DNA of 64,000 bases, taken from the NCBI GenBank assembly GCA_944326365.1, contig CALVDR010000006.1, positions 1-64,000 on the forward strand, written 5' to 3'. Numbering within the stretch: position 1 is the stretch's first letter; each line of letters starts with the position of its first letter. Under the pieces are notes generated by a model. That model had not been told where the DNA came from and searched no databases. It saw only the letters and a program-made list of their open reading frames with translations. The position numbers and the translations under genes were made by a program. The DNA comes from an uncultured Bacteroidales bacterium. Its GTDB lineage: Bacteria; Bacteroidota; Bacteroidia; Bacteroidales; UBA932. Shown here in pieces: positions 1 through 64,000 of the stretch.

Positions 1-200
1 AGCGACGAGCGCCGGAGTTACCTTCCGGTAATGAGGACGCGAGGAGGCGAAGTTTGACGCAGAAATCGCCCAAAAGAGGCTGGAAAATTCGAAGTTTGTT
101 TTGAGGCGAGTTCAAGAAAAACGAGCGACGAGCGCCGGAGTTACCTTCCGGTAATGAGGACGCGAGGAGGCGAAGTTTGACGCAGAAATCGCCCAAAAGA
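1..200. repeat. 77-bp direct repeat, two copies (1-77 and 124-200)
   Basis: The 77 bases at 1-77 recur at 124-200 without a visible difference; both end in GAAATCGCCCAAAAGA. Between them (90-116) lies a 27-bp block beginning CGAAGTTTGTTTTGAGG that reappears at 689-715 ahead of the next tRNA gene. I see no gene in 1-216. The second copy ends 16 bases before tRNA-Glu, so the unit may carry a promoter, or may be a short repetitive element tied to tRNA genes. The window starts inside the repeat, so it may extend further left. Confidence 0.85.
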
Positions 201-216
201 AACGAGAAAGAGAAAA

Positions 217-288
217 GGTGGGTTCGTATAACGGTTAGTACTCAAGATTTTCATTCTTGCAATAGGGGTTCGATTCCCCTACCCACTA
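217..288 (+). tRNA. tRNA-Glu (anticodon UUC)
   Basis: The sequence folds as a 72-nt cloverleaf. The acceptor arm is GGTGGGT (217-223) with ACCCACT (281-287) and discriminator A288. The anticodon stem is CAAGA/TCTTG with loop TTTTCAT, giving anticodon TTC. The T arm is AGGGG-TTCGATT-CCCCT. The 3' CCA is not encoded. The first acceptor pair is a G-T wobble. It lies 22 nt upstream of rpsT with no terminator between, so the two may be co-transcribed. Confidence 0.93.
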
Positions 289-310
289 CGAAATATAAAA
301 AATAAAAACA

Positions 311-565
311 ATGGCAAATCACGCATCAGCAGATAAGCGTAATCGTCAGAACGAAAGACGCAGATTGCATAACAGGTATTATGCAAAGACTACGAGAAAC
401 GCAATACGCGCTCTCAGAAATACTACAGACAAAGCTGCAGCAGAGGCTAGCGCTCCCAAGGTTTATTCGATGATCGACAAGCTCGCGAAAATCGGCGTTA
501 TCCACAAGAACAAGGCAGCAAACCTGAAGAGCGGTATAGCAGTTTACATCAATAAACTTTCATAA
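311..565 (+). CDS. rpsT: 30S ribosomal protein S20
   Basis: The 84-residue basic protein begins [18 protein letters not shown] and continues with the RNAIR and [10 protein letters not shown] segments typical of bS20, at the family's normal length. It binds 16S rRNA early in assembly of the 30S subunit. The start at 311 is preceded by an A-rich leader without a Shine-Dalgarno motif, as is common in Bacteroidota. It follows tRNA-Glu directly and ends before a strong intrinsic terminator at 598-630. Confidence 0.98.
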
Positions 566-597
566 GTTTTATCGACCTTTAAAGGTTTTCAATAGCT

Positions 598-630
598 GAA
601 AAAGAAGCTGTCATCGGGCAGCTTCTTTTT
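598..630 (+). terminator. Intrinsic terminator of rpsT
   Basis: Hairpin AAAAAGAAGCTG / CAGCTTCTTTTT with an 8-nt loop and a trailing T run, 33 nt after the rpsT stop. The A/T flanks make it work in both directions. Confidence 0.85.
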
Positions 631-644
631 CATAAAAAAATTCA

Positions 645-805
645 GGGCGAAATCCAATGCGGAAATCGCCCAAAAGACAGAAAAAGTTCGAAGTTTGTTT
701 TGAGGCGAGTTCAAGGCTGTCGAGCGATGAGGACGGGAGTTTACTTCTGTAAATGACCGACGAAGAGCGATGACGAACGCGGAAATCGCCCAAAAGAAAC
801 GAGAA
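645..805. repeat. Second copy of the tRNA-upstream repeat cassette
   Basis: GAAATCGCCCAAAAGA occurs at 662-677 and again at 782-797, 120 bp apart. The copies at 62 and 185 are 123 bp apart. The 27-bp block at 90-116 recurs at 689-715. The middle of the cassette (716-781) is diverged from 117-184 but keeps the GAGCGATGAGGACG-like purine-rich pattern. Both cassettes end in AAACGAGAAA just before a tRNA gene. GGGCGA at the left edge can pair with TCGCCC at the right, so each unit can form a long hairpin. No gene is seen in 566-807. Confidence 0.75.
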
Positions 806-807
806 AT

Positions 808-884
808 CGGGATGTAGCGCAGTTGGTTAGCGCACTACGTTCGGGACGTAGGGGTCGGGCGTTCGAGTCGCCTCATCCCGACCA
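808..884 (+). tRNA. tRNA-Pro (anticodon CGG)
   Basis: This is a 77-nt cloverleaf with acceptor CGGGATG / CATCCCG, discriminator A881 and an encoded CCA (882-884). The anticodon stem is CTACG/CGTAG with loop TTCGGGA, giving anticodon CGG. The T arm is GGGCG-TTCGAGT-CGCCT. It is followed at once by an intrinsic terminator, so it is a single-gene unit. Confidence 0.94.
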
Positions 885-885
885 C

Positions 886-921
886 AAAAAAAGTCAGAGT
901 CTTTTGACCCTGACTTTTTTT
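886..921 (+). terminator. Terminator after tRNA-Pro
   Basis: Inverted repeat AAAAAAAGTCAG / CTGACTTTTTTT around a 12-nt loop. It probably also ends transcription from the opposite strand, where the GH3 gene stops at 936. Confidence 0.85.
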
Positions 922-935
922 ATCGATAATGACAC

Positions 936-3716
936 TCAGTCAATCCTGACATTTTTCAGAGTACCATGGCCATCGGTAACGACGATCTTCAGCTCGCTGG
1001 CCGATACCGGGGCGAATCTGCACACCTGCCGACCCTTCTCAGCAGAGAAATCCGCTATTGGCAGGAACTGCCCGCCTCCGGCGGTATAGAGAATCTGGAA
1101 ACCGCAGTCAGAACCTCTGCCCCATTCGAGAGTAAGGGACCTGACTTCCGGGCCGTCAAGAACCGGGAATGTCAGTTCTTCCCCGGTACCGAGAGAAACA
1201 GGGAAATTCACACCAGTATTGGCCGGAACGGCCTCCCTGACAACGGTATCGGAACCGGCTACGGTCAGTGTGGACTGAAGACGGATATCGGTGGACGAGG
1301 CTCCGATCATGATTTCGAAATCACCCGGCTCCACCACTCTTTCCATATCCATGTCGAGAAGCGAGAGGGACGCCGGAACAAGAAGCATCTCGACACGCCT
1401 GGTCTCCCCTGGCCGGAGATGTATCCTCTCGAATCCTCTCAGCTGTTTCTCATACACGGTGATGGAACTGAGACAGTCATGGACATAGAGCTGCACCACC
1501 TCGTCGCCGACCATATCTCCGGTGTTCGTGACATCGAAGCTTACCACGACGGAATCATCAGGCGAAATCACATCAGCTGAAAGTTCCAGTCCGGAATATT
1601 CAAAAGTCGTATAGCTTAGTCCATAGCCGAAATCATACAGGGCACCGTTTATCCTCGACTGGTTTCCGTCAGGACCCGGCCTGTCATAGCCGTCCACCTG
1701 CGAATTCGGCTTGTACGGGAAGTTGAACGGAATCTGGCCTACTGTCTTGGGGAAAGTCACAGTCAGCTTGCCTCCTGGATTGTAATCTCCGCAAATGACC
1801 TCGGCGACAGCCTGTCCGCCATGAGCACCCGGATACCAGGCCTCGATGATGGCATCTGCCACTGCATCCGCATAGTTCACAGATAATGGACGTCCGTTTA
1901 TCAGGACCACTATCACAGGCTTGCCTGCAGACTTGACGGCCTTCAGCAGCTCATTCTGGAACCCAGGAAGTTCGAGACTCGTTCGGCTCTTGTTCTCGCC
2001 GCATGTACGCTGCCCTCCGCCGAGCACGACTACTGCGACATCGCTGCTTTCCACCAGTTTGACGGCCTCATCCATCATGGCGATGTCTTCAGGACGCGGC
2101 TCCACGGGAATAATCTCGGAAAGCGGCCAGTTGTAATCGACAAGGTCGCAGCCTTTGGCGTATACGACCTCGGCCTGGCCTTCCAGCCTCTCTTCCAGGC
2201 CGGCCAATACCGATGTCACGTCAGAGGCCAGAGGACCGTAATGAAGGGCATAATCTATCTCTGAGGCATTAGGTCCCACTACGGCCACCCTGCGCAGTTC
2301 CGATGGATCGAGAGGAAGTATACCGTCATTTTTCAGAAGCACGAGGGATTCCCGGGATGCCTGCAGGGCGTAAACGTTGTTTTCCGGAGAGTCGACTTCC
2401 CTGTCGGCTGCCTGATAGTCCCTCTGGTAAGGATCATCGAAAAGACCGACCAGGAACTTGACTCTCAGAATGTCACGCACCCTGTCATCGATCATGTCTT
2501 CCGGGATGGTCCCTTCCTCGACCAGTTCACGAAGAGGAAGGACATAACTGTCAGGCGAACGGAAAGTACAGCGGACATTCAGTCCGGCCTGCACACTCTG
2601 GCGGACAGCTTCCTTCATGTCGGCCGCAGTATGATGCTTGGAATAAAGATACTCCACCGCATCACTGTCGGAGACCACATAACCATGGAACCCGAAATCT
2701 CCGCGAAGACGGTCCGTAAGCCAGTAACGGCTGCCCTGTATCGGTTCCCCGTCATAGTCGTTGTAGGAACTCATGACACCCAGCATTCCGCTGCGCCGGA
2801 TGACCTCCCTCCACGGGTAAATATGGATATTCTCCACTTCATGAGGCGCTATCTGCGGGTCCACCCTGGCCATACCTTCACGGGCACCCTTGTTGTTCGA
2901 ATAGATGCCGAAATGTTTTCCGGTGGATGCTATCTGGAAATCAGTCTGCATTCCCCTGACCATGGCCACGCCGAGTTCGGCCACCAGATACGGGTCCTCG
3001 CCATAGACTTCCTCGTACCGTCCCCATCTCTGGTCACGGCCCACATCCAGAATCGGCGCATAGATATTGGTATAGCCGAGCAGTCTGGCCTCGCGTCCGG
3101 TGATGTAGCCCATCTTCTCTATCAGGTCCCTGTTCCAGGTATGACCCATACCCAGCTGGGTCGGGAAATTGGTGGCCTTGTAGGATTCCACTCCCCTGAT
3201 ACCCTCGTTCGTGAAATCCACCGGAATACCGAGCCTGGTCTCCTCCACGAAGAATTTCTGCACCTGATTCAAGGCCCATGCGTGACGCGATGCCGGCCAT
3301 ACGTTAGGATTGTCGCATAAAGGCACACTCCAGCCCAGAAAACCGTTCAGATGCTCGTCTATGGCACCTATGCCGTCTTTCCAGAGCCTGTTCTTCCACT
3401 CCGGAGTCGGCAGGTCATCCTGCAGCACCCTCCGATACCCGTAGAGAGTCACCATCTGACATGTCTTCTCCTCGATGGTCATCTGCGAAAGAAGGTCCTC
3501 GATGCGGTCGTCCAGACACGCATGAGGGTCTTCATATACATCCATTTTCCCGTTCTTGTTGAAATCTATCCACCCTGTCCTGTACATCGGATGGGTCAGG
3601 TCTTCGAATTCCAGGACTTTCTGTCCCGGCTGCGGCTGTGTCTGTGTCTGTGTCTGAGCCTGGACTTGAGACGATGCCAGACATGCCAGAAATACTGCCA
3701 GAATTTCCGTTCTCAT
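936..3716 (-). CDS. GH3 glycoside hydrolase (beta-glucosidase/beta-xylosidase type) with C-terminal carbohydrate-binding-like domain
   Basis: The predicted product is a secreted 926-residue GH3 enzyme that releases terminal beta-linked sugars. The start at 3716 (MRTEILAVFLACL) gives a clean signal peptide ending near VQAQ; an in-frame start 18 codons upstream would bury it. After a QTQTQTQPQP stretch comes an EF-hand-like loop, DFNKNGKMDVYED, then the GH3 TIM barrel with the KHF motif and the nucleophile Asp of VVSDSDA (about residue 350). The GH3-C sandwich, an Fn3-like domain (VTNTGDMVGDEVVQLYV) and about 85 extra residues resembling a discoidin-type domain follow. A TAACTTTG box at 3749-3756 suggests its own promoter. 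It is the last PUL gene, cut off from the others by the RloAB module. The exact substrate cannot be told from sequence. Confidence 0.9.
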   Translation of the reverse strand: MRTEILAVFLACLASSQVQAQTQTQTQPQPGQKVLEFEDLTHPMYRTGWIDFNKNGKMDVYEDPHACLDDRIEDLLSQMTIEEKTCQMVTLYGYRRVLQDDLPTPEWKNRLWKDGIGAIDEHLNGFLGWSVPLCDNPNVWPASRHAWALNQVQKFFVEETRLGIPVDFTNEGIRGVESYKATNFPTQLGMGHTWNRDLIEKMGYITGREARLLGYTNIYAPILDVGRDQRWGRYEEVYGEDPYLVAELGVAMVRGMQTDFQIASTGKHFGIYSNNKGAREGMARVDPQIAPHEVENIHIYPWREVIRRSGMLGVMSSYNDYDGEPIQGSRYWLTDRLRGDFGFHGYVVSDSDAVEYLYSKHHTAADMKEAVRQSVQAGLNVRCTFRSPDSYVLPLRELVEEGTIPEDMIDDRVRDILRVKFLVGLFDDPYQRDYQAADREVDSPENNVYALQASRESLVLLKNDGILPLDPSELRRVAVVGPNASEIDYALHYGPLASDVTSVLAGLEERLEGQAEVVYAKGCDLVDYNWPLSEIIPVEPRPEDIAMMDEAVKLVESSDVAVVVLGGGQRTCGENKSRTSLELPGFQNELLKAVKSAGKPVIVVLINGRPLSVNYADAVADAIIEAWYPGAHGGQAVAEVICGDYNPGGKLTVTFPKTVGQIPFNFPYKPNSQVDGYDRPGPDGNQSRINGALYDFGYGLSYTTFEYSGLELSADVISPDDSVVVSFDVTNTGDMVGDEVVQLYVHDCLSSITVYEKQLRGFERIHLRPGETRRVEMLLVPASLSLLDMDMERVVEPGDFEIMIGASSTDIRLQSTLTVAGSDTVVREAVPANTGVNFPVSLGTGEELTFPVLDGPEVRSLTLEWGRGSDCGFQILYTAGGGQFLPIADFSAEKGRQVCRFAPVSASELKIVVTDGHGTLKNVRID

Positions 3717-3748
3717 AATATTAATATTGCCATTATCGGTTATTATCC

Positions 3749-3756
3749 CAAAGTTA
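3749..3756 (-). promoter_or_regulatory. Putative -7 element for the terminal GH3 gene
   Basis: Minus-strand TAACTTTG matches TAnnTTTG, 32 nt upstream of the chosen GH3 start and inside the 63-nt gap after rloB. No clear -33 box is seen at the usual spacing, so this is tentative. Confidence 0.45.
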
Positions 3757-3779
3757 ACACATATACGCAAATAATGTGT

Positions 3780-4412
3780 TCAGATAAACTTGTTCAATTC
3801 TTCTACCAACAGATGTACGGTAGTAGAAGATTCTTCCATAGCCGGATTACCATGCGACATTTCAGCAAGAACGGCAGCGGCATTTTTAATGGCGTGCGGC
3901 TGCAAGTGAAGCAATCTATTATATAGGATTGCTCCGAATCCTTCTGTCTTGGAATATGGTATTCCTGCAAGCTTTGACAGCATGTCGGGATAGCTGTTTC
4001 TGTGCAATGTCCCTTTGTAGGGATTGAAGTGCAGCAAGAACCAATATTCAAACGCCTGATTACTGTAAGCCACCTTGAACCCGTTCTTTTCGGCCAGGGC
4101 AATGGCATCATTGAAATCTTTTGCAGGAAAATCATCCTTGTCAAACACTACCCAACATTGATCATAAGTCCGTTTTTTCTTTTGGTCAGCGTCACGGATG
4201 CTGATGGCCTTGCTTACAAGGCTGGTAGTGTTCATGGCCTGACCTACCGCCTTTACCGTGGCAGCGGTCATTCTGAAAGCCTTGAAATAATCCGGCTCGG
4301 TACAGACTCCTTCGCAAACTATGAGAAACGACTGCTTTACTTTCCTCGTGCCTTGGCGACGTGTCAATGAAGCAGAATGGTGATCTTTCCTATTTGTCTT
4401 TCCCATGGTCAT
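3780..4412 (-). CDS. RloB-family (AbiLii-like) TOPRIM-type protein
   Basis: The 210-residue protein carries the RloB signature IVCEGVCTEPDYF (Glu34) followed by VVFDKDDF (Asp91, Asp93). This is the Glu plus DxD pattern of TOPRIM-like metal-dependent nucleases. RloB proteins pair with an ATPase in the abortive-infection system AbiL and in restriction-linked RloAB islands. The ATG overlaps the stop of the upstream ATPase gene by 4 nt (ATGA), so the two are translationally coupled. The basic N-terminus (KTNRKDHHSASLTRRQGTRK) has no signal peptide, so the protein is cytoplasmic. Codon use is more AT-rich than in the flanking hydrolase genes, which points to horizontal acquisition. Nuclease activity is inferred from the motif only. 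Confidence 0.85.
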   Translation of the reverse strand: MTMGKTNRKDHHSASLTRRQGTRKVKQSFLIVCEGVCTEPDYFKAFRMTAATVKAVGQAMNTTSLVSKAISIRDADQKKKRTYDQCWVVFDKDDFPAKDFNDAIALAEKNGFKVAYSNQAFEYWFLLHFNPYKGTLHRNSYPDMLSKLAGIPYSKTEGFGAILYNRLLHLQPHAIKNAAAVLAEMSHGNPAMEESSTTVHLLVEELNKFI

Positions 4413-5623
4413 CCCTCCGCAGTAAAGATTGTTTCCATTTCACCGATGATGGGTGTGGCTCCGAATTTCCCTTGCAGGTAATCCCGTTCGAAAGGAGAAC
4501 TTCCACGTACCTTGTACTCGGCCAGTGAATAGGCCTCAGTCGCCCCGAAATTATCCTTTTGGGTGAACCATACCTGGTCTCTGCGGAACAGACCGGCACT
4601 GAGCAGAAACGTATCATGGGTGGTGAACAGCAGTTGCGCCCCTTTGGGATTCGTTTCCGCAGAGTTGAAGAGCGTAATGATCTTGTGCACAAGCAACGGA
4701 TGAAGTTTGGAGTCAAGTTCGTCCACTACAAGACGTTTTCCGTTGTCCAGAGCATCTATGATAGGGTATGCTAAAGAGAAATATTTGATGGTTCCCTCCG
4801 ATTCATTCCCATTAAACGAGAAAGTAACATTGGCCGTCTCCCGACCTTCATCGTCGTACTGGCGATGACTGCTCACTATGCTGTTGTCAATCTTTGATAT
4901 ATTGTCTATGCCCAAATCCGCATACTTGGCGAAACGGATTATACGTTCACGCATCTTTTCATCGTCCAGATGTCTGATAGCTTGCGCCCACATCTTTTCG
5001 TCTTCGCTACAGAACATGATTTGCGTATCGCCAAGCCAATGCAAAATATTGACAGCGGTATCTTCATTGAACTGGGCAGCAGTGGAGAGGAGAAGCGCAT
5101 TGCCACGTACCATCCTCTTGCTGACCAGTTCCTGTATCAATGGACTTTTTATATGTACGGTGGTAGTTTTCTCTTCCCTGTAGAATACTTCCACTTCTTT
5201 TGCCCGTTTCTTATTCATTCGACGATAAAGCCATTCGGCATGTACGGTTTTTGAGTCCACCTCAAAACCATAACGATAAATATACTGTCCTACGACGAAA
5301 GTAGCTTCCATAATGGTAGGCTCAAGTGCAGTAGAAGCGTTCAAGCGGAAATTTTCTACGTCAATGCTCTCACCCGCTTGACTATTCTTGAATGAATCCA
5401 TAATGAAATGCTTGTAAAAAGCGATAGCTTTCAATACATTCGTCTTCCCGGACGCATTTGCTCCATAAATCACCGCACTACGCACGATGGACAACCCAAT
5501 ATCGTAAAATGAAATGATATCGTTAGGCTCCGGAAGAGATTCTTTGAGCGAAGTAGCCACAAAAGATAATTTCAGGTCATCCTTTATGGACAGGTAATTA
5601 TTGACACAAAATTCAAGAATCAT
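4409..5623 (-). CDS. RloA/AbiLi-like AAA (ABC-type) ATPase
   Basis: The 404-residue cytoplasmic ATPase belongs to the AAA_15/AAA_21 (RloA, OLD-like) group. Walker A is IYGANASGKTN (K60, T61), an ABC-signature-like NESEGTIKY lies near 273-281, Walker B is LVVDELDSKLHP (D301, E302), and the switch histidine is H336 in TTHDTF. The start MILEFCVNNYLSIKD at 5623 matches the family N-terminus; the longer reading frame to 5677 runs across the inverted-repeat promoter and is unlikely. It is paired with the RloB-like gene. In AbiL-type systems the ATPase is thought to sense phage and license the toxic partner; that role is inferred here from gene pairing. Confidence 0.87.
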   Translation of the reverse strand: MILEFCVNNYLSIKDDLKLSFVATSLKESLPEPNDIISFYDIGLSIVRSAVIYGANASGKTNVLKAIAFYKHFIMDSFKNSQAGESIDVENFRLNASTALEPTIMEATFVVGQYIYRYGFEVDSKTVHAEWLYRRMNKKRAKEVEVFYREEKTTTVHIKSPLIQELVSKRMVRGNALLLSTAAQFNEDTAVNILHWLGDTQIMFCSEDEKMWAQAIRHLDDEKMRERIIRFAKYADLGIDNISKIDNSIVSSHRQYDDEGRETANVTFSFNGNESEGTIKYFSLAYPIIDALDNGKRLVVDELDSKLHPLLVHKIITLFNSAETNPKGAQLLFTTHDTFLLSAGLFRRDQVWFTQKDNFGATEAYSLAEYKVRGSSPFERDYLQGKFGATPIIGEMETIFTAEG

Positions 5624-5631
5624 ATATTTAA

Positions 5632-5666
5632 CTTCTATATTTGCGGATTTTCTACAAATATAGAAG
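5632..5666 (-). promoter_or_regulatory. Perfect 12-bp inverted repeat holding divergent -7 boxes upstream of the RloAB genes
   Basis: CTTCTATATTTG at 5632-5643 and CAAATATAGAAG at 5655-5666 are exact reverse complements with an 11-bp spacer. Each arm contains TATATTTG, a match to the Bacteroidota -7 element, one on each strand. The minus-strand box (5655-5662) would place a start site shortly before the ATPase ATG at 5623. The palindrome could also be an operator for autoregulation. No regulator gene is adjacent. Confidence 0.7.
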
Positions 5667-5726
5667 TTTTCTTTCACATTAAATAAAAGATAGCCTGAAT
5701 TTCGATTATATAATGAAAAGAAATAC

Positions 5727-7931
5727 TTATCCGCATTTATCCCCCGACCACCTAATTATTATTGGCCGTAAACAGGTGTATCTTTCCGGATACCCCCCCC
5801 CCAAAAAAAAAGAATGGCTATAAAGCCATTCTTCAATCAAACCTGAAGTTTTCATCATCAGGACCGGCATCCAGTGGCCGGCGATGACCGAGCGCGCGCG
5901 GAACTGGATAGGCATGCAGTCGACAGTCCCGTACCAGTCCCCCAGCGGGAACCTCCTCGGACTCTCGTTCACATAGTCGTAAACCGGAACCACAAGCATG
6001 TCGAATGTCTCCCTGTCAGGAGCCATGGCGGCTATCCACATGATCCAGTCCGACTTCGTATAGTCCTCGCGGCAGTCGAGAGGCACTCCGTAGCGGTTCC
6101 GCTTCGCGAGATAATACGGAATCTCCTTCGCCATCACGTCTTCAGGGAATACACCTGTCCCCCAGAGCTTGTCCCATACCATATTGTATTTCAGGCTCCA
6201 CGTGTCAGGCCTGTCAAAGGCCAGACGGTAATGGTCGCCGTCATCCGCCTTCTCTATCCAGGCAGAAGCCATCTCACGCGCCTTGGCCATATACCTGGCT
6301 GCAGTATCTTCCATCCCCTGCATTCCGGCCAGTTCGCTGTAGGCCGCCACGCCCATGATGGCCTTGACGGAAAGATTCGCATTATGCGCCCAATGCCCCG
6401 CAAAATCATCGGTACAGAGCTGGTTCTCGGGATCCAGTCCATACTCCACGAGATAGTCAGTCCACTGGCTGAGCAGAGACCACCATCTGGCCGCATACTC
6501 CGGAGTACCTTCCGCCTTGGCTATGGCGGCAGACAGTATCACCATGTTTCCGGCCTCCTCCACAGGCATGTCCTCAGGATAGGTCTGTCCGTTCGCCTTC
6601 GGATATTTGCCGATATCATGCGCAGGGAAAGGCTTGGCCCATCTGCCGCTCTCGCTGTATTCGAAGATGGAAGTCATCATGCCTTTCAGCAGGTCGGTAT
6701 TGTACAGCAGGAACAGAGGGGCTGACGGGTATGTCAGGTCGACGGTATTCACGCTTCCGTTGCTTCCGTTCTCCTTCGAGAAGAAAAGAAGATTCCCCTT
6801 CCTGTCAGTGAAAAGCTTATGCGCGGCTATGGCAGGCCTGTAGGAAAATGCCAGCAGCTCGGCATATTTCCGTCCGCCGGCAGCCTCGGCATCACTCATT
6901 ATCTTCTCGTCGAAATCACGGCAGCGCTCCATGATCTGAAGATAATCACGCTGGAATCTTTCGAAGGCATCGAAAATGCTCACCCCACCTTCATGCTTCC
7001 AGTAAGCCATATACCGCTCGTACATATACTCCATGCAGTACACATCATCATATCCTGCCATGAAGAAGCCATGCTTCCCGGCCTTGTCCACCTGGCCCAG
7101 ATCGTGGCAGTAAGCCAGCACCGCCGTATACACCGTATCCCTGTCCACGATGACATCAGGCAGCATGTCAGGAAGATTCCCGGTGCCGGCAAAGGAACTT
7201 CTGACCTCGTCCGACTTTCCTATAACCGTCGCGGCAGACGCACCTGAACGCCCGGCCAGATACACATAGCCCCAGTCTATGCCTGTATAGTCCCCCGACC
7301 TGACAGTATACGGCTGCTCGAGAGTGCCTGAATACGCATAATCCAGACCGCCCCGGCTCATGCTGCGCGATTCGGTATCCTGCCCTGGTTCATGGACGGC
7401 AAGCACAGGAACAGTGTCCACATAGAACTGCACGTCATGCGAAGCCCTGTCGAGAGACCTGACCCTGTAGGAAATATAATTTACCGGTGTGGACATCAGA
7501 TCGAGGTCATCTATCAGCAGCGGCGCAGTGAAGACCACATCCAGCTCCACGGGACCGCACCTGAAAGTGTAATAGGTCTGGGTAGGGAGCACGTCCACAG
7601 ACAGCTGCTCGGCGGCATTTCCGAAAAATCCGTCCACCGACGCACCCATGAAACGGTAAACCTCACCGTCCACACGGACAGCCCCGACAAGAGGACGGAC
7701 AGTCTCGAACCAATGGCTTGTAGGACCGTCGTACAGCCTGTCACAAGGCGACCATACAGAAAAATAGGAATCCGATACCAGAAGAGGAAACGACTGCGCG
7801 CGCAGTTCTGTCTGTCTTACCGGCGTGAAAAGCCTGTCCTCTCCGGAAAGGGTGCCGGCAGTCTTTGCCGGCAATATTGCCGTGGCGGCAAAGGCTGCCA
7901 CGGCAGATATCATTATCTTTTTTATGTTCAT
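5727..7931 (-). CDS. DUF4965/DUF1793 glutaminase-A-like secreted protein; 3' end possibly frameshifted
   Basis: The N-terminus (MNIKKIMISAVAAFAATAILPAKT) is a signal peptide. The body matches the GtaA-like architecture found in many PULs (DUF4964/DUF5127, DUF4965, DUF1793): FPLLVSDSYFSVWSPCDRL, DGPTSHWFETVRPLVG, and late segments such as NLSVKAIMGVAAYSELAG and YNMVWDKLWGTGVFP. Despite the glutaminase name, these proteins are suspected carbohydrate-active enzymes and their substrate is unknown. The frame runs past the expected family end, through a terminator-like hairpin and a C10/A9 tract. In the -1 frame the protein would end in ENFRFD at a stop at 5833, directly before that hairpin, so a one-base deletion or sequencing error near 5860 is likely. 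It follows the PA14-GH3 gene by 83 nt. Confidence 0.82.
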   Translation of the reverse strand: MNIKKIMISAVAAFAATAILPAKTAGTLSGEDRLFTPVRQTELRAQSFPLLVSDSYFSVWSPCDRLYDGPTSHWFETVRPLVGAVRVDGEVYRFMGASVDGFFGNAAEQLSVDVLPTQTYYTFRCGPVELDVVFTAPLLIDDLDLMSTPVNYISYRVRSLDRASHDVQFYVDTVPVLAVHEPGQDTESRSMSRGGLDYAYSGTLEQPYTVRSGDYTGIDWGYVYLAGRSGASAATVIGKSDEVRSSFAGTGNLPDMLPDVIVDRDTVYTAVLAYCHDLGQVDKAGKHGFFMAGYDDVYCMEYMYERYMAYWKHEGGVSIFDAFERFQRDYLQIMERCRDFDEKIMSDAEAAGGRKYAELLAFSYRPAIAAHKLFTDRKGNLLFFSKENGSNGSVNTVDLTYPSAPLFLLYNTDLLKGMMTSIFEYSESGRWAKPFPAHDIGKYPKANGQTYPEDMPVEEAGNMVILSAAIAKAEGTPEYAARWWSLLSQWTDYLVEYGLDPENQLCTDDFAGHWAHNANLSVKAIMGVAAYSELAGMQGMEDTAARYMAKAREMASAWIEKADDGDHYRLAFDRPDTWSLKYNMVWDKLWGTGVFPEDVMAKEIPYYLAKRNRYGVPLDCREDYTKSDWIMWIAAMAPDRETFDMLVVPVYDYVNESPRRFPLGDWYGTVDCMPIQFRARSVIAGHWMPVLMMKTSGLIEEWLYSHSFFLGGGYPERYTCLRPIIIRWSGDKCG
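5802..5840 (-). terminator. Terminator-like hairpin inside the annotated end of the DUF4965 gene
   Basis: On the minus strand GAATGGCTTTATAGCCATTC is followed by nine T (5803-5811) and then ten G (5793-5802). This is a good intrinsic terminator. It sits inside the open frame, which is why the annotated 3' end of the gene is suspect. Confidence 0.65.
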
Positions 7932-8014
7932 TTCTATTGATTTGTGGTCAGCCCGGCGGAAAGCCGCATATCGGACAACACCATTCGCCGGACTGACTGG
8001 TTATCTGGAATTTT

Positions 8015-10522
8015 TCAGTCAAGGGTTACGATACCTCTCAGAGTCAGGTCAGCGTCCGCCGATGAAGACCCTGCCAGAATTTCGAACTCCCCGGCTTCCA
8101 TACGGAACCTGCCTTCATCCATGTCGAAGAACTCGAAAGCCCCGGAATCGAGGATGATTTCCACGCGCTTGCTCTCACCTTTCCTGAGAAAGACTTTCTC
8201 AAAGCCTTTCAACTCTTTCTCAGGACGGGGTACGCTGCTCTTGATATCCCTGACATAGACCTGCGCGGTCTCGGCACCGTCCGTCTTTCCGGTATTCCTG
8301 ACATCGAACGACACCGACACACGTCCGTCGGACAACACGGCCAGCTCCAGCCCGCCATACTCGAAATCAGTGTAGCTCAGTCCGTAACCGAAAGGAAACA
8401 GCGGCTTCACCCCGCTCCTGTCATAGCCCCTGTAGCCGATGAACACACCTTCGGCATACTGCACACGGTGATGGACCACTGTACGGCGGTGATCATAATA
8501 GCTTCTGTAAGCAGGGTTGTCTGACCAGGACCTCTCTATCGATATCGGCAGCTTTCCGCTCGGATTCACACGGCCGGAAAGCACCTCGGCCACAGCAGTC
8601 CCTCCTTCCTGGCCGGGATACCACGCCATAAGCACGGCGTCTGCATCGTCTATCCAGCGGCTGAAATCCACCGCACCTCCGGCATTCACCACTACAGTCA
8701 CCTTCTTTCCGCTTGAGCAAAGCACCTTTATCAGTTCCTCATGCCCCGGAGGCAGGCGGAATGTCCTGTCGGAGCCTTCATCCTCGGTGTCCTTGTCGAA
8801 ACCGACACTCACCACGATATTATCCGCATCCAGCTTCGATAGCATCTTCCCGTCCACTCTCAGACAGGTGAAGTCCAGCGATGCCGGGCCTGTCTTCTCA
8901 TAATACTCTATCCTGATCTCATATGTCTGTCCCGCCTTCACTTCCATGATATGGCTTTTGCCGCTCAGTGCGTGGCCTTTCCAGTCAGCGAACACTTCCT
9001 GTCCGTCTATGACAAGACGGTAGCCGTCATCCGCCGCTATCCTGAATATGGTCCATCCGTCATGCTGCGGGCGGTAGGAAGCCTTGTAGATCGCGGAGAA
9101 ATTGTCCTTGTTGATACGCGGGTCAGGAGAACCTTTGGCCCACTGATTATGGATCGAAGGCTCTATACGGGTGATCTGCGGAGCTCCGGTCTCGAACTCA
9201 GACCAGAAATCGCGGGAGTTGTAATACTCTGCCAGGAAACCTTTCTTTCCGGACAATGCATCGGCATAGAAATTATCCGCCTCCGACACTGTCCAGAGCG
9301 AATCCGCCAGCACGGAAACATTCCCGCCGAAAATTTCCGTCATTCCCTTATGCAGGCTCACGGCATAAGCCGGCACCACATGGCTGCTGCCCCCTCCTGC
9401 AGGTGCGGCATCCATATTGTGTCCTGTGATCAGAGTACGGCCTTTCAGAGGGAGGGTACCCTTCGTGTTCTTCAGCATGACTATACCTTCGCGGGCCACC
9501 TGGAGAGCAGTCTGAGCGGACTTTTCCTCATCGGCTGCGGAACTGTCAGGCCCGGAAGGACGGTCGAGAATACCCAGGGCGATAAGGGACTGAAGGATAT
9601 GCTGCACCTTCAGGTCTATGGTCTTTTCAGTCACCGTACCCGTCGAAATGGCCTGGAGCAGCGCCTCGCGGCTCATATAGTTTCCGTAAGGCATCTCCAG
9701 ATCCATGCCTGCATTCGCCGCACTCACTGTAGAATAAGTGGAATTCCAGTCCGACATGAGGATACCCTTGAATCCCCATTCCTTTCTGAGGATATCGATA
9801 TTCAGCCACGGATGCTCCGAAGTATGTACGCCGTTCAGAAGATTGTAACTGTTCATCACGGCCCCTACGTGAGCCTCCTGCACGGCCTTGCGGAAAGCAG
9901 GGAAGTAAATCTCCTGCAGTGTGCGCTCGTCTGCATCGGTGCTGATATGGCTTCTGTCCCACTCCTGGTTGTTCCCTGCGAAATGCTTGACCACAGCCAT
10001 GACACCGCGGGACTGCACGCCGCGTATATAGCTCACAGCCATCTCACCGGCCAGATACGGGTCTTCACCGTAATACTCGAAATTCCTGCCGCACATCGGG
10101 GCACGGTAGATATTGACCCCCGGGCCCAGCATTATGGAGATTCCCTGCGCACGTGCATCGCGGCCTATGGATTCACCCATCTCGCGTACCAGAGCCCGGT
10201 TCCATGTGGATGCAGCCATCACGCCGGCTGGATATCTCGTGGCGGGGATTTCGCTCCGGACTCCGGCAGGGCCGTCCGACATCCTCACCTGCGGGATGCC
10301 GAGACGAGGTATCGCCCTGATATAAAACGCATTGTCACCGCCCACATAGTCAAGTTTCTCCTCCAGCGTCATCTGCGATACGATCCCGGCGGCACGCGCC
10401 TCTATCTCGGGGGTGATTTCCTGAGCGGACATTGCCGCGGCAGCGGCAAAAAATACAAGCGGCGCGGCAGTTCCCTTGAGCAGCGCCTGCAATATGTTTG
10501 TCTTCATCTTCTGAAATGTCAA
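8015..10522 (-). CDS. GH3 beta-glucosidase with inserted PA14 domain
   Basis: The 835-residue secreted enzyme has a signal peptide with AAAAAMSAQ, the GH3 barrel (PRLGIPQVRMSDGPAGVR, VKHFAGNNQEWDR) and nucleophile Asp258 in ILMSDWNST. The GH3-C domain is interrupted by a PA14 lectin-like insert (about residues 426-555, from FLAEYYNSRDFW to ASLDF) and is followed by an Fn3-like domain. PA14 inserts in GH3 enzymes cap the active site and set chain-length preference. The ATG at 10522 overlaps the stop of the upstream GH3 gene (ATGA, 4 nt), indicating coupling; MKTNIL at 10507 is an alternative start. It probably trims beta-gluco-oligosaccharides in the periplasm. Confidence 0.92.
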   Translation of the reverse strand: MTFQKMKTNILQALLKGTAAPLVFFAAAAAMSAQEITPEIEARAAGIVSQMTLEEKLDYVGGDNAFYIRAIPRLGIPQVRMSDGPAGVRSEIPATRYPAGVMAASTWNRALVREMGESIGRDARAQGISIMLGPGVNIYRAPMCGRNFEYYGEDPYLAGEMAVSYIRGVQSRGVMAVVKHFAGNNQEWDRSHISTDADERTLQEIYFPAFRKAVQEAHVGAVMNSYNLLNGVHTSEHPWLNIDILRKEWGFKGILMSDWNSTYSTVSAANAGMDLEMPYGNYMSREALLQAISTGTVTEKTIDLKVQHILQSLIALGILDRPSGPDSSAADEEKSAQTALQVAREGIVMLKNTKGTLPLKGRTLITGHNMDAAPAGGGSSHVVPAYAVSLHKGMTEIFGGNVSVLADSLWTVSEADNFYADALSGKKGFLAEYYNSRDFWSEFETGAPQITRIEPSIHNQWAKGSPDPRINKDNFSAIYKASYRPQHDGWTIFRIAADDGYRLVIDGQEVFADWKGHALSGKSHIMEVKAGQTYEIRIEYYEKTGPASLDFTCLRVDGKMLSKLDADNIVVSVGFDKDTEDEGSDRTFRLPPGHEELIKVLCSSGKKVTVVVNAGGAVDFSRWIDDADAVLMAWYPGQEGGTAVAEVLSGRVNPSGKLPISIERSWSDNPAYRSYYDHRRTVVHHRVQYAEGVFIGYRGYDRSGVKPLFPFGYGLSYTDFEYGGLELAVLSDGRVSVSFDVRNTGKTDGAETAQVYVRDIKSSVPRPEKELKGFEKVFLRKGESKRVEIILDSGAFEFFDMDEGRFRMEAGEFEILAGSSSADADLTLRGIVTLD

Positions 10523-12789
10523 TTTTTGGATTTTTTCTTTCCTGTACGTTCCTCCAAGGTAAATGCGACGCTCTCGAAATGCTCGCTGTCGGTACCGACC
10601 ATGAAAGTGAAATCGCCCGGTTCCACGACATAATCAAGAGACTCGGTATAGAATCCGAGCTGCGCATCCGTGATATCGAAAACCACTTCCAGGGACTCCC
10701 CCGGAGCGAGGGCTATCTTCCTGAACCCCTTCAGTTCCTTCACCGGACGTGTAACCGAAGCCACCTCGTCGCGCACATACAGCTGGACGACCTCCTCTCC
10801 CGCACGGTCTCCGGTATTGGAGACTTCCACACGCACCCTGGCATGGACATCGCCGCCGTCACCCGGAAGGACTTCCGGAGAACTGTAGCTGAACTGCGTA
10901 TAGCTCAGGCCATAACCGAAAGGATAGGCCGGTTCGTTCGGGATATCCATATACCGCGCATGCCACCATCCGTTCGATGCAGGACGGCCCGTACTCTTGT
11001 ACTGATAATATATAGGTATCTGCCCGTGATGCAGAGGGAAAGTCATCGGAAGCTTGCCGGACGGATTGTAGTCACCCCAGAGTACATTGCAGATGGCATT
11101 CCCGGCCTCGCTGCCCAGCCACCACGTACAGAGGACCGCCCCCGCAGCCTCCCGTGCCTCATTGAAAATCACCGGACGGCCGCACATCAGCAGGACCACC
11201 GTAGGGGTGCCCGTCCGGGCAATGGCTTCGACCAGTTCCTGCTGCTCCGCAGCAATGGCTATGTCTCCGCGCGAACGCATCTCCCCGCTGTACTCACCCC
11301 TCTCGCCTATGGCCACAACGGCCACATCAGCCCTGCGGACATCTTCAATGGTCTTTTCCAGGCCCGTAATCTCATCGGTATCGAGATTGTAGCCGTCACT
11401 GTAAAGCACTTCCACACCCCGTTTCCGCATCGCATCATAGAGGGTCACAGCACGGCTCTCGTCAGCGCAGGACCACTTCGCACACATGTCGTGGGCCGAC
11501 TTCGAAAGTCCTCCCACCAGAGCCACGGTCTTCACATCATCGGACAGAGGCAGTATGTCTCCGGCATTTTTCAGAAGCACCATGGAGCGTTCGGACACAT
11601 ACAATGCATCGGCATGGGACTGCGCAGAGCTGACTATCGCCTTTTCGCGCGCTTCGCTGCAGTAGCGGAACGGATCCTCGAAAAGCCCCAGTCTGTATTT
11701 CTGCTCCAGGATACGCCTCACGGCATCGTCCACCAGTTTTTCGGATACCAGACCTTCCCTGACCAGATCAGCCAGATGACCGGAATAGCAAGGAGACGAC
11801 ATCTCCATGTCCAGCCCGGCTTCTATCCCCTTCAGAGCAGCCTCGCGGGTATCGGCGGCACAGCGGTGGTTTATCACCTCTCCGAGAGAATAGTAGTCTG
11901 AAACCACGAAGCCTTCGAAACCCCAGTCATCTTTCAGGATATCACGCAGAAGCTGGCGGTTCACGGTACTCGGGACACTGCAGAAATCATTGAACGCACT
12001 CATGACAGTAGCAGCTCCAGCCTCTATCCCGGCCTTGTACGGAAGCATGTAGAAATTCGCGAACTGCCCCATGGACATGTCCACGCTGTTGTATTCCTTG
12101 CCGGCTATCGGAGCTCCGTATGCCGCGAAATGCTTTATGCATGAAAGTATGGTCAGGGTGTCGGCCAGATCATCTCCCTGAAAACCGCGGACACGGGCAC
12201 GGGCCACTGCCGCACCGTAATACGGGTCTTCACCCGCACCCTCCATCACTCGGCCCCATCTGGCATCCCATCCCACATCCACCATCGGAGCGAATGTCCA
12301 GTGTATGCCGGAAGCCGCTGATTCCCTCGCCGCACATCTCGCCGCCCTTTCTATGGCCTCAAGGTCGAAGCTTGCAGCCTCGCCGAGAGGGACAGGAAAG
12401 CCTGTACGATATCCGTGTATCACATCCTTTCCGAAAAGCAACGGAATCTGCAGACGGGACTGCATGGCCAGTTCCTGATACTTCCTCGTCTCGGCCACTC
12501 CCTCCACATTCAGCATGGAGCCTACATAACCGTTTGCGATGGCCTTCCTGTAGTCTCCGGTCTTCACTTCAGGTCCGGTGGTAAAATTCGCAGGTATCTG
12601 TACGAGCTGCCCCACCTTCTCTTCGAGAGTCATCTTCTTCATCAGGGAAGAGATGAAACGGTCCATCTGCCTGTCCTCATCCTGAGCGGACAATGCCCAG
12701 GCAGAAATCATAAAGGCTGAAGCCGCCGCCAGCGGCCTCAGCCACGCAAATACTAACCTGCAGCCTACCATTCGCATTTCTGTGTCCAT
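10519..12789 (-). CDS. bglX: BglX-like GH3 beta-glucosidase
   Basis: The 756-residue protein has an N-terminal signal segment (LAAASAFMISAWALSAQ), then MTLEEKVGQLVQIPANF, the GH3 barrel with KDVIHGYRTGFPVPLGEAASFD, KHFAAYG and nucleophile Asp298 in FVVSDYYSLGEV. GH3-C and Fn3-like domains follow, ending in KKKSKN. BglX-type enzymes are periplasmic exo-beta-glucosidases with broad linkage tolerance. The start overlaps the phosphoesterase gene by 25 nt at 12789. The internal ATGs at 12777 and 12771 would reduce the overlap and are equally good candidates. It is translationally linked to the next GH3 gene. Confidence 0.9.
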   Translation of the reverse strand: MDTEMRMVGCRLVFAWLRPLAAASAFMISAWALSAQDEDRQMDRFISSLMKKMTLEEKVGQLVQIPANFTTGPEVKTGDYRKAIANGYVGSMLNVEGVAETRKYQELAMQSRLQIPLLFGKDVIHGYRTGFPVPLGEAASFDLEAIERAARCAARESAASGIHWTFAPMVDVGWDARWGRVMEGAGEDPYYGAAVARARVRGFQGDDLADTLTILSCIKHFAAYGAPIAGKEYNSVDMSMGQFANFYMLPYKAGIEAGAATVMSAFNDFCSVPSTVNRQLLRDILKDDWGFEGFVVSDYYSLGEVINHRCAADTREAALKGIEAGLDMEMSSPCYSGHLADLVREGLVSEKLVDDAVRRILEQKYRLGLFEDPFRYCSEAREKAIVSSAQSHADALYVSERSMVLLKNAGDILPLSDDVKTVALVGGLSKSAHDMCAKWSCADESRAVTLYDAMRKRGVEVLYSDGYNLDTDEITGLEKTIEDVRRADVAVVAIGERGEYSGEMRSRGDIAIAAEQQELVEAIARTGTPTVVLLMCGRPVIFNEAREAAGAVLCTWWLGSEAGNAICNVLWGDYNPSGKLPMTFPLHHGQIPIYYQYKSTGRPASNGWWHARYMDIPNEPAYPFGYGLSYTQFSYSSPEVLPGDGGDVHARVRVEVSNTGDRAGEEVVQLYVRDEVASVTRPVKELKGFRKIALAPGESLEVVFDITDAQLGFYTESLDYVVEPGDFTFMVGTDSEHFESVAFTLEERTGKKKSKN

Positions 12790-14453
12790 TCGTGACCGAA
12801 ACGGTCTGTTATACGGACCTCACCGGAAGTCACTCCGGCCGAAGGCTTGATACGGAACAGATGGCGGGTATCATTCGGTCCAGGCTCGCCGAGTCTCTGT
12901 TTCTTCTGCTCTTCGTTTCCACCTGGAGTTACAAGCCATTCATTCCATGCATTGCGGTATGCAGGATCTCCCTCGGCATGATATTCCGTCATAGAGCCTT
13001 TACGGGTTCCGTTCTCATACCACTCCGGCGTACCCCATATGTTGTCATGGAGGAATACGTTCACATAGACATAGCCGTTCCCGGTTTCATCAGGAGTATA
13101 GATCTGCATCTGGTCGTTGCCGTTCTTCTCAGCAGGCTCTGCCCTCTTGTACTCCCATGTGATGTTCTGACCGTCCACGTCAGCCACGATGAAACCTCTC
13201 GGCACACCGTCCGTAGTGATTTCGTTCTCCATGTAAAGAGTACCCGTAGCCCTGGCTATCTGATGCGACTCCATGGACTGGAATCCGTTTTCGCCGGCAG
13301 AATAACTGTAATTATACCCCGTATGGATATGCCCTGACCAGTTCTGTACCCTATATCCGGATACCAGAGCCTTGAACTTGTCATAGTTCCTGAGCCAGCT
13401 CGCATCGTTCTCGCCTCCGGAATTCAGCATTCTGGCTGCCGGTCCATGGGTCACTATGCACAGTGGAGTGGTCTTGTCCACATACAGCAGGTCATTTTCG
13501 ATGAACTCCAGAGTCTCGTCATCGAAGCCTTCGCAGTAGTGCCAGCGTGCATCGCCATCCCACTCTCCCCCGTCAGGATGCGGAGTATCGATCTCGTTCC
13601 AGATGATGGTGTCGAGGAAGAGATAGTGCACACTTCCGATATTGGCCGAATAGTTGTTCGGCCCGAAATCACGGATATATCCTGATACGGCTACATAGTC
13701 GTTTGTATGTTTCGCAGGGTCATCCACCAGAGTGGAAGGTATCAGGCCTGAGCCTGTATTCAGAGGACCGATATGGTCATGATTCCCCGGGACATTGAAC
13801 GTCGGTATCTGTGTCATGGCTATCTGGTCCTTGAAATAAGCATGTTCCTGCGGTCTCTCGTATGTCAGATCCCCCACATTCACCATATACACCGGCACAT
13901 CGGATTCCTTCTTGTATTCGGCGAGGGCGTTTATCACTTTCGTATAGCTCTCGTACGAACCGGCCATATCCTTGCGGATCTGAGGATCACCCACATACAG
14001 CACCTTGTAGTGCAGGGATGAGACCGTCATCGGTTCCAGACCGAAATTGAACTGCTGCACCTCGTTCTTCTTGTCCAGGTCTATCATCTTGTACCCGCCG
14101 AAACAGAAATCCTCATCCACAGGAATCTCATATCCGTTCGGGACACAGACGAAGACGCACCTCTGGGTGGAGAAATCGGTATTCAGCCAGTACATTCCAT
14201 TGGCATCCGTCCTGGTGCAGAGACGTCCGTCGCTCACCACCACATCGGGCATGGCTGCCCGGGTCTTTGCATTGATCACTATTCCTTTTACAGTCGCGCC
14301 TTCCTTGTCCGGGACATTCAGGTCAGTCACCGCCGACCCTCCTCCGTTCCCGCCGTTTCCGCCGGCAGAAGGCTTGTCGGTTTCCCCGCAAGCCGCCAGC
14401 GACATCAGTACTGATGCGGCTGCCGCCGCAATGCTCAAAATTTTCCTTGTCAT
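12765..14453 (-). CDS. Calcineurin-like metallophosphoesterase lipoprotein
   Basis: The 562-residue lipoprotein (lipobox SLAAC, Cys22) has a glycine-rich linker, then a CarboxypepD_reg-like N-terminal domain (VKGIVINAKTRAAMPDVVVSDG) as in the Metallophos_N family. The phosphoesterase core shows GDPQ (D156), GDLTYE (D195), GNHDH (N224-D226), THGP and GHIHTGYN, a full set of dinuclear metal ligands. A separate C-terminal domain follows. Such proteins occur in PULs and may remove phosphate or phosphodiester decorations from glycans, but the substrate is unknown. It lies between the DUF1735 gene (80-nt gap) and bglX (overlap), so it is part of the operon. Confidence 0.9.
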   Translation of the reverse strand: MTRKILSIAAAAASVLMSLAACGETDKPSAGGNGGNGGGSAVTDLNVPDKEGATVKGIVINAKTRAAMPDVVVSDGRLCTRTDANGMYWLNTDFSTQRCVFVCVPNGYEIPVDEDFCFGGYKMIDLDKKNEVQQFNFGLEPMTVSSLHYKVLYVGDPQIRKDMAGSYESYTKVINALAEYKKESDVPVYMVNVGDLTYERPQEHAYFKDQIAMTQIPTFNVPGNHDHIGPLNTGSGLIPSTLVDDPAKHTNDYVAVSGYIRDFGPNNYSANIGSVHYLFLDTIIWNEIDTPHPDGGEWDGDARWHYCEGFDDETLEFIENDLLYVDKTTPLCIVTHGPAARMLNSGGENDASWLRNYDKFKALVSGYRVQNWSGHIHTGYNYSYSAGENGFQSMESHQIARATGTLYMENEITTDGVPRGFIVADVDGQNITWEYKRAEPAEKNGNDQMQIYTPDETGNGYVYVNVFLHDNIWGTPEWYENGTRKGSMTEYHAEGDPAYRNAWNEWLVTPGGNEEQKKQRLGEPGPNDTRHLFRIKPSAGVTSGEVRITDRFGHEWTQKCEW

Positions 14454-14533
14454 TTAATATCAAATCCTTAAAAATGAGGCACGGCGACAGGCCGGATTTT
14501 TCTCCTGCCATCGCCATGCCTCTTTCATTTCCA

Positions 14534-15043
14534 CTATTCAAACTTTATGTATACAGACTTGTAGTCGAACGATACATTCAGAGTGCTCTCAGCCTGAAGA
14601 GACAGAGGAAGTATGTAATCGTCCGCCGACAGGCCGGCAGCCTTGAATCCCGCGATATCGAGTTTCACAGGCACATAGACCTGGTTGTTTTCCCCTGTAT
14701 CCAGAGTGACAGTACTCTGGAGCAGAGACCAGTAGTCGGCAGGCATCTGCTCGTAATCGGTCCCGGCCTCGATGTTGTATACATCCAGGGCATATTCATC
14801 CACGACGATATCAGCCTGGATGCTTCCGCCGTTGTTTCCCGCATTGTAGATGCAGAGCTGGTAGCAGCCGTTTTCGTCCAGATCTTCCTGTGAAACCGTG
14901 ATCAGTGGATTGCGTTCGGCCAGAGGGAAATATACCTTGGAATCCACGTCGTTCTCATACAGTATGTTCTGCGATTTCGAGCAGGACGATACCAGAAGGA
15001 CCGCCGCTGCCGCGCCGAGAAATATTTTAAGTATGTCTTTCAT
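14534..15043 (-). CDS. DUF1735-type surface lipoprotein of a Sus-like locus
   Basis: The start MKDILKIFLGAAAAVLLVSSCSKS at 15043 gives a 169-residue lipoprotein with Cys at the VSSC lipobox. The longer frame to 15217 runs into susD and lacks a signal sequence. The body (VYFPLAERNPLITVSQEDLDENG, YVPVKLDIAGFKAAGL, DDYILPLSL) matches the immunoglobulin-like DUF1735 domain found in SusE-position, surface glycan-binding proteins. It lies directly downstream of susD, the usual place for such a protein. It is short, with only one domain and no obvious C-terminal carbohydrate-binding module. Confidence 0.85.
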   Translation of the reverse strand: MKDILKIFLGAAAAVLLVSSCSKSQNILYENDVDSKVYFPLAERNPLITVSQEDLDENGCYQLCIYNAGNNGGSIQADIVVDEYALDVYNIEAGTDYEQMPADYWSLLQSTVTLDTGENNQVYVPVKLDIAGFKAAGLSADDYILPLSLQAESTLNVSFDYKSVYIKFE

Positions 15044-15094
15044 TTTATGATATGTACTTGTTTTTCTATCTGATTTGCATTTATGATTTCCCGA

Positions 15095-15140
15095 GGGTGA
15101 CTCAAAAGGCGGGACTTCAGGCGTAACGCGGAAATCACCC
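15095..15140. repeat. Hairpin repeat in the susD-DUF1735 gap
   Basis: GGGTGA (15095-15100) and TCACCC (15135-15140) bracket a segment with CTCAAAAGGCGGG and CGCGGAAATCACCC. This resembles the GCGGAAATCGCCC units upstream of the two tRNA genes and looks like a diverged member of that family. It partly extends the 121-nt intercistronic space and could modulate the stoichiometry of the downstream genes. Confidence 0.4.
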
Positions 15141-15164
15141 CCTTTCGAGCCGTCCTCATATCTG

Positions 15165-17084
15165 CTAATTGTAGCCCGGATTCTGGACGAGAAGGTTGTT
15201 GTTCTCGATCTCGGCACGCGGGATAGGAAGCCAGTTCGTCTTAGGATAATCGAATACCCGAGGGAACTTGCTCTGCTCCTTCAATGTGGCGAGGGTATTG
15301 AAATCCTCTACGGTTGCACCATCGATATTCAGACCCTCAGGAGTGTGTCCGAGCCATTCCTGTGCGAGGTTCCAGCGGCGCAGATTGTGATACAGACGGC
15401 ACTCGCAGGCCAGCTCGGCCATGTTCTCGTAGCGGAGCGCCTTCCTCATGTTTTCTCCGGACGGTTTTCCTCCGGCCTCGGTCCAGGATTCTTCGAAACC
15501 TGGAAGACCTGCCCTCTCACGCACCTTGTCCAGATACCCTATGCCCGTAGAGCTCAGATCTCCGTCATACTCGAAGTCAGCCTCGGCATAGTCAAGATAA
15601 AGCTCGGCCAGACGCAGGTAAGGGAACGGATACTTGGCCAGCCCCATAGTATTAGTAGACTCGTTGTAAGTACTGTTCACCGATATGAATTTCTGCAGGA
15701 CATAGCCTGTGCAGCTTCCGTTGTACTCTGTCTGCTCGTCTCCGGTATAGCCGTGCTTCTGGTGATAACGGAGCTCCAGAGTATAGGTATCACTGTTGCT
15801 GGTGTACTCACCGCCGTCATATCCTATGGTGGCATAGAAACGTGGATCACGGTTCTGGCAGAAGTCGGAGATGCCGTTACCGTCACCGTCAGCTACAAGT
15901 TCTGCAAGTGACTTGTCCTTAGTATCAGGATCAGCCCAGAGAGGCAGACCCTTGTCCGTCAGGAAAGTCTCCGCGATCTGCAGCGTAGGCACGAGATACT
16001 GTCTGAATCCGTTTCCGGTATAGTTGATCGCTGCTCCATCGGCATTATACTCGGAACCGTCCCAGACGCGGACACCTGCTATCCTCTGAATATTCACCCC
16101 CTCTCCAGGCTGTGCACCTATGGAGAAAAGATATTCCTTCTGGGCTGCCCAGTCTGTCTCGACGAAGCAGTTGTAATAGTTCTTCGTCCCGGCATCGGCA
16201 TCAGCCGCTGTACCGCCATACAATGCGTAGCCGTTGCCTTCTGCCAGATTGATAGCCTCCTGGATGGCATCCAGAGCCTTTTTCCATTTTTCCTTGTCAT
16301 ACTCGCGAGGCATCAGCGGAGTCCCGTCTTTCGACACGAATGACGAATATGCCTCGTTCCCGTTTGTCATCGGGCTGGCGGCATACATCAGCACCCTGGC
16401 CTTGTAAGCCTTGGCAGCCACTGAACTGGCACGGCCCAGTTCGTTGTTCGCCACGGTAGGATTCAGCATGGAAGCGGCGGTATCGAATGTCGTGGTGACG
16501 AAGTCCACGCAGTCATCCCACGAAGACCTCGGCATCATCATCTCATCCGCCTCCGCATCCACAGGGATCTCATGATCGATGATGACTACAGGACCGTAAT
16601 ACTGCATCAGGGTCCAGTGCAGATAGGCTATCAGGAAATAAGCCTCCCCCTTGGTCCTGGTCTTCTCTGACTCCGGCATGTCAGGGACACTGTCGACATG
16701 CGAGATGAACATGTACGCATATTTGATACCCTTGTACAGGTCCCAGTATACAGGCTGGCGTCCCAGGGCGTTCCCTCCGTCCCAGAAACTGAAATAAGTA
16801 CCGTCAGGGGTCTCGTTTCCGCAGAGGACGGAGCGGTATCCGAACCATTCGAGATTTCCTGCAGGTCCCGTGATGAGGTCACCTCCGGCACACATGTCGG
16901 GAGCCCACCTGAAAGAAGATATGTTCGGAATATAGTTGTAGACACGGTACAGGAACTGCTGAGCCTGCTGGCTCGACTTGAACGAATCCTCCAGTATGGC
17001 TGTGTTTTCCGGCACGACATCCAGGAAACTGCATGAAGCCAGAGAGAGGACAGATGCTGCAAATATTATAAACTTGTTTTTCAT
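15165..17084 (-). CDS. susD: SusD/RagB-family glycan-binding lipoprotein
   Basis: The 639-residue lipoprotein (MKNKFIIFAASVLSLASCSFLDVVPE) has Cys at LASC followed by the SusD N-terminal signature. TPR-like helices and the RagB domain follow, with C-terminal LRRWNLAQEWLG and WLPIPRAEIENNNLLVQNPGY, the standard SusD ending. It forms the lid over the SusC barrel and captures oligosaccharides at the cell surface. It sits 27 nt downstream of susC in the same operon. Confidence 0.96.
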   Translation of the reverse strand: MKNKFIIFAASVLSLASCSFLDVVPENTAILEDSFKSSQQAQQFLYRVYNYIPNISSFRWAPDMCAGGDLITGPAGNLEWFGYRSVLCGNETPDGTYFSFWDGGNALGRQPVYWDLYKGIKYAYMFISHVDSVPDMPESEKTRTKGEAYFLIAYLHWTLMQYYGPVVIIDHEIPVDAEADEMMMPRSSWDDCVDFVTTTFDTAASMLNPTVANNELGRASSVAAKAYKARVLMYAASPMTNGNEAYSSFVSKDGTPLMPREYDKEKWKKALDAIQEAINLAEGNGYALYGGTAADADAGTKNYYNCFVETDWAAQKEYLFSIGAQPGEGVNIQRIAGVRVWDGSEYNADGAAINYTGNGFRQYLVPTLQIAETFLTDKGLPLWADPDTKDKSLAELVADGDGNGISDFCQNRDPRFYATIGYDGGEYTSNSDTYTLELRYHQKHGYTGDEQTEYNGSCTGYVLQKFISVNSTYNESTNTMGLAKYPFPYLRLAELYLDYAEADFEYDGDLSSTGIGYLDKVRERAGLPGFEESWTEAGGKPSGENMRKALRYENMAELACECRLYHNLRRWNLAQEWLGHTPEGLNIDGATVEDFNTLATLKEQSKFPRVFDYPKTNWLPIPRAEIENNNLLVQNPGYN

Positions 17085-17111
17085 TTTATGCTTGTATCTT
17101 GTTTGGATCCA

Positions 17112-20100
17112 TTAGAAATTGAACTGCACTCCGAGCTGCACTGTCCTCTGAAGAGGATAGGAAAGACCGTTTCCGCTGCCTTTCTCCGCATCCCAGTATT
17201 TGAAAGGAGACAGGATAAAAAGGTTCGTGGCAGAACAGTATATCCTGGCGAAATCCTTTATGGTATAACCCACTTCGAGGTTTTTCAGCCTCAGGAAGCT
17301 TCCGTCCTTCACCCAGAATGACGAGGAGGCAGTATTGTTCCTGTTCCACTGGTAGTCGAGTCTCGGATATGCCGCATCCGGATTCGGATCGGACTCTGAC
17401 CAGTGGTCATCTGCTATCCACTGGAGCATACCGTATGAAGAGTTGCTTCCGTCTGTGAAAGGATGCATGTTCTTCATGTTTATGGACACCCTGGCACGTC
17501 CCTGGAAGAAGAACGAGAAGTCGAGGTTTTTCCAGCGTGCGGACGCTCCGAAACCGTACATGATTTCAGGGACTTCCGGATAGCCGATATAGGTACAGTC
17601 ATTCTCGTTGATCACACCGTCACCGTTCAGGTCCTTGTACTTGATGTCTCCCGGACGGATGTCGGCGGTCTCGCCTGCTATGGTCTGTCTCGGTGAGTTC
17701 GCTATGTCGGCCTCGTCCTTGAACAGGCCCTCAGCCACATAACCATAAATGGTATTCAGAGGCTTTCCTATCTGTGAAGTATAGGCATAAGGCTTGAACG
17801 GAGATTCGTCATTCTCCACCACCTCGTTGTGCGCGAAGGTGAATGTACCCCTCGCAGTCACTGTCCAGTCACGGTTTATAATCTTCCTGTAGTCCATGGA
17901 CAGGTCCACACCCATGTTCAGTACTGCACCGAGGTTTGCCCAAGGCTCCATTCCGGAGATTCCGACAGTGGACGGAATGGTATTTCTCTGCATGAAGATA
18001 CCGTCACGGTACTCCGAGAAGAAATCCGCTATAATGGTGAGTTCGTCGAAGAAGCCCAGCTCCACTCCGATATCGTGCTTCCGGCTCACCTCCCAGGATG
18101 CCTTCTCGTTTCCGATGGTGGACAGATAGTTCATCTTCTGGCTATCATAGCCTGTACCTATGGCGAAGTTAGGAAGCTCGGCCCCGTCGCCCAAAAGTGA
18201 AGAACTGCTGTTCATCACCATCTCGGAGATATACGGGAACCTCTGGTTCAGATAGTCGTTTCCGGAAAGACCGAACGAGTAGCGCACTTTCAGGAAAGAG
18301 AACCAGTCCTTGATGCCGCTGAAGAATTTCTCGTTCGAGACTATCCATCCTGCCGCCACTGAAGGGAAGAAACCGAATCTCTTGCCGCCCATGAAGTTCT
18401 CCGAACCGTTGTAACCGAAGTTACCCTCTATCAGATACCTGTCGTCATAGCCGTAGGAAACACGTCCGGCCAGGCCCTGTTCCCTTTTCGGAAGGGAATT
18501 GTAGTAGTTGCTTGCCATATTGTCGACTGTCTCTTTCTGATGGTAGAGGACCACGGCATTCACGTTGTGCTTGCCGAATGTACGGTTGTACTCGATGTTT
18601 CCCTGGAGATTCACCTGCCTGTAGCCGTTCTGGTCCGTGGACAGTGACAGATAATCGGTACCGTCGGTATTCACCGAAGTGAGCGTACGCTCATATGTTT
18701 CAAGCACAGGATCGTATGTGGAGGTACTCGTGTACAGGTGAGGCACCCTCTGGTAAGTCCTTCCCGAATAGGTCTTGTTGTAGAAGGAAACCTGTGCCCA
18801 TACTTTCAGTCCTTTCGTGATGAACTTCAGATCCTGATCCACCCTCAGGGAAGTGGTCAGGTAGTTCGTATACTGCTGCTTGTAGCCTTTGGCCAGTTCG
18901 GCATACGGGTTCGTCATGTTTCCTACTCCGGACCATGAAGCACTGGTTCCGAATATGGTATAGTCGGCATCCATCCACTCTGACGGATATGTCGGGGAGA
19001 AAGACACCGGATTCGTCCTCATACACCAGTAGAACAGATCTCCGGAAGAAATCACAGGCTTGTAGAAATACAGCATCTGGGCGTTCATCTTGATGCTGGC
19101 TACCGTAGTGCTCGTGATTTTCGCGGTCACATTGCTCTGGAAAGTATATTTCTGGGCATTGATATTCGTGTTGAACGGGGCGTCGGCGACATTCTTGATC
19201 ATACCGCTTTCGTTGTTCACCGAAGCGTTCAGGAAGTAGTCCACCCTGTTTCCGCCGCCGCGGACATTGATATTCAGGTTCTCGGCCACGCCCAAGTCAT
19301 TGAACATCATGTCATACCAGTCCACGTTCGGATAGGCGTACGGATCCAGATTCTGTTCCGTGCCGGTGATCTGTGTCGTAGTGTATCTGCCGACAGCCAC
19401 CCCACGTCCCAGCTGAGCCTCGTTGAAGTTTTTCATATATGTCACACCGTCAGCCACTTCCGGTATTGCCGTAGGCATGGATACCGTAGTGTTGAAATTC
19501 ACGTTTACGGACATCCTGTCAGCCACACGGCCGCTCTTCGTGGTGATGATCATCACACCGTTCGCACCTCTGGAACCGTACAGCGCCGTCGCTGCGGCAT
19601 CCTTAAGCACGGAGAAAGACTCGATGCTCTCGGCAGGGATGCCGTTCAGTATCTCGGCATTGATCTCCACGCCGTCAAGAATGTAGAGCGGCTCGGTGCT
19701 GGCTCCGAAGGTCGAAATACCGCGGATCCAGAAGCTCGCACCGTCGGCTCCAGGTTCGCCTGAAGACTGGGTGGCGATCACACCGGCTATGTTTCCGGCG
19801 AAAGAAGTGGAAAGGTTGCTCGACGGGGTGACCAGCTTGCCCGGATCGATGGACTCGACCGAAGATATCATGGTCTCCTTGCGCTGGGTCGTACCGAAAG
19901 CGACCACCACAGCATCCTCGATGGACTGGGTGGACTCGTCGAGAGAGATGACCTTGAATACTATGTTGTTTCCTCCGACCTTGAGTTCCTTGGTCAGATA
20001 ACCTATGGAAGATATGGTCACGATTTTCACGTCGGACGGTATCACGAGGGTATAGTTTCCGTCGATATCAGCTACAGTTCCGTACTGGGTTCCTTCTACA

Positions 20101-20279
20101 TAGACCGCAGCTCCGGGAATAGGCTGGCTGTCCTCGGATGATATCACGGTTCCTGAAAGAGTGATGTCACCGCCCTGGGCAAAGCCATTCAGAAGCGCAA
20201 CAAAGAATAATGAACAGACCAGCAACATCCTCCTCGCCGTTGCCGGCAGGGGACGGGCCTCTGTCTTCGAATTTTGCAT
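17112..20279 (-). CDS. susC: SusC/RagA-family TonB-linked outer membrane transporter
   Basis: The 1055-residue protein has a signal peptide ending near LNGFAQG, then a CarboxypepD_reg-like domain (ITLSGTVISSEDSQPIPGAAVYVEG, residues about 39-120). The plug carries SusC signatures (LYILDGVEI, LKDAAATALYGSRGANGVMIITTKSG), and a 22-strand-type barrel ends in VQLGVQFNF with a terminal aromatic residue. It imports glycan fragments captured by SusD using TonB energy. No anti-sigma/FecR, hybrid two-component or SusR regulator is encoded nearby. Instead, its promoter contains a C12 homopolymer. Confidence 0.97.
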   Translation of the reverse strand: MQNSKTEARPLPATARRMLLVCSLFFVALLNGFAQGGDITLSGTVISSEDSQPIPGAAVYVEGTQYGTVADIDGNYTLVIPSDVKIVTISSIGYLTKELKVGGNNIVFKVISLDESTQSIEDAVVVAFGTTQRKETMISSVESIDPGKLVTPSSNLSTSFAGNIAGVIATQSSGEPGADGASFWIRGISTFGASTEPLYILDGVEINAEILNGIPAESIESFSVLKDAAATALYGSRGANGVMIITTKSGRVADRMSVNVNFNTTVSMPTAIPEVADGVTYMKNFNEAQLGRGVAVGRYTTTQITGTEQNLDPYAYPNVDWYDMMFNDLGVAENLNINVRGGGNRVDYFLNASVNNESGMIKNVADAPFNTNINAQKYTFQSNVTAKITSTTVASIKMNAQMLYFYKPVISSGDLFYWCMRTNPVSFSPTYPSEWMDADYTIFGTSASWSGVGNMTNPYAELAKGYKQQYTNYLTTSLRVDQDLKFITKGLKVWAQVSFYNKTYSGRTYQRVPHLYTSTSTYDPVLETYERTLTSVNTDGTDYLSLSTDQNGYRQVNLQGNIEYNRTFGKHNVNAVVLYHQKETVDNMASNYYNSLPKREQGLAGRVSYGYDDRYLIEGNFGYNGSENFMGGKRFGFFPSVAAGWIVSNEKFFSGIKDWFSFLKVRYSFGLSGNDYLNQRFPYISEMVMNSSSSLLGDGAELPNFAIGTGYDSQKMNYLSTIGNEKASWEVSRKHDIGVELGFFDELTIIADFFSEYRDGIFMQRNTIPSTVGISGMEPWANLGAVLNMGVDLSMDYRKIINRDWTVTARGTFTFAHNEVVENDESPFKPYAYTSQIGKPLNTIYGYVAEGLFKDEADIANSPRQTIAGETADIRPGDIKYKDLNGDGVINENDCTYIGYPEVPEIMYGFGASARWKNLDFSFFFQGRARVSINMKNMHPFTDGSNSSYGMLQWIADDHWSESDPNPDAAYPRLDYQWNRNNTASSSFWVKDGSFLRLKNLEVGYTIKDFARIYCSATNLFILSPFKYWDAEKGSGNGLSYPLQRTVQLGVQFNF

Positions 20280-20385
20280 AGAATGTGTCAGTTACTAGTT
20301 AATACATCAAAATAATACGGTAATCGCTTTTTGTGGTCAATGGCGACATCTGACATCGCAGGTTATGATTTGTTACAAAACAGGA

Positions 20386-20419
20386 CAAATATAGCGCCCC
20401 CCCCCCCCGAAAAAACAAA
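20386..20419 (-). promoter_or_regulatory. susC operon promoter with a C12 tract in the spacer
   Basis: The minus-strand -7 element TATATTTG lies at 20386-20393 and a TTTG -33 element at 20416-20419, 22 nt apart. The spacer includes an unbroken run of 12 C (20397-20408 on the plus strand). Reported Bacteroidota spacers are about 19-21 nt, so loss of one to three bases would bring the promoter to optimum. Slipped-strand phase variation is therefore plausible. Confidence 0.7.
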
Positions 20420-20447
20420 AAAAACTTACGATTTGTTACAAAAATAA

Positions 20448-20478
20448 TTTGGATTCATATTTCCAATGTCTATATTTG
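20448..20478 (+). promoter_or_regulatory. Promoter of the divergent lipoprotein operon
   Basis: TTTG at 20448-20451 and TATATTTG at 20471-20478, spaced by 19 nt, fit the Bacteroidota consensus. Transcription would begin near 20485, inside the longer reading frame starting at 20466. That supports the start codon at 20556. Confidence 0.75.
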
Positions 20479-20555
20479 CATCGGTAAAATCTTTTTGTCA
20501 TCGGCACATCCGGAACGCTATCGCAGGCTTAAGGACACTTAAACTATCCGAGACA

Positions 20556-22352
20556 ATGAAGATCAAATTTTATCCGATGGCTGCGGCAGTCCTGACTGTC
20601 ATGGGTGTTTCATGCACAGACATCATACCGCAGGCCTATGACCCCGGTCTTTCCCTGAATACGGCGGCAGTGGATTTCCGCTATGAGGGAGGGAGCGAGG
20701 TATTGAAAATCACTTCGAACACCCCATGGACAATCGAAATGGAGGAATGCGACTGGCTTTCCGTGAGTCTCACATCAGGGGAAAGCACGGGAAAGGTCAT
20801 TCTGACAGCCGAACCGAACATGTCCGAGGAAAACACGAGGGAGGCGACAATCACCGTTACCTCCGAAGACGTCACCAGAGAAATAGTCATATCCCAGGAC
20901 AAATATGTGCGCTATGTCTCCATGACGATCAATACGGGAACTGAAGAAGCGCCCGTATGGACGGAAATGTCTACATTCGATGCCGCATCCATCACCGAGG
21001 ATCCTCTGCAGAAGATACAGATCAGAGTGGAATCGAACGCGGCATGGAAACTCACTCCTCCAGCCAACAATGACGGCATCTCTTTCAGCAAGGAATCGGG
21101 CGGCGGAGAAGACGTTTTTCCTGTCTCAGAGATCATCACCATGACTCTGGACAACAAGACTGTCAATATCACGGACGGTTCCGCTTTCTATATTTCCGAG
21201 ATGAAGCTCGCACTCGCTGACGGCACCTCAGAGTCCACACTCACCATCAGACAGAAGAACCCGTACTCGAACTGCTATATAATCAATTCTCCGGGAGAGT
21301 ACACCATACCTGCATACAAGCCTGACGGCACTCCTGTCACCGCTACAGACGCGAGATGGCTGTTCGAGACCGAGAAGGGGCTCATCTCAGGCACCGAGCC
21401 TAAGCTTGAGGAGGGAATCATCACCTTCACGGTCGCTGAAAGCCAGAACGCTGACGAGAAACAGAGAGGAGGCTACGGCATCATCGCACTGATGAACGGA
21501 ACTGACGTGGCATGGAGCTACGCCATCTGGTACACGAAAGAACTGAGAGACATTCAGATCGGAAGCTACACGGTCATGGACAGAAACCTGATGGCCTGGA
21601 CCGACAATCTCCCGACAGCGGACTTCGGCAACAAAACCGTACCCGGTGCATACGGCTGCCTCTACCAGTGGGGCAGCAAGAATCCGCTTCCATGCCCGTC
21701 CCAGACTGCGATAGACAGGCAAAATCAAGACAAGATGATAGAACATCACGATGAGATGTTTACTGAAAAGTATTTTATGAAGGGTAATTTCAATACCGGA
21801 TTCAAGAATCCTGACGGAACGGAAGCGACATACTATGATGACTATGGCAACAACAATACCGAGCCGATGAGCGACGACACACAGACCAAATATCCTTGGC
21901 TGTTTTGGAATAGCCAATATTCCAATACCGAGGCAAACCGCTGGTCCGACACTCAGAAGACTGTCAACGACCCGTGCCCGGCAGGATACAAGGTGCCGTC
22001 CATCTCCCAAATAAGCGAAATGGCTGGCATACTAAGCAATAACGGTTATAGCCAACCATTTACAGGTGACAGCAACAACTGGTGCAAGGTATACACGATG
22101 AACGGAGTGACTTTCAGTTTCATGCACCCGGGCTACATCAATAATCAACATGGCACACCGTTTCGGGCAGCTAAGTCTACTGTCGGTGTCGCTGCCGCAT
22201 ATTATTCAAGTACCGGATTCCAGGCCGAATGGGACGGTGGGTCACCAGATAACCTTAACACTGTTTGTAGCAAGGCCATATTCGACTGGAATACAGCCCA
22301 AGATAAAGTTAACACACGTTCTGCACTGGCAGTACGTTGCGTGAAAATGTAA
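20556..22352 (+). CDS. BACON-domain lipoprotein with C-terminal FISUMP domain
   Basis: The 598-residue lipoprotein starts MKIKFYPMAAAVLTVMGVSC with Cys at the lipobox. The start at 20556 is chosen because the promoter lies at 20448-20478. A BACON domain follows (VDFRYEGGSEVLKITSNTPWTIE to VISQDKY), then a second BACON-like segment. The C-terminal half matches the Fibrobacter succinogenes major paralogous domain: VMDRNLMAWTDN, YQWGSKNPLPCPSQTA, NDPCPAGYKVP, GVTFSFMHPG, and RSALAVRCVKM at the end. It is probably surface-exposed and binds glycan or protein ligands. The segment at about 21780-21990 is nearly identical to 24295-24505 in the neighbour. Confidence 0.85.
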   Translation: MKIKFYPMAAAVLTVMGVSCTDIIPQAYDPGLSLNTAAVDFRYEGGSEVLKITSNTPWTIEMEECDWLSVSLTSGESTGKVILTAEPNMSEENTREATITVTSEDVTREIVISQDKYVRYVSMTINTGTEEAPVWTEMSTFDAASITEDPLQKIQIRVESNAAWKLTPPANNDGISFSKESGGGEDVFPVSEIITMTLDNKTVNITDGSAFYISEMKLALADGTSESTLTIRQKNPYSNCYIINSPGEYTIPAYKPDGTPVTATDARWLFETEKGLISGTEPKLEEGIITFTVAESQNADEKQRGGYGIIALMNGTDVAWSYAIWYTKELRDIQIGSYTVMDRNLMAWTDNLPTADFGNKTVPGAYGCLYQWGSKNPLPCPSQTAIDRQNQDKMIEHHDEMFTEKYFMKGNFNTGFKNPDGTEATYYDDYGNNNTEPMSDDTQTKYPWLFWNSQYSNTEANRWSDTQKTVNDPCPAGYKVPSISQISEMAGILSNNGYSQPFTGDSNNWCKVYTMNGVTFSFMHPGYINNQHGTPFRAAKSTVGVAAAYYSSTGFQAEWDGGSPDNLNTVCSKAIFDWNTAQDKVNTRSALAVRCVKM

Positions 22353-22383
22353 CAACCATATAAACACTTTAATAACTATCATC

Positions 22384-22548
22384 ATGAAACAAACACAGAT
22401 TTACGAGACCCTGTCATCGTACAGGGCTCCTGAAATGTCTCTGACGGAAGTTTCCGCAGAGAACGGATTCGCCGTTTCAGGCGAACCGGAACCTACAGAT
22501 TTAGGAATTGACGCTCCGGGATGGAGTGAAGGTGTAACAGGATTTTAA
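22384..22548 (+). CDS. 54-residue conserved-type small protein between FISUMP lipoproteins
   Basis: The short frame starts ATG at 22384, 31 nt after the preceding stop, and ends TAA at 22546-22548, 12 nt before the next gene. It encodes MKQTQIYETLSSYRAPEMSL and ends GWSEGVTGF. It is acidic, has no signal peptide, and contains a YRAPEM motif like the Y-x-x-PE openings of small Bacteroidales peptides found beside fimbrillin-like and FISUMP genes. It fills the gap of a three-gene operon and keeps codon use like its neighbours. Function unknown; a secreted or regulatory peptide is possible. Confidence 0.7.
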   Translation: MKQTQIYETLSSYRAPEMSLTEVSAENGFAVSGEPEPTDLGIDAPGWSEGVTGF

Positions 22549-22560
22549 TCAGACAGAATC

Positions 22561-24867
22561 ATGAAAAAACTTGTTTTCAGCCTTGCTGCCGCAGCAGCTA
22601 TCCTCTCTGCATGTCAGATGACGGAGATGGAAGGGGACATCATCCCTTCCGACGGTGTATTCAGACTCAATGTAGCGATAGAGAATATCGATACCAAGAC
22701 TGTCCTCGACCCTGACGGGTACAAACTCTCATGGGCCGACGGTGACGCCCTGTCAGTAGTCGCCAAGTACTCGGACGGCACTTACGCAAGCTACAGATTC
22801 GACAAGTCCGCTACCGGAGAAAATCTCTTCGAATGCGAAGACTTCATCCCTGAGGGTGTGACCGAATACCACGTGTTCTACCCGTACAGCGAAGAATATT
22901 CGTCCATAGGTGAGGATGGCTTCGCCAATGCCGCCGTCACTGTAGGTGCTGCCGCCGATGCAGCCCAGACCGGTGAGGCGTCAGGCGTAGGAAGCAATGC
23001 CCCTCTCTGCGGATATGCTGCCGTCACTGACGGCAATATACCTGCCATCACACTCGGGCATGTGTCTACCCTGTTCGCCATCACGGTGCTGAACAATGCC
23101 GCCGATGCCATCACCGTATCGAAGGTATCAGTGGACAACAGCGCCGATGCAGCCATGACAGGCACATACTATGTGAATTCCGGGACAGGCGCCATCGCTG
23201 CCGGGGAGACGAACGCGACCGCATCCGTGACTCCTGCAGCCGCAGTGTCCATAGAGTCCGGCAAGTCTGCCGTATTCTATATAGTATCTGCGCCGTTCGC
23301 CCTTCAGCAGAACGACTACATCACCACGACAGTCACCACCACTCTCGGAGACAAGACTTTCATAAACAAGGTGATGGATGCACAGGTGGATTTCGAGGCA
23401 GGAAAATACAACACCACTTCAGTGAATGTCACCGACGGCTCCACTTACGTGAACATAAGGAAAGCTGACGAAGGAGAGTATGCACAGAGCATGGACTTCA
23501 CCGCTTCCAATATGTTCGAAAAGCCGTCAGAGACCCTGACTGTAAGCATCCAGTCTAATGCCGTATGGACCATCGAGACTCCTGAATGGATATCCGTGGA
23601 CAAGATCCGCGGCGGACAGGATGTGGAAGAAGGCGGGGAAGCCGTAGAGGAAACTGTCACCTTCACTATCGACAACACTGCTGCGAAAGTGACCGACGGC
23701 ACTGATGTCGTGACTTCCGAAGTGAAGTTCATCACAGTGGACAAGACTGCCACACTGAACGTGACCCAGCAGAACTCATATTCGAACTGCTACGTGGTCA
23801 ACGCTCCTGGCACATACACCATCCCTGCAGGCAAGCCTGACGGCACTCCTGTGAACGCTTCGAGCGTGACTTGGATGTTCGAGACCGAAAACGGACTCAT
23901 CTCCGGCACCGCCCCTACCCTGGCTGACGGCAAGATCACCTTTACCGTCGCAGAGAGCAATCTGCCTGATGTTCAGAAAGGTGGCTATGGCATCATCACC
24001 CTGATGAACGGCGGCGAGGTGGCATGGAGCTACGCTATCTGGTACACAAATGAGATAAGAGACATTCAGATCGGAAACTATACAGTCATGGACAGGAATC
24101 TTCTGGCCTGGACAGACAATCTTCCTGCTGAAGATTTCGGAAACCAATCAGTTCCCGGCTCTTACGGCTGTCTTTTCCAGTGGGGCAGCAAGAATCCGCT
24201 TCCTTGCCCATCGCAGACGGCTATAGACGGAATTACAGAAAACAGGAATATCGAACACCGTGATGAGATGTTCACCGAAAAGTACTTTCTGAAAGGTAAT
24301 TTCAATACCGGATTCAAGAATCCTGACGGAACGGAAGCGACATACTATGATGACTATGGCAACAACGATACCGAGCCGATGAGCGATGCCACACAGATCA
24401 AATATCCTTGGCTGTTTTGGAATAGCCAATATTCCAATACTGAGGCAAACCGTTGGTCCGACACTCAGAAGACTGTCAACGACCCGTGCCCGACAGGCTA
24501 CAAGGTGCCTGCCTTCAGCCAAATGACAGAGATGCAATCACTTCTAAATAAAAACGGATGGTCCCAGCCGTTCAAGGATGACGGACAGGAGAACTGGTCC
24601 AAAGTATACACGATGAACGGAGTGACTTTCAGTTTTATGCATCCGGGCTGGGTCTACAATGACCACGGTACACCATGGCGGCCAGTGAAATCTACTGTAG
24701 GTGTCGCTGCCGCATATCATTCAAGTACCGGATTTGCGGCTGAATGGGACGGTGCGTCATCAGATGACATCAACACTGTTTGCTGCTCAGCCATCTTCGA
24801 CTGGGGGTCTCAATCGAAATACAATACACGTGCGGCTCTGGCTATCCGCTGCGTAAAGATCCAGTAG
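22561..24867 (+). CDS. Fimbrillin-like/BACON/FISUMP lipoprotein
   Basis: The 768-residue lipoprotein (MKKLVFSLAAAAAILSACQM, Cys18) has an N-terminal fimbrillin-like domain, about residues 30-295: VAIENIDTKTVLDPDGYKLSWADGD, then YHVFYPYSEEY. A BACON-like repeat follows (about 305-405, with VSIQSNAVWTIETPEWISVD). The C-terminal FISUMP domain is closely related to that of the gene at 20556. The N-terminal pattern (TKT, SWADGD) is typical of Mfa2/FimB-like and fimbrillin-family surface proteins. With its sister gene and the small peptide it forms a unit divergent from susC. A terminator follows at 24896-24944. Confidence 0.85.
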   Translation: MKKLVFSLAAAAAILSACQMTEMEGDIIPSDGVFRLNVAIENIDTKTVLDPDGYKLSWADGDALSVVAKYSDGTYASYRFDKSATGENLFECEDFIPEGVTEYHVFYPYSEEYSSIGEDGFANAAVTVGAAADAAQTGEASGVGSNAPLCGYAAVTDGNIPAITLGHVSTLFAITVLNNAADAITVSKVSVDNSADAAMTGTYYVNSGTGAIAAGETNATASVTPAAAVSIESGKSAVFYIVSAPFALQQNDYITTTVTTTLGDKTFINKVMDAQVDFEAGKYNTTSVNVTDGSTYVNIRKADEGEYAQSMDFTASNMFEKPSETLTVSIQSNAVWTIETPEWISVDKIRGGQDVEEGGEAVEETVTFTIDNTAAKVTDGTDVVTSEVKFITVDKTATLNVTQQNSYSNCYVVNAPGTYTIPAGKPDGTPVNASSVTWMFETENGLISGTAPTLADGKITFTVAESNLPDVQKGGYGIITLMNGGEVAWSYAIWYTNEIRDIQIGNYTVMDRNLLAWTDNLPAEDFGNQSVPGSYGCLFQWGSKNPLPCPSQTAIDGITENRNIEHRDEMFTEKYFLKGNFNTGFKNPDGTEATYYDDYGNNDTEPMSDATQIKYPWLFWNSQYSNTEANRWSDTQKTVNDPCPTGYKVPAFSQMTEMQSLLNKNGWSQPFKDDGQENWSKVYTMNGVTFSFMHPGWVYNDHGTPWRPVKSTVGVAAAYHSSTGFAAEWDGASSDDINTVCCSAIFDWGSQSKYNTRAALAIRCVKIQ

Positions 24868-24895
24868 TGTTCCATACATGATATAAACTGTCTCG

Positions 24896-24944
24896 GGTAT
24901 CATCCGGATACCGCTTGCGAAATTCCGGATGATACCTTTTTTTT
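24896..24944 (+). terminator. Terminator after the FISUMP lipoprotein operon
   Basis: The 12-bp stem GGTATCATCCGG / CCGGATGATACC with a 17-nt loop is followed by eight T. TATCTTTA at 24946-24953 directly after it is a near match to a -7 box and may serve the GH97 gene. Confidence 0.9.
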
Positions 24945-25010
24945 GTATCTTTACGGGCGATTGTACCGCATGGTCAGAGTATTATTCGAAAATTTAATTG
25001 GAACAAATAA

Positions 25011-27257
<2,247 letters not shown>

Positions 27258-27464
27258 ATTGAAGTGAGGGTGATGAGGGTGGGTCAAAAGTCACGAAGTG
27301 ACCGCGACTGGAAGGAGCGAAATCCCCCTAATAGGGGGGTGCAGGGGGTTAGGATGGGTCCAGTCTTTCGAAGAAAGACGTTTGAGGGTGACCAAAAATC
27401 CCTTTTTGGTCACCCTCTTTAAGAGGGGTGACACGTAGAATAAAAAAAGATTTCGAAGAAATCG
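27258..27464. repeat. Intergenic stretch with hairpins and GAGGGTG repeats
   Basis: The 380-nt gap between GH97 and the chelatase gene holds no gene. It contains GTGAGGGTGATGAGGGTGGGTCAAAAG (27266-27292, split repeats of the motif seen in the terminator at 62562). It also has a small CCCCCTAATAGGGGG palindrome, a perfect 15-bp hairpin at 27384-27417 (GAGGGTGACCAAAAA / TTTTTGGTCACCCTC), and GATTTCGAAGAAATC at 27450-27464 leading into the palindromic repeat. Confidence 0.6.
27384..27417. terminator. Strong hairpin, probable terminator after GH97
   Basis: Perfect 15-bp stem GAGGGTGACCAAAAA / TTTTTGGTCACCCTC with a TCCC loop. The T run lies in the stem and only three T follow, so termination could be bidirectional but is not certain. 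Confidence 0.55.
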
Positions 27465-27523
27465 TAACGTCAGTTCGACGGAGTCTCTGGTACTGAGTAA
27501 AATAATTCGTCGAACTGACGTTA
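27465..27523. repeat. 59-bp dispersed palindromic repeat, copy A
   Basis: TAACGTCAGTTCGACG (27465-27480) and CGTCGAACTGACGTTA (27508-27523) are exact reverse complements. The loop contains TCTCTGGTACTGAGTA. The same arms and loop recur at 51568, 56691 and 62484, with diverged or deleted copies at 31672 and 44121. Confidence 0.85.
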
Positions 27524-27569
27524 ATCATAAAGGATGACAGGGAAGGGGATAAATACCCATTTGTAAGGA

Positions 27570-27600
27570 TTGACCGTGAGGTCCGGTGAAAGTAATTTTG
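27570..27600 (+). promoter_or_regulatory. Promoter of the CobN-like chelatase operon
   Basis: TTG at 27570-27572 and TAATTTTG at 27593-27600, spaced by 20 nt, fit the Bacteroidota -33/-7 consensus. The predicted start site lies about 30 nt before the ATG at 27638. No Fur-like palindrome was recognised. Confidence 0.65.
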
Positions 27601-27637
27601 CAGCCTGCATTTTACAGATACTTGAGATTTGGGAAAA

Positions 27638-30600
27638 ATGAAGCTGAAAAAGACAAACCGGATTGCATGCATGGTCATCGCCGCCGTGGCAATCATTATC
27701 CTGTGGATACTTTGGGCGGTCCTGGCGAGCCCTACAAAAGTAGCCTTTCTGAATTACCCGGTCATCAGGCTGGGCCAGATATCCCGGGCCAACGCCAATT
27801 CCATGATAGAACTGTACGATCTGGCACCGGAGGATATTTCCGGAATCGGCCGGTACGACATGCTTCTTGTGAACGGGATGGGTCTGAGAATCACTGAAGA
27901 GCAGCGGGAAGAGATACGTCAGGCAGCCGGCCGCGGTCTGGCTGTATTCACGACCATGGCTACGGATCCGTCCAATGACATCTGTTCCGTGGATTCCACC
28001 CTTGCTTCAGACCTTCATGCCTACCTGTCAAACGGAGGTCCAGCCAATTTCCGGAACATGCTCCTGTACATCCGCCGCGCCATAGACGGCAAAAAGGTTT
28101 ACGCTCCGGAGCCGGCTCCTGCAGAAGAATATACTGTGGAGAATATCTACCACCCGTCTCCGGGAGATACGGAAGGGGAGGAACACGGATTCAGCTCCAT
28201 CGCGGCATATGGACAATGGATGCAGGACAACGGGCTCTGGAAAGAAGACGCACCACGGATCATAGTCACCGGACAGATGGGTGACCCTGTGGAACTGATC
28301 GCATCACTGGAAGCTGCAGGAAATGTGGTTTATCCCATACGCAGCGTCCTGCCTTCGCTCCGCAGCGGCCAGCTGGACTCCATCGCCCCCTCAGCCGTAA
28401 TCAATCTGGCCCACGGACGGCTCGGTGATGAGATGGTGGAATTTCTGGAAAGACACAATATCCCCATGTTCTCTCCACTGAACGCCAATACCCTCGTCTC
28501 CGACTGGGAGGCTGACGATATGGGGATGTCAGGCGGCTTTCTGTCCCAGAGCGTGGCTACGCCCGAGATTGACGGAGCTATCCGGCCTTCAGTACTTTTC
28601 GGACACTACGAATCCGGTGACGGGCTCCGATACCTGAAAGCGATTCCGGAACGCCTGGAGGAATTTGTCGGGACAGTCAACAGGTATCTGGCTCTGAGGG
28701 AGAAACCGGAGAATCGGAAAAAGATAGCGATATTCTATTATAAGGGACCGGGACAGAACGCCCTCACTGCCGCAGGAATGGAAGTAGTGCCGTCTCTGTT
28801 CAACTTTCTGTCCGCCTTGCGTGATGCAGGATACGATGTTTCCGGACTGCCTTCTTCACCGGAGGCATTGGAGGAAATGATCGGACGGCGCGGATCCGTA
28901 TTCGGCTCCTATGCAGAGGGTGCCGCCTCACGTTTCATGCAGGACGGTTCACCGGAGTGGATAGATGCCGGGACCTATGCCGGATGGGTGTCAGAAGCGT
29001 TGCCGGAACGTCTGTACAATGAAGTATTGGACATGTACGGAGAATTCCCCGGTCCGTACATGTCCCGGGACAACCGGCTGGCAATCCCCCGCATCGAACT
29101 GGGAAATGTCGTACTGATCCCGCAACCGGCAGCCGGAGGCGGACAGAATGATTTCCAGATGGTACACGGGACTCATGCCGCGCCCCCGCACAATTATATT
29201 GCGGCCTATCTGTATGCGCGCTACGGTTTCGGTGCCGATGCCATGATTCATTTCGGGACTCACGGCAGTCTGGAATTCACTCCACGGAAACAGGTAGCCT
29301 TGAGTCAGTATGACTGGCCCGACCGTCTGGTGGGGACTGTCCCCCATTTCTATCTCTACACAATATCGAATGTAGGTGAAGGCATGATGGCCAAACGCCG
29401 CACATACGCCACTCTTCAGTCTTATCTGACAGCTCCTTTCATGGAAAGCGAGGTCAGGAATCTGTACAAGGACCTTCTGGAGGAACTTTCCCGTCATGAC
29501 GAGGTTCTTTACGGGGAGCATCCTGACGCTGCCCGTGCCATGAAGTCCGCTTTGGAAATCAAGAGACTGGCTGTCCGGATGGGCATAGCCTCCGATCTGG
29601 GGCTGGACACTTTGAAAAAGAATGAGCCGTATTCAGAGGAGGAAATCGTGCGCATCGGGAATTTCGCCGAAGAACTGGCTTCCGAAAAAGTCACCGGCAG
29701 GCTGTATGTATTGGGAGAGCCTTACCTGCCTGAACATATCCGGTCCACGGTCCATGCAATGTGTACCGAGCCGATAGCTTATGGCCTGCTGGGTATAGAC
29801 CGTGCAAGGGGAAAGGATGTCGGGGATGTCATGAACCGTCGTTCAGAGTTCAACCGCAGATATCTGGAACCAGCACGTGAAACAGTGTCACGCCTGCTGT
29901 CTCAGGATTCTCCTGCTGACGAGCGCCAGCTATGTTCCATAGCCGGCATCACTCCGGAAGAGCTCGCCAATGTACGTGAGGTGTCCGGAATAGAAGATGC
30001 CGTACTCAATGTGCACCGCTACCGCAAAGCCCTGCTGGAAAGTCCCGACATGGAAATGTGCAGCATACTGAACGCTCTGGACGGAGGTTACACTCCGCCG
30101 TCTCCGGGAGGTGACCCGGTAGCGAATCCCAATACCCTGCCGACCGGCCGCAACCTTTTCGCAGTGAATGCCGAGGCCACCCCTACCAGAAGTGCCTGGG
30201 AGAAAGGCATGCGGCTGGCTGAGAATACATTGGAACTTTACCGGAAACGGCACTGCGACTCTCTCCCGCGCAAGGTCAGCTACACCCTCTGGAGTAGTGA
30301 GTTCATCGAAACAGAAGGCGCCACTGTCGCCCAAATTCTATATATGCTGGGAGTAGAGCCGGTATATGACAGTTTCGGCCGGGTGACCGATATCAGACTG
30401 ATACCGTCGGAAAGGCTCGGCCGTCCGAGGATAGACGTGGTGGTACAGACCAGCGGACAGTTGAGAGATATCGCCGCTTCCCGTCTGTTCCTGATAGACA
30501 GGGCTGTACGTATGGCAGCGGAGGCTGCGGACGATGAATATGCGAACAATGTGGCCGAAGGCGTCCGCGAGACGGAACGGATTCTGACAGGAAAAGGCAT

Positions 30601-31645
30601 GACCCCTTCCGATGCACGGAAAATGTCTTGCTACAGGGTATTCGGCGGGATGAACGGCAGCTACGGCACTGGCATCCAGGATATGGTGACGGCTTCGGAC
30701 CACTGGAGTTCGGCATCCGAAATAGCACAGGTCTATATGAACAACATGGGGGCATATTACGGCAGCAAGGACGGATGGGAACAGTTCTCCCGATATGTTT
30801 TCGAGGCTGCCCTTTCCGGTACCGATGCCGTAGTGCAGCCGCGACAGAGCAATACATGGGGTGCACTGAGTCTCGATCATGTGTATGAGTTCATGGGAGG
30901 ACTCAACCTCGCCGTGAAAGAGGTGACAGGCAAAGATCCTGATGCCTATATGAGCGACTACAGGAACCGTAACCGTGCAAGGATGCAGGAACTCAAGGAG
31001 GCAATAGGGGTCGAGAGCCGCACTACGATATTCAATCCGTCATATATAGCGGAGAAACTCAATGGCGGAGCAGGAGATGCTTCAGCCATAGCAGAGACGG
31101 TCACGAATACTTTCGGCTGGAATGTCATGAAACCGGAGGCTATAGATGACCGTGTCTGGAATGAGATATACGAGGTGTACATACAGGATAAATTCGGTCT
31201 CGGAGTGAAAGAGCATTTCATGGAGGTCAATCCGGCAGCTCTCGAAGAAGTGACGGCTGTAATGCTGGAGTCAGCCAGAAAAGGGCTTTGGGAGGCCTCT
31301 CCCGAACAGATAGCCGGTCTGGCCGGACTGCACACAGACCTGATAAGGGAGTTTGCCCCGTCTTGCTCAGGTTTCGTATGTGACAATCCGTCCCTGCAGG
31401 ACTTCATCGCCTCCGCCCTTCCTGAAGCCTCTGCCGGAGAATATCGCGGGGCAATACGGAAAATCAGGGAAGTTCCGTCAGACAACGCTTCAGAGGGCAC
31501 GGTACTCAGGAAAGACAGACTGCGGGACGGGACCGTGAAGAAAACCGCAGTGCCCGGCAACATAGCAGTGGCAGTGCTGGTTACAGTCCTGCTTATCGGG
31601 GGAAGTCTGCTGATACACCGCCGGAGAAAATCCGGAGGCATCTGA
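27638..31645 (+). CDS. Membrane-anchored CobN-like chelatase (HmuS-type)
   Basis: The 1335-residue protein belongs to the CobN/Mg-chelatase H-subunit family. It has an N-terminal membrane anchor (ACMVIAAVAIIILWILWAVLA) and a C-terminal transmembrane helix (IAVAVLVTVLLIGGSLLIHRR), both missing from soluble cobalamin-pathway CobN. Family motifs include HGTHAAPPHNYIAAYLYARYGFGADAMIHFGTHGSLEF and a late region with VYEFMGGLNLAVKEVTGKDPD. No CobD/I-like insertion ATPases are nearby. The next three genes are those that follow hmuS in Bacteroidota haem operons, so removal of iron from haem (HmuS-type) is more likely than cobalt insertion. ATG 27638 is preferred over an upstream TTG at 27629. Confidence 0.85.
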   Translation: MKLKKTNRIACMVIAAVAIIILWILWAVLASPTKVAFLNYPVIRLGQISRANANSMIELYDLAPEDISGIGRYDMLLVNGMGLRITEEQREEIRQAAGRGLAVFTTMATDPSNDICSVDSTLASDLHAYLSNGGPANFRNMLLYIRRAIDGKKVYAPEPAPAEEYTVENIYHPSPGDTEGEEHGFSSIAAYGQWMQDNGLWKEDAPRIIVTGQMGDPVELIASLEAAGNVVYPIRSVLPSLRSGQLDSIAPSAVINLAHGRLGDEMVEFLERHNIPMFSPLNANTLVSDWEADDMGMSGGFLSQSVATPEIDGAIRPSVLFGHYESGDGLRYLKAIPERLEEFVGTVNRYLALREKPENRKKIAIFYYKGPGQNALTAAGMEVVPSLFNFLSALRDAGYDVSGLPSSPEALEEMIGRRGSVFGSYAEGAASRFMQDGSPEWIDAGTYAGWVSEALPERLYNEVLDMYGEFPGPYMSRDNRLAIPRIELGNVVLIPQPAAGGGQNDFQMVHGTHAAPPHNYIAAYLYARYGFGADAMIHFGTHGSLEFTPRKQVALSQYDWPDRLVGTVPHFYLYTISNVGEGMMAKRRTYATLQSYLTAPFMESEVRNLYKDLLEELSRHDEVLYGEHPDAARAMKSALEIKRLAVRMGIASDLGLDTLKKNEPYSEEEIVRIGNFAEELASEKVTGRLYVLGEPYLPEHIRSTVHAMCTEPIAYGLLGIDRARGKDVGDVMNRRSEFNRRYLEPARETVSRLLSQDSPADERQLCSIAGITPEELANVREVSGIEDAVLNVHRYRKALLESPDMEMCSILNALDGGYTPPSPGGDPVANPNTLPTGRNLFAVNAEATPTRSAWEKGMRLAENTLELYRKRHCDSLPRKVSYTLWSSEFIETEGATVAQILYMLGVEPVYDSFGRVTDIRLIPSERLGRPRIDVVVQTSGQLRDIAASRLFLIDRAVRMAAEAADDEYANNVAEGVRETERILTGKGMTPSDARKMSCYRVFGGMNGSYGTGIQDMVTASDHWSSASEIAQVYMNNMGAYYGSKDGWEQFSRYVFEAALSGTDAVVQPRQSNTWGALSLDHVYEFMGGLNLAVKEVTGKDPDAYMSDYRNRNRARMQELKEAIGVESRTTIFNPSYIAEKLNGGAGDASAIAETVTNTFGWNVMKPEAIDDRVWNEIYEVYIQDKFGLGVKEHFMEVNPAALEEVTAVMLESARKGLWEASPEQIAGLAGLHTDLIREFAPSCSGFVCDNPSLQDFIASALPEASAGEYRGAIRKIREVPSDNASEGTVLRKDRLRDGTVKKTAVPGNIAVAVLVTVLLIGGSLLIHRRRKSGGI

Positions 31646-31671
31646 TACTGAAGAAGATTTCGGAGAAATCG

Positions 31672-31687
31672 TAACGTCAGTTAATGT
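31672..31687. repeat. Deleted copy of the palindromic repeat
   Basis: TAACGTCAG is joined directly to TTAATG, as if the loop and half of each arm of the 59-bp element had been lost. The left flank GATTTCGGAGAAATCG matches the flank of copy A (27450-27464). It lies in the 43-nt gap between the chelatase and the next gene. Confidence 0.55.
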
Positions 31688-31688
31688 T

Positions 31689-32408
31689 ATGTATAGTCTG
31701 GTTGTCATACTCATGGTGCTGGTCTGTTTCAACTTCGTGCTGAAGCAGTCCTGGCACAAACGGTGGACGGTGCTTCTCCATGCCGCAGCGGCTGCCCTGT
31801 TTACCGGCCTCATGTGGCCTGTCGCCGTGAGGCAGTCCCGTTCCCAAATAGATGTCTGGCTGTCCGATCCCGGACTGATGCTGGACACCTCGGTGGTCAT
31901 CACTGTCGAGGTCATCCTCCAGATTTCTTTTTGCCTGCTGGCCGTGAATCTCATGAACTCCGGGAAGCTGAAACCCTCTGCCATATGGGGCTACCGCATC
32001 CTGCGCTGGTTTCCGGGAATACTGATATTCGGGGTGCTGTTCAGTTTTCTGGTCTTTATGATATTCGCCTTTCCCGGTGTGTCATTCGGGCTGGTGGCCT
32101 GGAGCGCGGCTGCCGTAGTATTCGCGGTGACAGCCGGAGGAGCCTGGCTGATTCGTCTGGTTTTTCCCGACAGGGAAAGCCGCCTGGAAATTTTTTTCCT
32201 GACCAACGTACTGACAGGAATAGTGGCGGTAATAGCTACAGTCAACGGCCAGACGGCAGTAACTGGTGCGGGCGAGGTGGACTGGCCGGCCATGGCAGGA
32301 GTGCTGGGGCTTGTCGCATCGGGCATGCTGGCCGGATCTTTTGTAAAAACCTCGCGGCCATTCCGCAAATTCATGAAAACATGCAATAAATTCAACGAAA
32401 AATCATAA
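31689..32408 (+). CDS. Polytopic membrane protein of the CobN/ExbB/DUF2149 module (HmuT-like position)
   Basis: The 239-residue protein is almost wholly hydrophobic, with about seven predicted membrane helices (for example VVILMVLVCFNFVL, VVITVEVILQISFCLLAV, ILIFGVLFSFLVFMIFAF, VLGLVASGMLAGSF) and a basic C-terminal tail. I do not recognise a catalytic motif. Its place between the CobN-like chelatase and the ExbB-like gene, six nucleotides before the latter, corresponds to HmuT in haem-uptake operons. A permease or a scaffold for the proton channel are possibilities. Confidence 0.7.
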   Translation: MYSLVVILMVLVCFNFVLKQSWHKRWTVLLHAAAAALFTGLMWPVAVRQSRSQIDVWLSDPGLMLDTSVVITVEVILQISFCLLAVNLMNSGKLKPSAIWGYRILRWFPGILIFGVLFSFLVFMIFAFPGVSFGLVAWSAAAVVFAVTAGGAWLIRLVFPDRESRLEIFFLTNVLTGIVAVIATVNGQTAVTGAGEVDWPAMAGVLGLVASGMLAGSFVKTSRPFRKFMKTCNKFNEKS

Positions 32409-32414
32409 AACGGC

Positions 32415-33056
32415 ATGAATTACATTTCTGACATTCTTTTCTGGATATCGAACGGACTGCTCGTACCTGTAGTGGTCCTGCTGATCCTGTTATTTCTCCG
32501 GTCACTTCTGCTGATCGGCAATTTTTTCGGACAATACATGCAGATACGCAAGGTCGACCGTCTTTTTATGGACAAGGTGGAGGCTCTTACGCCTGCTACG
32601 GCAGATGAACTGCGTGCATCCATACCGCCCGATACCGGGTCAGCGCTGCTAGGCTGCCTGTCCGGCCTGCTGGACACTGCAAAGGACAAGGCTCACCGCC
32701 AGCTTATGCTCTCCGATTACGAAATAGCGGCCGACAAGGATCTGGGCATATCCAAGACTCTGTCGAAGATGGGGCCGATGCTGGGACTGATGGGGACACT
32801 TATCCCTATGGGACCGGCATTGGTGGGGCTGTCGACCGGAGACATAGGCTCGATGGCCTACAACATGCAGGTGGCATTTGCAACGACAGTGGTCGGTCTC
32901 TTCTCCGCTGCCATCGGTTTCATCACCCAGCAGGTCAAGCAGAGATGGTATACGAGGGATCTCAACCGTCTGGAATTTGTGTGCGAGGTATTGGACGGCA
33001 GTTCCGGAGCGTCCGGGAAAACTGCTGAGACGAAACAGGAGGGAGACGGACGATGA
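32415..33056 (+). CDS. MotA/TolQ/ExbB-family proton channel protein (HmuU-like)
   Basis: The 213-residue inner membrane protein has an N-terminal helix (LLVPVVVLLILLFLRSLLLIG), a cytoplasmic loop, and the conserved ExbB/TolQ pair of helices (ISKTLSKMGPMLGLMGTLIPMGPALVGL and MQVAFATTVVGLFSAAIGFI). These proteins use the proton gradient to drive a partner. Here the partner is probably the DUF2149 protein, whose start overlaps this stop by 4 nt (ATGA). The pairing suggests energy coupling of the chelatase module. Confidence 0.88.
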   Translation: MNYISDILFWISNGLLVPVVVLLILLFLRSLLLIGNFFGQYMQIRKVDRLFMDKVEALTPATADELRASIPPDTGSALLGCLSGLLDTAKDKAHRQLMLSDYEIAADKDLGISKTLSKMGPMLGLMGTLIPMGPALVGLSTGDIGSMAYNMQVAFATTVVGLFSAAIGFITQQVKQRWYTRDLNRLEFVCEVLDGSSGASGKTAETKQEGDGR

Positions 33057-33379
33057 AAAGGAGAAAACTGCTCTGCACTGAGGAGGAGAACGATCCGATG
33101 AGCGTGGTCGGAAACCTTTTCGATGTGGCCATGGTCTTCGCCGTGGCCCTTATGGTCGCTCTCGTGACCCGCTACGACATGACCGAAATGCTTTCACCTG
33201 AGGATTTTACCATGGTCAAGAACCCTGGCAGGGAGGACATGGAGATCATCGTAAAGCAGGGGGAGACCATCGACCGCTACACTCCTTCCGAAGACCAGTC
33301 CGGATCCGGACAGAAGGGCAAACGCATCGGCATAGCCTATGAGCTGGAAAACGGAGAGATCATCTATATACCGGAATAG
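33053..33379 (+). CDS. DUF2149 protein, ExbD-like partner (HmuV-like)
   Basis: The 108-residue protein begins MKRRKLLCTEEENDPMSVVGNLFDVAMVFAVALMVALV, a short cytoplasmic tail followed by one membrane helix. A periplasmic domain follows, containing VKQGETIDRYTPSED and ending ENGEIIYIPE. This is the DUF2149 architecture, comparable to ExbD/TolR topology. It is the last gene of the four-gene unit and is translationally coupled to the ExbB-like gene. Confidence 0.87.
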   Translation: MKRRKLLCTEEENDPMSVVGNLFDVAMVFAVALMVALVTRYDMTEMLSPEDFTMVKNPGREDMEIIVKQGETIDRYTPSEDQSGSGQKGKRIGIAYELENGEIIYIPE

Positions 33380-33486
33380 CCGTGTCCGCTTTTTCCAGCC
33401 GGTACAAGAGATTAAAAAATCGGGGAATAAAGATCAGGCTTGTCTGATGCTGAATCCAATGTGTCTGTAGAAAGCCTTACAAAAAG

Positions 33487-33523
33487 AAAAAGTCCTTGAA
33501 ACCGGATGGTTTCAGGGACTTTT
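33487..33523. terminator. Bidirectional terminator between the chelatase module and tRNA-His
   Basis: AAAGTCCTTGAAACC / GGTTTCAGGGACTTT forms a long stem with a short GGAT loop and A/T-rich flanks. It sits just after the 3' end of tRNA-His on the minus strand and can also end the plus-strand operon. The rest of 33380-33486 holds no gene. Confidence 0.75.
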
Positions 33524-33526
33524 CAG

Positions 33527-33601
33527 GGTGCCCAGTCGGATTCGAACCGACGACATTCAGAACCACAATCTGACGCTCTAACCAACTGAACTATGGGCAC
33601 C
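33527..33601 (-). tRNA. tRNA-His (anticodon GUG)
   Basis: On the minus strand, acceptor GTGCCCA / TGGGCAC carries an extra 5' G (G-1, position 33601) opposite discriminator C (33527), the tRNA-His identity pair. The anticodon stem TCAGA/TCTGA has loop TTGTGGT, giving GTG. The T arm is GTCGG-TTCGAAT-CCGAC. CCA is not encoded. Confidence 0.94.
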
Positions 33602-33682
33602 ATATTCATTTGGGACTGCAAAGATACATAAAATAATTAATCTGTCAAGTATTTCCCGACGATTTTATCATCTTTTCCGAAT

Positions 33683-33716
33683 TTTGACCATACAAACAAA
33701 AAAAACTATATCTTTG
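33683..33716 (+). promoter_or_regulatory. Promoter of the carboxyltransferase gene
   Basis: TTTG at 33683-33686 and TATCTTTG at 33709-33716 are separated by 22 nt. The box lies inside the longest open frame (from 33684), which supports translation from ATG 33744. Confidence 0.7.
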
Positions 33717-33743
33717 CATGATTTGAGTGAAAATTATTTCGAT

Positions 33744-35525
33744 ATGAAAAGAGAAATCAAATTCTCTCTGGTCTACAGAGATATGTGGCAGTCGTCAGGA
33801 AAATACGTCCCGACAGTAAGCCAGTTGAAAGAAGTAGCTCCGGCTATTATCGACATGGGGTGTTTCGACAGGGTCGAGACGAACGGAGGCGCTTTCGAGC
33901 AGGTGAACCTTCTCTTCGGCGAGAATCCGAACAAGGCCGTGCGTGAATGGACAGCTCCGTTCAACAAGGCAGGCATCCAGACCCACATGCTCGAAAGAGG
34001 GCTCAATGCGCTGAGGATGAATCCTGTCCCTGCAGATGTCAGAGAACTGATGTATAAGGTGAAATGCAAGCAGGGCACCAATATTTCCAGGTCTTTCTGC
34101 GGTCTGAATGACCACAGGAACCTGAAACTCTCGGTAGAATACGCCAAGAAGGGCGGAATGATTTCACAGGTCGCCCTCTCCATCACGAACTCCCCTATCC
34201 ATACAGTGGAATATTATATGGACATAGTGGACAAGGTCGTGGGCTACGGATGCGATGAGATCTGTCTGAAGGATATGGCTGGAATCGGCCGTCCTACCAT
34301 GCTCGGACAGCTTACTAAATCCATCAAGACCAAATACCCGCACATAAAGGTACAGTACCACGGACACTGCGGTCCCGGCTTCTCTCCGGCTTCCATGCTG
34401 GAAGTGGCCCGTGCAGGCGCCGACTATCTGGATGTGGCAGTGGAACCGCTTTCATGGGGAAAAGTTCATCCTGACGTGATCACCATCAGGGAGATGATGA
34501 AGGCTGACGGCTTCCTCGTGAAGGATCTGAACATGGACGCCTACATGGAAGTGCGCCGCCTGACCCAGAAGTTCATCGACGAATTCCTCGGATACTGGAT
34601 CGACCCGAACAACTCCCACATGAGTTCGCTTCTCGTAGGCTGCGGCCTGCCTGGAGGAATGATGGGATCCATGATGGCTGACCTGACCGGATTCCGCGGA
34701 GCCATAAACGCGTCCCTCAGAGCCCAGGGCAAGGACGAACTCAGCGTCGACAACCTCATGGTCATGCTGTTCCAGGAAGTGGCATACGTCTGGCCGAGAC
34801 TCGGCTATCCGCCACTTGTGACACCGTTCAGCCAGTATGTGAAGAACACTGCCCTGATGAACCTGATGAACATCCTGAAAGGCAAGCCGAGGTGGACTAC
34901 CATCGACAAGGATACATGGAACATGATTCTCGGCAAGATGGGCAAGCTTCCTGGCGAACTCGCTCCTGAGATCGTGGCGCTGGCCAAGGAGAAAGGCCTC
35001 GAATTCTACACCGGAAATCCTCAGGACGCATTCCCGAATGAACTCGACCGTTTCCGCAAGATGATGGACGAGGAAGGCTGGGATTACGGCCAGGACGATG
35101 AAGAACTCTTCGAGTTCGCCATGCACGAAAGGCAGTACCGTGACTACAAGAGCGGCGTAGCGAAGGAAAGGTTCAAGAAAGACCTCGAAGCCATGAAAGA
35201 GAAAGCCGGCGCCCCTGTCATCATCACGAGACCTGTCGTGGAAGTCCCTAAATACGATGTGGAGAAGATCGTGGAGAAGTTCCCGAACGCAAAGCCTGTC
35301 CAGGCTCCTGTCAAGGGCCAACTGCTCTGGCAGATCGACGTGGATGACGCTTCCACAGCGCCTGTTGCAGGCACTGAAGTCAAGGCGGGCACACCTATGA
35401 GCTACATCCAGACCTACTACGGAATGGAGGAGGTGAAACCTGTCTGCGACGGGAAGATCGTGGCTGTATGCTGCAGGCAGGGTGACTTCGTGGCCAAAGG
35501 CGAAATCCTTGCTTTTGTAGAATAA
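33744..35525 (+). CDS. OadA/PycB-like carboxyltransferase with degenerate biotinyl domain
   Basis: The 593-residue protein matches the alpha subunit of oxaloacetate decarboxylase / subunit B of pyruvate carboxylase. It has an HMGL-like barrel (FSLVYRDMWQSSGKYVP, RVETNGGAFEQVNLLFGENP, EICLKDMAGIGRP, VQYHGHCGPGFSPASMLEV), a conserved carboxylase domain and a C-terminal biotinyl-like hammerhead. The expected AMKM is TYYGMEE (about residues 556-562 in this numbering), so the biotin-accepting lysine is missing. A separate carrier protein may be used, or the domain may be structural. No carboxylase or membrane decarboxylase partner lies nearby. The start at 33744 is set by the promoter. Confidence 0.88.
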   Translation: MKREIKFSLVYRDMWQSSGKYVPTVSQLKEVAPAIIDMGCFDRVETNGGAFEQVNLLFGENPNKAVREWTAPFNKAGIQTHMLERGLNALRMNPVPADVRELMYKVKCKQGTNISRSFCGLNDHRNLKLSVEYAKKGGMISQVALSITNSPIHTVEYYMDIVDKVVGYGCDEICLKDMAGIGRPTMLGQLTKSIKTKYPHIKVQYHGHCGPGFSPASMLEVARAGADYLDVAVEPLSWGKVHPDVITIREMMKADGFLVKDLNMDAYMEVRRLTQKFIDEFLGYWIDPNNSHMSSLLVGCGLPGGMMGSMMADLTGFRGAINASLRAQGKDELSVDNLMVMLFQEVAYVWPRLGYPPLVTPFSQYVKNTALMNLMNILKGKPRWTTIDKDTWNMILGKMGKLPGELAPEIVALAKEKGLEFYTGNPQDAFPNELDRFRKMMDEEGWDYGQDDEELFEFAMHERQYRDYKSGVAKERFKKDLEAMKEKAGAPVIITRPVVEVPKYDVEKIVEKFPNAKPVQAPVKGQLLWQIDVDDASTAPVAGTEVKAGTPMSYIQTYYGMEEVKPVCDGKIVAVCCRQGDFVAKGEILAFVE

Positions 35526-35580
35526 CCGGAGCCGACGGTTTCTTTTGACTGAAAAAAAAGAAATTTTATATAAAAAAAAG

Positions 35581-35617
35581 AAAAACCGGAGCGGGAGAAG
35601 CCGTTCCGGTTTTTTTA
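35581..35617 (+). terminator. Terminator after the carboxyltransferase gene
   Basis: AAAAACCGGA / TCCGGTTTTTTT hairpin with a 14-nt loop and a T run, 56 nt after the stop codon. Confidence 0.85.
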
Positions 35618-35677
35618 TTGCCGTGAAACGGCTACTTTTATATCCTGTATTGCCGCAGGCAAAAATAAAGTCAGGAT

Positions 35678-36388
35678 ATGAAGATTTCAGAAATGAGGCC
35701 GGAGGAGAGGCCGAGAGAGAAACTGAGGGCAAAAGGGGCGAGGAATCTGGACAACGCGGAACTGCTGGCGATAGTGCTGAGGACCGGAACCGGAAAAAGG
35801 AATGCGTTGGAAATAGCCTCGGACCTGCTGTCGTCCGCAGGAAACAGACTGTCGGAACTCGCGGACTTCTCCATGGAGAAGATGCAGGAAATAAACGGAA
35901 TCGGAACCGACAAGGCCGTGACAGTGGCGGCCGCGATGGAACTTGGGAAAAGATTCGTGTATGAAAGGAATGCGGCCGGGAGGAAGTCCGTCACGAATGC
36001 GCGGCAGATATTCGACATCATGTTTCCCCTGCTGAAAGGACTGTCGCATGAAGAGTGCTGGGTGATTTTCCTGAACAGGGCGAATTATATCATCGGAAAG
36101 GAGCTGCTGAGTACGGGCGGAATGACTGCTACGGTGATGGATGTGAAGATCATCATCCGGCGGGCCCTGGAGAAAAAGGCGCAGGGAATCATCCTGGTGC
36201 ACAATCACCCTTCGGGGAATCCGAGACCCGGATCGAATGACATGAAGCAGACGATGGCCCTGAAAAAGGCCGCCGAGACTTTCGACATCTCGCTGGTGGA
36301 CCACATAGTCATAGCTGACCACCGGTACTACAGCTTTGCAGACGAAGAGATATCATCGGCCTTGCCGCTGTCCGGACAGGATGCATGA
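35678..36388 (+). CDS. radC: RadC-family JAB-domain protein
   Basis: The 236-residue protein has an N-terminal UPF0758 helix-hairpin-helix region (MRPEERPREKLRAKGARNLDNAELLAIVLRTGT; INGIGTDKAVTVAAAMELG). The C-terminal JAB/MPN metalloprotease-like domain has HNHPSGNPRPGSND, the HxH...SxxxxD metal-binding set, and DHIVIADHRYYSFADE. It was once called a DNA repair protein, but its biochemical role is unsettled. Length and motifs are normal for the family. It stands alone between two terminated or promoted units. Confidence 0.95.
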   Translation: MKISEMRPEERPREKLRAKGARNLDNAELLAIVLRTGTGKRNALEIASDLLSSAGNRLSELADFSMEKMQEINGIGTDKAVTVAAAMELGKRFVYERNAAGRKSVTNARQIFDIMFPLLKGLSHEECWVIFLNRANYIIGKELLSTGGMTATVMDVKIIIRRALEKKAQGIILVHNHPSGNPRPGSNDMKQTMALKKAAETFDISLVDHIVIADHRYYSFADEEISSALPLSGQDA

Positions 36389-36416
36389 CACGGCAGCATG
36401 ACTTGAGCGGCAAATA

Positions 36417-36448
36417 TTTGCTCCAGGAGAAAAAATAGGGTATATTTG
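36417..36448 (+). promoter_or_regulatory. Promoter of upp
   Basis: TTTG 36417-36420 and TATATTTG 36441-36448, 20 nt apart, a near-ideal Bacteroidota promoter about 22 nt before the ATG at 36470. Confidence 0.8.
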
Positions 36449-36469
36449 CATAACTCAGACTGCACTGCC

Positions 36470-37123
36470 ATGAAAATCATAAATCTGGGCGAAAACAACA
36501 CTGCCCTGAACAAATTCGTCGCACAGATACGCGACATCAACATCCAGAAAGACCGCATGCGTTTCCGTTTCAATCTGGAGCGGATGGGCGAAATCTTCGC
36601 TTACGAGATAAGCAAGACCATGCACTATTCGGAAAAGAAGGTCTACACGCCGCTCGGTATAGCCAGCGTGAACACACCTGACGACGCTATCGTGGCTGCT
36701 ACCATCCTGCGGGCGGGAGTGCCTCTGCATCAGGGAATCCTGAACATCTTCGATGATGCCCAGAATGCATTCGTGGCCGCATACAGGAAATACGACAAGG
36801 GGGATGACTTCCATATCAACATCGAATATGCCAGCAGTCCTGACCTCGACGGGAAAATCCTGATCCTGGCCGACACCATGCTGGCGACCGGAGCATCGCT
36901 TGAAATAGCGTTCAACAAGCTACTGGAACACGGAGAACCGGTATATACGCATCTCGTGTGCCCTATTTCCAGTGTGTATGCGGTGGAATACCTCCAGAAG
37001 AATCTGGCGAAAGAGAACATCACGCTCTGGGCCGCAGCCATAGACGAGGAACTCACCAGCCATTCCTACATCGTTCCCGGACTGGGGGACGCGGGAGACC
37101 TCGCATACGGAGAAAAGGACTGA
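36470..37123 (+). CDS. upp: Uracil phosphoribosyltransferase
   Basis: The 217-residue salvage enzyme makes UMP from uracil and PRPP. The PRPP-binding loop reads ILADTMLATGASLEIAF, where many homologues have DPMLATGGS. An N-terminal flexible arm (RFNLERMGEIFAYEISKTMHYSEKKVYTPLG) and the C-terminal uracil-binding segment (SYIVPGLGDAGDLAYGEKD) are intact. ATG 36470 is used because the promoter lies at 36417-36448 and would be inside the longer frame. Confidence 0.95.
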   Translation: MKIINLGENNTALNKFVAQIRDINIQKDRMRFRFNLERMGEIFAYEISKTMHYSEKKVYTPLGIASVNTPDDAIVAATILRAGVPLHQGILNIFDDAQNAFVAAYRKYDKGDDFHINIEYASSPDLDGKILILADTMLATGASLEIAFNKLLEHGEPVYTHLVCPISSVYAVEYLQKNLAKENITLWAAAIDEELTSHSYIVPGLGDAGDLAYGEKD

Positions 37124-37151
37124 TTTCAGGAATGTAGAGCCTCAAGATCAG

Positions 37152-37189
37152 AAAAAGAGCTGCAGGCAGGAATGCCTACAGCTCTTTTC
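37152..37189. terminator. Bidirectional terminator between upp and rpoN
   Basis: AAAAAGAGCTGCAGGC / GCCTACAGCTCTTTT stem between convergent genes. The rpoN stop codon (37176-37178) lies inside the hairpin. Confidence 0.8.
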
Positions 37190-38585
37190 TCATTCTGGCT
37201 TTCGGGATATTCAGCTGGTCCCGATACTTAGCGATAGTACGCCTTGCGACCTTGTAGCCGCGTCTTGTCATCTCAGCGACGAGCTGGTCATCAGTCAGAG
37301 GATTCCGCTTGTCTTCGGCATCGACGCATTCCTGAAGGGCCTTTTTCAACTCACGGGTGGACACTTCCTCTCCCTCGGCATTCTCCATTCCTTCGGAGAA
37401 GAAATATTTCAGCGAATAGATGCCGAAATGGGTTTCGATATACTTGCTGTTCACCACACGCGATATGGTGGAGATATCGAAACCTGTACGTTCCGCTATA
37501 TCCTTGAGCACCATCGGCTTCAGATGGGATTCATCCCCGTCCATGAAATAATCGTGCTGATAGTCGATGATGGCCTGCATGGTACTCTGCAGGGTGTTGT
37601 GCCTCTGCTTTATGGCCTCTACGAACCATTTGGCCGAATCCAGCTTCTTTTTCACGAAAGCGGCAGCCTCCTTCTTCTCGCGCTCGGAAGAATTGGCGGC
37701 ATCCATCAGGATGTCCGCATACTTTCTGTTCACCTTCAGTTCAGGAATGGAAAACCGGGGCATGGTGAGCTTGAGCTCTCCGTTTTCAAGCGTAAGGACG
37801 AAATCAGGTATGATCTGCTGCGCCTGCTCGCTGTATGAATCATCTATCTGTCCGCCAGGTGCGGGATTCAGCTTGACTATCTTCGCGATGGCGGCTTTCA
37901 GGTCAGTCTCCGAAATGCCCATGCGGGTGATGATTCTGTTGAAGTGCTTGCTGGTGAAGTCATTGAAAAAGTCCCGGAGAATCCGCGTGGCATTCTTCAC
38001 GTCAGGAGTCTGCTTCAGATTCCTGATCTGAAGCAGGAGACACTCCCTGAGGTCTCTCGCCCCGACCCCCGGCGGGTCGAACTCCTGTATGACATGCAAC
38101 ATCTCCTCCACCTCCTTCTCGTCCGATTCGATGCCCGCACGGAAAGCCATGTCGTCTATCAGACTGTCCATGTCACGTCTCAGATACCCGTCATCATCCA
38201 GACTTCCGATGATGAATGCAGCCACGGCATGCTGGTGCTCGGTCAGATTCCTGAATCCGAGCTGGTCCATCAGGCTCTGGGTGAAACTCTCCTTCACCGA
38301 AAAAGTATTGTACACAGGACGCTCGTCCTTTCCGTAATTGTTCACTTTCAGCTTGTAGCTCGGAATCGGATCATCATCCTTGTACTCGGAAAGAGACACC
38401 TCGCGAGGAGCATTGTCTTCGTCATCCTCGGAAGGGACATTCTCCTCCAGTACGGGATTTTCCTCCAGTTCCTTCCTGATACGCTGCTCAAGCTCCTGCG
38501 TAGGCAGCTCTATCAGCTTGATAGTCTGTATCTGCAGGGGCGAAAGCTTCTGCGTCTGCTTCAGTTCAAGTCCTTGTTTCAGCAT
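37176..38585 (-). CDS. rpoN: RNA polymerase sigma-54 factor
   Basis: The 469-residue protein has the glutamine-rich region I (LKQGLELKQTQKLSPLQIQTIKLIELPTQELEQRI) that binds the activator ATPase. An acidic linker, the core-binding region, and the DNA-binding C-terminus with the RpoN box ARRTIAKYRDQL follow. It directs transcription from -24/-12 promoters and needs an enhancer-binding ATPase, none of which is encoded in this window. It is the last gene of a minus-strand run, 10 nt after the SPOR gene. Confidence 0.97.
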   Translation of the reverse strand: MLKQGLELKQTQKLSPLQIQTIKLIELPTQELEQRIRKELEENPVLEENVPSEDDEDNAPREVSLSEYKDDDPIPSYKLKVNNYGKDERPVYNTFSVKESFTQSLMDQLGFRNLTEHQHAVAAFIIGSLDDDGYLRRDMDSLIDDMAFRAGIESDEKEVEEMLHVIQEFDPPGVGARDLRECLLLQIRNLKQTPDVKNATRILRDFFNDFTSKHFNRIITRMGISETDLKAAIAKIVKLNPAPGGQIDDSYSEQAQQIIPDFVLTLENGELKLTMPRFSIPELKVNRKYADILMDAANSSEREKKEAAAFVKKKLDSAKWFVEAIKQRHNTLQSTMQAIIDYQHDYFMDGDESHLKPMVLKDIAERTGFDISTISRVVNSKYIETHFGIYSLKYFFSEGMENAEGEEVSTRELKKALQECVDAEDKRNPLTDDQLVAEMTRRGYKVARRTIAKYRDQLNIPKARMRKEL

Positions 38586-38595
38586 AAACCTCTCC

Positions 38596-39282
38596 TTACA
38601 ATGCGACGGTTTCCGTTTCCGTCAGTCTGCGCAGTATTTTCACGGTATCCACACGTACAAGAGAGTCCCTGTCCACGACCGGATATTCAATATGTTCCTT
38701 GACGATGAATGCTTTGGGGAAGACTCCGATGATATCCTGAAGGAAACTCATGGCTTCGGACTTGGTTCTGAAATCCCCCACGGTGATCTTGAAATAAGGA
38801 TTCACATAGCTGCGGTACGCAGGCACCCCGGGATACATGCTTTCGAATGTCTTCATCATCTCTTCCGAATCCTGTCTGGCTGACTGCCTGTTGTCGAAGA
38901 AGATCCTCACGCGATAGCCGGTATAAGGCCGCGTGAAGTTGGTCTCCCTGCTCTTTTTCATGGCTGAGACGATAGCGGAAGACTGATAGACATGGACATC
39001 GGCAGCACCGCCTTTTTCGCGCAAAGGCAGCAGGGAGAAAATGTCCTTCCCCGCCAGAGCCGTATCTATCCTCTCTACCGGCACATACACCAGAGTGTCG
39101 ACAAGTTCATATCCCTCCGGAACCAGGATCTCGCCTGTAAGGGAATCTATCTGCAGTTCAGGTTCGCACGAAAGCGTATCCTGCACATCCACAGGCTCCT
39201 GAAACGGTTCCTGGGCATAAGTCAGGCATGCCGGAAGCAAAGCCAGCACAGCCGTCACGAATATCATTTCAAATGTTCTCAT
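38596..39282 (-). CDS. SPOR-domain periplasmic protein
   Basis: The 228-residue exported protein has a signal peptide (MRTFEMIFVTAVLALLPACLTYAQ), a variable middle (VDTLVYVPVERIDTAL), and a SPOR-type fold at about 110-195 (GYRVRIFFDNRQSARQDSEEMMKTFESMYPGVPAYRSYVNPYFKITVGDFRTKSEA). SPOR domains bind denuded peptidoglycan at division sites. ATG 39282 gives the signal peptide and a 14-nt overlap with the upstream lipoprotein gene. Operonic with rpoN. Confidence 0.85.
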   Translation of the reverse strand: MRTFEMIFVTAVLALLPACLTYAQEPFQEPVDVQDTLSCEPELQIDSLTGEILVPEGYELVDTLVYVPVERIDTALAGKDIFSLLPLREKGGAADVHVYQSSAIVSAMKKSRETNFTRPYTGYRVRIFFDNRQSARQDSEEMMKTFESMYPGVPAYRSYVNPYFKITVGDFRTKSEAMSFLQDIIGVFPKAFIVKEHIEYPVVDRDSLVRVDTVKILRRLTETETVAL

Positions 39283-39763
39283 AGCTGATTTTCCTGAAAA
39301 GACTTTCCACAGGCACATCCTCTATACGGATCTTTCTGCTGATACCGCCCTTGACCCTGATCTTCATGGACACATCCAGAGTGAATTTGTCCGGATTCAT
39401 CCCCGAAACCATGGACATCAGCTGCATGATATTGAAAGACCGGCTGAGAGTGGCAGTAAGATCCACATGCACATCCGAAACCGATTTCCCGGGCACGGTG
39501 ACATCCGGCGCCTCGAAATTCCCGAGTTCCTCGCCGTCGAAATACACCGTCCCTGCAATATCCGAAAAGACCAGTTCCTTCACAGGGTTACTGACCTGCA
39601 TGGAAAAACCGGCGTCTACAGCCTTGAAACCTGAAGGGGAAATGCTCTCCAGCCGGCATGAATCCACCCTGATATCCTTGTAGCCGCTGCATGCCGGCAG
39701 CAGAAACGCTGCTGCCAATACCGGCAGGACCAGTCGTCTTATAGCGTAAAAAAAGTCTTTCAT
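39269..39763 (-). CDS. LEA14-like (WHy-domain) lipoprotein
   Basis: The 164-residue lipoprotein starts MKDFFYAIRRLVLPVLAAAFLLPACSG, with Cys at the LPAC lipobox. One LEA type 2/WHy-like beta-sandwich follows (DAGFSMQVSNPVKELVFSDIAGTVYFDGEELG). The start at 39763 is supported by a TATCTTTG box at 39806-39813 on the minus strand. Function is unknown. Members of this family are outer-membrane or periplasmic and often sit beside envelope genes, as here. Confidence 0.8.
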   Translation of the reverse strand: MKDFFYAIRRLVLPVLAAAFLLPACSGYKDIRVDSCRLESISPSGFKAVDAGFSMQVSNPVKELVFSDIAGTVYFDGEELGNFEAPDVTVPGKSVSDVHVDLTATLSRSFNIMQLMSMVSGMNPDKFTLDVSMKIRVKGGISRKIRIEDVPVESLFRKISYENI

Positions 39764-39805
39764 CCGATATGTCCATAATCCGGGTGTGACCCCGATACAT
39801 CTTTG

Positions 39806-39813
39806 CAAAGATA
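39806..39813 (-). promoter_or_regulatory. -7 element upstream of the LEA-like lipoprotein
   Basis: Minus-strand TATCTTTG within the palindrome ATCTTTGCAAAGAT, 43 nt from the start codon. It gives the lipoprotein-SPOR-rpoN group a promoter separate from cls. Confidence 0.6.
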
Positions 39814-39861
39814 AAAATATTCTGGAAAATAATCCCGTCTCCGGAAAACCGTACCGAAAAT

Positions 39862-41304
39862 TTACAGCAGCGGGGCGAACAATCTGATAACAGCCTGTCC
39901 CAGTTTCAGATACCACGGACGCTTCTCCCACCTGTCCAGGGTGATTTCCCCGCACTCGTCCAGATCTTTCAGGAAGATTTCCCTGTTCCTGACCGCGGTC
40001 TGCTCATTGAAGATATAGGCATTGATTTCATAATTCAGTTCCAGGCTGCGGTAGTCCATATTGGCGGAGCCTATCACCGAAAGATAGTCATCGGAAACGA
40101 TGGTTTTCGAATGGATGAACGAGCCCTGCTTCTCGAATATCCGCACACCGGCCTCCAGGCACTGGCTGTAGTAGGCCTTGTTCGCAAGATTCATGTACGG
40201 CAGGTCCGCCTTCCGCGGTATCATCACCCTCACATCGGCACCCTTCAGGGCAGAAGACTTCAGAGCCTGCAGAAGAGGTTCCGGAGGGACGAAATACGGG
40301 GTCTGGATATAGACATAGTCCCGGCTGTGCTGCACTGTCCATACGGCTCCCATATGGATGACAGGCCAGCGATCCACAGGCTGGTCAGGGACGATCTGCA
40401 CCAGTTCATTGCGTTTCTGCCCCGGTTCCTGCTCCGGGAACAGACTGGCGAAATCCTTAGGGAAAACTCCTCCGGACACGCAGAACGAGTAGAGGAAGCT
40501 GTACTGCAGGGCATATACGGCATTTCCCGTGATCCTCATATGGGTGTCACGCCATCTCACGAAGTAATCATCTCCGATATTCATGCCGCCGGTATAGCCG
40601 ATTTTTCCGTCGATGACCACGATCTTCCTGTGATCGCGGTAGTTCAGACGCGCGCTGAGCTTCAGAAGGCTGAACCTGGCGTTCGTGAACTTCACGACCT
40701 CCACTCCGGCCTTTTTCATTCTGTTGTAATACCACGGGCTGATGTCTATGTTGGCGATGTTTTCATGGATGAACCGCACTTTCACGCCTTCCCTGGCCTT
40801 GCGCATGAGGATTTCCCTGATACGCTTGCTTCCGCTGTCCTTCCGGAAATAGAAGTACTCCATATGGATATGGTCCCGGGCATTCTCCAGGTCATGCACC
40901 AGCGCCTCGAACTTCCTTTTCCCTGAAGTGATGATTTCGACGTTGTTGCAGTCGGTGACGGAAGTGCCGTTGGCATGTGAAAGCAGGACGGAAAGCTCCC
41001 TGTAACCCTCTCTGATCTTGGAGCTGCATGTCTCCCCGAAAAGTTTCCTGTACGGCTTGCTGTCGGAGTACTCACGGAAAGCTTCGTGAAATTTCCTGGC
41101 ATATCTTTCATATCTGCGGTCACCTCTCGGATTCTTGCCGAATACGATATAACACAGGATCCCTATGACCGGAATCATGACCACGATGATGATCCAGGAT
41201 ATCTTTCTCCCTGAATCCCCGTCCTCGTCAGTCAATATCACCAGTACCGTCCCGATGATGAGCAGGACGACTATTATGTACCCTATCAGCGAAACTATAC
41301 CCAT
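39862..41304 (-). CDS. cls: Cardiolipin synthase (phospholipase D family)
   Basis: The 480-residue protein has two N-terminal membrane helices (MGIVSLIGYIIVVLLIIGTVLVIL; ISWIIIVVMIPVIGILCYIVFG) and two PLD catalytic motifs: HRKIVVIDGKIGYTGGMNIGDD and HSKTIVSDDYLSVIGSANMDYRS. It condenses two phosphatidylglycerols into cardiolipin at the inner membrane. The start at 41304 puts the first helix at the N-terminus and avoids overlap with miaB, which ends at 41324. Confidence 0.94.
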   Translation of the reverse strand: MGIVSLIGYIIVVLLIIGTVLVILTDEDGDSGRKISWIIIVVMIPVIGILCYIVFGKNPRGDRRYERYARKFHEAFREYSDSKPYRKLFGETCSSKIREGYRELSVLLSHANGTSVTDCNNVEIITSGKRKFEALVHDLENARDHIHMEYFYFRKDSGSKRIREILMRKAREGVKVRFIHENIANIDISPWYYNRMKKAGVEVVKFTNARFSLLKLSARLNYRDHRKIVVIDGKIGYTGGMNIGDDYFVRWRDTHMRITGNAVYALQYSFLYSFCVSGGVFPKDFASLFPEQEPGQKRNELVQIVPDQPVDRWPVIHMGAVWTVQHSRDYVYIQTPYFVPPEPLLQALKSSALKGADVRVMIPRKADLPYMNLANKAYYSQCLEAGVRIFEKQGSFIHSKTIVSDDYLSVIGSANMDYRSLELNYEINAYIFNEQTAVRNREIFLKDLDECGEITLDRWEKRPWYLKLGQAVIRLFAPLL

Positions 41305-41323
41305 TGCAGACACGGTTTCAGTT

Positions 41324-42682
41324 TCATACCAGTCTGGCAATCAGCGTGGCCGAAGTGCAGGAAACCACCTCCACCTCGACATAGTCGCCGGTCTCATGCC
41401 CGCCTGACGGAAAGACGCAGACCTTGTTGTTCGAGGCCCGTCCGAAAAGTTCGCCGCTGTTCTTCTTCGACACCCCCTCCACGAGCACCTTGAACCGTTT
41501 GCCGACGTCCTTTTCGTTGCTCTGCCTGCTCAGTCTGCCCTGAAGGGCAATGATTTCGTTCAGTCTCGCCGTCTTCACTTCCGGCGGCACGTCATCCGGA
41601 TAGTTTCTGGCGGCCAATGTGCCCGGCCTTTCCGAATACTGGAACATGAAGGCCGCATCGAATGCGGCTTCCTCCATAAGGGAAAGCGTGTCCCTGTGAT
41701 CCTGCTCCGTCTCTCCGCAGAATCCGGCAATGATGTCGGTAGTCAGGCCGCAGTCCGGCATGACCGAACGGATCTTCCTGACCCTTTCAAGATACCATTC
41801 ACGGGTGTACTTTCTCCGCATCTTTTCCAGCATGGCATTGCTGCCTGACTGGACCGGCAGATGGATATGCCTGCAGATATTGTCATACATGGCCATAGTG
41901 TATATGACCTCGTCGCTTATGTCTTTCGGATGAGAGGTGGAGAACCTCACCCTCAGGTCAGGGCTTATCTTGGCCACCATCTCCAGAAGCTGGGCGAAGT
42001 TGACATCACGGTCAGCTGACTCGGAATCTTTCCACAGGTACGAATCCACGTTCTGCCCCAGCAGGTTCACTTCCTTGTATCCGTTCGAATACAGGTCCAC
42101 CGCTTCCTTCACTATGGTTCTCGGATCCCTGCTGCGCTCCACTCCCCTGGTATACGGGACTATGCAGTAGGAGCATACGTTGTTGCATCCGCGCATGATG
42201 GAAATGTATGCCGATACCCCGTTCCTGTCCATCCTCACAGGTGTGATGTCGGCATATGTCTCTTCCCTGGAAAGCAGCACGTTCATCTGCGGGGAGTCAG
42301 GCGTGACGGCCGCGATCATGTCCGGCAGGGACCTGTACGAGTCCGGTCCGGCCACCAGGTCCACTATATGGCTGTCCAGCAGCTTGTCCTTCAGCCTTTC
42401 AGCCATGCATCCCACGATACCGATGATGACATCCTTCCTGCGCTCTTTCTGCAGGCGGAACTGGTCTATCCGTCCCCATATCCTCTGTTCGGCATTGTCC
42501 CTGATGGAACAGGTATTGGCCAGTATGACATCGGCCCGCGAGATGTCTTCCGTCAGGGCATATCCGTGGTCCTGGAGTATGGACAGGATGACTTCGCTGT
42601 CGTTCACATTCATCTGGCAGCCGTATGTCTCGATGTAGACCTTCGGTCTGCTCTCGTCTGTTATCGGTCTTATATTTTTCAT
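41324..42682 (-). CDS. miaB: tRNA-2-methylthio-N6-dimethylallyladenosine synthase MiaB
   Basis: The 452-residue methylthiotransferase adds a methylthio group to A37 of tRNAs reading UNN codons. It has the UPF0004 N-terminal domain with three cysteines (YGCQMN, ANTCSIR, VGCMAER), the radical-SAM CxxxCxxC in GCNNVCSYCIVPYTRG, and a C-terminal TRAM domain. It lies 35 nt after the M23 peptidase gene. Confidence 0.97.
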   Translation of the reverse strand: MKNIRPITDESRPKVYIETYGCQMNVNDSEVILSILQDHGYALTEDISRADVILANTCSIRDNAEQRIWGRIDQFRLQKERRKDVIIGIVGCMAERLKDKLLDSHIVDLVAGPDSYRSLPDMIAAVTPDSPQMNVLLSREETYADITPVRMDRNGVSAYISIMRGCNNVCSYCIVPYTRGVERSRDPRTIVKEAVDLYSNGYKEVNLLGQNVDSYLWKDSESADRDVNFAQLLEMVAKISPDLRVRFSTSHPKDISDEVIYTMAMYDNICRHIHLPVQSGSNAMLEKMRRKYTREWYLERVRKIRSVMPDCGLTTDIIAGFCGETEQDHRDTLSLMEEAAFDAAFMFQYSERPGTLAARNYPDDVPPEVKTARLNEIIALQGRLSRQSNEKDVGKRFKVLVEGVSKKNSGELFGRASNNKVCVFPSGGHETGDYVEVEVVSCTSATLIARLV

Positions 42683-42717
42683 TATAAATCTTTTACAATT
42701 ATTACCGCAGGCATATT

Positions 42718-43998
42718 TCAGTTTTCCCGGATACCGGTCCCGTTCCCGTGCACCGTACTGTCCGCAGGCTCCGCTACATGGCTATGGTATCGTGCCGCGA
42801 CCTCGGAAAACGCCGCCATGTTCTCTTCTTTCAGAGGCTCGGCAGGCGGTGACTCCATTTTGAGAGGATTTATCGGAGAGCCGTTTTTCCATACCCGGAA
42901 GTCCAGATGCGGTCCTGTGCTGCGGCCCGTGGAGCCTACATAGCCGATCACATCCCCTTGTTTCACCCGCTTTCCCGCGCTTATTCCGGATGCGAATTTC
43001 GAAAGATGGAGATAAGCGGTAGAATACACGGAATTGTGCCTGATCCTGATGACATTGCCTCCGGCACCCTCGTTTTTCGCACTGGTCACCACTCCGTCAC
43101 CTATGGTCACCACCGGCGTACCTTTAGGGGCTGCATAGTCTACTCCCGTATGCGGCTGCACGCGTCTGGTTATGGGGTGGCGGCGGGCATAGGAGAAGCC
43201 TGAGCTTATGCGGGAATAGTGCAGCGGGGCTTTCAGGAATGCCTTGCGCATGCTCTCTCCCTTTTCGTTCCAGTAGATGTTCCCCCCGTCGCCCTGGTTG
43301 AACATGATGGCAGGATATTCCTGTCCGCGGCTGGTGAAAAGGGCATAACGTACCGTATCCACCGCCACGACTTCGCCTTCGCAGGTCTTCTCGTCATAGA
43401 TCACCTGGAAGCGGTCGCCTTTCTGCAGGCCGAAGAAGTCCACGGTCCATGCATAGATGTCCGAAAGTGTCAGGATGAGTACAGGGGGCGCATCCGCCGC
43501 GAGCATGTCGTTCCAGAGGGATGATTCTATGGTGACATCGACGGATTTCGTCTCTGTCAATATCGGTCTCTCCACATAATAGGCGTCATACGGTTCCCGG
43601 CAGCGGAAAACCACGCTCCTGATGCGGTCGATGTCGTATGCCAGATATTCCAGGCTGTCCTGCACCGATGTCCAGGTCCTGTAGGCGTTCCCTATCCTGA
43701 TGGATCTGAGGTCGAATATGCTGTCGCAGGCTTCCGAAAGATTGTAGGCTTCCTGTGCAGAAAGCCCGCTGCGCATCAGTATCGTGGCGAAGAAGTCGCC
43801 TTTTCTCACTTTCGATTCGGTTACTTCAAGGCTGTCCGTGACGAAACCCCAAAGCGGGTCCCTGCGGTCCTCCAGGACGGCTTCTTCCGTACTGTCCCCG
43901 CCCATGCTTCCGCCGTTTCCTGAATTTCCGCCGCAGCCGGCAGCCATCGTCAAGGCTGCCAGCACGGCAATACCCGTATATATCGTTCCTTTCATCAT
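42718..43998 (-). CDS. M23-family peptidoglycan endopeptidase lipoprotein
   Basis: The 426-residue lipoprotein (AALTMAAGCGG lipobox) has a long linker with LysM/CsbD-like and OapA-like features (LRSIRIGNAYRTWTSVQDSLEY). A C-terminal LytM/M23 domain carries HTGVDYAAPKGTPV, AYLHLSKFASG and GPHLDFRVWKNG. The canonical HxH is HLD here, so one zinc-site histidine is replaced by Asp. Enzymes of this type cut peptide cross-links or activate amidases. Start is 43998 or the adjacent Met at 43995. It heads the minus-strand run that continues with miaB and cls. Confidence 0.9.
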   Translation of the reverse strand: MMKGTIYTGIAVLAALTMAAGCGGNSGNGGSMGGDSTEEAVLEDRRDPLWGFVTDSLEVTESKVRKGDFFATILMRSGLSAQEAYNLSEACDSIFDLRSIRIGNAYRTWTSVQDSLEYLAYDIDRIRSVVFRCREPYDAYYVERPILTETKSVDVTIESSLWNDMLAADAPPVLILTLSDIYAWTVDFFGLQKGDRFQVIYDEKTCEGEVVAVDTVRYALFTSRGQEYPAIMFNQGDGGNIYWNEKGESMRKAFLKAPLHYSRISSGFSYARRHPITRRVQPHTGVDYAAPKGTPVVTIGDGVVTSAKNEGAGGNVIRIRHNSVYSTAYLHLSKFASGISAGKRVKQGDVIGYVGSTGRSTGPHLDFRVWKNGSPINPLKMESPPAEPLKEENMAAFSEVAARYHSHVAEPADSTVHGNGTGIREN

Positions 43999-44101
43999 AT
44001 ATTCTTTATCTCGCCGACCGGCAAATTTACGGATTTTTCGGATTATGGTGATATTCCGGAGCTATTTTCCTGCAGTTGTCTGATATTCCGTGAAAAATTC
44101 A

Positions 44102-44109
44102 TATTTTTG
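44102..44109 (+). promoter_or_regulatory. -7 element of the DUF4955-like lipoprotein gene
   Basis: TATTTTTG matches TAnnTTTG, with TTG at 44076-44078 near the -33 position. The start codon is 78 nt downstream, and the leader includes a diverged palindromic repeat. Confidence 0.55.
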
Positions 44110-44120
44110 TCGTAATAAAG

Positions 44121-44164
44121 TAACGTGTCTCAATGAGGGCATAAATTCGTCGAACCGACACGTA
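44121..44164. repeat. Diverged copy of the palindromic repeat in a 5' leader
   Basis: ACGTGTC (44123-44129) pairs with GACACGT (44157-44163). The inner segment ATTCGTCGAACCGACACGTA resembles the right arm of the 59-bp element with compensated changes. It would be transcribed as a hairpin just ahead of the lipoprotein ATG. Confidence 0.45.
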
Positions 44165-44187
44165 AAAAAACAACCACCAATAACACA

Positions 44188-46779
44188 ATGAAAAGAATAC
44201 TGACCTATGCGGCACTATGCTCCCTGATTCTGACAGCATACGGATGCCGGACCGAAGAAGAACCGGTACCAGAAACAGGACGGATCAGGATGACATTCTC
44301 TTCCACATCCGGAGACCATGACACCAGAACCGGCATAAACGAGACCGAAGACGGTACCGGCAGGGTGACCTGGTCTGAAGGAGATGCCATCAGCATATTC
44401 GACGGGACATACAACAACGAATTCAACCTCATCGACGGCGCCGGGGAAAAGACTGCGGTTTTCGCAGGAAAAGCCGTAGCCGGAAGCACTTACACGGCCC
44501 TATATCCATACGATGAAGAAGCCACGTGCACAGGCTCGGAAATAAAGTCAAGACTGCCGTCAGACCAATACACTGACGCATCCGGGACATTCGGCACCAT
44601 GCTGAATCCTGCAGTGGCTGTAGCCGACAAGGACCACAATCTCGAATTCAAAAACATAGCCGGACTGATAAAAGTGACGGTACGGAACATGGAATCCGGG
44701 CTGAAACTCACCGGCATCGAAGCATTCGCAGACCAGAACCTTACAGGCGCTTATACTGTAAATGTATCCGGCGATACATACTCTGCGGAAGCTGTTGATG
44801 ACGGACGGATAGCCGGAGTGCGGCTGACATTCCCGGAGGATAAGGCATTTTCAGACGGAGCATACTACCTCACAGTCTTGCCGGGAACATACACCGGAAT
44901 GAAAATCACTGCCACGTTTTCCGACGGATCCGGGAACGGTTCTTATTCCAGGGTGGCAGCCGGCAGCAGCATACAGATCGGGACGAACGGCGGTATATCC
45001 ATCATCCTCGATGCCGCCGACCCTGCTGACGGCTATCCTGAGACCGACCTCTACCAGGACTTCACCGACAAAAGCGAAAGGAACATCCTGCTGGATTTTT
45101 CCTATGCCGGCTACAAACACGGCGAGACCGAGGCACCTGCAGTGAATCTTCCGGAAAATCCTGTGACAGGCAGCAAGGTTTCTGTAAACGGGACGGAATA
45201 TACCGTTTACAACATAGCGGAATATGAAGGTGCGGACGGTACTGACGACCTCAGCGACAGGGATGCATTCAAAGCCCTTCTGACTGATATTTTCGGCGGC
45301 ATATCAGAAGCCCCGGCAAACCGGAACGTACTGCAGACCACCGCAAGACAGTCTGCCAAAGCGATAATATATTTTCCTGAAGGCGACTGGATCCTTCATA
45401 CATCGGGCGATGACATAGAAAGCGGCACTCAAAGCCAGGCCCTTGTGATTCTCGGCGGAGATATCATACTCAAAGGGGCAGGACGGGACAAGACCAGACT
45501 CATCATGAAAGACCCGAACCGGCCGAGCCGGGGAGAAAATGTCATGTATTCTTCTCCGGACATGCTTCAATTCAAGAACAACAGCGGATACGCGAATATG
45601 AACGTATTGGCAGAAGTGACCGGAAAAGCAGTGAAAGGCAGTTTCGAAGTCGAAGTTTCCGGCGTGACGGGACTGAAGACAGGGGACTGGGTATGCCTGT
45701 ATATGAAAAACTCTGACCCGGCAGTTCTTGCTGCGGAACTCTATCCTCATCAGGAAAGTGAATACGGACCGTGGGAGATAGTCTCCACTGACGGCGTGAC
45801 TGTCAAGGACCTGCATCAGATAAAAAGCATTGACGGAAACCGTCTGACATTCTGCGAACCGATAATGCATGGAGTGAACACCGTCCTCGATGATGAAGGA
45901 TGGAAGATACTTGAATACAAGCATTACGAAAATGTCGGCATTGAAGACCTGACCTTTGCAGGAAATGCAAAACCCGATTTCTGCCACCACGAATCATGGG
46001 AAGATGACGGGGCATACAAACCTCTGAGCATCCAGCGGGTGACAGACTCGTGGATAAGAAGAGTGGATTTCGAGAGTGTCAGCGAGGCTTGTTCGGTAAT
46101 CGAAAGTGCCAATGTATCGGTATACGATGTCGTCATCAAAGGAAACCGGGGTCATGCCGCCATCAGGTCACAGGCATCGTCCAGGGTATTTATAGGTGCA
46201 GTCAGAGACATTGCCGAAGGCTACAGGATGGATGTCTCGGGAGACAATCTGCCTGTCAGCAGCGGCACGAAGGAAATAACCGGCCAGTACCACGCTACAG
46301 GAGTATCGAAAGAGAGCATGGGGGCGGTACTGTGGAGAAACTCATGGGGAGTGGACGGATGCTTCGAATCACATGCCACACAACCGCGCGCCACACTGAT
46401 AGACTGCTGTTCCGGAGGCTGGATGAGATTCAGGCAAGGAGGTGACGAAAAGGAACTGCCGAACCACCTGAACGATCTGACCATATGGAATTTCAATGCT
46501 ACAGACATCTCCCAGATGTCCGGAGACTCAGGCCTTCCGGAAGGAAAATTCATCTGGTGGGATGAAAACAACAAATGGTGGAAAAACCTGCCGGTAATCA
46601 TGGCAGGATTCCATGGGGCTCCAGTATCCTTCGACGACAGTCCGGAACAGATGAAATGCATGGTCAGCAACGGCACTCCTGTCAGCCCCGAATCACTGTA
46701 CGAGGCCCAGCTGCAGAACAGGCTGGGATATGTTCCGGGATGGCTGACAGCGCTTAAAGGAAGCGCCAACGCGAACTGA
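44188..46779 (+). CDS. Fimbrillin-like lipoprotein with C-terminal beta-helix (DUF4955-like)
   Basis: The 863-residue lipoprotein (MKRILTYAALCSLILTAYGC) has an N-terminal fimbrillin-like domain, about residues 25-285: TFSSTSGDHDTRTGINETEDGTG, TWSEGDAISIFDG, YTALYPYDEEAT. The rest resembles DUF4955 and pectate-lyase-like right-handed beta-helices: IIYFPEGDWILHT, ILGGDIILKGAGRDKTRLIM, NVGIEDLTFAGNA, IESANVSVYDVVIKGNRGHAAI. Such proteins may be polysaccharide lyases or surface adhesins; no catalytic site could be assigned. It stands alone with its own promoter. Confidence 0.75.
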   Translation: MKRILTYAALCSLILTAYGCRTEEEPVPETGRIRMTFSSTSGDHDTRTGINETEDGTGRVTWSEGDAISIFDGTYNNEFNLIDGAGEKTAVFAGKAVAGSTYTALYPYDEEATCTGSEIKSRLPSDQYTDASGTFGTMLNPAVAVADKDHNLEFKNIAGLIKVTVRNMESGLKLTGIEAFADQNLTGAYTVNVSGDTYSAEAVDDGRIAGVRLTFPEDKAFSDGAYYLTVLPGTYTGMKITATFSDGSGNGSYSRVAAGSSIQIGTNGGISIILDAADPADGYPETDLYQDFTDKSERNILLDFSYAGYKHGETEAPAVNLPENPVTGSKVSVNGTEYTVYNIAEYEGADGTDDLSDRDAFKALLTDIFGGISEAPANRNVLQTTARQSAKAIIYFPEGDWILHTSGDDIESGTQSQALVILGGDIILKGAGRDKTRLIMKDPNRPSRGENVMYSSPDMLQFKNNSGYANMNVLAEVTGKAVKGSFEVEVSGVTGLKTGDWVCLYMKNSDPAVLAAELYPHQESEYGPWEIVSTDGVTVKDLHQIKSIDGNRLTFCEPIMHGVNTVLDDEGWKILEYKHYENVGIEDLTFAGNAKPDFCHHESWEDDGAYKPLSIQRVTDSWIRRVDFESVSEACSVIESANVSVYDVVIKGNRGHAAIRSQASSRVFIGAVRDIAEGYRMDVSGDNLPVSSGTKEITGQYHATGVSKESMGAVLWRNSWGVDGCFESHATQPRATLIDCCSGGWMRFRQGGDEKELPNHLNDLTIWNFNATDISQMSGDSGLPEGKFIWWDENNKWWKNLPVIMAGFHGAPVSFDDSPEQMKCMVSNGTPVSPESLYEAQLQNRLGYVPGWLTALKGSANAN

Positions 46780-46848
46780 CACGGCTTCGCCGCCGCAGCC
46801 TGAGGAAAAATATCAGCCCCGACCGTCCTTAATCAGAAAAAGATTCAG

Positions 46849-46856
46849 TATCTTTG
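46849..46856 (+). promoter_or_regulatory. -7 element of the tyrS operon
   Basis: TATCTTTG, 30 nt before the tyrS ATG. No convincing -33 box. Confidence 0.6.
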
Positions 46857-46885
46857 CCAGTCTAAAATGAAACAGGAACAAGACG

Positions 46886-48175
46886 ATGAAAAATTTTGTT
46901 GAGGAACTCAGATGGAGAGGCATGATACAGGACATCATGCCTGGGACGGAAGAGAAACTGATGGAAGGCCCTACTGCCGCATACGTAGGCATTGACCCCA
47001 CAGCTGACTCACTTCACATAGGACACCTGGTAAGCGTGATGATTCTCAAGCACTTCCAGAACTGCGGGCACAAGCCATTCGCACTCGTGGGAGGAGCCAC
47101 GGGCATGATCGGCGACCCGTCCATGAAATCACAGGAAAGGAATCTTCTTGATGAAGAGACCCTCGCACACAATGTAGCCTGCATCAAGGCGCAGCTTTCA
47201 AGATTCCTGGATTTCGAATCGGATGCACCGAACAAGGCAGAACTGGTGAACAACTATGACTGGATGAAGGGCTATTCCTTCCTGGATTTCGCCAGGGATA
47301 TCGGAAAGCACATCACCGTGAACTACATGATGGCCAAGGATTCGGTAAAGAAACGTCTCTCATCCGATTCGAGGGAAGGCATGTCTTTCACTGAATTCAC
47401 GTACCAGCTGCTCCAGGGATACGATTTCCTCTACCTGTACCAGCACAAGGGATGTACACTGCAGATGGGCGGAAGCGACCAGTGGGGAAACATCACTACC
47501 GGGACAGAACTTATCCGCAGGAAACTCGGCAAGGAAGCCTATGCGCTCACCTGCCCTCTCATCACCAAGGCTGACGGCGGAAAATTCGGAAAGACCGAAA
47601 AAGGCAATATCTGGCTCGATCCAGAAAGGACTTCTCCATACCAGTTCTACCAGTTCTGGCTGAACGTTTCGGATGAAGATGCGGCGAGATACATAAAAAT
47701 CTTCACCATGCTCGGGAAAGAGGAAATAGAGGCTGCCATCGCTGAACATGCCCAGGCTCCGCATCTGAGAACGCTCCAGAAGCTGCTCGCGAAGGAAATC
47801 ACAGTGATGGTGCACGGACAGGAGGAGTATGACAAAGCCGTGGAAGCTTCGAACGTCCTTTTCGGGAACGCTACTTCAGAGACTCTCATGCATCTGGATG
47901 AAAAGACATTCCTGCAAGTGTTCGACGGGGTGGCCACATTCGGCCTCCCTCATGAGAAACTTCCTTTGAACATCATCGACCTGCTGGCCGTGGAGACCCA
48001 GGTTTTCCCGTCCAAGGGAGAGTGCAGAAAGATGATTCAGGCAGGCGGAGTGAGCATAAACAAGGACAAGGTGACGGATATCAATGCCGAAATCGGCGAA
48101 AGCCACCTGATCGGCGGCAAATATATCCTCGCCCAGAAAGGAAAGAAGAACTATTTCATCATCAAGGTCGGATAA
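46886..48175 (+). CDS. tyrS: Tyrosyl-tRNA synthetase
   Basis: The 429-residue class I synthetase charges tRNA-Tyr. It has HIGH as LHIGHL, the tyrosine pocket ([24 protein letters not shown]), a KMSKS-equivalent KFGKTEKG and a C-terminal S4-like RNA-binding domain ([19 protein letters not shown]). The stop overlaps the next ATG (TAATG), so rbfA is co-translated. Confidence 0.97.
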
Positions 48176-48519
48176 TGGAGGAAAAGAATACCAGACAGCA
48201 GAAGGTTGCCAGGGAAATCCAGAGGACTTTCGCTGAAATCCTGCGCAGCAAGGGAATGGCCGCATTCGACGGAGCCATGCTGACCGTAAGCGAGGTGAGG
48301 ATAAGCCCGGACTTGTCCGTAGCATATATTTATGTAAGCGTTTTCCCTTCGGAAAAGGCGGAAAAGGTGATGGGAATCCTGAAGGAGAACACGAAAGCCC
48401 TGAGGGGCGAACTCGGGAACAAAACAGGCAGGCAGCTGAGGATCATCCCGGAAATATCGTTCTTCCTGGACACCACTCTGGACTATGTCGCCCGCATAGA
48501 GGAACTTCTGAAAAAATAA
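48175..48519 (+). CDS. rbfA: Ribosome-binding factor A
   Basis: The 114-residue KH-fold protein needed for 16S rRNA maturation begins [28 protein letters not shown] and keeps VRISPDLSVAYIYVSVFP and FFLDTTLDYVARIEELL. The start at 48175 overlaps the tyrS stop by one base; an upstream in-frame extension lies within tyrS and is not used. Confidence 0.95.
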   Translation: MEEKNTRQQKVAREIQRTFAEILRSKGMAAFDGAMLTVSEVRISPDLSVAYIYVSVFPSEKAEKVMGILKENTKALRGELGNKTGRQLRIIPEISFFLDTTLDYVARIEELLKK

Positions 48520-48528
48520 CAGATAAGC

Positions 48529-49749
48529 ATGAACCTGCCGTTCTTTTTCGCATGGAGATACCTGTTAGCAAAGAAATCCCATAATGTTATAAACATCATC
48601 TCTGCAATCAGCGCTGTCGGCATGGCGACAGGGACGGCGGCTCTGATTATAATCCTGTCCATATACAACGGTTTCGACTCTCTGGTCAGGTCCATGATGA
48701 ATGACTTCGACCCGGACATCCTCATATCTCCGGCGGAAGGCAAGACCTTCATACCGGAAGGTCCGGTTTATGACTGGATCTATGAACAGGATATGGTGAA
48801 GAACATGAGCTGTGTCATCACCGAGAATGTCTTCATGAACTATGACGGGAAGCAGGGTATGGTCACGGCCAAAGGAGTGGACTGGGTTTTCGAGGAAGAG
48901 TCCCCAGTCCGCGACCACATACGGTCAGGAGAGTTCGCCCTGCACCGCGGAGATGTCCCGCTGGCTGTCACAGGCAGCGGCATTGCTTACAGGATGGGCA
49001 TAAATCCGCGCTTCCTGTCCCCTATTGAGCTTTATTTTCCCGCACGTGACAAGAATTTTTCGATGACGAATCCATTGGCCTCGATAGAGGCCGTAAATGT
49101 CTGGCCTTCAGGGATTTTTTCTATCAGCAGCGAAATTGACGACAAATATGTCATCGTCCCGATAGACGTGATGAGGGAACTGCTGGAATACAGTGACGAG
49201 GTCTCAGGAGTAGAAATCAGGCTACGCGACGGCCACACGCAGAAAGACGTGAAGGCCATGGTGAAGGAAATATCGGAAAGGCTCGGTCCGGAATATCTGG
49301 TCAGCGACAGGTTCGCACAGAACAAATCGCTCTACAGGATGATGAAATATGAAAAGCTGTCCATATTCACCATTCTGATTTTCATAGTCATCATCATAGC
49401 TTTCAACATTTTCGGCTCTCTCACCATGCTTATCATAGAAAAACGCGGGGACATCGGCACTCTGAAAAGCATGGGTATGCGCGACAGTACCGTCAAACGC
49501 ATATTCGTCCTGGAAGGATGGATGATTTCCCTGCTGGGGCTGGCCGCAGGTCTTGTGCTCGGCATCGGATTTTCTCTGCTGCAGCAGCACTTCGGATTCA
49601 TAAAAATGCCTGGAAACTTTGTAGTCCAGGCATATCCGGTGATCCTTTCCGCAAAGGACGTCATCATCACTGCGGCAAGCGTGGCGGCAGTAGGATGGAT
49701 TATCGCAAAACTTCCGGCAGAAATGATGTGGCGTCGGAAAGGGCTTTAG
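48529..49749 (+). CDS. FtsX-like lipoprotein-release permease (LolC/LolE family)
   Basis: The 406-residue inner-membrane protein has an N-terminal helix (NVINIISAISAVGMATGTAALIIILSIYNGF), a MacB-like periplasmic domain and three C-terminal helices (FTILIFIVIIIAFNIFGSLTMLIIEKRGDIGTLKSMGM to VIAWIIAKL-like end). The layout matches LolC/E, which extract lipoproteins for transport to the outer membrane with the ATPase LolD, not encoded here. It follows rbfA by 9 nt and overlaps the convergent PepSY-like gene by 4 nt. Confidence 0.9.
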   Translation: MNLPFFFAWRYLLAKKSHNVINIISAISAVGMATGTAALIIILSIYNGFDSLVRSMMNDFDPDILISPAEGKTFIPEGPVYDWIYEQDMVKNMSCVITENVFMNYDGKQGMVTAKGVDWVFEEESPVRDHIRSGEFALHRGDVPLAVTGSGIAYRMGINPRFLSPIELYFPARDKNFSMTNPLASIEAVNVWPSGIFSISSEIDDKYVIVPIDVMRELLEYSDEVSGVEIRLRDGHTQKDVKAMVKEISERLGPEYLVSDRFAQNKSLYRMMKYEKLSIFTILIFIVIIIAFNIFGSLTMLIIEKRGDIGTLKSMGMRDSTVKRIFVLEGWMISLLGLAAGLVLGIGFSLLQQHFGFIKMPGNFVVQAYPVILSAKDVIITAASVAAVGWIIAKLPAEMMWRRKGL

Positions 49750-50183
49750 TCATCTATATCCACAAGGTTGAAATTCATGTCGAACGTCAGTTCGAGCCTG
49801 TTCGTCAGCTTCACTTCATAGTCCCTGTAGCCTTTCTCTATCTTCACGAATTTCGTATCAGGGAAGTTCTGTTTCACGTAAGCCCTTATCTGCTCCGGCA
49901 CCAGTTCCTCATTCAGAGTGGAGTACCTGCAGTCCACTTCCTTCCATTCTCCCTGTCCGGTAAACTCCACCTTGGTCCCCTGGGCGAAAACCACCTCATA
50001 GGAAAGCTCCATGAAATCAGCTTCCTCTTTCACATAGGACACTTTCTCTGACGGGAAATACTTCTTCACGAATTCCTGCGCCTTTGCCGGAAGATTCTCA
50101 TACGGAACAATACGGTCATTGTCGGCACTTGCGATTCCTGCGAACATCATCATGGCTGCGAAAACAAACAAAATCTTTTTCAT
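49746..50183 (-). CDS. PepSY-like periplasmic protein (DUF2874/BLIP-like)
   Basis: The 145-residue exported protein (signal MKKILFVFAAMMMFAGIASA) has two related halves: NLPAKAQEFVKKYFPSEKVSYVKEE...YEVVFAQGTKVEFTGQGEWKEVDC, and LVPEQIRAYVKQNFPDTKFVKIEKGYRDYEVKLTNRLELTFDMNFNLVDID. This is the tandem PepSY-like fold common in Bacteroidota. It lies just downstream of a histidine kinase on the same strand, so it may be the sensor's accessory protein or its regulated target. Confidence 0.88.
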   Translation of the reverse strand: MKKILFVFAAMMMFAGIASADNDRIVPYENLPAKAQEFVKKYFPSEKVSYVKEEADFMELSYEVVFAQGTKVEFTGQGEWKEVDCRYSTLNEELVPEQIRAYVKQNFPDTKFVKIEKGYRDYEVKLTNRLELTFDMNFNLVDIDD

Positions 50184-50270
50184 ATCTCAAAAAATTTAAC
50201 GGGTTAATAACTTCGTTGACCAATTTTCTGAGACAAAGGTCCGGATAGATTCTGAAATGAAATTGAAATA

Positions 50271-51563
50271 TCAGAAATTGTGATGTTTTTTGTCTGTTTT
50301 TATCGAAAACACGTGCCTGCCGGCCTCAAAACGATACTCTACGGACAGCCCGTAATTCCTGCATATGGAACTGACGATAGCCAGTCCGAGACCTGTAGAC
50401 CCCTCGGCAGGGGACTGCGAATGATAGAATCTCGTGAATATCCTGCCGCTGTCGAGAGGCGCGTCCCCGGGATTCGATACGCAGAAACCGCGCCTGTCCA
50501 TACGGACAGACACTTCCGAACCGGCAGGGCTGTGCAGGAAAGCGTTTTTGAGAAGATTCCTGACCAGTATGGCTGCCAGCTGTTCGTTCATCCTGAACAG
50601 GAACGGAGCTTTCACATCGGAAACGACAGTCACTCCCCTGCCGGCATAAATCTCGGAAAACATTTCCTCCGAAGCCTTCAGGACGGAACTGAAATCCACC
50701 GTGACCGTCTCGGGGAACTGTCCGTTTTCTATCCTCGTGAGCAGAAGAAGAGTCCTGTTCAGGCTTATCAGCCCCTGCAGTTCCCTGTGGACTTTCACCA
50801 GTTCACGGGCCTGTGCTTCGGTCAGGTCCGGAGAATCCAGGAGCATCTCTATCCTGTTGCTGCACGAAGCCAGAGGGGTCTGCAGTTCGTGCGAAGCATT
50901 CCCTATGAAACGCTTCTGCTCCTGATACCGGACCTCGAACCTTTCCGCGGCATGGCTGATGGTTTCCGAAAGCTGGCGGAACTCAGTGACATTCGCCCCA
51001 GACGGCACCGGAGGCATCTGTTTGCCGGGGACATAGTCGTCCAGCCAGCGTAGCATGGCCTTGAGAGGACGCATATTGTAGCCGATGACCAGAACCGAAA
51101 TGAAAAGCACGGACAGGAGCATGGCTATGTACAAGGCTACAATCCACCACAATATGGATCTCTGGATGTCCTCCTTTTCGAATGTAGGCACAGCCACGGT
51201 AAGCTCGAAGAAACGGTCTTCACTATCCCTGAATATACGGTCCAGCACCCTCGCCGACTCGAATTCGGATTTCGCCGAAATGAAGACTTCCTGATACTCG
51301 AAACTTATCCACGGGCGGGACATGGCATACTCTTCCGTGACCTCCTTTATATAATAGGTATTGTTCGTACCGTTGTCATCCGAAGGGAGTTCCACCCCAG
51401 CCAGTTTCCTGATGATCAGTCCGTCCGAATAGTCTATGAGCGAATCATCGGTCTCATCGTTGATTTCATCCACCGTAGCCAGGTAAAAGCAGACGGCCCA
51501 TCCCGTAAGCAGGACAGACAGGGCCAGCGCCAGCCATGCGGTTATTTTCAGCAGCAGTTTCAT
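50271..51563 (-). CDS. Sensor histidine kinase
   Basis: The 430-residue kinase has two membrane helices (ITAWLALALSVLLTGWAVCFYL; ILWWIVALYIAMLLSVLFISVLVIGY) flanking a periplasmic sensor of about 105 residues. The HisKA box FIGNASHELQTPLA carries the phospho-accepting His225. The HATPase domain keeps the N box (LLKNAFLHSP) and GSTGLGLAIVSSICRNYG. Together with the OmpR-type regulator directly upstream it forms a two-component system. A palindromic repeat occupies the 99-nt gap between them. Confidence 0.95.
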   Translation of the reverse strand: MKLLLKITAWLALALSVLLTGWAVCFYLATVDEINDETDDSLIDYSDGLIIRKLAGVELPSDDNGTNNTYYIKEVTEEYAMSRPWISFEYQEVFISAKSEFESARVLDRIFRDSEDRFFELTVAVPTFEKEDIQRSILWWIVALYIAMLLSVLFISVLVIGYNMRPLKAMLRWLDDYVPGKQMPPVPSGANVTEFRQLSETISHAAERFEVRYQEQKRFIGNASHELQTPLASCSNRIEMLLDSPDLTEAQARELVKVHRELQGLISLNRTLLLLTRIENGQFPETVTVDFSSVLKASEEMFSEIYAGRGVTVVSDVKAPFLFRMNEQLAAILVRNLLKNAFLHSPAGSEVSVRMDRRGFCVSNPGDAPLDSGRIFTRFYHSQSPAEGSTGLGLAIVSSICRNYGLSVEYRFEAGRHVFSIKTDKKHHNF

Positions 51564-51567
51564 ACGA

Positions 51568-51662
51568 TAACGTCAGTTCGACGAATTATTATACTCAGTA
51601 CCAGAGATTTCGTCGAAATTATTATACTCAGTACCAGAGACTTCTCCGGACCAGTCTCTGGT
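51568..51662. repeat. Palindromic repeat with internal duplication between regulator and kinase genes
   Basis: It starts ATAACGTCAGTTCGACGAATT like the 59-bp element, but the loop segment AATTATTATACTCAGTACCAG is present twice (51584 and 51617, 33 bp apart). The normal right arm is missing. At the right, CCAGAGAC / GTCTCTGG forms a new hairpin ending at the regulator's stop codon. Confidence 0.75.
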
Positions 51663-52337
51663 TCATGCCAGCAGTTTGTACCCGAAACCATAGACGGCCT
51701 TGATTTCGATGTCTGCCCCCGACTCCTGAAGTTTCTTCCTCAGATTCTTCATCTGCGCATACAGGAACTGGAAATCGTCGGTCTGGTCTATATGATCTCC
51801 CCATATGGCTTCCGCCAATACTGCCTTGTCCACAAGATGTCCCGGCCTGTGCATGAAATACTCAAGTATCGAAAACTCCTTCTTCAGTAGCTCTACCTGG
51901 CGCCCGTCCACGAAGACCCTGCCGGTTTCCGGTTCGAGGGTGACATTCCCGGCCTTCAGAGAAAAATCCCCGTCCATGCGACTGCGTCTGGCCACGCTTC
52001 TGATACGGGCTGAAAGTTCCGCCAGATGGAAAGGCTTGGCCAGATAGTCGTCAGCTCCCAGTTCCAGACCAGAGACCTTGTCATCGATGGAATCCTTGGC
52101 GGAAATGATGATGACATTCACCCTCTTGTCCATATCCTTGATTTTCGACAGCAGGTCCAGGCCGCTTCCTCCCGGCAGCATGATATCCAGCAGGATGCAG
52201 TCGTAGGCATACAACTCCATCTTCTGTGAGGCCGAACTGAAATCAGCGGCTCCTTCGACAGTATGCCCGTCCTTTTTCAAGGCGGCAGCCATCACTTCCA
52301 TAAGGGAAGGATCGTCTTCGACAATCAATATTTTCAT
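51663..52337 (-). CDS. OmpR-family response regulator
   Basis: The 224-residue regulator begins MKILIVEDDPSLMEVMAAAL. The receiver has phospho-acceptor Asp51 (LLDIMLPGG) and Lys100 (YLAKPF). A winged-helix DNA-binding domain follows (LTLEPETG-like entry, LLKKEFSILEYFMHRPGHLVDKAVLAEAIWG, then a YGFGYKLLA end). ATG 52337 is preferred over the frame start at 52349, since MKILIVED is the family N-terminus. It is divergent from polA. Confidence 0.95.
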   Translation of the reverse strand: MKILIVEDDPSLMEVMAAALKKDGHTVEGAADFSSASQKMELYAYDCILLDIMLPGGSGLDLLSKIKDMDKRVNVIIISAKDSIDDKVSGLELGADDYLAKPFHLAELSARIRSVARRSRMDGDFSLKAGNVTLEPETGRVFVDGRQVELLKKEFSILEYFMHRPGHLVDKAVLAEAIWGDHIDQTDDFQFLYAQMKNLRKKLQESGADIEIKAVYGFGYKLLA

Positions 52338-52408
52338 CGCAATCACCAAAATTCTTTTAAAGATAGTTCATTTTTCGGAATTTAATAAGCAAAGAAAAAT
52401 AAATGCAT

Positions 52409-52416
52409 TATCTTTG
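52409..52416 (+). promoter_or_regulatory. -7 element of the polA operon
   Basis: TATCTTTG, 21 nt before the polA ATG. Across the gap, minus-strand TATCTTTA upstream of the response regulator is a near match. Confidence 0.6.
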
Positions 52417-52436
52417 GAAGTTAATCGCATGCGGAA

Positions 52437-55076
52437 ATGGGAAAGAACATTTATCTGATCGACGGCCACGCACTGATCTTCAAGATGTATTATGCTTTCA
52501 TCAGAAGGCCGATGATAAACTCGAAAGGGATAGATACCTCCATCCTTTTCGGGTTCACGAAATATATCCTGGAGCTGATAGAAAGAGAGAAGCCCACTCA
52601 TCTGGCAGTGGCATTCGACCCTCCCGGAGGCACATTCAGGAACAGTATCTATCCTGAATACAAGGCCACCAGGGAGGAGACCCCGCAGCTGGTAATAGAC
52701 TCTCTCGAACCGCTGACCGAACTCTGCAAGGCTCTGAGAATACCGGTGATGATGGTTCCGGGCTATGAGGCCGACGATGTCATCGGATCCATGTCCAGAA
52801 AATGCGAGAAGGAAGGTTTTACGGTCTATATGGTGACCCCTGACAAGGACTACGGCCAGCTGATATCCGACCATGTCATCCAGTACAAGCCGGGAAAGGC
52901 CGGAGGGGAAAGGGAACTGGTCGACAAGGAGGCCATATGCCGGAAATACGGGATACAGAGACCGGAGCAGGTGATAGACATGCTCACGATATGCGGAGAC
53001 ACTTCGGACAATGTCCCCGGAGTCAAGGGTGTGGGAGAGGTCGGCGCCGGCAGGCTCATAGCGAAATACGGCTCGGTAGAAAACATCTACAGACACCTGG
53101 ACGAGCTGACCCCGAAACAGAAAGCGGCATTCGAGGAGGCTGAAGACCACATAGAAATGAGCCATACCCTCGTGACCATCCGGACTGACGTGGAAACAGG
53201 ACTGGACCCCGATGATGCGGAAGTCAGGTCAGACTATGCGCCCGAGGTGGCGGATCTCTTCGAAAAATACGAGTTCAAGTCCCTTTCCAGATTCATAAGC
53301 CATATAGAACCTGTCCGGAAAGAAGAAAAAAAGCTGGAAATAAGGGAAATATCCCCTGCCGAGTTCCAGAGGACAGCACAAAGGGCAGGAATCTTCAGCA
53401 TGGCCGCCGATTTCTGCGGGGAGGGGATTTTCGCGACTGTGGCAAAGCTGACCGTCGGAACGGTCATTGACGGAGTCAATTATTGCGCCAGCGGAAAGCA
53501 TTCGGATTTCAGGGATATTGTCGAAGACGGAAGGATAAGGAAATGCGGCTACGACTTCAAATCCATGATCAACGCTCTGGACAGGGACGGGGTGACGGTC
53601 GGGGGCACGCTTCTGGACATCGAACTGATGCATTATCTCATAAATCCGGAAAAGAGCCACAAGGCAGGCATCCTGGCGATGAGCTATCTGGGCATAAACC
53701 TGGAGGAAGGGACCGGACAGCCTGTGCAGAAATCCCTGTTCGAGGAAAACGATGTGGCAGACATCGGGCCAAGGAATCTGGAGGCGGTAGCGGACGTGCT
53801 GCTGACTGACAGAATCATGAAGGAACTGGCCGGAACCGGAGCGGACAGGCTGTATCTCAAAATGGAGGAGCCTCTGGTCAGGGTTCTGGCCAGGATGGAG
53901 AGGAACGGAGTGAAAGTGGATTTGCCACAGCTGAAGAAATTCGAGACGGAACTGAGGGCGGAGCTGGCAGGAATACAGGCCGGAATCCGCGAAATGGCAG
54001 GTGAACCGGAGCTGAACATATCCTCTCCTATGCAGGTGGGCATAGTGCTGTTCGAGAAACTGGCCCTGGACCCGAAAGCGAAAAAGACAGGCAGCAAGGG
54101 ATATTACTCCACCGATGAGGAGACTTTGGCCGCAATCCAGGACAAGCATCCGATAGTGAACGAAATACTTGAGTTCCGGGCAGTGAAGAAGCTGCTGTCA
54201 TCCTATATCGAACCGTTCCCGGGGTTCATAAACCCGGTGACCGGAAAAGTTCACACCACGTTCAACCAGGCACTGACAGCCACAGGCAGACTCAGTTCGT
54301 CGAAGCCGAACCTGCAGAATATTCCGGTAAGGACGGAGAGAGGAAGGGAAATCAGGAAAGCATTCATCCCGTCAGCTCCGGACGGTGTCATCATGTCCGC
54401 GGACTATTCGCAGATAGAACTGAGAATCATGGCGCACCTGAGCGGAGATGCTCATCTGATCGAAGCGTTCAGGCAGGGAAAGGACGTGCACGCCATCACG
54501 GCGGCCAAGATATTCGGGATAGACGCTGACGAAGTGACTCCGGACCAGAGGCGGATAGCCAAGACAGCGAATTTCGGCATCATGTACGGCATTTCAGCGT
54601 TCGGATTGGCCCAGAGGCTTAAAATCCCGCGCGGGGATGCGAAGAAAATCATAGATGACTATTTCACGAATTTTCCTGCCGTTTCGGCTTTCATCAGTGA
54701 CACCATAGCCTCGGCACGCGAAAAAGGCTATGTAGAGACCCTTTTCGGCAGACGGAGATATCTTCCGGACATCACATCCAGAAATGCCACCGTACGCGCC
54801 CTGGCCGAAAGGAATGCCGTGAATGCCCCCATCCAGGGAACGTCCGCGGACATCATCAAGATAGCCATGGTGGAAGTGGACAGGGAAATGCAGGCGCAGG
54901 GCCTGAAAAGCAGGATGGTACTGCAGGTGCACGACGAACTGGTGTTCGACGCCGTACAGGAAGAAATCGGCACGCTGGAACGCATGGTAGTGGAGAAGAT
55001 GCAGAATGTCATAGAATTGTCAATACCTCTGACAGTAGAATGCAATTATGGGAAAAACTGGCTCGAAGCTCACTGA
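52437..55076 (+). CDS. polA: DNA polymerase I with degenerate proofreading domain
   Basis: The 879-residue protein has an intact 5'-3' exonuclease domain (IYLIDGHALIFKMYYAF, GYEADDVIGSM, TPDKDYGQLI, GDTSDNVPGVKGVG). The polymerase domain keeps motif A (SADYSQIELRIMAHLS), the O helix (RRIAKTANFGIMYGISAFGLAQ) and motif C (QVHDELVFD). The central 3'-5' exonuclease region (about residues 305-440) lacks the expected DxE; the equivalent stretch reads IFSMAADFCGEG. Proofreading is probably lost. It repairs gaps and processes Okazaki fragments. The next gene starts inside its 3' end. Confidence 0.95.
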   Translation: MGKNIYLIDGHALIFKMYYAFIRRPMINSKGIDTSILFGFTKYILELIEREKPTHLAVAFDPPGGTFRNSIYPEYKATREETPQLVIDSLEPLTELCKALRIPVMMVPGYEADDVIGSMSRKCEKEGFTVYMVTPDKDYGQLISDHVIQYKPGKAGGERELVDKEAICRKYGIQRPEQVIDMLTICGDTSDNVPGVKGVGEVGAGRLIAKYGSVENIYRHLDELTPKQKAAFEEAEDHIEMSHTLVTIRTDVETGLDPDDAEVRSDYAPEVADLFEKYEFKSLSRFISHIEPVRKEEKKLEIREISPAEFQRTAQRAGIFSMAADFCGEGIFATVAKLTVGTVIDGVNYCASGKHSDFRDIVEDGRIRKCGYDFKSMINALDRDGVTVGGTLLDIELMHYLINPEKSHKAGILAMSYLGINLEEGTGQPVQKSLFEENDVADIGPRNLEAVADVLLTDRIMKELAGTGADRLYLKMEEPLVRVLARMERNGVKVDLPQLKKFETELRAELAGIQAGIREMAGEPELNISSPMQVGIVLFEKLALDPKAKKTGSKGYYSTDEETLAAIQDKHPIVNEILEFRAVKKLLSSYIEPFPGFINPVTGKVHTTFNQALTATGRLSSSKPNLQNIPVRTERGREIRKAFIPSAPDGVIMSADYSQIELRIMAHLSGDAHLIEAFRQGKDVHAITAAKIFGIDADEVTPDQRRIAKTANFGIMYGISAFGLAQRLKIPRGDAKKIIDDYFTNFPAVSAFISDTIASAREKGYVETLFGRRRYLPDITSRNATVRALAERNAVNAPIQGTSADIIKIAMVEVDREMQAQGLKSRMVLQVHDELVFDAVQEEIGTLERMVVEKMQNVIELSIPLTVECNYGKNWLEAH

Positions 55077-55647
55077 TCTGACCGACATGGAACTGATCCG
55101 CCTGGCGATGGAGCAGAATCAGGCAGCATACATAGTATTGTACACCAGATACAACATCGGGGTGAGGAACCATATCGCCAAATACGTATCCCAGAACGAA
55201 GATATCGAGGACATAATGCTGGAAAGTTTCCAGAAAGCGTTCAGCCAGATGGCGCTGTACAACCCCGAATACAAGTTCTCCACATGGCTGTTCAGAATAG
55301 CGAGGAACACGGCTCTGGATCATATAGGAAGGAAAGACAGGGAGAAGAACAACATGCCGGTGACATCAATCAGCGAGCAGATGTCGGAGATAAACGACAT
55401 CCCCGCACCGGTCCACAATCCGGAAGAAGACATCATCAAACAGCAGGAATACGACAAGTGGATCGCGAACATAGGCAAGTTGAAGGAAGACTACAGGACA
55501 GTGGCCAAGATGAACCTGATAGACAACTTCGGCTACAAGGAAATCGCCGATGCCCTGGACCTGCCGATAAACACGGTGAAGACCAGAATACGCAGGGCCA
55601 AGGAGCAGCTGCTGAAAATGATGGAAATATCGGACGAGCTGCAATAG
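55048..55647 (+). CDS. ECF-type RNA polymerase sigma-70 factor
   Basis: The 199-residue sigma factor has region 2 (AAYIVLYTRYNIGVRNHIAKYVSQNEDIEDIMLESFQKAF, FSTWLFRIARNTALDHIGRK) and region 4 (LKEDYRTVAKMNLIDNFGYKEIADALDLPINTVKTRIRRAKEQLLKMM). The start at 55048 overlaps polA by 29 nt; ATG 55087 (MELIRLAMEQNQ) is possible but would trim the usual LTDMELIRL entry. No anti-sigma gene is adjacent. It is a stable, polA-linked housekeeping-type ECF factor in this layout, with unknown regulon. Confidence 0.93.
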   Translation: MGKTGSKLTDLTDMELIRLAMEQNQAAYIVLYTRYNIGVRNHIAKYVSQNEDIEDIMLESFQKAFSQMALYNPEYKFSTWLFRIARNTALDHIGRKDREKNNMPVTSISEQMSEINDIPAPVHNPEEDIIKQQEYDKWIANIGKLKEDYRTVAKMNLIDNFGYKEIADALDLPINTVKTRIRRAKEQLLKMMEISDELQ

Positions 55648-55678
55648 CACACGCCCGGAAACCCCAAAAACCAACGTG

Positions 55679-56362
55679 ATGGTATTTGAAGAATTCATGG
55701 ATATTGTCAGCGAAGCATTCGGCGGGCTGACGGAGAAGCAGACCGGACAGTTCCGGATGCTGCAGGACCTGTATACTGACTGGAACTCGAAAATAAACGT
55801 CATATCGAGAAAAGATATCGGAGAGCTGTACAGCCACCATGTACTCCACTCCCTCGCCATCGCCAGATACCTGAAAATGGCCATGCCAGCTGTCTACGAA
55901 GAACTCAGGAGCCCTGCGGGCAATGTCAGACTGCTGGACATAGGGACCGGCGGGGGATTTCCCGGAATTCCGCTGGCAATACTCTTCCCGGGAGGAAAAT
56001 TCACCCTCTGCGACTCCATAGGGAAAAAAATCAAGGTGGCTTCAGCTGTCGCCGCAAGCATCGGGCTGGACAATGCCGTGACAGTAAACGCACGGGCAGA
56101 AGCCCTGACGGGCAAATTCGACTTCATCGTTTCGCGTGCTGTGACATCCATTGAGAATTTTCTTCCGTGGACGAAAGGCCGGTTCTCCCGGGGCATCCTG
56201 TATCTGAAAGGCGGCGACATCGCGGAAGAGTTGGGGACAGCCATGCGGAAATTCAATATCAGACCCGGCTCTGTCCATATCTGGAAAGTGGACACATGGC
56301 TTCAGGATGAGTATTTCGAAGGCAAGATGGTGATTTTCTTCGAGGGCAAAGGAAGTTTTTAG
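55679..56362 (+). CDS. rsmG: 16S rRNA (guanine527-N7)-methyltransferase RsmG
   Basis: The 227-residue SAM-dependent enzyme (formerly GidB) shows LYTDWNSKINVISRKDIGELYSHHVLHSLAIA, the SAM-binding LLDIGTGGGFPGIPLAILFP, and FIVSRAVTSIENFLPW. The frame opens with GTG at 55676 next to ATG 55679; the ATG is chosen. It follows the sigma gene by 31 nt. Confidence 0.96.
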   Translation: MVFEEFMDIVSEAFGGLTEKQTGQFRMLQDLYTDWNSKINVISRKDIGELYSHHVLHSLAIARYLKMAMPAVYEELRSPAGNVRLLDIGTGGGFPGIPLAILFPGGKFTLCDSIGKKIKVASAVAASIGLDNAVTVNARAEALTGKFDFIVSRAVTSIENFLPWTKGRFSRGILYLKGGDIAEELGTAMRKFNIRPGSVHIWKVDTWLQDEYFEGKMVIFFEGKGSF

Positions 56363-56370
56363 GAAAATAA

Positions 56371-56401
56371 TTTGTAATTAAAGTGAAAAATACTACCTTT
56401 G
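56371..56401 (+). promoter_or_regulatory. Promoter of rpmH
   Basis: TTTG 56371-56374 and TACCTTTG 56394-56401, spaced by 19 nt, 37 nt before the rpmH ATG. Confidence 0.8.
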
Positions 56402-56438
56402 CACTCCCAATTTATGAAGAAAATAAAAACACAAGATA

Positions 56439-56591
56439 ATGAAAAGAACATTCCAACCTTCACAGCGTAAGCGTCGCAACAAGCACGGATTCCGTGAGCG
56501 TATGTCTACACCTAACGGACGTCGTGTTCTTGCAGCACGCCGCCGTCATGGACGCAAGAAACTGACTGTTTCTGCTGAAGACAGATTCTAG
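56439..56591 (+). CDS. rpmH: 50S ribosomal protein L34
   Basis: The 50-residue basic protein [20 protein letters not shown]...ending TVSAEDRF is a clear bL34, with the conserved NKHGF and [10 protein letters not shown] segments. It is a small structural protein of the large ribosomal subunit. It has its own promoter and terminator. dnaA and rnpA, its frequent neighbours in other bacteria, are not adjacent. Confidence 0.98.
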
Positions 56592-56616
56592 GAAAGGATT
56601 TTTCCGATTAGAAAAT

Positions 56617-56646
56617 AAAAAGGATGGCCTGGCGGTCATCCTTTTT
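56617..56646 (+). terminator. Terminator after rpmH
   Basis: AAAAAGGATGGCC / GGTCATCCTTTTT stem followed by TATTTT. The symmetrical A/T flanks allow use from both strands. Confidence 0.85.
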
Positions 56647-56690
56647 ATTTTAACGAAATATAACGCGAGTCCGATGAAAAGAACGAATCG

Positions 56691-56749
56691 TAACATCAGT
56701 CCGACGAAGTCTCCGGTACTGAGCAGAATAATTCATCGAACTGACGTTA
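56691..56749. repeat. 59-bp dispersed palindromic repeat, copy between rpmH and the DoxX-like gene
   Basis: TAACATCAGTCCGACGAA and TTCATCGAACTGACGTTA bracket a loop with CTCCGGTACTGAGCAGAAT. The arms have a few mismatches relative to copy A. It lies in the 170-nt gap between convergent genes. Confidence 0.8.
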
Positions 56750-56762
56750 ATATATCCTGCTG

Positions 56763-58007
56763 TCAAAGGAGGAGCATCACGGCAAATGAGAACAGGAGCA
56801 GGGCCTGGAAAAGGAGATTTCCTACCGTGCCGTAGGAAAGAAGAGGTTCGGTGGGGTCTTCCTGCCCGAGTTCCTTCATCCTGCTGTCTCCCGGGAATCC
56901 TCTGAAAGACCATTTCCTCACCAGAAAGCCTTCTGAAAAATATGTCGCTCCGCCGTTCGACCTGTTCAGGGTGATCAGGGTCTTGTAGTCGGAGTAGAAG
57001 AATGAATCGCGGAGCAGGTCCATATCGATACCGTCCTCCTGTTCCAGCAGCGAAAGTATGTCCTGCCCTTTTTCAGGAGAGGCGGCCACCAGCACCAGCG
57101 GACGGAAACCGTTTTCGGCAGCGGAACCGATATAGGAAGAGATTGTCCGCCACTTCCTCACGGAAAGCCTTTCCGGGGCATAGACGCTCACTACCATGAC
57201 CTTGTGTCCTACTGCCATACGGTCATGGTACTCTCCGTATCCATCTATCACAGGGAGGGAGATGACGGATTCACCGTAGCGTACATTCTCCTCCTTCTTC
57301 ACCGTCTCGGTGGAAACGAATGTCCATGTGGAGTCCGGCAGATCATCCAGAGTGAACTCCCTGGTCCTGCCGTTCTTTTCATAGACAAACACTGCCTCAT
57401 ATTCGTCCTCGGCGGCCAATGTACTGCCGGGATGCCTTTCCGAAGCCTCCAGACGGGCCGATGCGGAATAATCCGTAAAGTCCACCACCGGTATGTACAT
57501 AAGTGAATATACCGCGAAAAGCGCCAGGGCGGCTGTCACCAGGGAGAATGCCACGTATTTCCTTTTTTTCGGTCTTCCGAGGGAGGAAAACGGGAAAAAC
57601 GATATGCAGCACAGCACCGAAAGTATCAGATTCTTGACAAATGTCTGCATGTGGGTCAGATGGACGGCTTCACCGAAACATCCGCAGTCCATGACAGGGT
57701 CGAATACCAGCAGCGCCACCGATATGAGCATGAATATCCCCATGGCCACGAGAGCCGCCAAGGCAGTGACCCGCCTCCATACCCCTGTGATCAGAGCCGC
57801 CCCTATCAGCGTTTCCGCCATAGAGACAGCCACTGCCACCGGTTTGGCGGAAAAGGACAGGAAATCCATATGCATGAATTTGTAGTACTCATCCACTATC
57901 ATGCTTGTACCCACAGGGTCCAGGAGTTTCAGCACCCCGGATATGAAGAATACGATTCCGACCAGATAGCCGCAGAATCTTTTGGTCCTGTTCAAAATTA
58001 TATTCAT
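56763..58007 (-). CDS. DoxX/MauE-like membrane protein (BT_3928-type)
   Basis: The 414-residue protein has four N-terminal membrane helices of the DoxX/MauE type (YLVGIVFFISGVLKLLDPVGTSMIVDEYY, AETLIGAALITGVWRRVTAL, MGIFMLISVALLVFDPVMDCGCFG). The paired CGC cysteines are typical of MauE-like quinone-coupled proteins. A further helix, a thioredoxin-like periplasmic domain without a CxxC motif and a C-terminal helix (LLFQALLLFSFAVMLLL) follow. A redox role in the envelope is likely but unproven. It is 12 nt downstream of tmk on the same strand. Confidence 0.8.
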   Translation of the reverse strand: MNIILNRTKRFCGYLVGIVFFISGVLKLLDPVGTSMIVDEYYKFMHMDFLSFSAKPVAVAVSMAETLIGAALITGVWRRVTALAALVAMGIFMLISVALLVFDPVMDCGCFGEAVHLTHMQTFVKNLILSVLCCISFFPFSSLGRPKKRKYVAFSLVTAALALFAVYSLMYIPVVDFTDYSASARLEASERHPGSTLAAEDEYEAVFVYEKNGRTREFTLDDLPDSTWTFVSTETVKKEENVRYGESVISLPVIDGYGEYHDRMAVGHKVMVVSVYAPERLSVRKWRTISSYIGSAAENGFRPLVLVAASPEKGQDILSLLEQEDGIDMDLLRDSFFYSDYKTLITLNRSNGGATYFSEGFLVRKWSFRGFPGDSRMKELGQEDPTEPLLSYGTVGNLLFQALLLFSFAVMLLL

Positions 58008-58019
58008 AAGGTATCCTGA

Positions 58020-58715
58020 TTAGTTTCTGTAAGCCCCGTCCAGGACCATGTCGGTGACTGATCTGATTCTGGAGAAAATTTCATCGGGAGGCAGCATCGA
58101 GCCGTCCGCAGCAGCACAGTCCACCCTCACGAACCTGGAGTCTTTCCCGCACTGCTGACGATACATGTCCCGGACTTTCTTCTGGAATTCCATATCGGCC
58201 TCGTGAATATCCCTGGCACCTTCCAGATAATCCCTGTCATGTCCTGTCCTGACAGATGAAAGTTTCCGTTCCACAAAACCTGTAGGGACATCCAGAAAGA
58301 TATTCAGGTCCGGCACCGGGAGGCCGAAATCATGATATTCGGTAGTGCATATCCAGTCACGCAGCCGTTCACGCTCGCCGGGATCATCAAGTTTCGCGCA
58401 TTGGTAGGCTATGTTCGAATAGACATATCTGTCCAGAAGGATGGTCCTGCCCTTTTTCAGGCTGTCTTTCATGCCGGGGGCGGCCTGATGTCTGTCTTCG
58501 GCGAAAAGCAGGGCCACAAGCTGAGGATGTACTGCATCATTCTCACCGAAGTCCCCTCTGAGGAAACGGCTGATCAGCCCGCCGTATACGGGAGCGTCAT
58601 ATCTCGGGAAATGGATATAGTCCACTTCGCCGCAGCGGGTTTCCAGATATTTTCTCAGTTTTCTGACCTGGGTGGATTTTCCTGCCCCGTCAAGTCCTTC
58701 CAATACTACTAGCAT
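58020..58715 (-). CDS. tmk: Thymidylate kinase
   Basis: The 231-residue kinase converts dTMP to dTDP. The P-loop is EGLDGAGKST, the DRY motif is LLDRYVYSNIAYQ, and the acceptor pocket HFPRYDAPVYGGLISRFL is intact. The lid loop is VRTGHDRDYLEGARDIHE. Its length is slightly above the usual 205-215 residues. It is divergent from folP. Confidence 0.96.
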   Translation of the reverse strand: MLVVLEGLDGAGKSTQVRKLRKYLETRCGEVDYIHFPRYDAPVYGGLISRFLRGDFGENDAVHPQLVALLFAEDRHQAAPGMKDSLKKGRTILLDRYVYSNIAYQCAKLDDPGERERLRDWICTTEYHDFGLPVPDLNIFLDVPTGFVERKLSSVRTGHDRDYLEGARDIHEADMEFQKKVRDMYRQQCGKDSRFVRVDCAAADGSMLPPDEIFSRIRSVTDMVLDGAYRN

Positions 58716-58783
58716 GATTTCAGAAAAATTTTCTAAAGATAATTTAAAAGGATATTTTTACAAAATCTTTGATATGGTACGCT

Positions 58784-58853
58784 GTCGGAGTCAGGCGGCA
58801 GCGCCCGTACAGACTACAACTCCCTCCGGGAGTCAACTGTACCCGACTCCGAC
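58784..58853 (+). ncRNA. Candidate structured leader element upstream of folP
   Basis: GTCGGAGTC (58784-58792) pairs with GACTCCGAC (58845-58853). Inside are a GGCG/CGCC hairpin (58794-58805), a GTACAG/CTGTAC stem (58807-58812 with 58837-58842), and an apical ACTCCC/GGGAGT hairpin (58819-58833). Together they form a compact branched fold in the divergent tmk-folP gap, 38 nt before the folP ATG. It does not match a riboswitch consensus I can recall. It could be a folate-responsive leader, another cis-regulatory RNA or a short repeat. Confidence 0.45.
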
Positions 58854-58890
58854 GCAACACAATGATTTTGAGAAATTTCTTACGACAGCA

Positions 58891-59721
58891 ATGAATCATA
58901 TAATACTGAAAGACAGGGATATAACGGTAATGGGGATTCTGAACCTCACTCCGGACTCGTATTTTGCCGAAAGCAGATGCATGGGCGCAGACGGAAACAT
59001 TGACCTGGGACAGGTCCGAGAAAAAATAAGGAAAATGTTTGCGGACGGTGCCGGAATCGTAGACATAGGCGCCTGCTCGACCAGACCTGGAGCGGAACTG
59101 CCGGACGAAGACGAGGAATGGAGAAGGCTGTCCGTCCTGATGCCTGTCCTGAGGAAAGAATTCCCCGGGGGGATCTTCTCCGTGGACACTTTCCGAAGCG
59201 GAATCGTCAGAAAATGCTTCGAAGCCATCGGGAACTTCATCGTAAACGACATATCGGCGGGAGAAGACGACCCGAAAATGCTGGAGACTGTCGGGAAACT
59301 CGGACTGACATACGTGGCCATGCACAAGAAAGGGACTCCGTCGGACATGCAGGAAAGATGCAGCTACGGAGATGTCACGGAAGACGTGCTGGCCTATTTC
59401 CGGGATTTCGCTGTCAGGGCGGACAATGCCGGCATCACGGACTGGATCCTCGATCCCGGGTTCGGCTTCGCGAAGACCGTGGAGCAGAACTGGCAGCTGA
59501 TGCGCGAACTGGACAGATTTTCAGGACAGGGCAGAAAAGTATTGGTGGGCATTTCCAGAAAAAGCATGATATACAAGGCCTTGGGCATCACCCCGGAAGA
59601 GGCCCTTCCTCAGACCCAGGCCGCACATCTGGCCGCGTTGGAACGCGGAGCGGATATCCTCAGAGTCCATGATGTGGCCGAAGCTGTCCGCACTGTCCGG
59701 CTCTACCGCATGCTGCAATAA
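58891..59721 (+). CDS. folP: Dihydropteroate synthase
   Basis: The 276-residue enzyme joins p-aminobenzoate to dihydropterin pyrophosphate in folate synthesis. Motifs are VMGILNLTPDSYF, GAGIVDIGACSTRPGA, FSVDTFRSGIV, NDISAGEDD, DWILDPGFGFAKT and VGISRKSMI. In the second motif, Ala-Cys-Ser-Thr-Arg-Pro replaces the usual Gly-Glu-Ser-Thr-Arg-Pro. The start at 58891 (MNHIILKDRDITVMG) is preferred; the longer frame reaches into tmk and across the structured element. Confidence 0.96.
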   Translation: MNHIILKDRDITVMGILNLTPDSYFAESRCMGADGNIDLGQVREKIRKMFADGAGIVDIGACSTRPGAELPDEDEEWRRLSVLMPVLRKEFPGGIFSVDTFRSGIVRKCFEAIGNFIVNDISAGEDDPKMLETVGKLGLTYVAMHKKGTPSDMQERCSYGDVTEDVLAYFRDFAVRADNAGITDWILDPGFGFAKTVEQNWQLMRELDRFSGQGRKVLVGISRKSMIYKALGITPEEALPQTQAAHLAALERGADILRVHDVAEAVRTVRLYRMLQ

Positions 59722-59753
59722 AATTCATTTTTCGGATTTTCACCGAATATTAC

Positions 59754-59761
59754 TATTTTTG
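59754..59761 (+). promoter_or_regulatory. -7 element of purB
   Basis: TATTTTTG, 24 nt before the purB ATG. No clear -33 box. Confidence 0.5.
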
Positions 59762-59784
59762 TATGATGTACAAATAAAACAGCA

Positions 59785-61125
59785 ATGAACAACGATTCAC
59801 TTATGGCAGTATCGCCTGTCGACGGACGGTACGAGCGTCAGACAGAGCCCCTCAGGGAGTATTTCAGCGAATTTGCATTGATCCGCTACCGTATCCGCGT
59901 CGAAATAGAATATTTCATAGCCCTCTGCGAAATCCCGCTTCCGCAGCTGGCAGACTTCGACCATGCGAAATTCGAGGCTCTCAGGGACATATACAGGAAA
60001 TTCACTCCTGAAGAAGCCGCGAAAGTGAAGGAGATAGAAAAGGTGACAAACCACGACGTGAAGGCCGTGGAATATTTCATAAAGGAAAAATTCCAGGAAG
60101 CCGGCATCATGAAATGGGGTGAATTCGTCCATTTCGGACTCACCTCACAGGATATAAACAACACCTCCGTACCGCTTTCGCTCAAGGAGGCCGTCGAAAA
60201 CTGCTGGCTTCCGCTCATGAACGAAGTTCTGGACACGGTCAGGAAAATGGCTGAAGAATGGAAAGACATCCCGATGCTCGCGAAGACCCACGGACAGCCG
60301 GCTTCCCCTACGAAGGTGGGCAAGGAATTCAGGGTATTCCAGGTGCGCCTGGAAGAACAGCTCAGGCAGTTCTCCCTGCTGTCCTACCCTGCCAAATTCG
60401 GAGGCGCGACAGGAAACATGAACGCACACAAGGTGGCATATCCCGGCATAGACTGGATCGGTTTCGGTAACAGGTTCGTGTCATCACTCGGGCTGAAAAG
60501 ATCATTCCCGACCACCCAGATCGAGCACTACGACAACCTGGCAGCCATCTTCGACAACATGCGCAGGATAAACACCATCCTCATCGACATGGCCCGCGAC
60601 ATCTGGACCTACATCTCGATGGAATATTTCAAGCAGAAAGTGAACAAGAACGAGGTCGGTTCGTCCGCCATGCCTCACAAGGTGAACCCGATAGACTTCG
60701 AGAATGCCGAAGGGAATCTGGGAATGGCCGATGCAGTCCTGACTTTCCTGTCCATGAAACTGCCGATATCAAGACTCCAGCGTGACCTGACAGACTCGAC
60801 CGTGCTCAGAAACATCGGGGTGCCTGTTGCTCATCAGATTATAGCGCTGAACTCGCTGAAGAAGGGACTCGGCAAACTGATCCTCAACGAAGCCGCCATA
60901 GAAGCAGACCTGGAAAGGAACTGGGCAGTGGTGGCGGAAGCCATACAGACCATACTCAGGCGCGAGAACTATCCGAATCCTTATGAGACTCTGAAAGCCC
61001 TGACACGTACCGGTTCCGTGATAAACCACGAGACCATCGCAGACTTCATAGAAACGCTGAATGTCAGAGAAGAGGTGAAAGAGGAGCTGAGAGCCATCAC
61101 TCCGATGACCTACACCGGATTCTAG
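59785..61125 (+). CDS. purB: Adenylosuccinate lyase
   Basis: The 446-residue enzyme acts twice in purine synthesis (SAICAR to AICAR, adenylosuccinate to AMP). It begins MNNDSLMAVSPVDGRYERQTEPL. It carries VTNHDVKAVEYFIKEKF, HFGLTSQDINNTSVPL, the catalytic TKTHGQPASPTK-type histidine (LAKTHGQPASPTKVGKEF) and the fumarase-superfamily signature SSAMPHKVNPIDFENAEGN. Single gene, convergent with the FtsB-like gene. Confidence 0.97.
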   Translation: MNNDSLMAVSPVDGRYERQTEPLREYFSEFALIRYRIRVEIEYFIALCEIPLPQLADFDHAKFEALRDIYRKFTPEEAAKVKEIEKVTNHDVKAVEYFIKEKFQEAGIMKWGEFVHFGLTSQDINNTSVPLSLKEAVENCWLPLMNEVLDTVRKMAEEWKDIPMLAKTHGQPASPTKVGKEFRVFQVRLEEQLRQFSLLSYPAKFGGATGNMNAHKVAYPGIDWIGFGNRFVSSLGLKRSFPTTQIEHYDNLAAIFDNMRRINTILIDMARDIWTYISMEYFKQKVNKNEVGSSAMPHKVNPIDFENAEGNLGMADAVLTFLSMKLPISRLQRDLTDSTVLRNIGVPVAHQIIALNSLKKGLGKLILNEAAIEADLERNWAVVAEAIQTILRRENYPNPYETLKALTRTGSVINHETIADFIETLNVREEVKEELRAITPMTYTGF

Positions 61126-61144
61126 TCCGGATTCAGGGAAATGA

Positions 61145-61450
61145 CTAATCCTTGAGAATGTATACGTCTTCGCCAGGGGCAGCCAGATGGAACTGTTCCC
61201 TGGCGAATTTTTCGAGTGTATCCCTGTCAGTGACCAGCATGTCGATTCTGGCATCCAGTTTCTGCAGTTCTTCACGGTACTGCCGGATCTGTTCTTCCTG
61301 ACGGGCTTTCTCCCTGGAAGCCCCTATCCAGTGAAAGATATTGTTCCCGGGCTTGAAGAACACGAACAGCACAAAGAACAGAGTGGCTACAGCCACGAAC
61401 CCGGCAAAACTGCCCGGCCCGCCTCGGAATATTTTCCTCAATTTCTTCAT
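61145..61450 (-). CDS. FtsB/DivIC-family septum formation initiator
   Basis: The 101-residue protein has a short cytoplasmic tail (MKKLRKIFRGG), one membrane helix (FAGFVAVATLFFVLFVFF) and a periplasmic coiled coil (EKARQEEQIRQYREELQKLDARIDMLVTDRDTLEKFAREQFHLAAPGEDVYIL) ending in the family's AREQFH and EDVYI patterns. It would act with FtsL and FtsQ at the divisome. The start at 61450 places the helix correctly. Confidence 0.9.
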   Translation of the reverse strand: MKKLRKIFRGGPGSFAGFVAVATLFFVLFVFFKPGNNIFHWIGASREKARQEEQIRQYREELQKLDARIDMLVTDRDTLEKFAREQFHLAAPGEDVYILKD

Positions 61451-61509
61451 ATGCCCTGGGATATTGGAAAGTTTTTCTTTTCCGGATATATTATTCGGCA
61501 AAAATAATT

Positions 61510-61517
61510 AAATTTGA
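61510..61517 (+). promoter_or_regulatory. -7 element of the nucleotidyltransferase gene
   Basis: TAAATTTG matches TAnnTTTG, 34 nt before ATG 61551. Confidence 0.5.
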
Positions 61518-61550
61518 AGAATATATAAAACATTATAATCAATACTTATC

Positions 61551-62480
61551 ATGAAACCAACACTATTAGTACTTGCTGCCGGCATGGGCAGTCGTTATGG
61601 GGGACTTAAACAGATGGACGGTCTCGGTCCGAATGGAGAAACTATCATCGATTATTCCATTTTCGACGCAGTGAAATCCGGATTCGGGAAAGTCGTATAC
61701 ATCGTCCGCGAATATTTCCTCAACGACTTCAAGTCCATGGTGGAGAAAAGATACAAAAATGTCACATGTCCGGACGGGACACCGCTTGAGTTCGACTATG
61801 TGACACAGGAACTGAGCAAGATTCCAGAAGGCTTCACACTGAACCCTGAAAGGGAAAAACCGTGGGGTACAGCCCATGCGGTGCTCATGGCAAAAGACGT
61901 GATCAAGGAGCCTTTCGCAGTCATAAACGGTGACGATTACTATGGAAAGGATTCTTTCAAGATCATGGCTGACTGGCTCATGGCACATGCCGGGACGAAA
62001 GGCCAGTACTGTCTGGTAGGTTTCGAGCTGGAGAACACCCTGTCCGAATCAGGCGGAGTTTCAAGAGGCCTCTGCACCGCCGATGCCGACCACTACCTCA
62101 CCCATGTGGAGGAGCATCACAACGTGGAGAAGGCCGCAGACGGAAAAGTCTATGCTGACAACAGCAAGGGAGAAAGAGTGGAAGTGGACGGCAAGGCTCT
62201 CTGCTCCATGAACATGTGGGGATTCACTCCGGATTATTTCGAGAACAGCCATGACGTGTTCATCGAGTTCCTGAAAGAGAACATCAACGAGCTGAAAAAG
62301 GAATTCTATATTCCTTATGCAGTGGACTACATGATCAGGAAAGGCCTTGCCAAAACAGAACTGCTCTCTACTCCGTCACGCTGGTTCGGAGTCACTTACA
62401 AGCAGGACAGGCCGGGAGTAGTGGCCAAATTCCAGGAATTTGCAGACAAGGGTATCTACCCTACACCTCTTTATAAATAA
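61551..62480 (+). CDS. Sugar-phosphate nucleotidyltransferase
   Basis: The 309-residue cytoplasmic protein has the NTP-transferase signature LVLAAGMGSRYGGLKQMDGLGPNGE. The acceptor region KPWGTAHAVLMAKDVIKEPFAVINGDDYYGKD keeps the metal-binding DD. Late motifs SMNMWGFTPDYFE and VTYKQDRPGV follow. It activates a sugar phosphate as an NDP-sugar; the specific sugar cannot be assigned. The extended GPNGE loop after the signature is typical of a Bacteroidota subgroup. A palindromic repeat and a terminator follow. Confidence 0.88.
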   Translation: MKPTLLVLAAGMGSRYGGLKQMDGLGPNGETIIDYSIFDAVKSGFGKVVYIVREYFLNDFKSMVEKRYKNVTCPDGTPLEFDYVTQELSKIPEGFTLNPEREKPWGTAHAVLMAKDVIKEPFAVINGDDYYGKDSFKIMADWLMAHAGTKGQYCLVGFELENTLSESGGVSRGLCTADADHYLTHVEEHHNVEKAADGKVYADNSKGERVEVDGKALCSMNMWGFTPDYFENSHDVFIEFLKENINELKKEFYIPYAVDYMIRKGLAKTELLSTPSRWFGVTYKQDRPGVVAKFQEFADKGIYPTPLYK

Positions 62481-62483
62481 CAC

Positions 62484-62540
62484 AACGTCAGTCCGACGAA
62501 TTATTCCACTCTGCACGAGAGATTTCACCGGACTGACGTT
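62484..62540. repeat. Dispersed palindromic repeat after the nucleotidyltransferase gene
   Basis: AACGTCAGTCCG (62484-62495) and CGGACTGACGTT (62529-62540) pair exactly. The loop GACGAATTATTCCACTCTGC resembles the other copies. The change from TTCG to TCCG is matched in the opposite arm, which suggests pairing is maintained. Confidence 0.85.
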
Positions 62541-62561
62541 AATCTGTTTTTGATAAAATAT

Positions 62562-62605
62562 GTGAGGGTGGGTCAAAAGGTACTTTCTGCCCACCCTCAC
62601 TTTTT
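62562..62605 (+). terminator. Terminator after the nucleotidyltransferase gene
   Basis: GTGAGGGTGGG / CCCACCCTCAC stem (11 bp) followed by TTTTT. The left arm and TCAAAAG loop start repeat at 27274-27291 without the right arm. Confidence 0.85.
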
Positions 62606-62652
62606 ATAAATCCGTAATAACAGAATTCCAAATAGAAAACCGACGTCAGCCA

Positions 62653-63567
62653 ATGTCTATCATATCGCCGAAACGTAAAGTCAGGACCTCCTACAACATA
62701 CTGTCAGACTTCGATTATTACCTTCCGGACATCAAGGGGATGTTCATCCTTCTGGCATTGCTCCTTGCAGGAGCGCTCCTTGGAAATCTCGTGACACTGC
62801 TCATGTCATTTCTTCCGGGCGGAGAAAGTCTGGCAGGAGAATATTCGATGCTCATCTCATATCCGGTCATGTTCATTCCACCTCTGCTGTATGCCGCAGG
62901 CAGGAGCAAATTCCTCAGAGACTTCGATATGGCCTCCCCCGTACCTGTAGACGGCAGGAATTTCGGAAAACTCGGATTCTGGATTCTGGCACCGATGGTG
63001 ATAGTGACCACACTGGCGGCAGGATTTGCCATCGACCCTCTGTCCAGGCTGCTGCCTCCTACTCCGGAATGGTTCGACAGGCTGAATGAGCAGATGCTTG
63101 TCGGCACACCTCTGTGGGTCACTCTGATATCCGTTTCCGTATTCGCGCCGCTTTTCGAGGAATGGCTGTGCAGAGGACTGATACTCAGGGGACTGCTGAA
63201 AAGGATGAGACCTGTATGGGCCATGGCCATCTCCTCCCTGTTCTTCGCATTCATACATCTGAACCCGTGGCAGGCCTTGCCGGCATTCATACTCGGAATG
63301 ATATTCGCCTGCGTATATTACAGGACAGGATCGCTGAAACTGACCATGCTCATGCACTGCACGAACAATACTTTCGCCGCGCTTCTCGGACAGAACGACA
63401 CGCTGCGCGAAATGAGTTCATACAGCGAGCTCATGTCCGCATGGCAGTACGCAGTGCTGGTCGCTGCCGGCATATTCATTACCGTACTGTTTCTGGTGAT
63501 ACTGTGGAAAAACACTGCGGCAGGACAGTCTCAGGAAGGTCTCACCGGAGATATTCAGCAGCCTTAG
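62653..63567 (+). CDS. CPBP-family intramembrane metalloprotease
   Basis: The 304-residue membrane protein has about eight helices and the CPBP (CAAX protease/bacteriocin-processing) motifs: PLFEEWLCRGLILRG (EExxxR), FFAFIHLNPWQ (FxxxH) and MLMHCTNNTF (HxxxN). These enzymes cleave prenylated or peptide substrates in the membrane; the native substrate is unknown. It overlaps the convergent nucleotidyltransferase gene by 26 nt. Confidence 0.9.
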   Translation: MSIISPKRKVRTSYNILSDFDYYLPDIKGMFILLALLLAGALLGNLVTLLMSFLPGGESLAGEYSMLISYPVMFIPPLLYAAGRSKFLRDFDMASPVPVDGRNFGKLGFWILAPMVIVTTLAAGFAIDPLSRLLPPTPEWFDRLNEQMLVGTPLWVTLISVSVFAPLFEEWLCRGLILRGLLKRMRPVWAMAISSLFFAFIHLNPWQALPAFILGMIFACVYYRTGSLKLTMLMHCTNNTFAALLGQNDTLREMSSYSELMSAWQYAVLVAAGIFITVLFLVILWKNTAAGQSQEGLTGDIQQP

Positions 63568-64000
63568 TCAGAGACTCGGGTTTCCCTACATCGAGAAGTT
63601 CCAGAGAATCCGGTACGGCTCCGTATATCGGGCAGTCTGCAGCCGCTTTCAGGTAAAAATCCATGATGGAGAATTTCTCCGCGAATCCTTCCCGGCGGAA
63701 AAGGGAGAAGACTTCGTGCGACAATACATGGATACCGGAAAAGGCAAATTTCCGGCACGCACGGACGTCCAGGCCGGGATACGGGCTGCGGACTTCCCCG
63801 GTAGAGACATTTGTCCATCCGACGAGCCTCATGTCATCGTCGAAAAGCAGATATCTGGATGTCTTCCTGTCGCTTACAGCCAGAGTGGCGATGGCGTCAT
63901 GTCTGACATTGGCGTCAAGCCACCCGAGGTCAAGATCTGAAATGATGTCCACATTGTGAACCAGAAAACGGCCGTCTCCGAGAAACCGTTCGGCATGAAG
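63542..64000 (-). CDS. Sugar nucleotidyltransferase, C-terminal part (cut by window end)
   Basis: The open frame continues to the window edge without a stop or clear start, so only the last 152 codons are present. The segment RFLGDGRFLVHNVDIISDLDLGWLDANV carries the metal-binding D of nucleotidyltransferases of the MurU/GlmU-N type (usual form LVLNGDVLSDLDL). A C-terminal cap follows (FAFSGIHVLSHEVF, FSIMDFYLKAA). It may be an N-acetylmuramate-1-phosphate or mannose-1-phosphate nucleotidyltransferase. The 5' end lies beyond 64000. Confidence 0.8.
   Translation of the reverse strand, partial: LHAERFLGDGRFLVHNVDIISDLDLGWLDANVRHDAIATLAVSDRKTSRYLLFDDDMRLVGWTNVSTGEVRSPYPGLDVRACRKFAFSGIHVLSHEVFSLFRREGFAEKFSIMDFYLKAAADCPIYGAVPDSLELLDVGKPESLTKAAEYLR

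What the first reader, a model, noticed from the sequence alone, without database searches (positions are those of the whole stretch)
3780..5666. RloA/RloB (AbiL-like) defence pair inserted in a glycan-utilisation locus
Seen: an ABC-type ATPase with intact Walker motifs is translationally coupled (ATGA) to a protein with a TOPRIM-like Glu plus DxD set. The pair sits between the DUF4965-like and terminal GH3 genes of a collinear PUL, and its base composition is lower in GC. Known: RloA/RloB homologues make up AbiL-type abortive infection systems. Inference: a mobile defence cassette has used the PUL as a neutral insertion site and split off the last GH3, which now seems to have its own -7 box.
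Basis: partly seen in the sequence, partly recalled or inferred. Interest (0 to 1): 0.6.

Follow-up and report, generated by a model that had tools for sequence, protein, structure and literature searches.

The report
Mobile RloA/RloB (AbiL-type) phage-defence pair
A two-gene set of a known kind, thought to make infected bacterial cells shut down and so stop phages, has been picked up from other gut bacteria; it sits at the edge of a block of sugar-digesting genes that has itself changed place, and it did not split that block as first thought.

Summary
The pair is real. RloB (3780-4412, minus) matches Pfam RloB at 5.1e-44. RloA (4409-5623, minus) matches AAA_21 at 9.3e-36. PADLOC calls them AbiLii and AbiLi. 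They overlap by ATGA, have 45% GC against 52% for the window, and keep the Walker and TOPRIM-type residues. Horizontal gain is well supported: relatives 89% identical occur in Parabacteroides and Marseilla, while the best relative in its own genus is 59%. DNA homology covers only promoter + rloA + rloB, in most cases stopping at the rloB stop codon.

The placement story is wrong. In the nearest sister genome the 'terminal GH3' is not beside the PUL: it sits next to tRNA-His, while the PUL lies between an O-methyltransferase and a murA-like gene that are adjacent in our genome. Our genome therefore has a block of about 30 kb (pair + PUL + CobN-type operon) between GH3 and tRNA-His, with the pair at its edge. 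The GH3 was not split off.

It is a new member of a known kind. One less expected feature is a dyad over the rloA promoter, kept at fixed spacing down to 58% protein identity (covariation weak).

The parts
3780..4412 (-). rloB (AbiLii-like), 210 aa, TOPRIM-type nuclease effector (inferred)
   Evidence: PF13707 RloB E 5.1e-44, 151 bits against cut-off 31.5; PADLOC AbiLii 8.6e-31; E34, D91, D93 invariant in 13 sequences
4409..5623 (-). rloA (AbiLi-like), 404 aa, ABC/SMC-type ATPase
   Evidence: PF13304 AAA_21 E 9.3e-36; PADLOC AbiLi 6.7e-95; model pLDDT 80.5 matches Rad50 and PtuA heads
4409..4412 (-). ATGA overlap of rloA stop and rloB start
   Evidence: sequence
5655..5662 (-). TATATTTG -7 box of rloA
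   Evidence: sequence; conserved in the aligned upstream stretches; -7 consensus recalled
5630..5668 (-). 14-bp inverted repeat, 11-nt gap, overlapping the -7 box, 6 nt before the rloA ATG: possible operator
   Evidence: 14/14 here, mean 10.2/14 in 11 rows including the window, best of 1193 placements; same place in L119-L121 and L125; covariation weak
3749..3756 (-). TAACTTTG -7 box before the GH3 gene
   Evidence: sequence; consensus recalled
936..3716 (-). neighbour: GH3 gene, not part of the PUL or of the pair
   Evidence: PF00933, PF01915; in G181 between tRNA-Pro and tRNA-His
5851..27257 (.). neighbour: relocated PUL block (GtaA/DUF4965-type, GH3 x2, calcineurin-like, SusD, SusC, BACON, GH97)
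   Evidence: collinear with G181 C2:93383-72031; Pfam
5727..5850 (-). 38-residue C-terminal run-on of the DUF4965-type gene past the seam; includes C10 (5793-5802) and A9 (5803-5811) tracts
   Evidence: 734 aa here, 696 aa in G181, homology ends at 5851

Best explanation
rloA-rloB is a horizontally acquired AbiL-type abortive-infection operon. Shown: family, coupling, intact catalytic residues, foreign composition, patchy occurrence, transfer unit of promoter plus two genes. Inferred: RloA, an SMC/Rad50-like ATPase, is the sensor and platform that holds the TOPRIM nuclease RloB in check; a phage product releases or activates RloB, which cuts nucleic acid (by analogy with PARIS AriB most likely tRNA) and arrests the cell. 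The pair lies at the edge of a block of about 30 kb that also holds a PUL which occupies another chromosomal site in the sister species; it does not interrupt the PUL.
For: Family. An RloB frame follows RloA directly in 11 of 11 named relatives, one of them frameshifted, and RloB is found beside RloA in 13 of 16 other genus loci (L119 only weakly and in part); of the 3 misses, two lie at contig ends and one RloA has internal stops. Transfer: 89% identity in Parabacteroides and Marseilla against 59% within the genus; DNA homology limited to about 5703-3780; primase or integrase genes beside the pair in L046, L049 and L050; RloB on 39 plasmid and 5 phage records. Placement. Mechanism by analogy: PMC10440598, PMC3985639, PMC12409363 (passages read).
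Against: No phage test. The RloB model is of medium confidence (pLDDT 73.5) and its fold matches are not decisive: OLD TOPRIM entries 6njx/6njv at Z 6.0, within the range of unrelated alpha/beta folds. In print, AbiLi of F. nucleatum did not neutralise its toxic AbiLii, and lactococcal AbiLii was not toxic in E. coli (PMC3985639), so 'ATPase holds nuclease in check' may be wrong for AbiL. The tRNA target is inferred only from AriB.
Confidence: 0.75

Rival explanations
1. The pair came in alone, as a short cassette, into an intergenic site of the PUL and cut off its last GH3.
For: The transfer unit is short and the GH3 has its own -7 box.
Against: In G181 the GH3 lies beside tRNA-His on another contig, with no PUL. 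Of 4 relatives read just past the DUF4965-type gene, G181 has an O-methyltransferase, G103 and G314 a GH2-like gene and G377 a phosphodiesterase-like gene (named by eye). In G103 the GH3 homologue has a SusD-like neighbour (by eye).
Confidence: 0.07
2. Toxin-antitoxin style module kept for its own stability, with no useful phage defence.
For: Toxic AbiLii is reported for F. nucleatum (PMC3985639, passages read).
Against: Same paper: AbiLi did not neutralise the toxin. The family was named for abortive infection in Lactococcus (cited in PMC10440598).
Confidence: 0.12
3. Assembly artefact: the pair and PUL were joined wrongly to the GH3 contig end.
For: C10/A9 tracts at 5793-5811 near the seam; the window starts at the contig start; no second assembly of the species could be examined.
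Against: The two outer flanks of the block (GH3 at 3.7 kb, tRNA-His at 33.5 kb) are about 125 bp apart in the sister genome, which a chance misjoin would not reproduce. The PUL's other site is closed in our genome.
Confidence: 0.05

Closest known systems
AbiL (AbiLi/AbiLii) of Lactococcus lactis; RloA/RloB of Campylobacter
   Same: Gene order ATPase then RloB, PF13707 and AAA_21 profiles, PADLOC AbiLi/AbiLii models
   Different: No restriction genes among the scanned neighbours, unlike the rlo genes of type I R-M loci; only part of the PADLOC profiles is spanned by the best stretch
PARIS (AriA/AriB)
   Same: Two-gene ABC ATPase plus TOPRIM nuclease layout; likely the same logic
   Different: RloB family instead of AriB; no AriB model matched; trigger and target unknown
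OLD / Gabija GajA
   Same: ATPase plus TOPRIM combination
   Different: Two separate proteins here, one fused protein there
Septu PtuA
   Same: PtuA is among the best fold matches of RloA (Foldseek E 4.7e-11; Z 17.6, rmsd 4.8, 292 aligned)
   Different: Partner is RloB, not an HNH nuclease

Membership tests
AbiL (RloA/RloB) | RloB-family second gene | tested here: met
   PF13707 151.2 bits against a cut-off of 31.5
AbiL (RloA/RloB) | AAA_21-type ATPase with intact Walker motifs, encoded first | tested here: met
   PF13304 124.9 bits against 27; Walker A residues invariant in 15
AbiL (RloA/RloB) | Defence models for both genes | tested here: met
   PADLOC AbiLi 6.7e-95, AbiLii 8.6e-31
AbiL (RloA/RloB) | TOPRIM fold of RloB | tested here: inconclusive
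   Strand-Glu34, strand-Asp91/Asp93 order fits; OLD TOPRIM at Z 6.0, not above unrelated rows; HHpred link is in print (PMC10440598)
AbiL (RloA/RloB) | Abortive phage resistance | not testable with these tools
   needs phage challenge
PARIS | AriB effector | tested here: not met
   No AriB model at E<=1; only AbiLii matched RloB
OLD / Gabija | ATPase and TOPRIM fused in one protein | tested here: not met
   two open reading frames, 404 aa (from ATG 5623) and 210 aa
Septu | HNH nuclease PtuB partner | tested here: not met
   Above cut-off the partner matches RloB only
Transferred cassette | Closer relatives in other families than in own genus, absent from near kin | tested here: met

The most novel reading that the evidence does not exclude
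The dyad across the rloA promoter is an operator bound by the RloA-RloB complex itself: the pair represses its own promoter, and when a phage product takes the complex apart, repression and nuclease inhibition are lost together, so that the system makes more of itself as it fires. No other regulator gene lies within the conserved cassette.
Probability: 0.2. Interest if true: 0.5.

Novelty: new member of a known kind. Interest (0 to 1): 0.27.

Why it matters
It adds a well-bounded AbiL unit in gut Bacteroidales, with close copies on apparent mobile elements in other families, useful for finding the still unknown trigger and target of RloB. It also corrects the placement: the glycan block moved, the pair sits at its seam, and the GH3 is an unrelated neighbour.

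Tried and rejected
Direct repeats marking insertion ends: none of 10 bases or more between the four seam zones; only one 10-base inverted match. Origin of 5704-5850: among the 140 loci then in hand only our own genome's loci match it, and a weak 84% match to two places in G181 covers the terminator-like hairpin 5802-5849. Solved-structure search by sequence: nothing convincing for RloB; retron/Septu PtuA weakly for RloA. The fold search gave no AriB row for RloB among those shown; this is no evidence of absence. RNA reading of the dyad: the upstream arm overlaps the -7 box, so it would not be transcribed from this promoter; covariation was weak (covariation score 0.124 against 0.081 +/- 0.016 in shuffles, reached by 7 of 500; cells paired 75.3% against 73.8%, reached by 70 of 500). 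Rows dropped: L047 RloB (frameshift) from A3/A4; L052 from the mean and ranking and from A6 (N bases upstream). In one search the less related upstream stretches (L128-L131, L133, L134, L137, L138, and the second pair in L091) did not show the dyad at that place, L122 and L124 only its outer AACT/AGTT, and L135 only a weak match.

In print: searches of the held library found the word RloB in a phage-defence setting only in PMC10440598 (required RloB, defense and phage together; one search listed 6 papers with the word). I read passages of PMC10440598, PMC3985639 and PMC12409363 and search listings otherwise. Deng 1999 (AbiL) was seen only as a reference.

Full report
Observation. Two minus-strand genes lie at 3780-4412 and 4409-5623 and overlap by ATGA. 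The first is RloB (PF13707, 5.1e-44); the second is an AAA_21 ATPase (9.3e-36). PADLOC matches are AbiLii 8.6e-31 and AbiLi 6.7e-95. NCBIfam gives no match for RloB and only sub-cut-off matches for RloA. GC is 0.449 for the pair against 0.522 on average; 5 of 622 windows of that size are as low.

Catalytic residues. In 13 RloB sequences (one frameshifted copy left out) E34, T38, E39, D91, D93, N118, E122 and H128 are invariant. In 15 RloA sequences GANASGK, D301/E302 and H336 are invariant. The predicted RloB places Glu34 at the end of one strand and Asp91 at the end of another, in the order expected of TOPRIM (pLDDT 73.5), but its fold matches do not settle the fold: the OLD TOPRIM entries score Z 6.0 (rmsd 4.5-4.6, 140-143 aligned), with unrelated folds at up to 7.7 above them. 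RloA (pLDDT 80.5) clearly matches Rad50 (Z 19.8, rmsd 3.3, 270 aligned) and PtuA (Z 17.6, rmsd 4.8, 292 aligned).

Transfer. In 84,980 named genomes the scan, which finds close relatives only, returned 11 loci at 74-89% identity, among them Parabacteroides, Marseilla, Paraprevotella, Palleniella, Butyricimonas and Prevotella. In the window's own genus 17 of 400 genomes, our own included, have a match at E<=1e-60, the best other one at 59%. The DNA match to the named loci starts between 5662 and 5703, and in 7 of 11 it ends at 3777-3780, the rloB stop; in the other four it ends earlier, at 3788 (L056), 3812 (L053, after a break), 3814 (L052) and 4024 (L054). L046 and L049 carry a CHC2-type primase just upstream, and L049 and L050 an integrase-type domain; the other loci do not all look like this. 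RloB relatives occur on 39 plasmid records, including 3.7-3.9 kb E. coli plasmids, and on 5 phage records, all under 60% identity.

Placement. The nearest relative found is G181 (DUF4965-type protein 95%). Window 5851-27235 is collinear with G181 C2:93383-72031. There the block lies between an O-methyltransferase and a murA-like gene; our contig C1 has those two genes side by side. Window 217-3611 and 33484-39700 match one G181 contig in which the GH3 gene and tRNA-His are about 125 bases apart. So our genome holds a block of about 30 kb between GH3 and tRNA-His: the pair, the PUL, and a CobN/ExbB/DUF2149 operon at 27.6-33.4 kb, whose CobN-like protein has a match in 1 of 6 relatives, G103, and none in G181. 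Which site of the PUL is the older one is not known, nor whether the pair arrived with the PUL or separately. Of 8 relatives searched with the RloB profile, 6 (G181, G103, G314, G377, G395, G116) have no match; G143 and G262 have only distant ones (E about 2e-12). The DUF4965-type gene runs 38 residues past the seam because its old stop is gone. None of 9 relatives' DUF4965-type loci has the GH3 orthologue or the pair.

Mechanism. In print (passages read): RloB is linked to OLD_TOPRIM by HHpred (PMC10440598); F. nucleatum AbiLii is toxic in E. coli but AbiLi does not neutralise it, and lactococcal AbiLii was not toxic (PMC3985639); in PARIS the ATPase AriA holds the TOPRIM nuclease AriB until a phage protein releases it to cut tRNA (PMC12409363). 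I take the PARIS logic as most likely, with the neutralisation result as a caution.

Promoter dyad. Window 5668-5655 and 5643-5630 form a perfect 14-bp inverted repeat around an 11-base gap, overlapping the -7 box and ending 6 bases before ATG. In the 11 usable sequences (the window and 10 of 11 named loci) the mean is 10.2 of 14, the best of 1193 placements, though the window itself is among the rows. Genus relatives at about 58% protein identity (L119-L121, L125) keep it at the same spacing. The outer and inner parts are conserved, the middle is not, and covariation is only slight. A protein operator is the simplest reading; which protein binds is unknown.

Verdict.

Noticed in passing
G000 C5:8715-10740 (L091): A second, distant RloA/RloB pair (27% and 24% identity) in the same genome, downstream of ParB-like and primase-like genes (by eye).
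   Followed up: partly
window 5851-27257: The whole PUL occupies different chromosomal sites in two sister species, with a closed site between O-methyltransferase and murA-like genes here.
   Followed up: partly
window 27277-27417 and 27448-27523: Two multi-copy intergenic repeats at the right edge of the PUL block; the first has more than 20 matching rows in G181, the second is 97-100% identical at other places in G000.
   Followed up: no
window 27629-33379: CobN-like, MotA/ExbB-like and DUF2149 operon; its CobN-like protein was not found in G181.
   Followed up: partly
window 5793-5811: C10 followed by A9 on the + strand, a stretch prone to sequencing error, inside the run-on end of the DUF4965-type gene.
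   Followed up: no
L047:11215-11823: RloB is frameshifted in Marseilla massiliensis An819 although its RloA is intact and 89% identical to ours.
   Followed up: no

Follow-up and report, generated by a model that had tools for sequence, protein, structure and literature searches.

A poly-G tract in the promoter spacer of a Bacteroidales polysaccharide utilization locus: a candidate contingency locus within a genome-wide tract set

The textbook example of phase variation through DNA inversion comes from gut Bacteroidales. The locus considered here lies in a window of 64,000 nucleotides, the whole stretch of DNA that was analysed, and it raises the question of whether a polysaccharide utilization locus (PUL) of an uncultured, gut-type member of the order could be switched by other means. 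A preliminary description of the same DNA had pointed to a run of 12 cytosines between the −33 and −7 elements of a susC promoter and had proposed that slippage in it may make the PUL phase-variable. We have followed this proposal from the promoter itself to its orthologues, to comparable promoters of the genus and to the poly-G tracts of the whole genome. The assembly is a draft of 57 contigs, and the compared genomes, one per species, are also drafts and probably metagenome-assembled, so that their consensus sequences hide minority tract lengths and may contain homopolymer miscalls.

The susC promoter and the genes behind it

The tract is real, and the 22-nt spacer is exactly as first described. 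As susC is encoded on the minus strand, its promoter has the tract as G12 in the sense direction (Table 1) and runs TTTG, TTTTTTC, G12 (GGGGGGGGGGGG), CGC and TATATTTG, a long pure homopolymer thus sitting between both core elements, as is expected of a promoter-spacer contingency locus. The promoter fits the type used by the Bacteroidales primary sigma factor (sigma-ABfr), with TTTG near −33 and TAnnTTTG at −7, a pair that represents the canonical Bacteroides promoter (PMC7366714). This pattern occurs five times in the window, against 0.44 expected.

How the spacer compares with ordinary ones was assessed in a 464-kb sample of the genome, in which TTTG is found upstream of TAnnTTTG 12 times at 19 nt (background 1.5), four times at 20 nt and three times at 22 nt, that is, with a sharp peak at 19 nt, a weaker signal at 20 nt and barely any at 22 nt. 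The spacer had rightly been called slightly long, as its 22 nt in the assembly exceed the genome's preferred distance by 3 nt. That the tract exists is secure, because it recurs in other assemblies; its precise length is less certain, as a one-base miscall is possible.

Behind the promoter, adjacent SusC and SusD genes are followed by three GH3 genes, and a GH97 gene is located on the divergent side, an arrangement by which the cluster is read as a GH3-rich PUL and a candidate single transcript. The three GH3 enzymes suggest a substrate of the beta-glucoside type. Within the run of PUL genes, between the GtaA-like and GH3 genes, sits a pair of AbiL-like genes. Among the large open reading frames between 0.9 and 31.6 kb, neither a PUL regulator, whose absence nearby had already been remarked on, nor an invertase was found.

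Table 1. Features of the susC locus and their positions in the window
Feature	Position	Strand	Remark
GH3 enzyme	936..3770	-	distal end of the same-strand gene run
RloB-like and AAA_21 proteins	3780-5677	-	match AbiLii/AbiLi (AbiL abortive-infection system)
GtaA-like protein (glutaminase A hairpin domain)	5727..7931	-	G tract near 3' end
G10, second tract of the window	5793..5802	-	last codons of the GtaA-like gene
GH3 enzyme with PA14 domain	8015..10522	-	
GH3 enzyme	10519..12789	-	
Calcineurin-like phosphoesterase (MetallophosN/C)	12765..14453	-	
BT_3987-like lipoprotein	14534..15217	-	
susD-like lipoprotein (SusD_RagB)	15165..17084	-	
susC-like TonB-dependent transporter (CarbopepD_reg_2, Plug)	17112..20279	-	
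Perfect palindrome TTTGTTACAAA (inner copy)	20369..20379	.	just downstream of the −7 box (about +3 to +13)
−7 element TATATTTG, susC promoter	20386..20393	-	motif match; aligns with orthologues, TATTTTTG in G314
22-nt spacer TTTTTTC-G12-CGC	20394..20415	-	G9 would make 19 nt
G12 homopolymer tract (C12 on +), proposed slippage element	20397..20408	-	inside the promoter spacer; G11/G10/G9/G9 in orthologues
−33 element TTTG, susC promoter	20416..20419	-	motif match
Second copy of TTTGTTACAAA	20432..20442	.	between the divergent promoters; not conserved in G181 or G103
Divergent promoter TTTG-N19-TATATTTG	20448..20478	+	tract-free; for the BACON-domain gene
Divergent BACON-domain lipoprotein	20556..22352	+	mechanical ORF from 20466; signal peptide from 20556

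The tract in susC orthologues and at other promoters of the genus

Orthologues of this susC were found in five related genomes, namely G181 (96% protein identity), G103 (86–89%), G314 (77%), G377 (76%) and G029 (71–73%), and none closer was found beyond these among 130 relatives or 400 congeners. A pure tract of G9–G12 occupies the spacer in five of the six susC promoters, our own genome counted (G12 here, G11 in G181, G10 in G103, G9 in both G314 and G029), and the intergenic sequence around it diverges. The tract is therefore kept at the locus among relatives and differs in length, as a contingency locus would be. The five tract-bearing spacers measure 22 nt here, 22 nt in G181 (from TTG only), 20 nt in G103, in which the recognisable −33 TTTG has been lost, 21 nt in G314 and 20 nt in G029. 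Between our genome and G181, the difference of G12 and G11 is an edge substitution, so that total spacer length is equal and there is no net length change. In the sixth orthologue, G377, the tract is interrupted and reads GGGGTGGG within a spacer of 22 nt, which suggests that a 22-nt spacer may be tolerated and need not mean OFF. The fetched loci of more distant SusC relatives (63% identity and below) contain no G/C run of at least 7 nt, and the tract thus belongs to this orthologous group.

Directly downstream of the −7 box, the orthologues conserve a TTTTGTAACAAATTATAACCTGCG-like stretch whose core is the palindrome TTTGTTACAAA; this inner palindrome is conserved in G181 and G029, is degenerate in G103, G314 and G377, and is possibly an operator or a 5'-leader element. 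Together with the second copy it flanks the tract, the two centres being 63 bp, or about 6.0 helical turns, apart. The genome holds four TTTGTNACAAA sites in all, two of them elsewhere than at the susC promoter, which is fewer than in the reversed control, and the palindrome was accordingly rejected as a genome-wide regulon site.

Comparable promoters are present in other members of the genus. In a scan of 400 genomes for G8 placed 0–8 nt upstream of TAnnTTTG, runs of G8 or more were detected at 71 distinct sites in 47 genomes, against eight matches to the mirrored pattern that served as control (about ninefold). For tracts located 26–34 nt upstream, beyond the −33 element, there were about 40 sites versus 29 mirrored matches, the excess of spacer tracts over these being about 1.8-fold, and the −7 box was TATATTTG at 42 of the 71 spacer-tract sites versus 5 of the approximately 40 upstream ones. 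Poly-G is thus common near promoters generally, and is in further, clear excess next to strong −7 boxes. Most of the 71 sites have a −33 motif (often AATTTGGAAAAGT) at 18–23 nt and genes with signal peptides downstream, and the spacers of tract promoters spread over 18–23 nt, as opposed to the peak at 19 nt of ordinary spacers (P 0.03). One congener, G391, carries eight separate promoters that combine G8 or more with TATATTTG (L076–L082), several of them with near-identical cores of AATTTGGAAAAGTC, G8 or G9 and TATATTTG. As a general feature of the Bacteroidales the arrangement was rejected, since only 11 of 294 other genomes of the order have one G9-TAnnTTTG site, which equals the reversed control; outside the genus, a single strong instance of a promoter tract was seen, G12-TATTATATTTG in a genome of a different family of the order (G581:C1:135958-135980).

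Poly-G tracts across the genome and their instability

In the 464-kb sample, G/C runs number 185 at 5 nt, seven at 6 nt and none at 7 nt, followed by one, three, three and one at 8, 9, 10 and 12 nt, respectively. Their lengths are therefore bimodal, with almost none at 6–8 nt and a separate class at 9–12 nt; A/T runs decay smoothly in the same sample and have no second peak. A run of G12 is far beyond chance and well above the genomic expectation in length. The whole genome contains 32 tracts of at least nine G/C, and G181 and G103 have about 30 such tracts each. Overlapping G10 matches, of which there are 21 here, amount to zero in about half of 150 congeners and to few in nearly all others, and two higher counts stem largely from poly-G at contig ends. 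Such ends (G018:C57, G118:C10 and C207) are probably assembly or sequencing junk, which swells homopolymer counts. Loss of mismatch repair was considered as the cause of tract growth and rejected, as a MutS_I domain is present in an open frame of 898 codons; congeners with few tracts likewise have this domain.

Most of the 32 tracts are inside genes, and some are located in promoters or leaders. The coding tracts occur in SusC-type and other TonB-dependent transporters with SusC Plug/CarbopepD domains (L174, L175, L176, L181, L199), in Reg_prop/HisKA hybrid two-component sensors (L179, L185, L190, L191, L194, L201), in fimbrillin-like and other lipoproteins, and in genes for a histidine kinase, a DUF6377 protein, a DPP IV-like protein and a ceramidase-like/GH20b protein. 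G9 keeps the coding frame open, while G10 and G11 mostly break it (with one exception, L193). Gain or loss of one base in the window's second tract would replace no more than the C-terminal tail of the GtaA-like protein (723/734/726 aa). Outside coding regions, L203 is located after a terminator. The tracts in 5' leaders include a G9 between a TAnnTTTG-like box and a tRNA-like gene (L202, C25:24612-24621) and a G11 that follows a TAACTTTG box by about 30 nt and precedes an ATG by about 50 nt (L192, also L013, C10:20356-20367); the latter may act on RNA structure or translation.

Our genome and G181 have 12 tract positions in common, at a flank identity of 71–94%, and seven of these 12 pairs show a net indel at the tract, compared to 8.1% of same-size control windows (P about 1e-5). 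The common tracts retain pure GGG codons at places where a synonymous change would interrupt the run. Among the eight clear orthologous coding pairs, five differ between the species, with an open frame on one side and a shifted frame on the other (L174/L222, L177/L228, L180/L223, L191/L214 and L199/L221), two are open in both and one is shifted in both; the open/shifted pairs are what reversible frame switches would look like in a species-level snapshot. Promoter tracts are also variable, as seen in the very close genomes G187 and G266, which differ over 1.33 kb of alignment by a few substitutions and just two indels; each indel falls within the G tract of a different promoter spacer, one going from 8 to 9 and the other from 10 to 9.

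A slippage reading, its rivals and known systems

The proposal of slippage phase variation is borne out in part. For the tract class it is well supported by the orthologue lengths of 12/11/10/9/9, the bimodal runs, the indels between G187 and G266 and the frame differences, and tract length changes faster than the flanks; at the susC promoter itself, however, the spacer is as long as in the nearest relative, G181. From the sequence comparisons we consider it probable that the spacer tract in the promoter of this GH3-rich PUL constitutes a poly-G contingency locus. What we infer for living cells is that replication slippage would add or remove G's in the spacer, so that the −33 and −7 elements would stand at another distance and face the helix differently, and susC and the genes behind it would be transcribed at another rate. 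Given the 19-nt optimum of the genome, G12 (22 nt) would be the weak or OFF state and G9–G10 (19–20 nt) the stronger ones. The tract would be part of the genome-wide set of about 32 members, which are mostly on PUL and surface genes and are of both the promoter/leader and the coding type, and the presumed benefit would be bet-hedging over glycans, phage or immune pressure. Held with somewhat less confidence, yet still likely, is the wider claim that a lineage within one Bacteroidales genus has a poly-G phasome of about 30 tracts that randomises PUL function at three levels in each cell, namely susC-operon promoter spacing, SusC frame and hybrid-sensor frame, so that clone mates would differ in glycan uptake without any invertase.

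Among the other explanations, poly-G could be a mutational by-product of the lineage, caused by expansion bias or weak repair, in which case the tracts would be mutable with no selected switching role and the one in the promoter would persist by accident. The lineage-specific tract load fits such an origin, as do the tracts at sites of little switching value, such as L203 behind its terminator, the last codons of the GtaA-like gene and L202 before the tRNA-like gene. It is nevertheless unlikely in view of the 12 positions common with G181 at the flank identity given above, the pure GGG codons kept there, the strong bias to SusC, sensor and lipoprotein genes, the fact that tracts beside the −7 box outnumber those of the mirrored control, and the MutS_I domain in its open frame. 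We give very little credence to a static promoter, in which PUL expression would be constitutively low, the G tract doing no more than fix a weak spacing or DNA shape, with no change on the biologically relevant time scale: the five tract-bearing orthologues do not have one spacer length, and comparable promoter tracts have changed between the near-identical G187 and G266, although our own spacer and that of G181 are equal and G377 retains 22 nt with an interrupted tract.

It is also very improbable that the tract tunes expression by changing how far apart, or in what helical phase, the two TTTGTTACAAA palindromes stand for the binding of a regulator, and not through the −33/−7 spacing. The perfect pair at about 6.0 turns around the tract, with just two other TTTGTNACAAA sites in the genome, would suit this model, but the outer copy is absent from G181 and degenerate in G103, both of which keep the spacer tract, and such palindromes are absent at most other tract promoters of the genus. 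Hardly any weight falls on a sequencing or assembly artefact that gave a wrong homopolymer length or invented the tract; draft quality and the poly-G junk at contig ends in G018 and G118 would speak for it, but the tract is internal, has unique flanks, is found again at the corresponding site of four further assemblies, and A/T runs show no matching excess.

If the tract is a poly-G contingency locus, its closest counterparts include two promoters of Neisseria. The fetA (frpB) gene is described as phase-variable through a poly-C run of C10–C14 in its promoter spacer (Carson et al., 2000, in PMC5320596); it too encodes a TonB-dependent outer-membrane receptor with the tract between promoter elements, the spacing of which sets expression. 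In contrast to the proteobacterial fetA, which has sigma-70 −35/−10 elements and serves iron uptake, the locus described here has Bacteroidales −33/−7 elements and a glycan-uptake operon, and is a candidate switch known from sequence. For porA, a poly-G spacer is listed whose length affects both the spacing and the amount of transcript (van der Ende et al., 1995, in PMC5320596); the G run in the spacer is common to both, but porA encodes a porin, has another promoter class and was shown experimentally. In Bordetella, the C-stretch of fim2, fim3 and fimX is likewise a long promoter homopolymer whose length is linked to transcription (PMC1891110), although it is located within the fim-box promoter and controls fimbrial subunits. 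Coding poly-G contingency loci of Campylobacter and Neisseria, such as hmbR and hpuA, are turned on and off by frameshifts (PMC3786947, PMC8355987) and resemble the present set in that G tracts lie in surface genes genome-wide; the tracts here differ in that the genes affected belong to a gut Bacteroidales lineage and encode SusC, PUL lipoproteins and hybrid two-component sensors.

Within the Bacteroidales, DNA inversion is the described route of phase variation (PMC11868660, PMC12118408), and invertible promoters, including SusC/SusD inversion, are attributed to earlier work (Nakayama-Imaohji, 2009; Jiang, 2019; cited in PMC11868660 and PMC7366714). Such systems belong to the same order and also yield stochastic on/off expression of surface and SusC/SusD genes, which is here proposed; they depend, however, on an invertase that recombines inverted repeats site-specifically, while a homopolymer would need none. 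In the open-access literature, subscription papers and preprints being outside the scope, we found no report of a slippage-controlled PUL or of a Bacteroidales poly-G phasome, and given this scope the absence of precedent is weak evidence of novelty. The closest statement found was a speculative comment about a C run in an acetyltransferase of B. fragilis (PMC3090145).

If the slippage reading is true, simple repeats would bet-hedge nutrient choice, extending beyond capsule or phage receptors, and many apparent frameshifts of SusC and sensor genes in draft genomes would be reversible OFF states and not pseudogenes.
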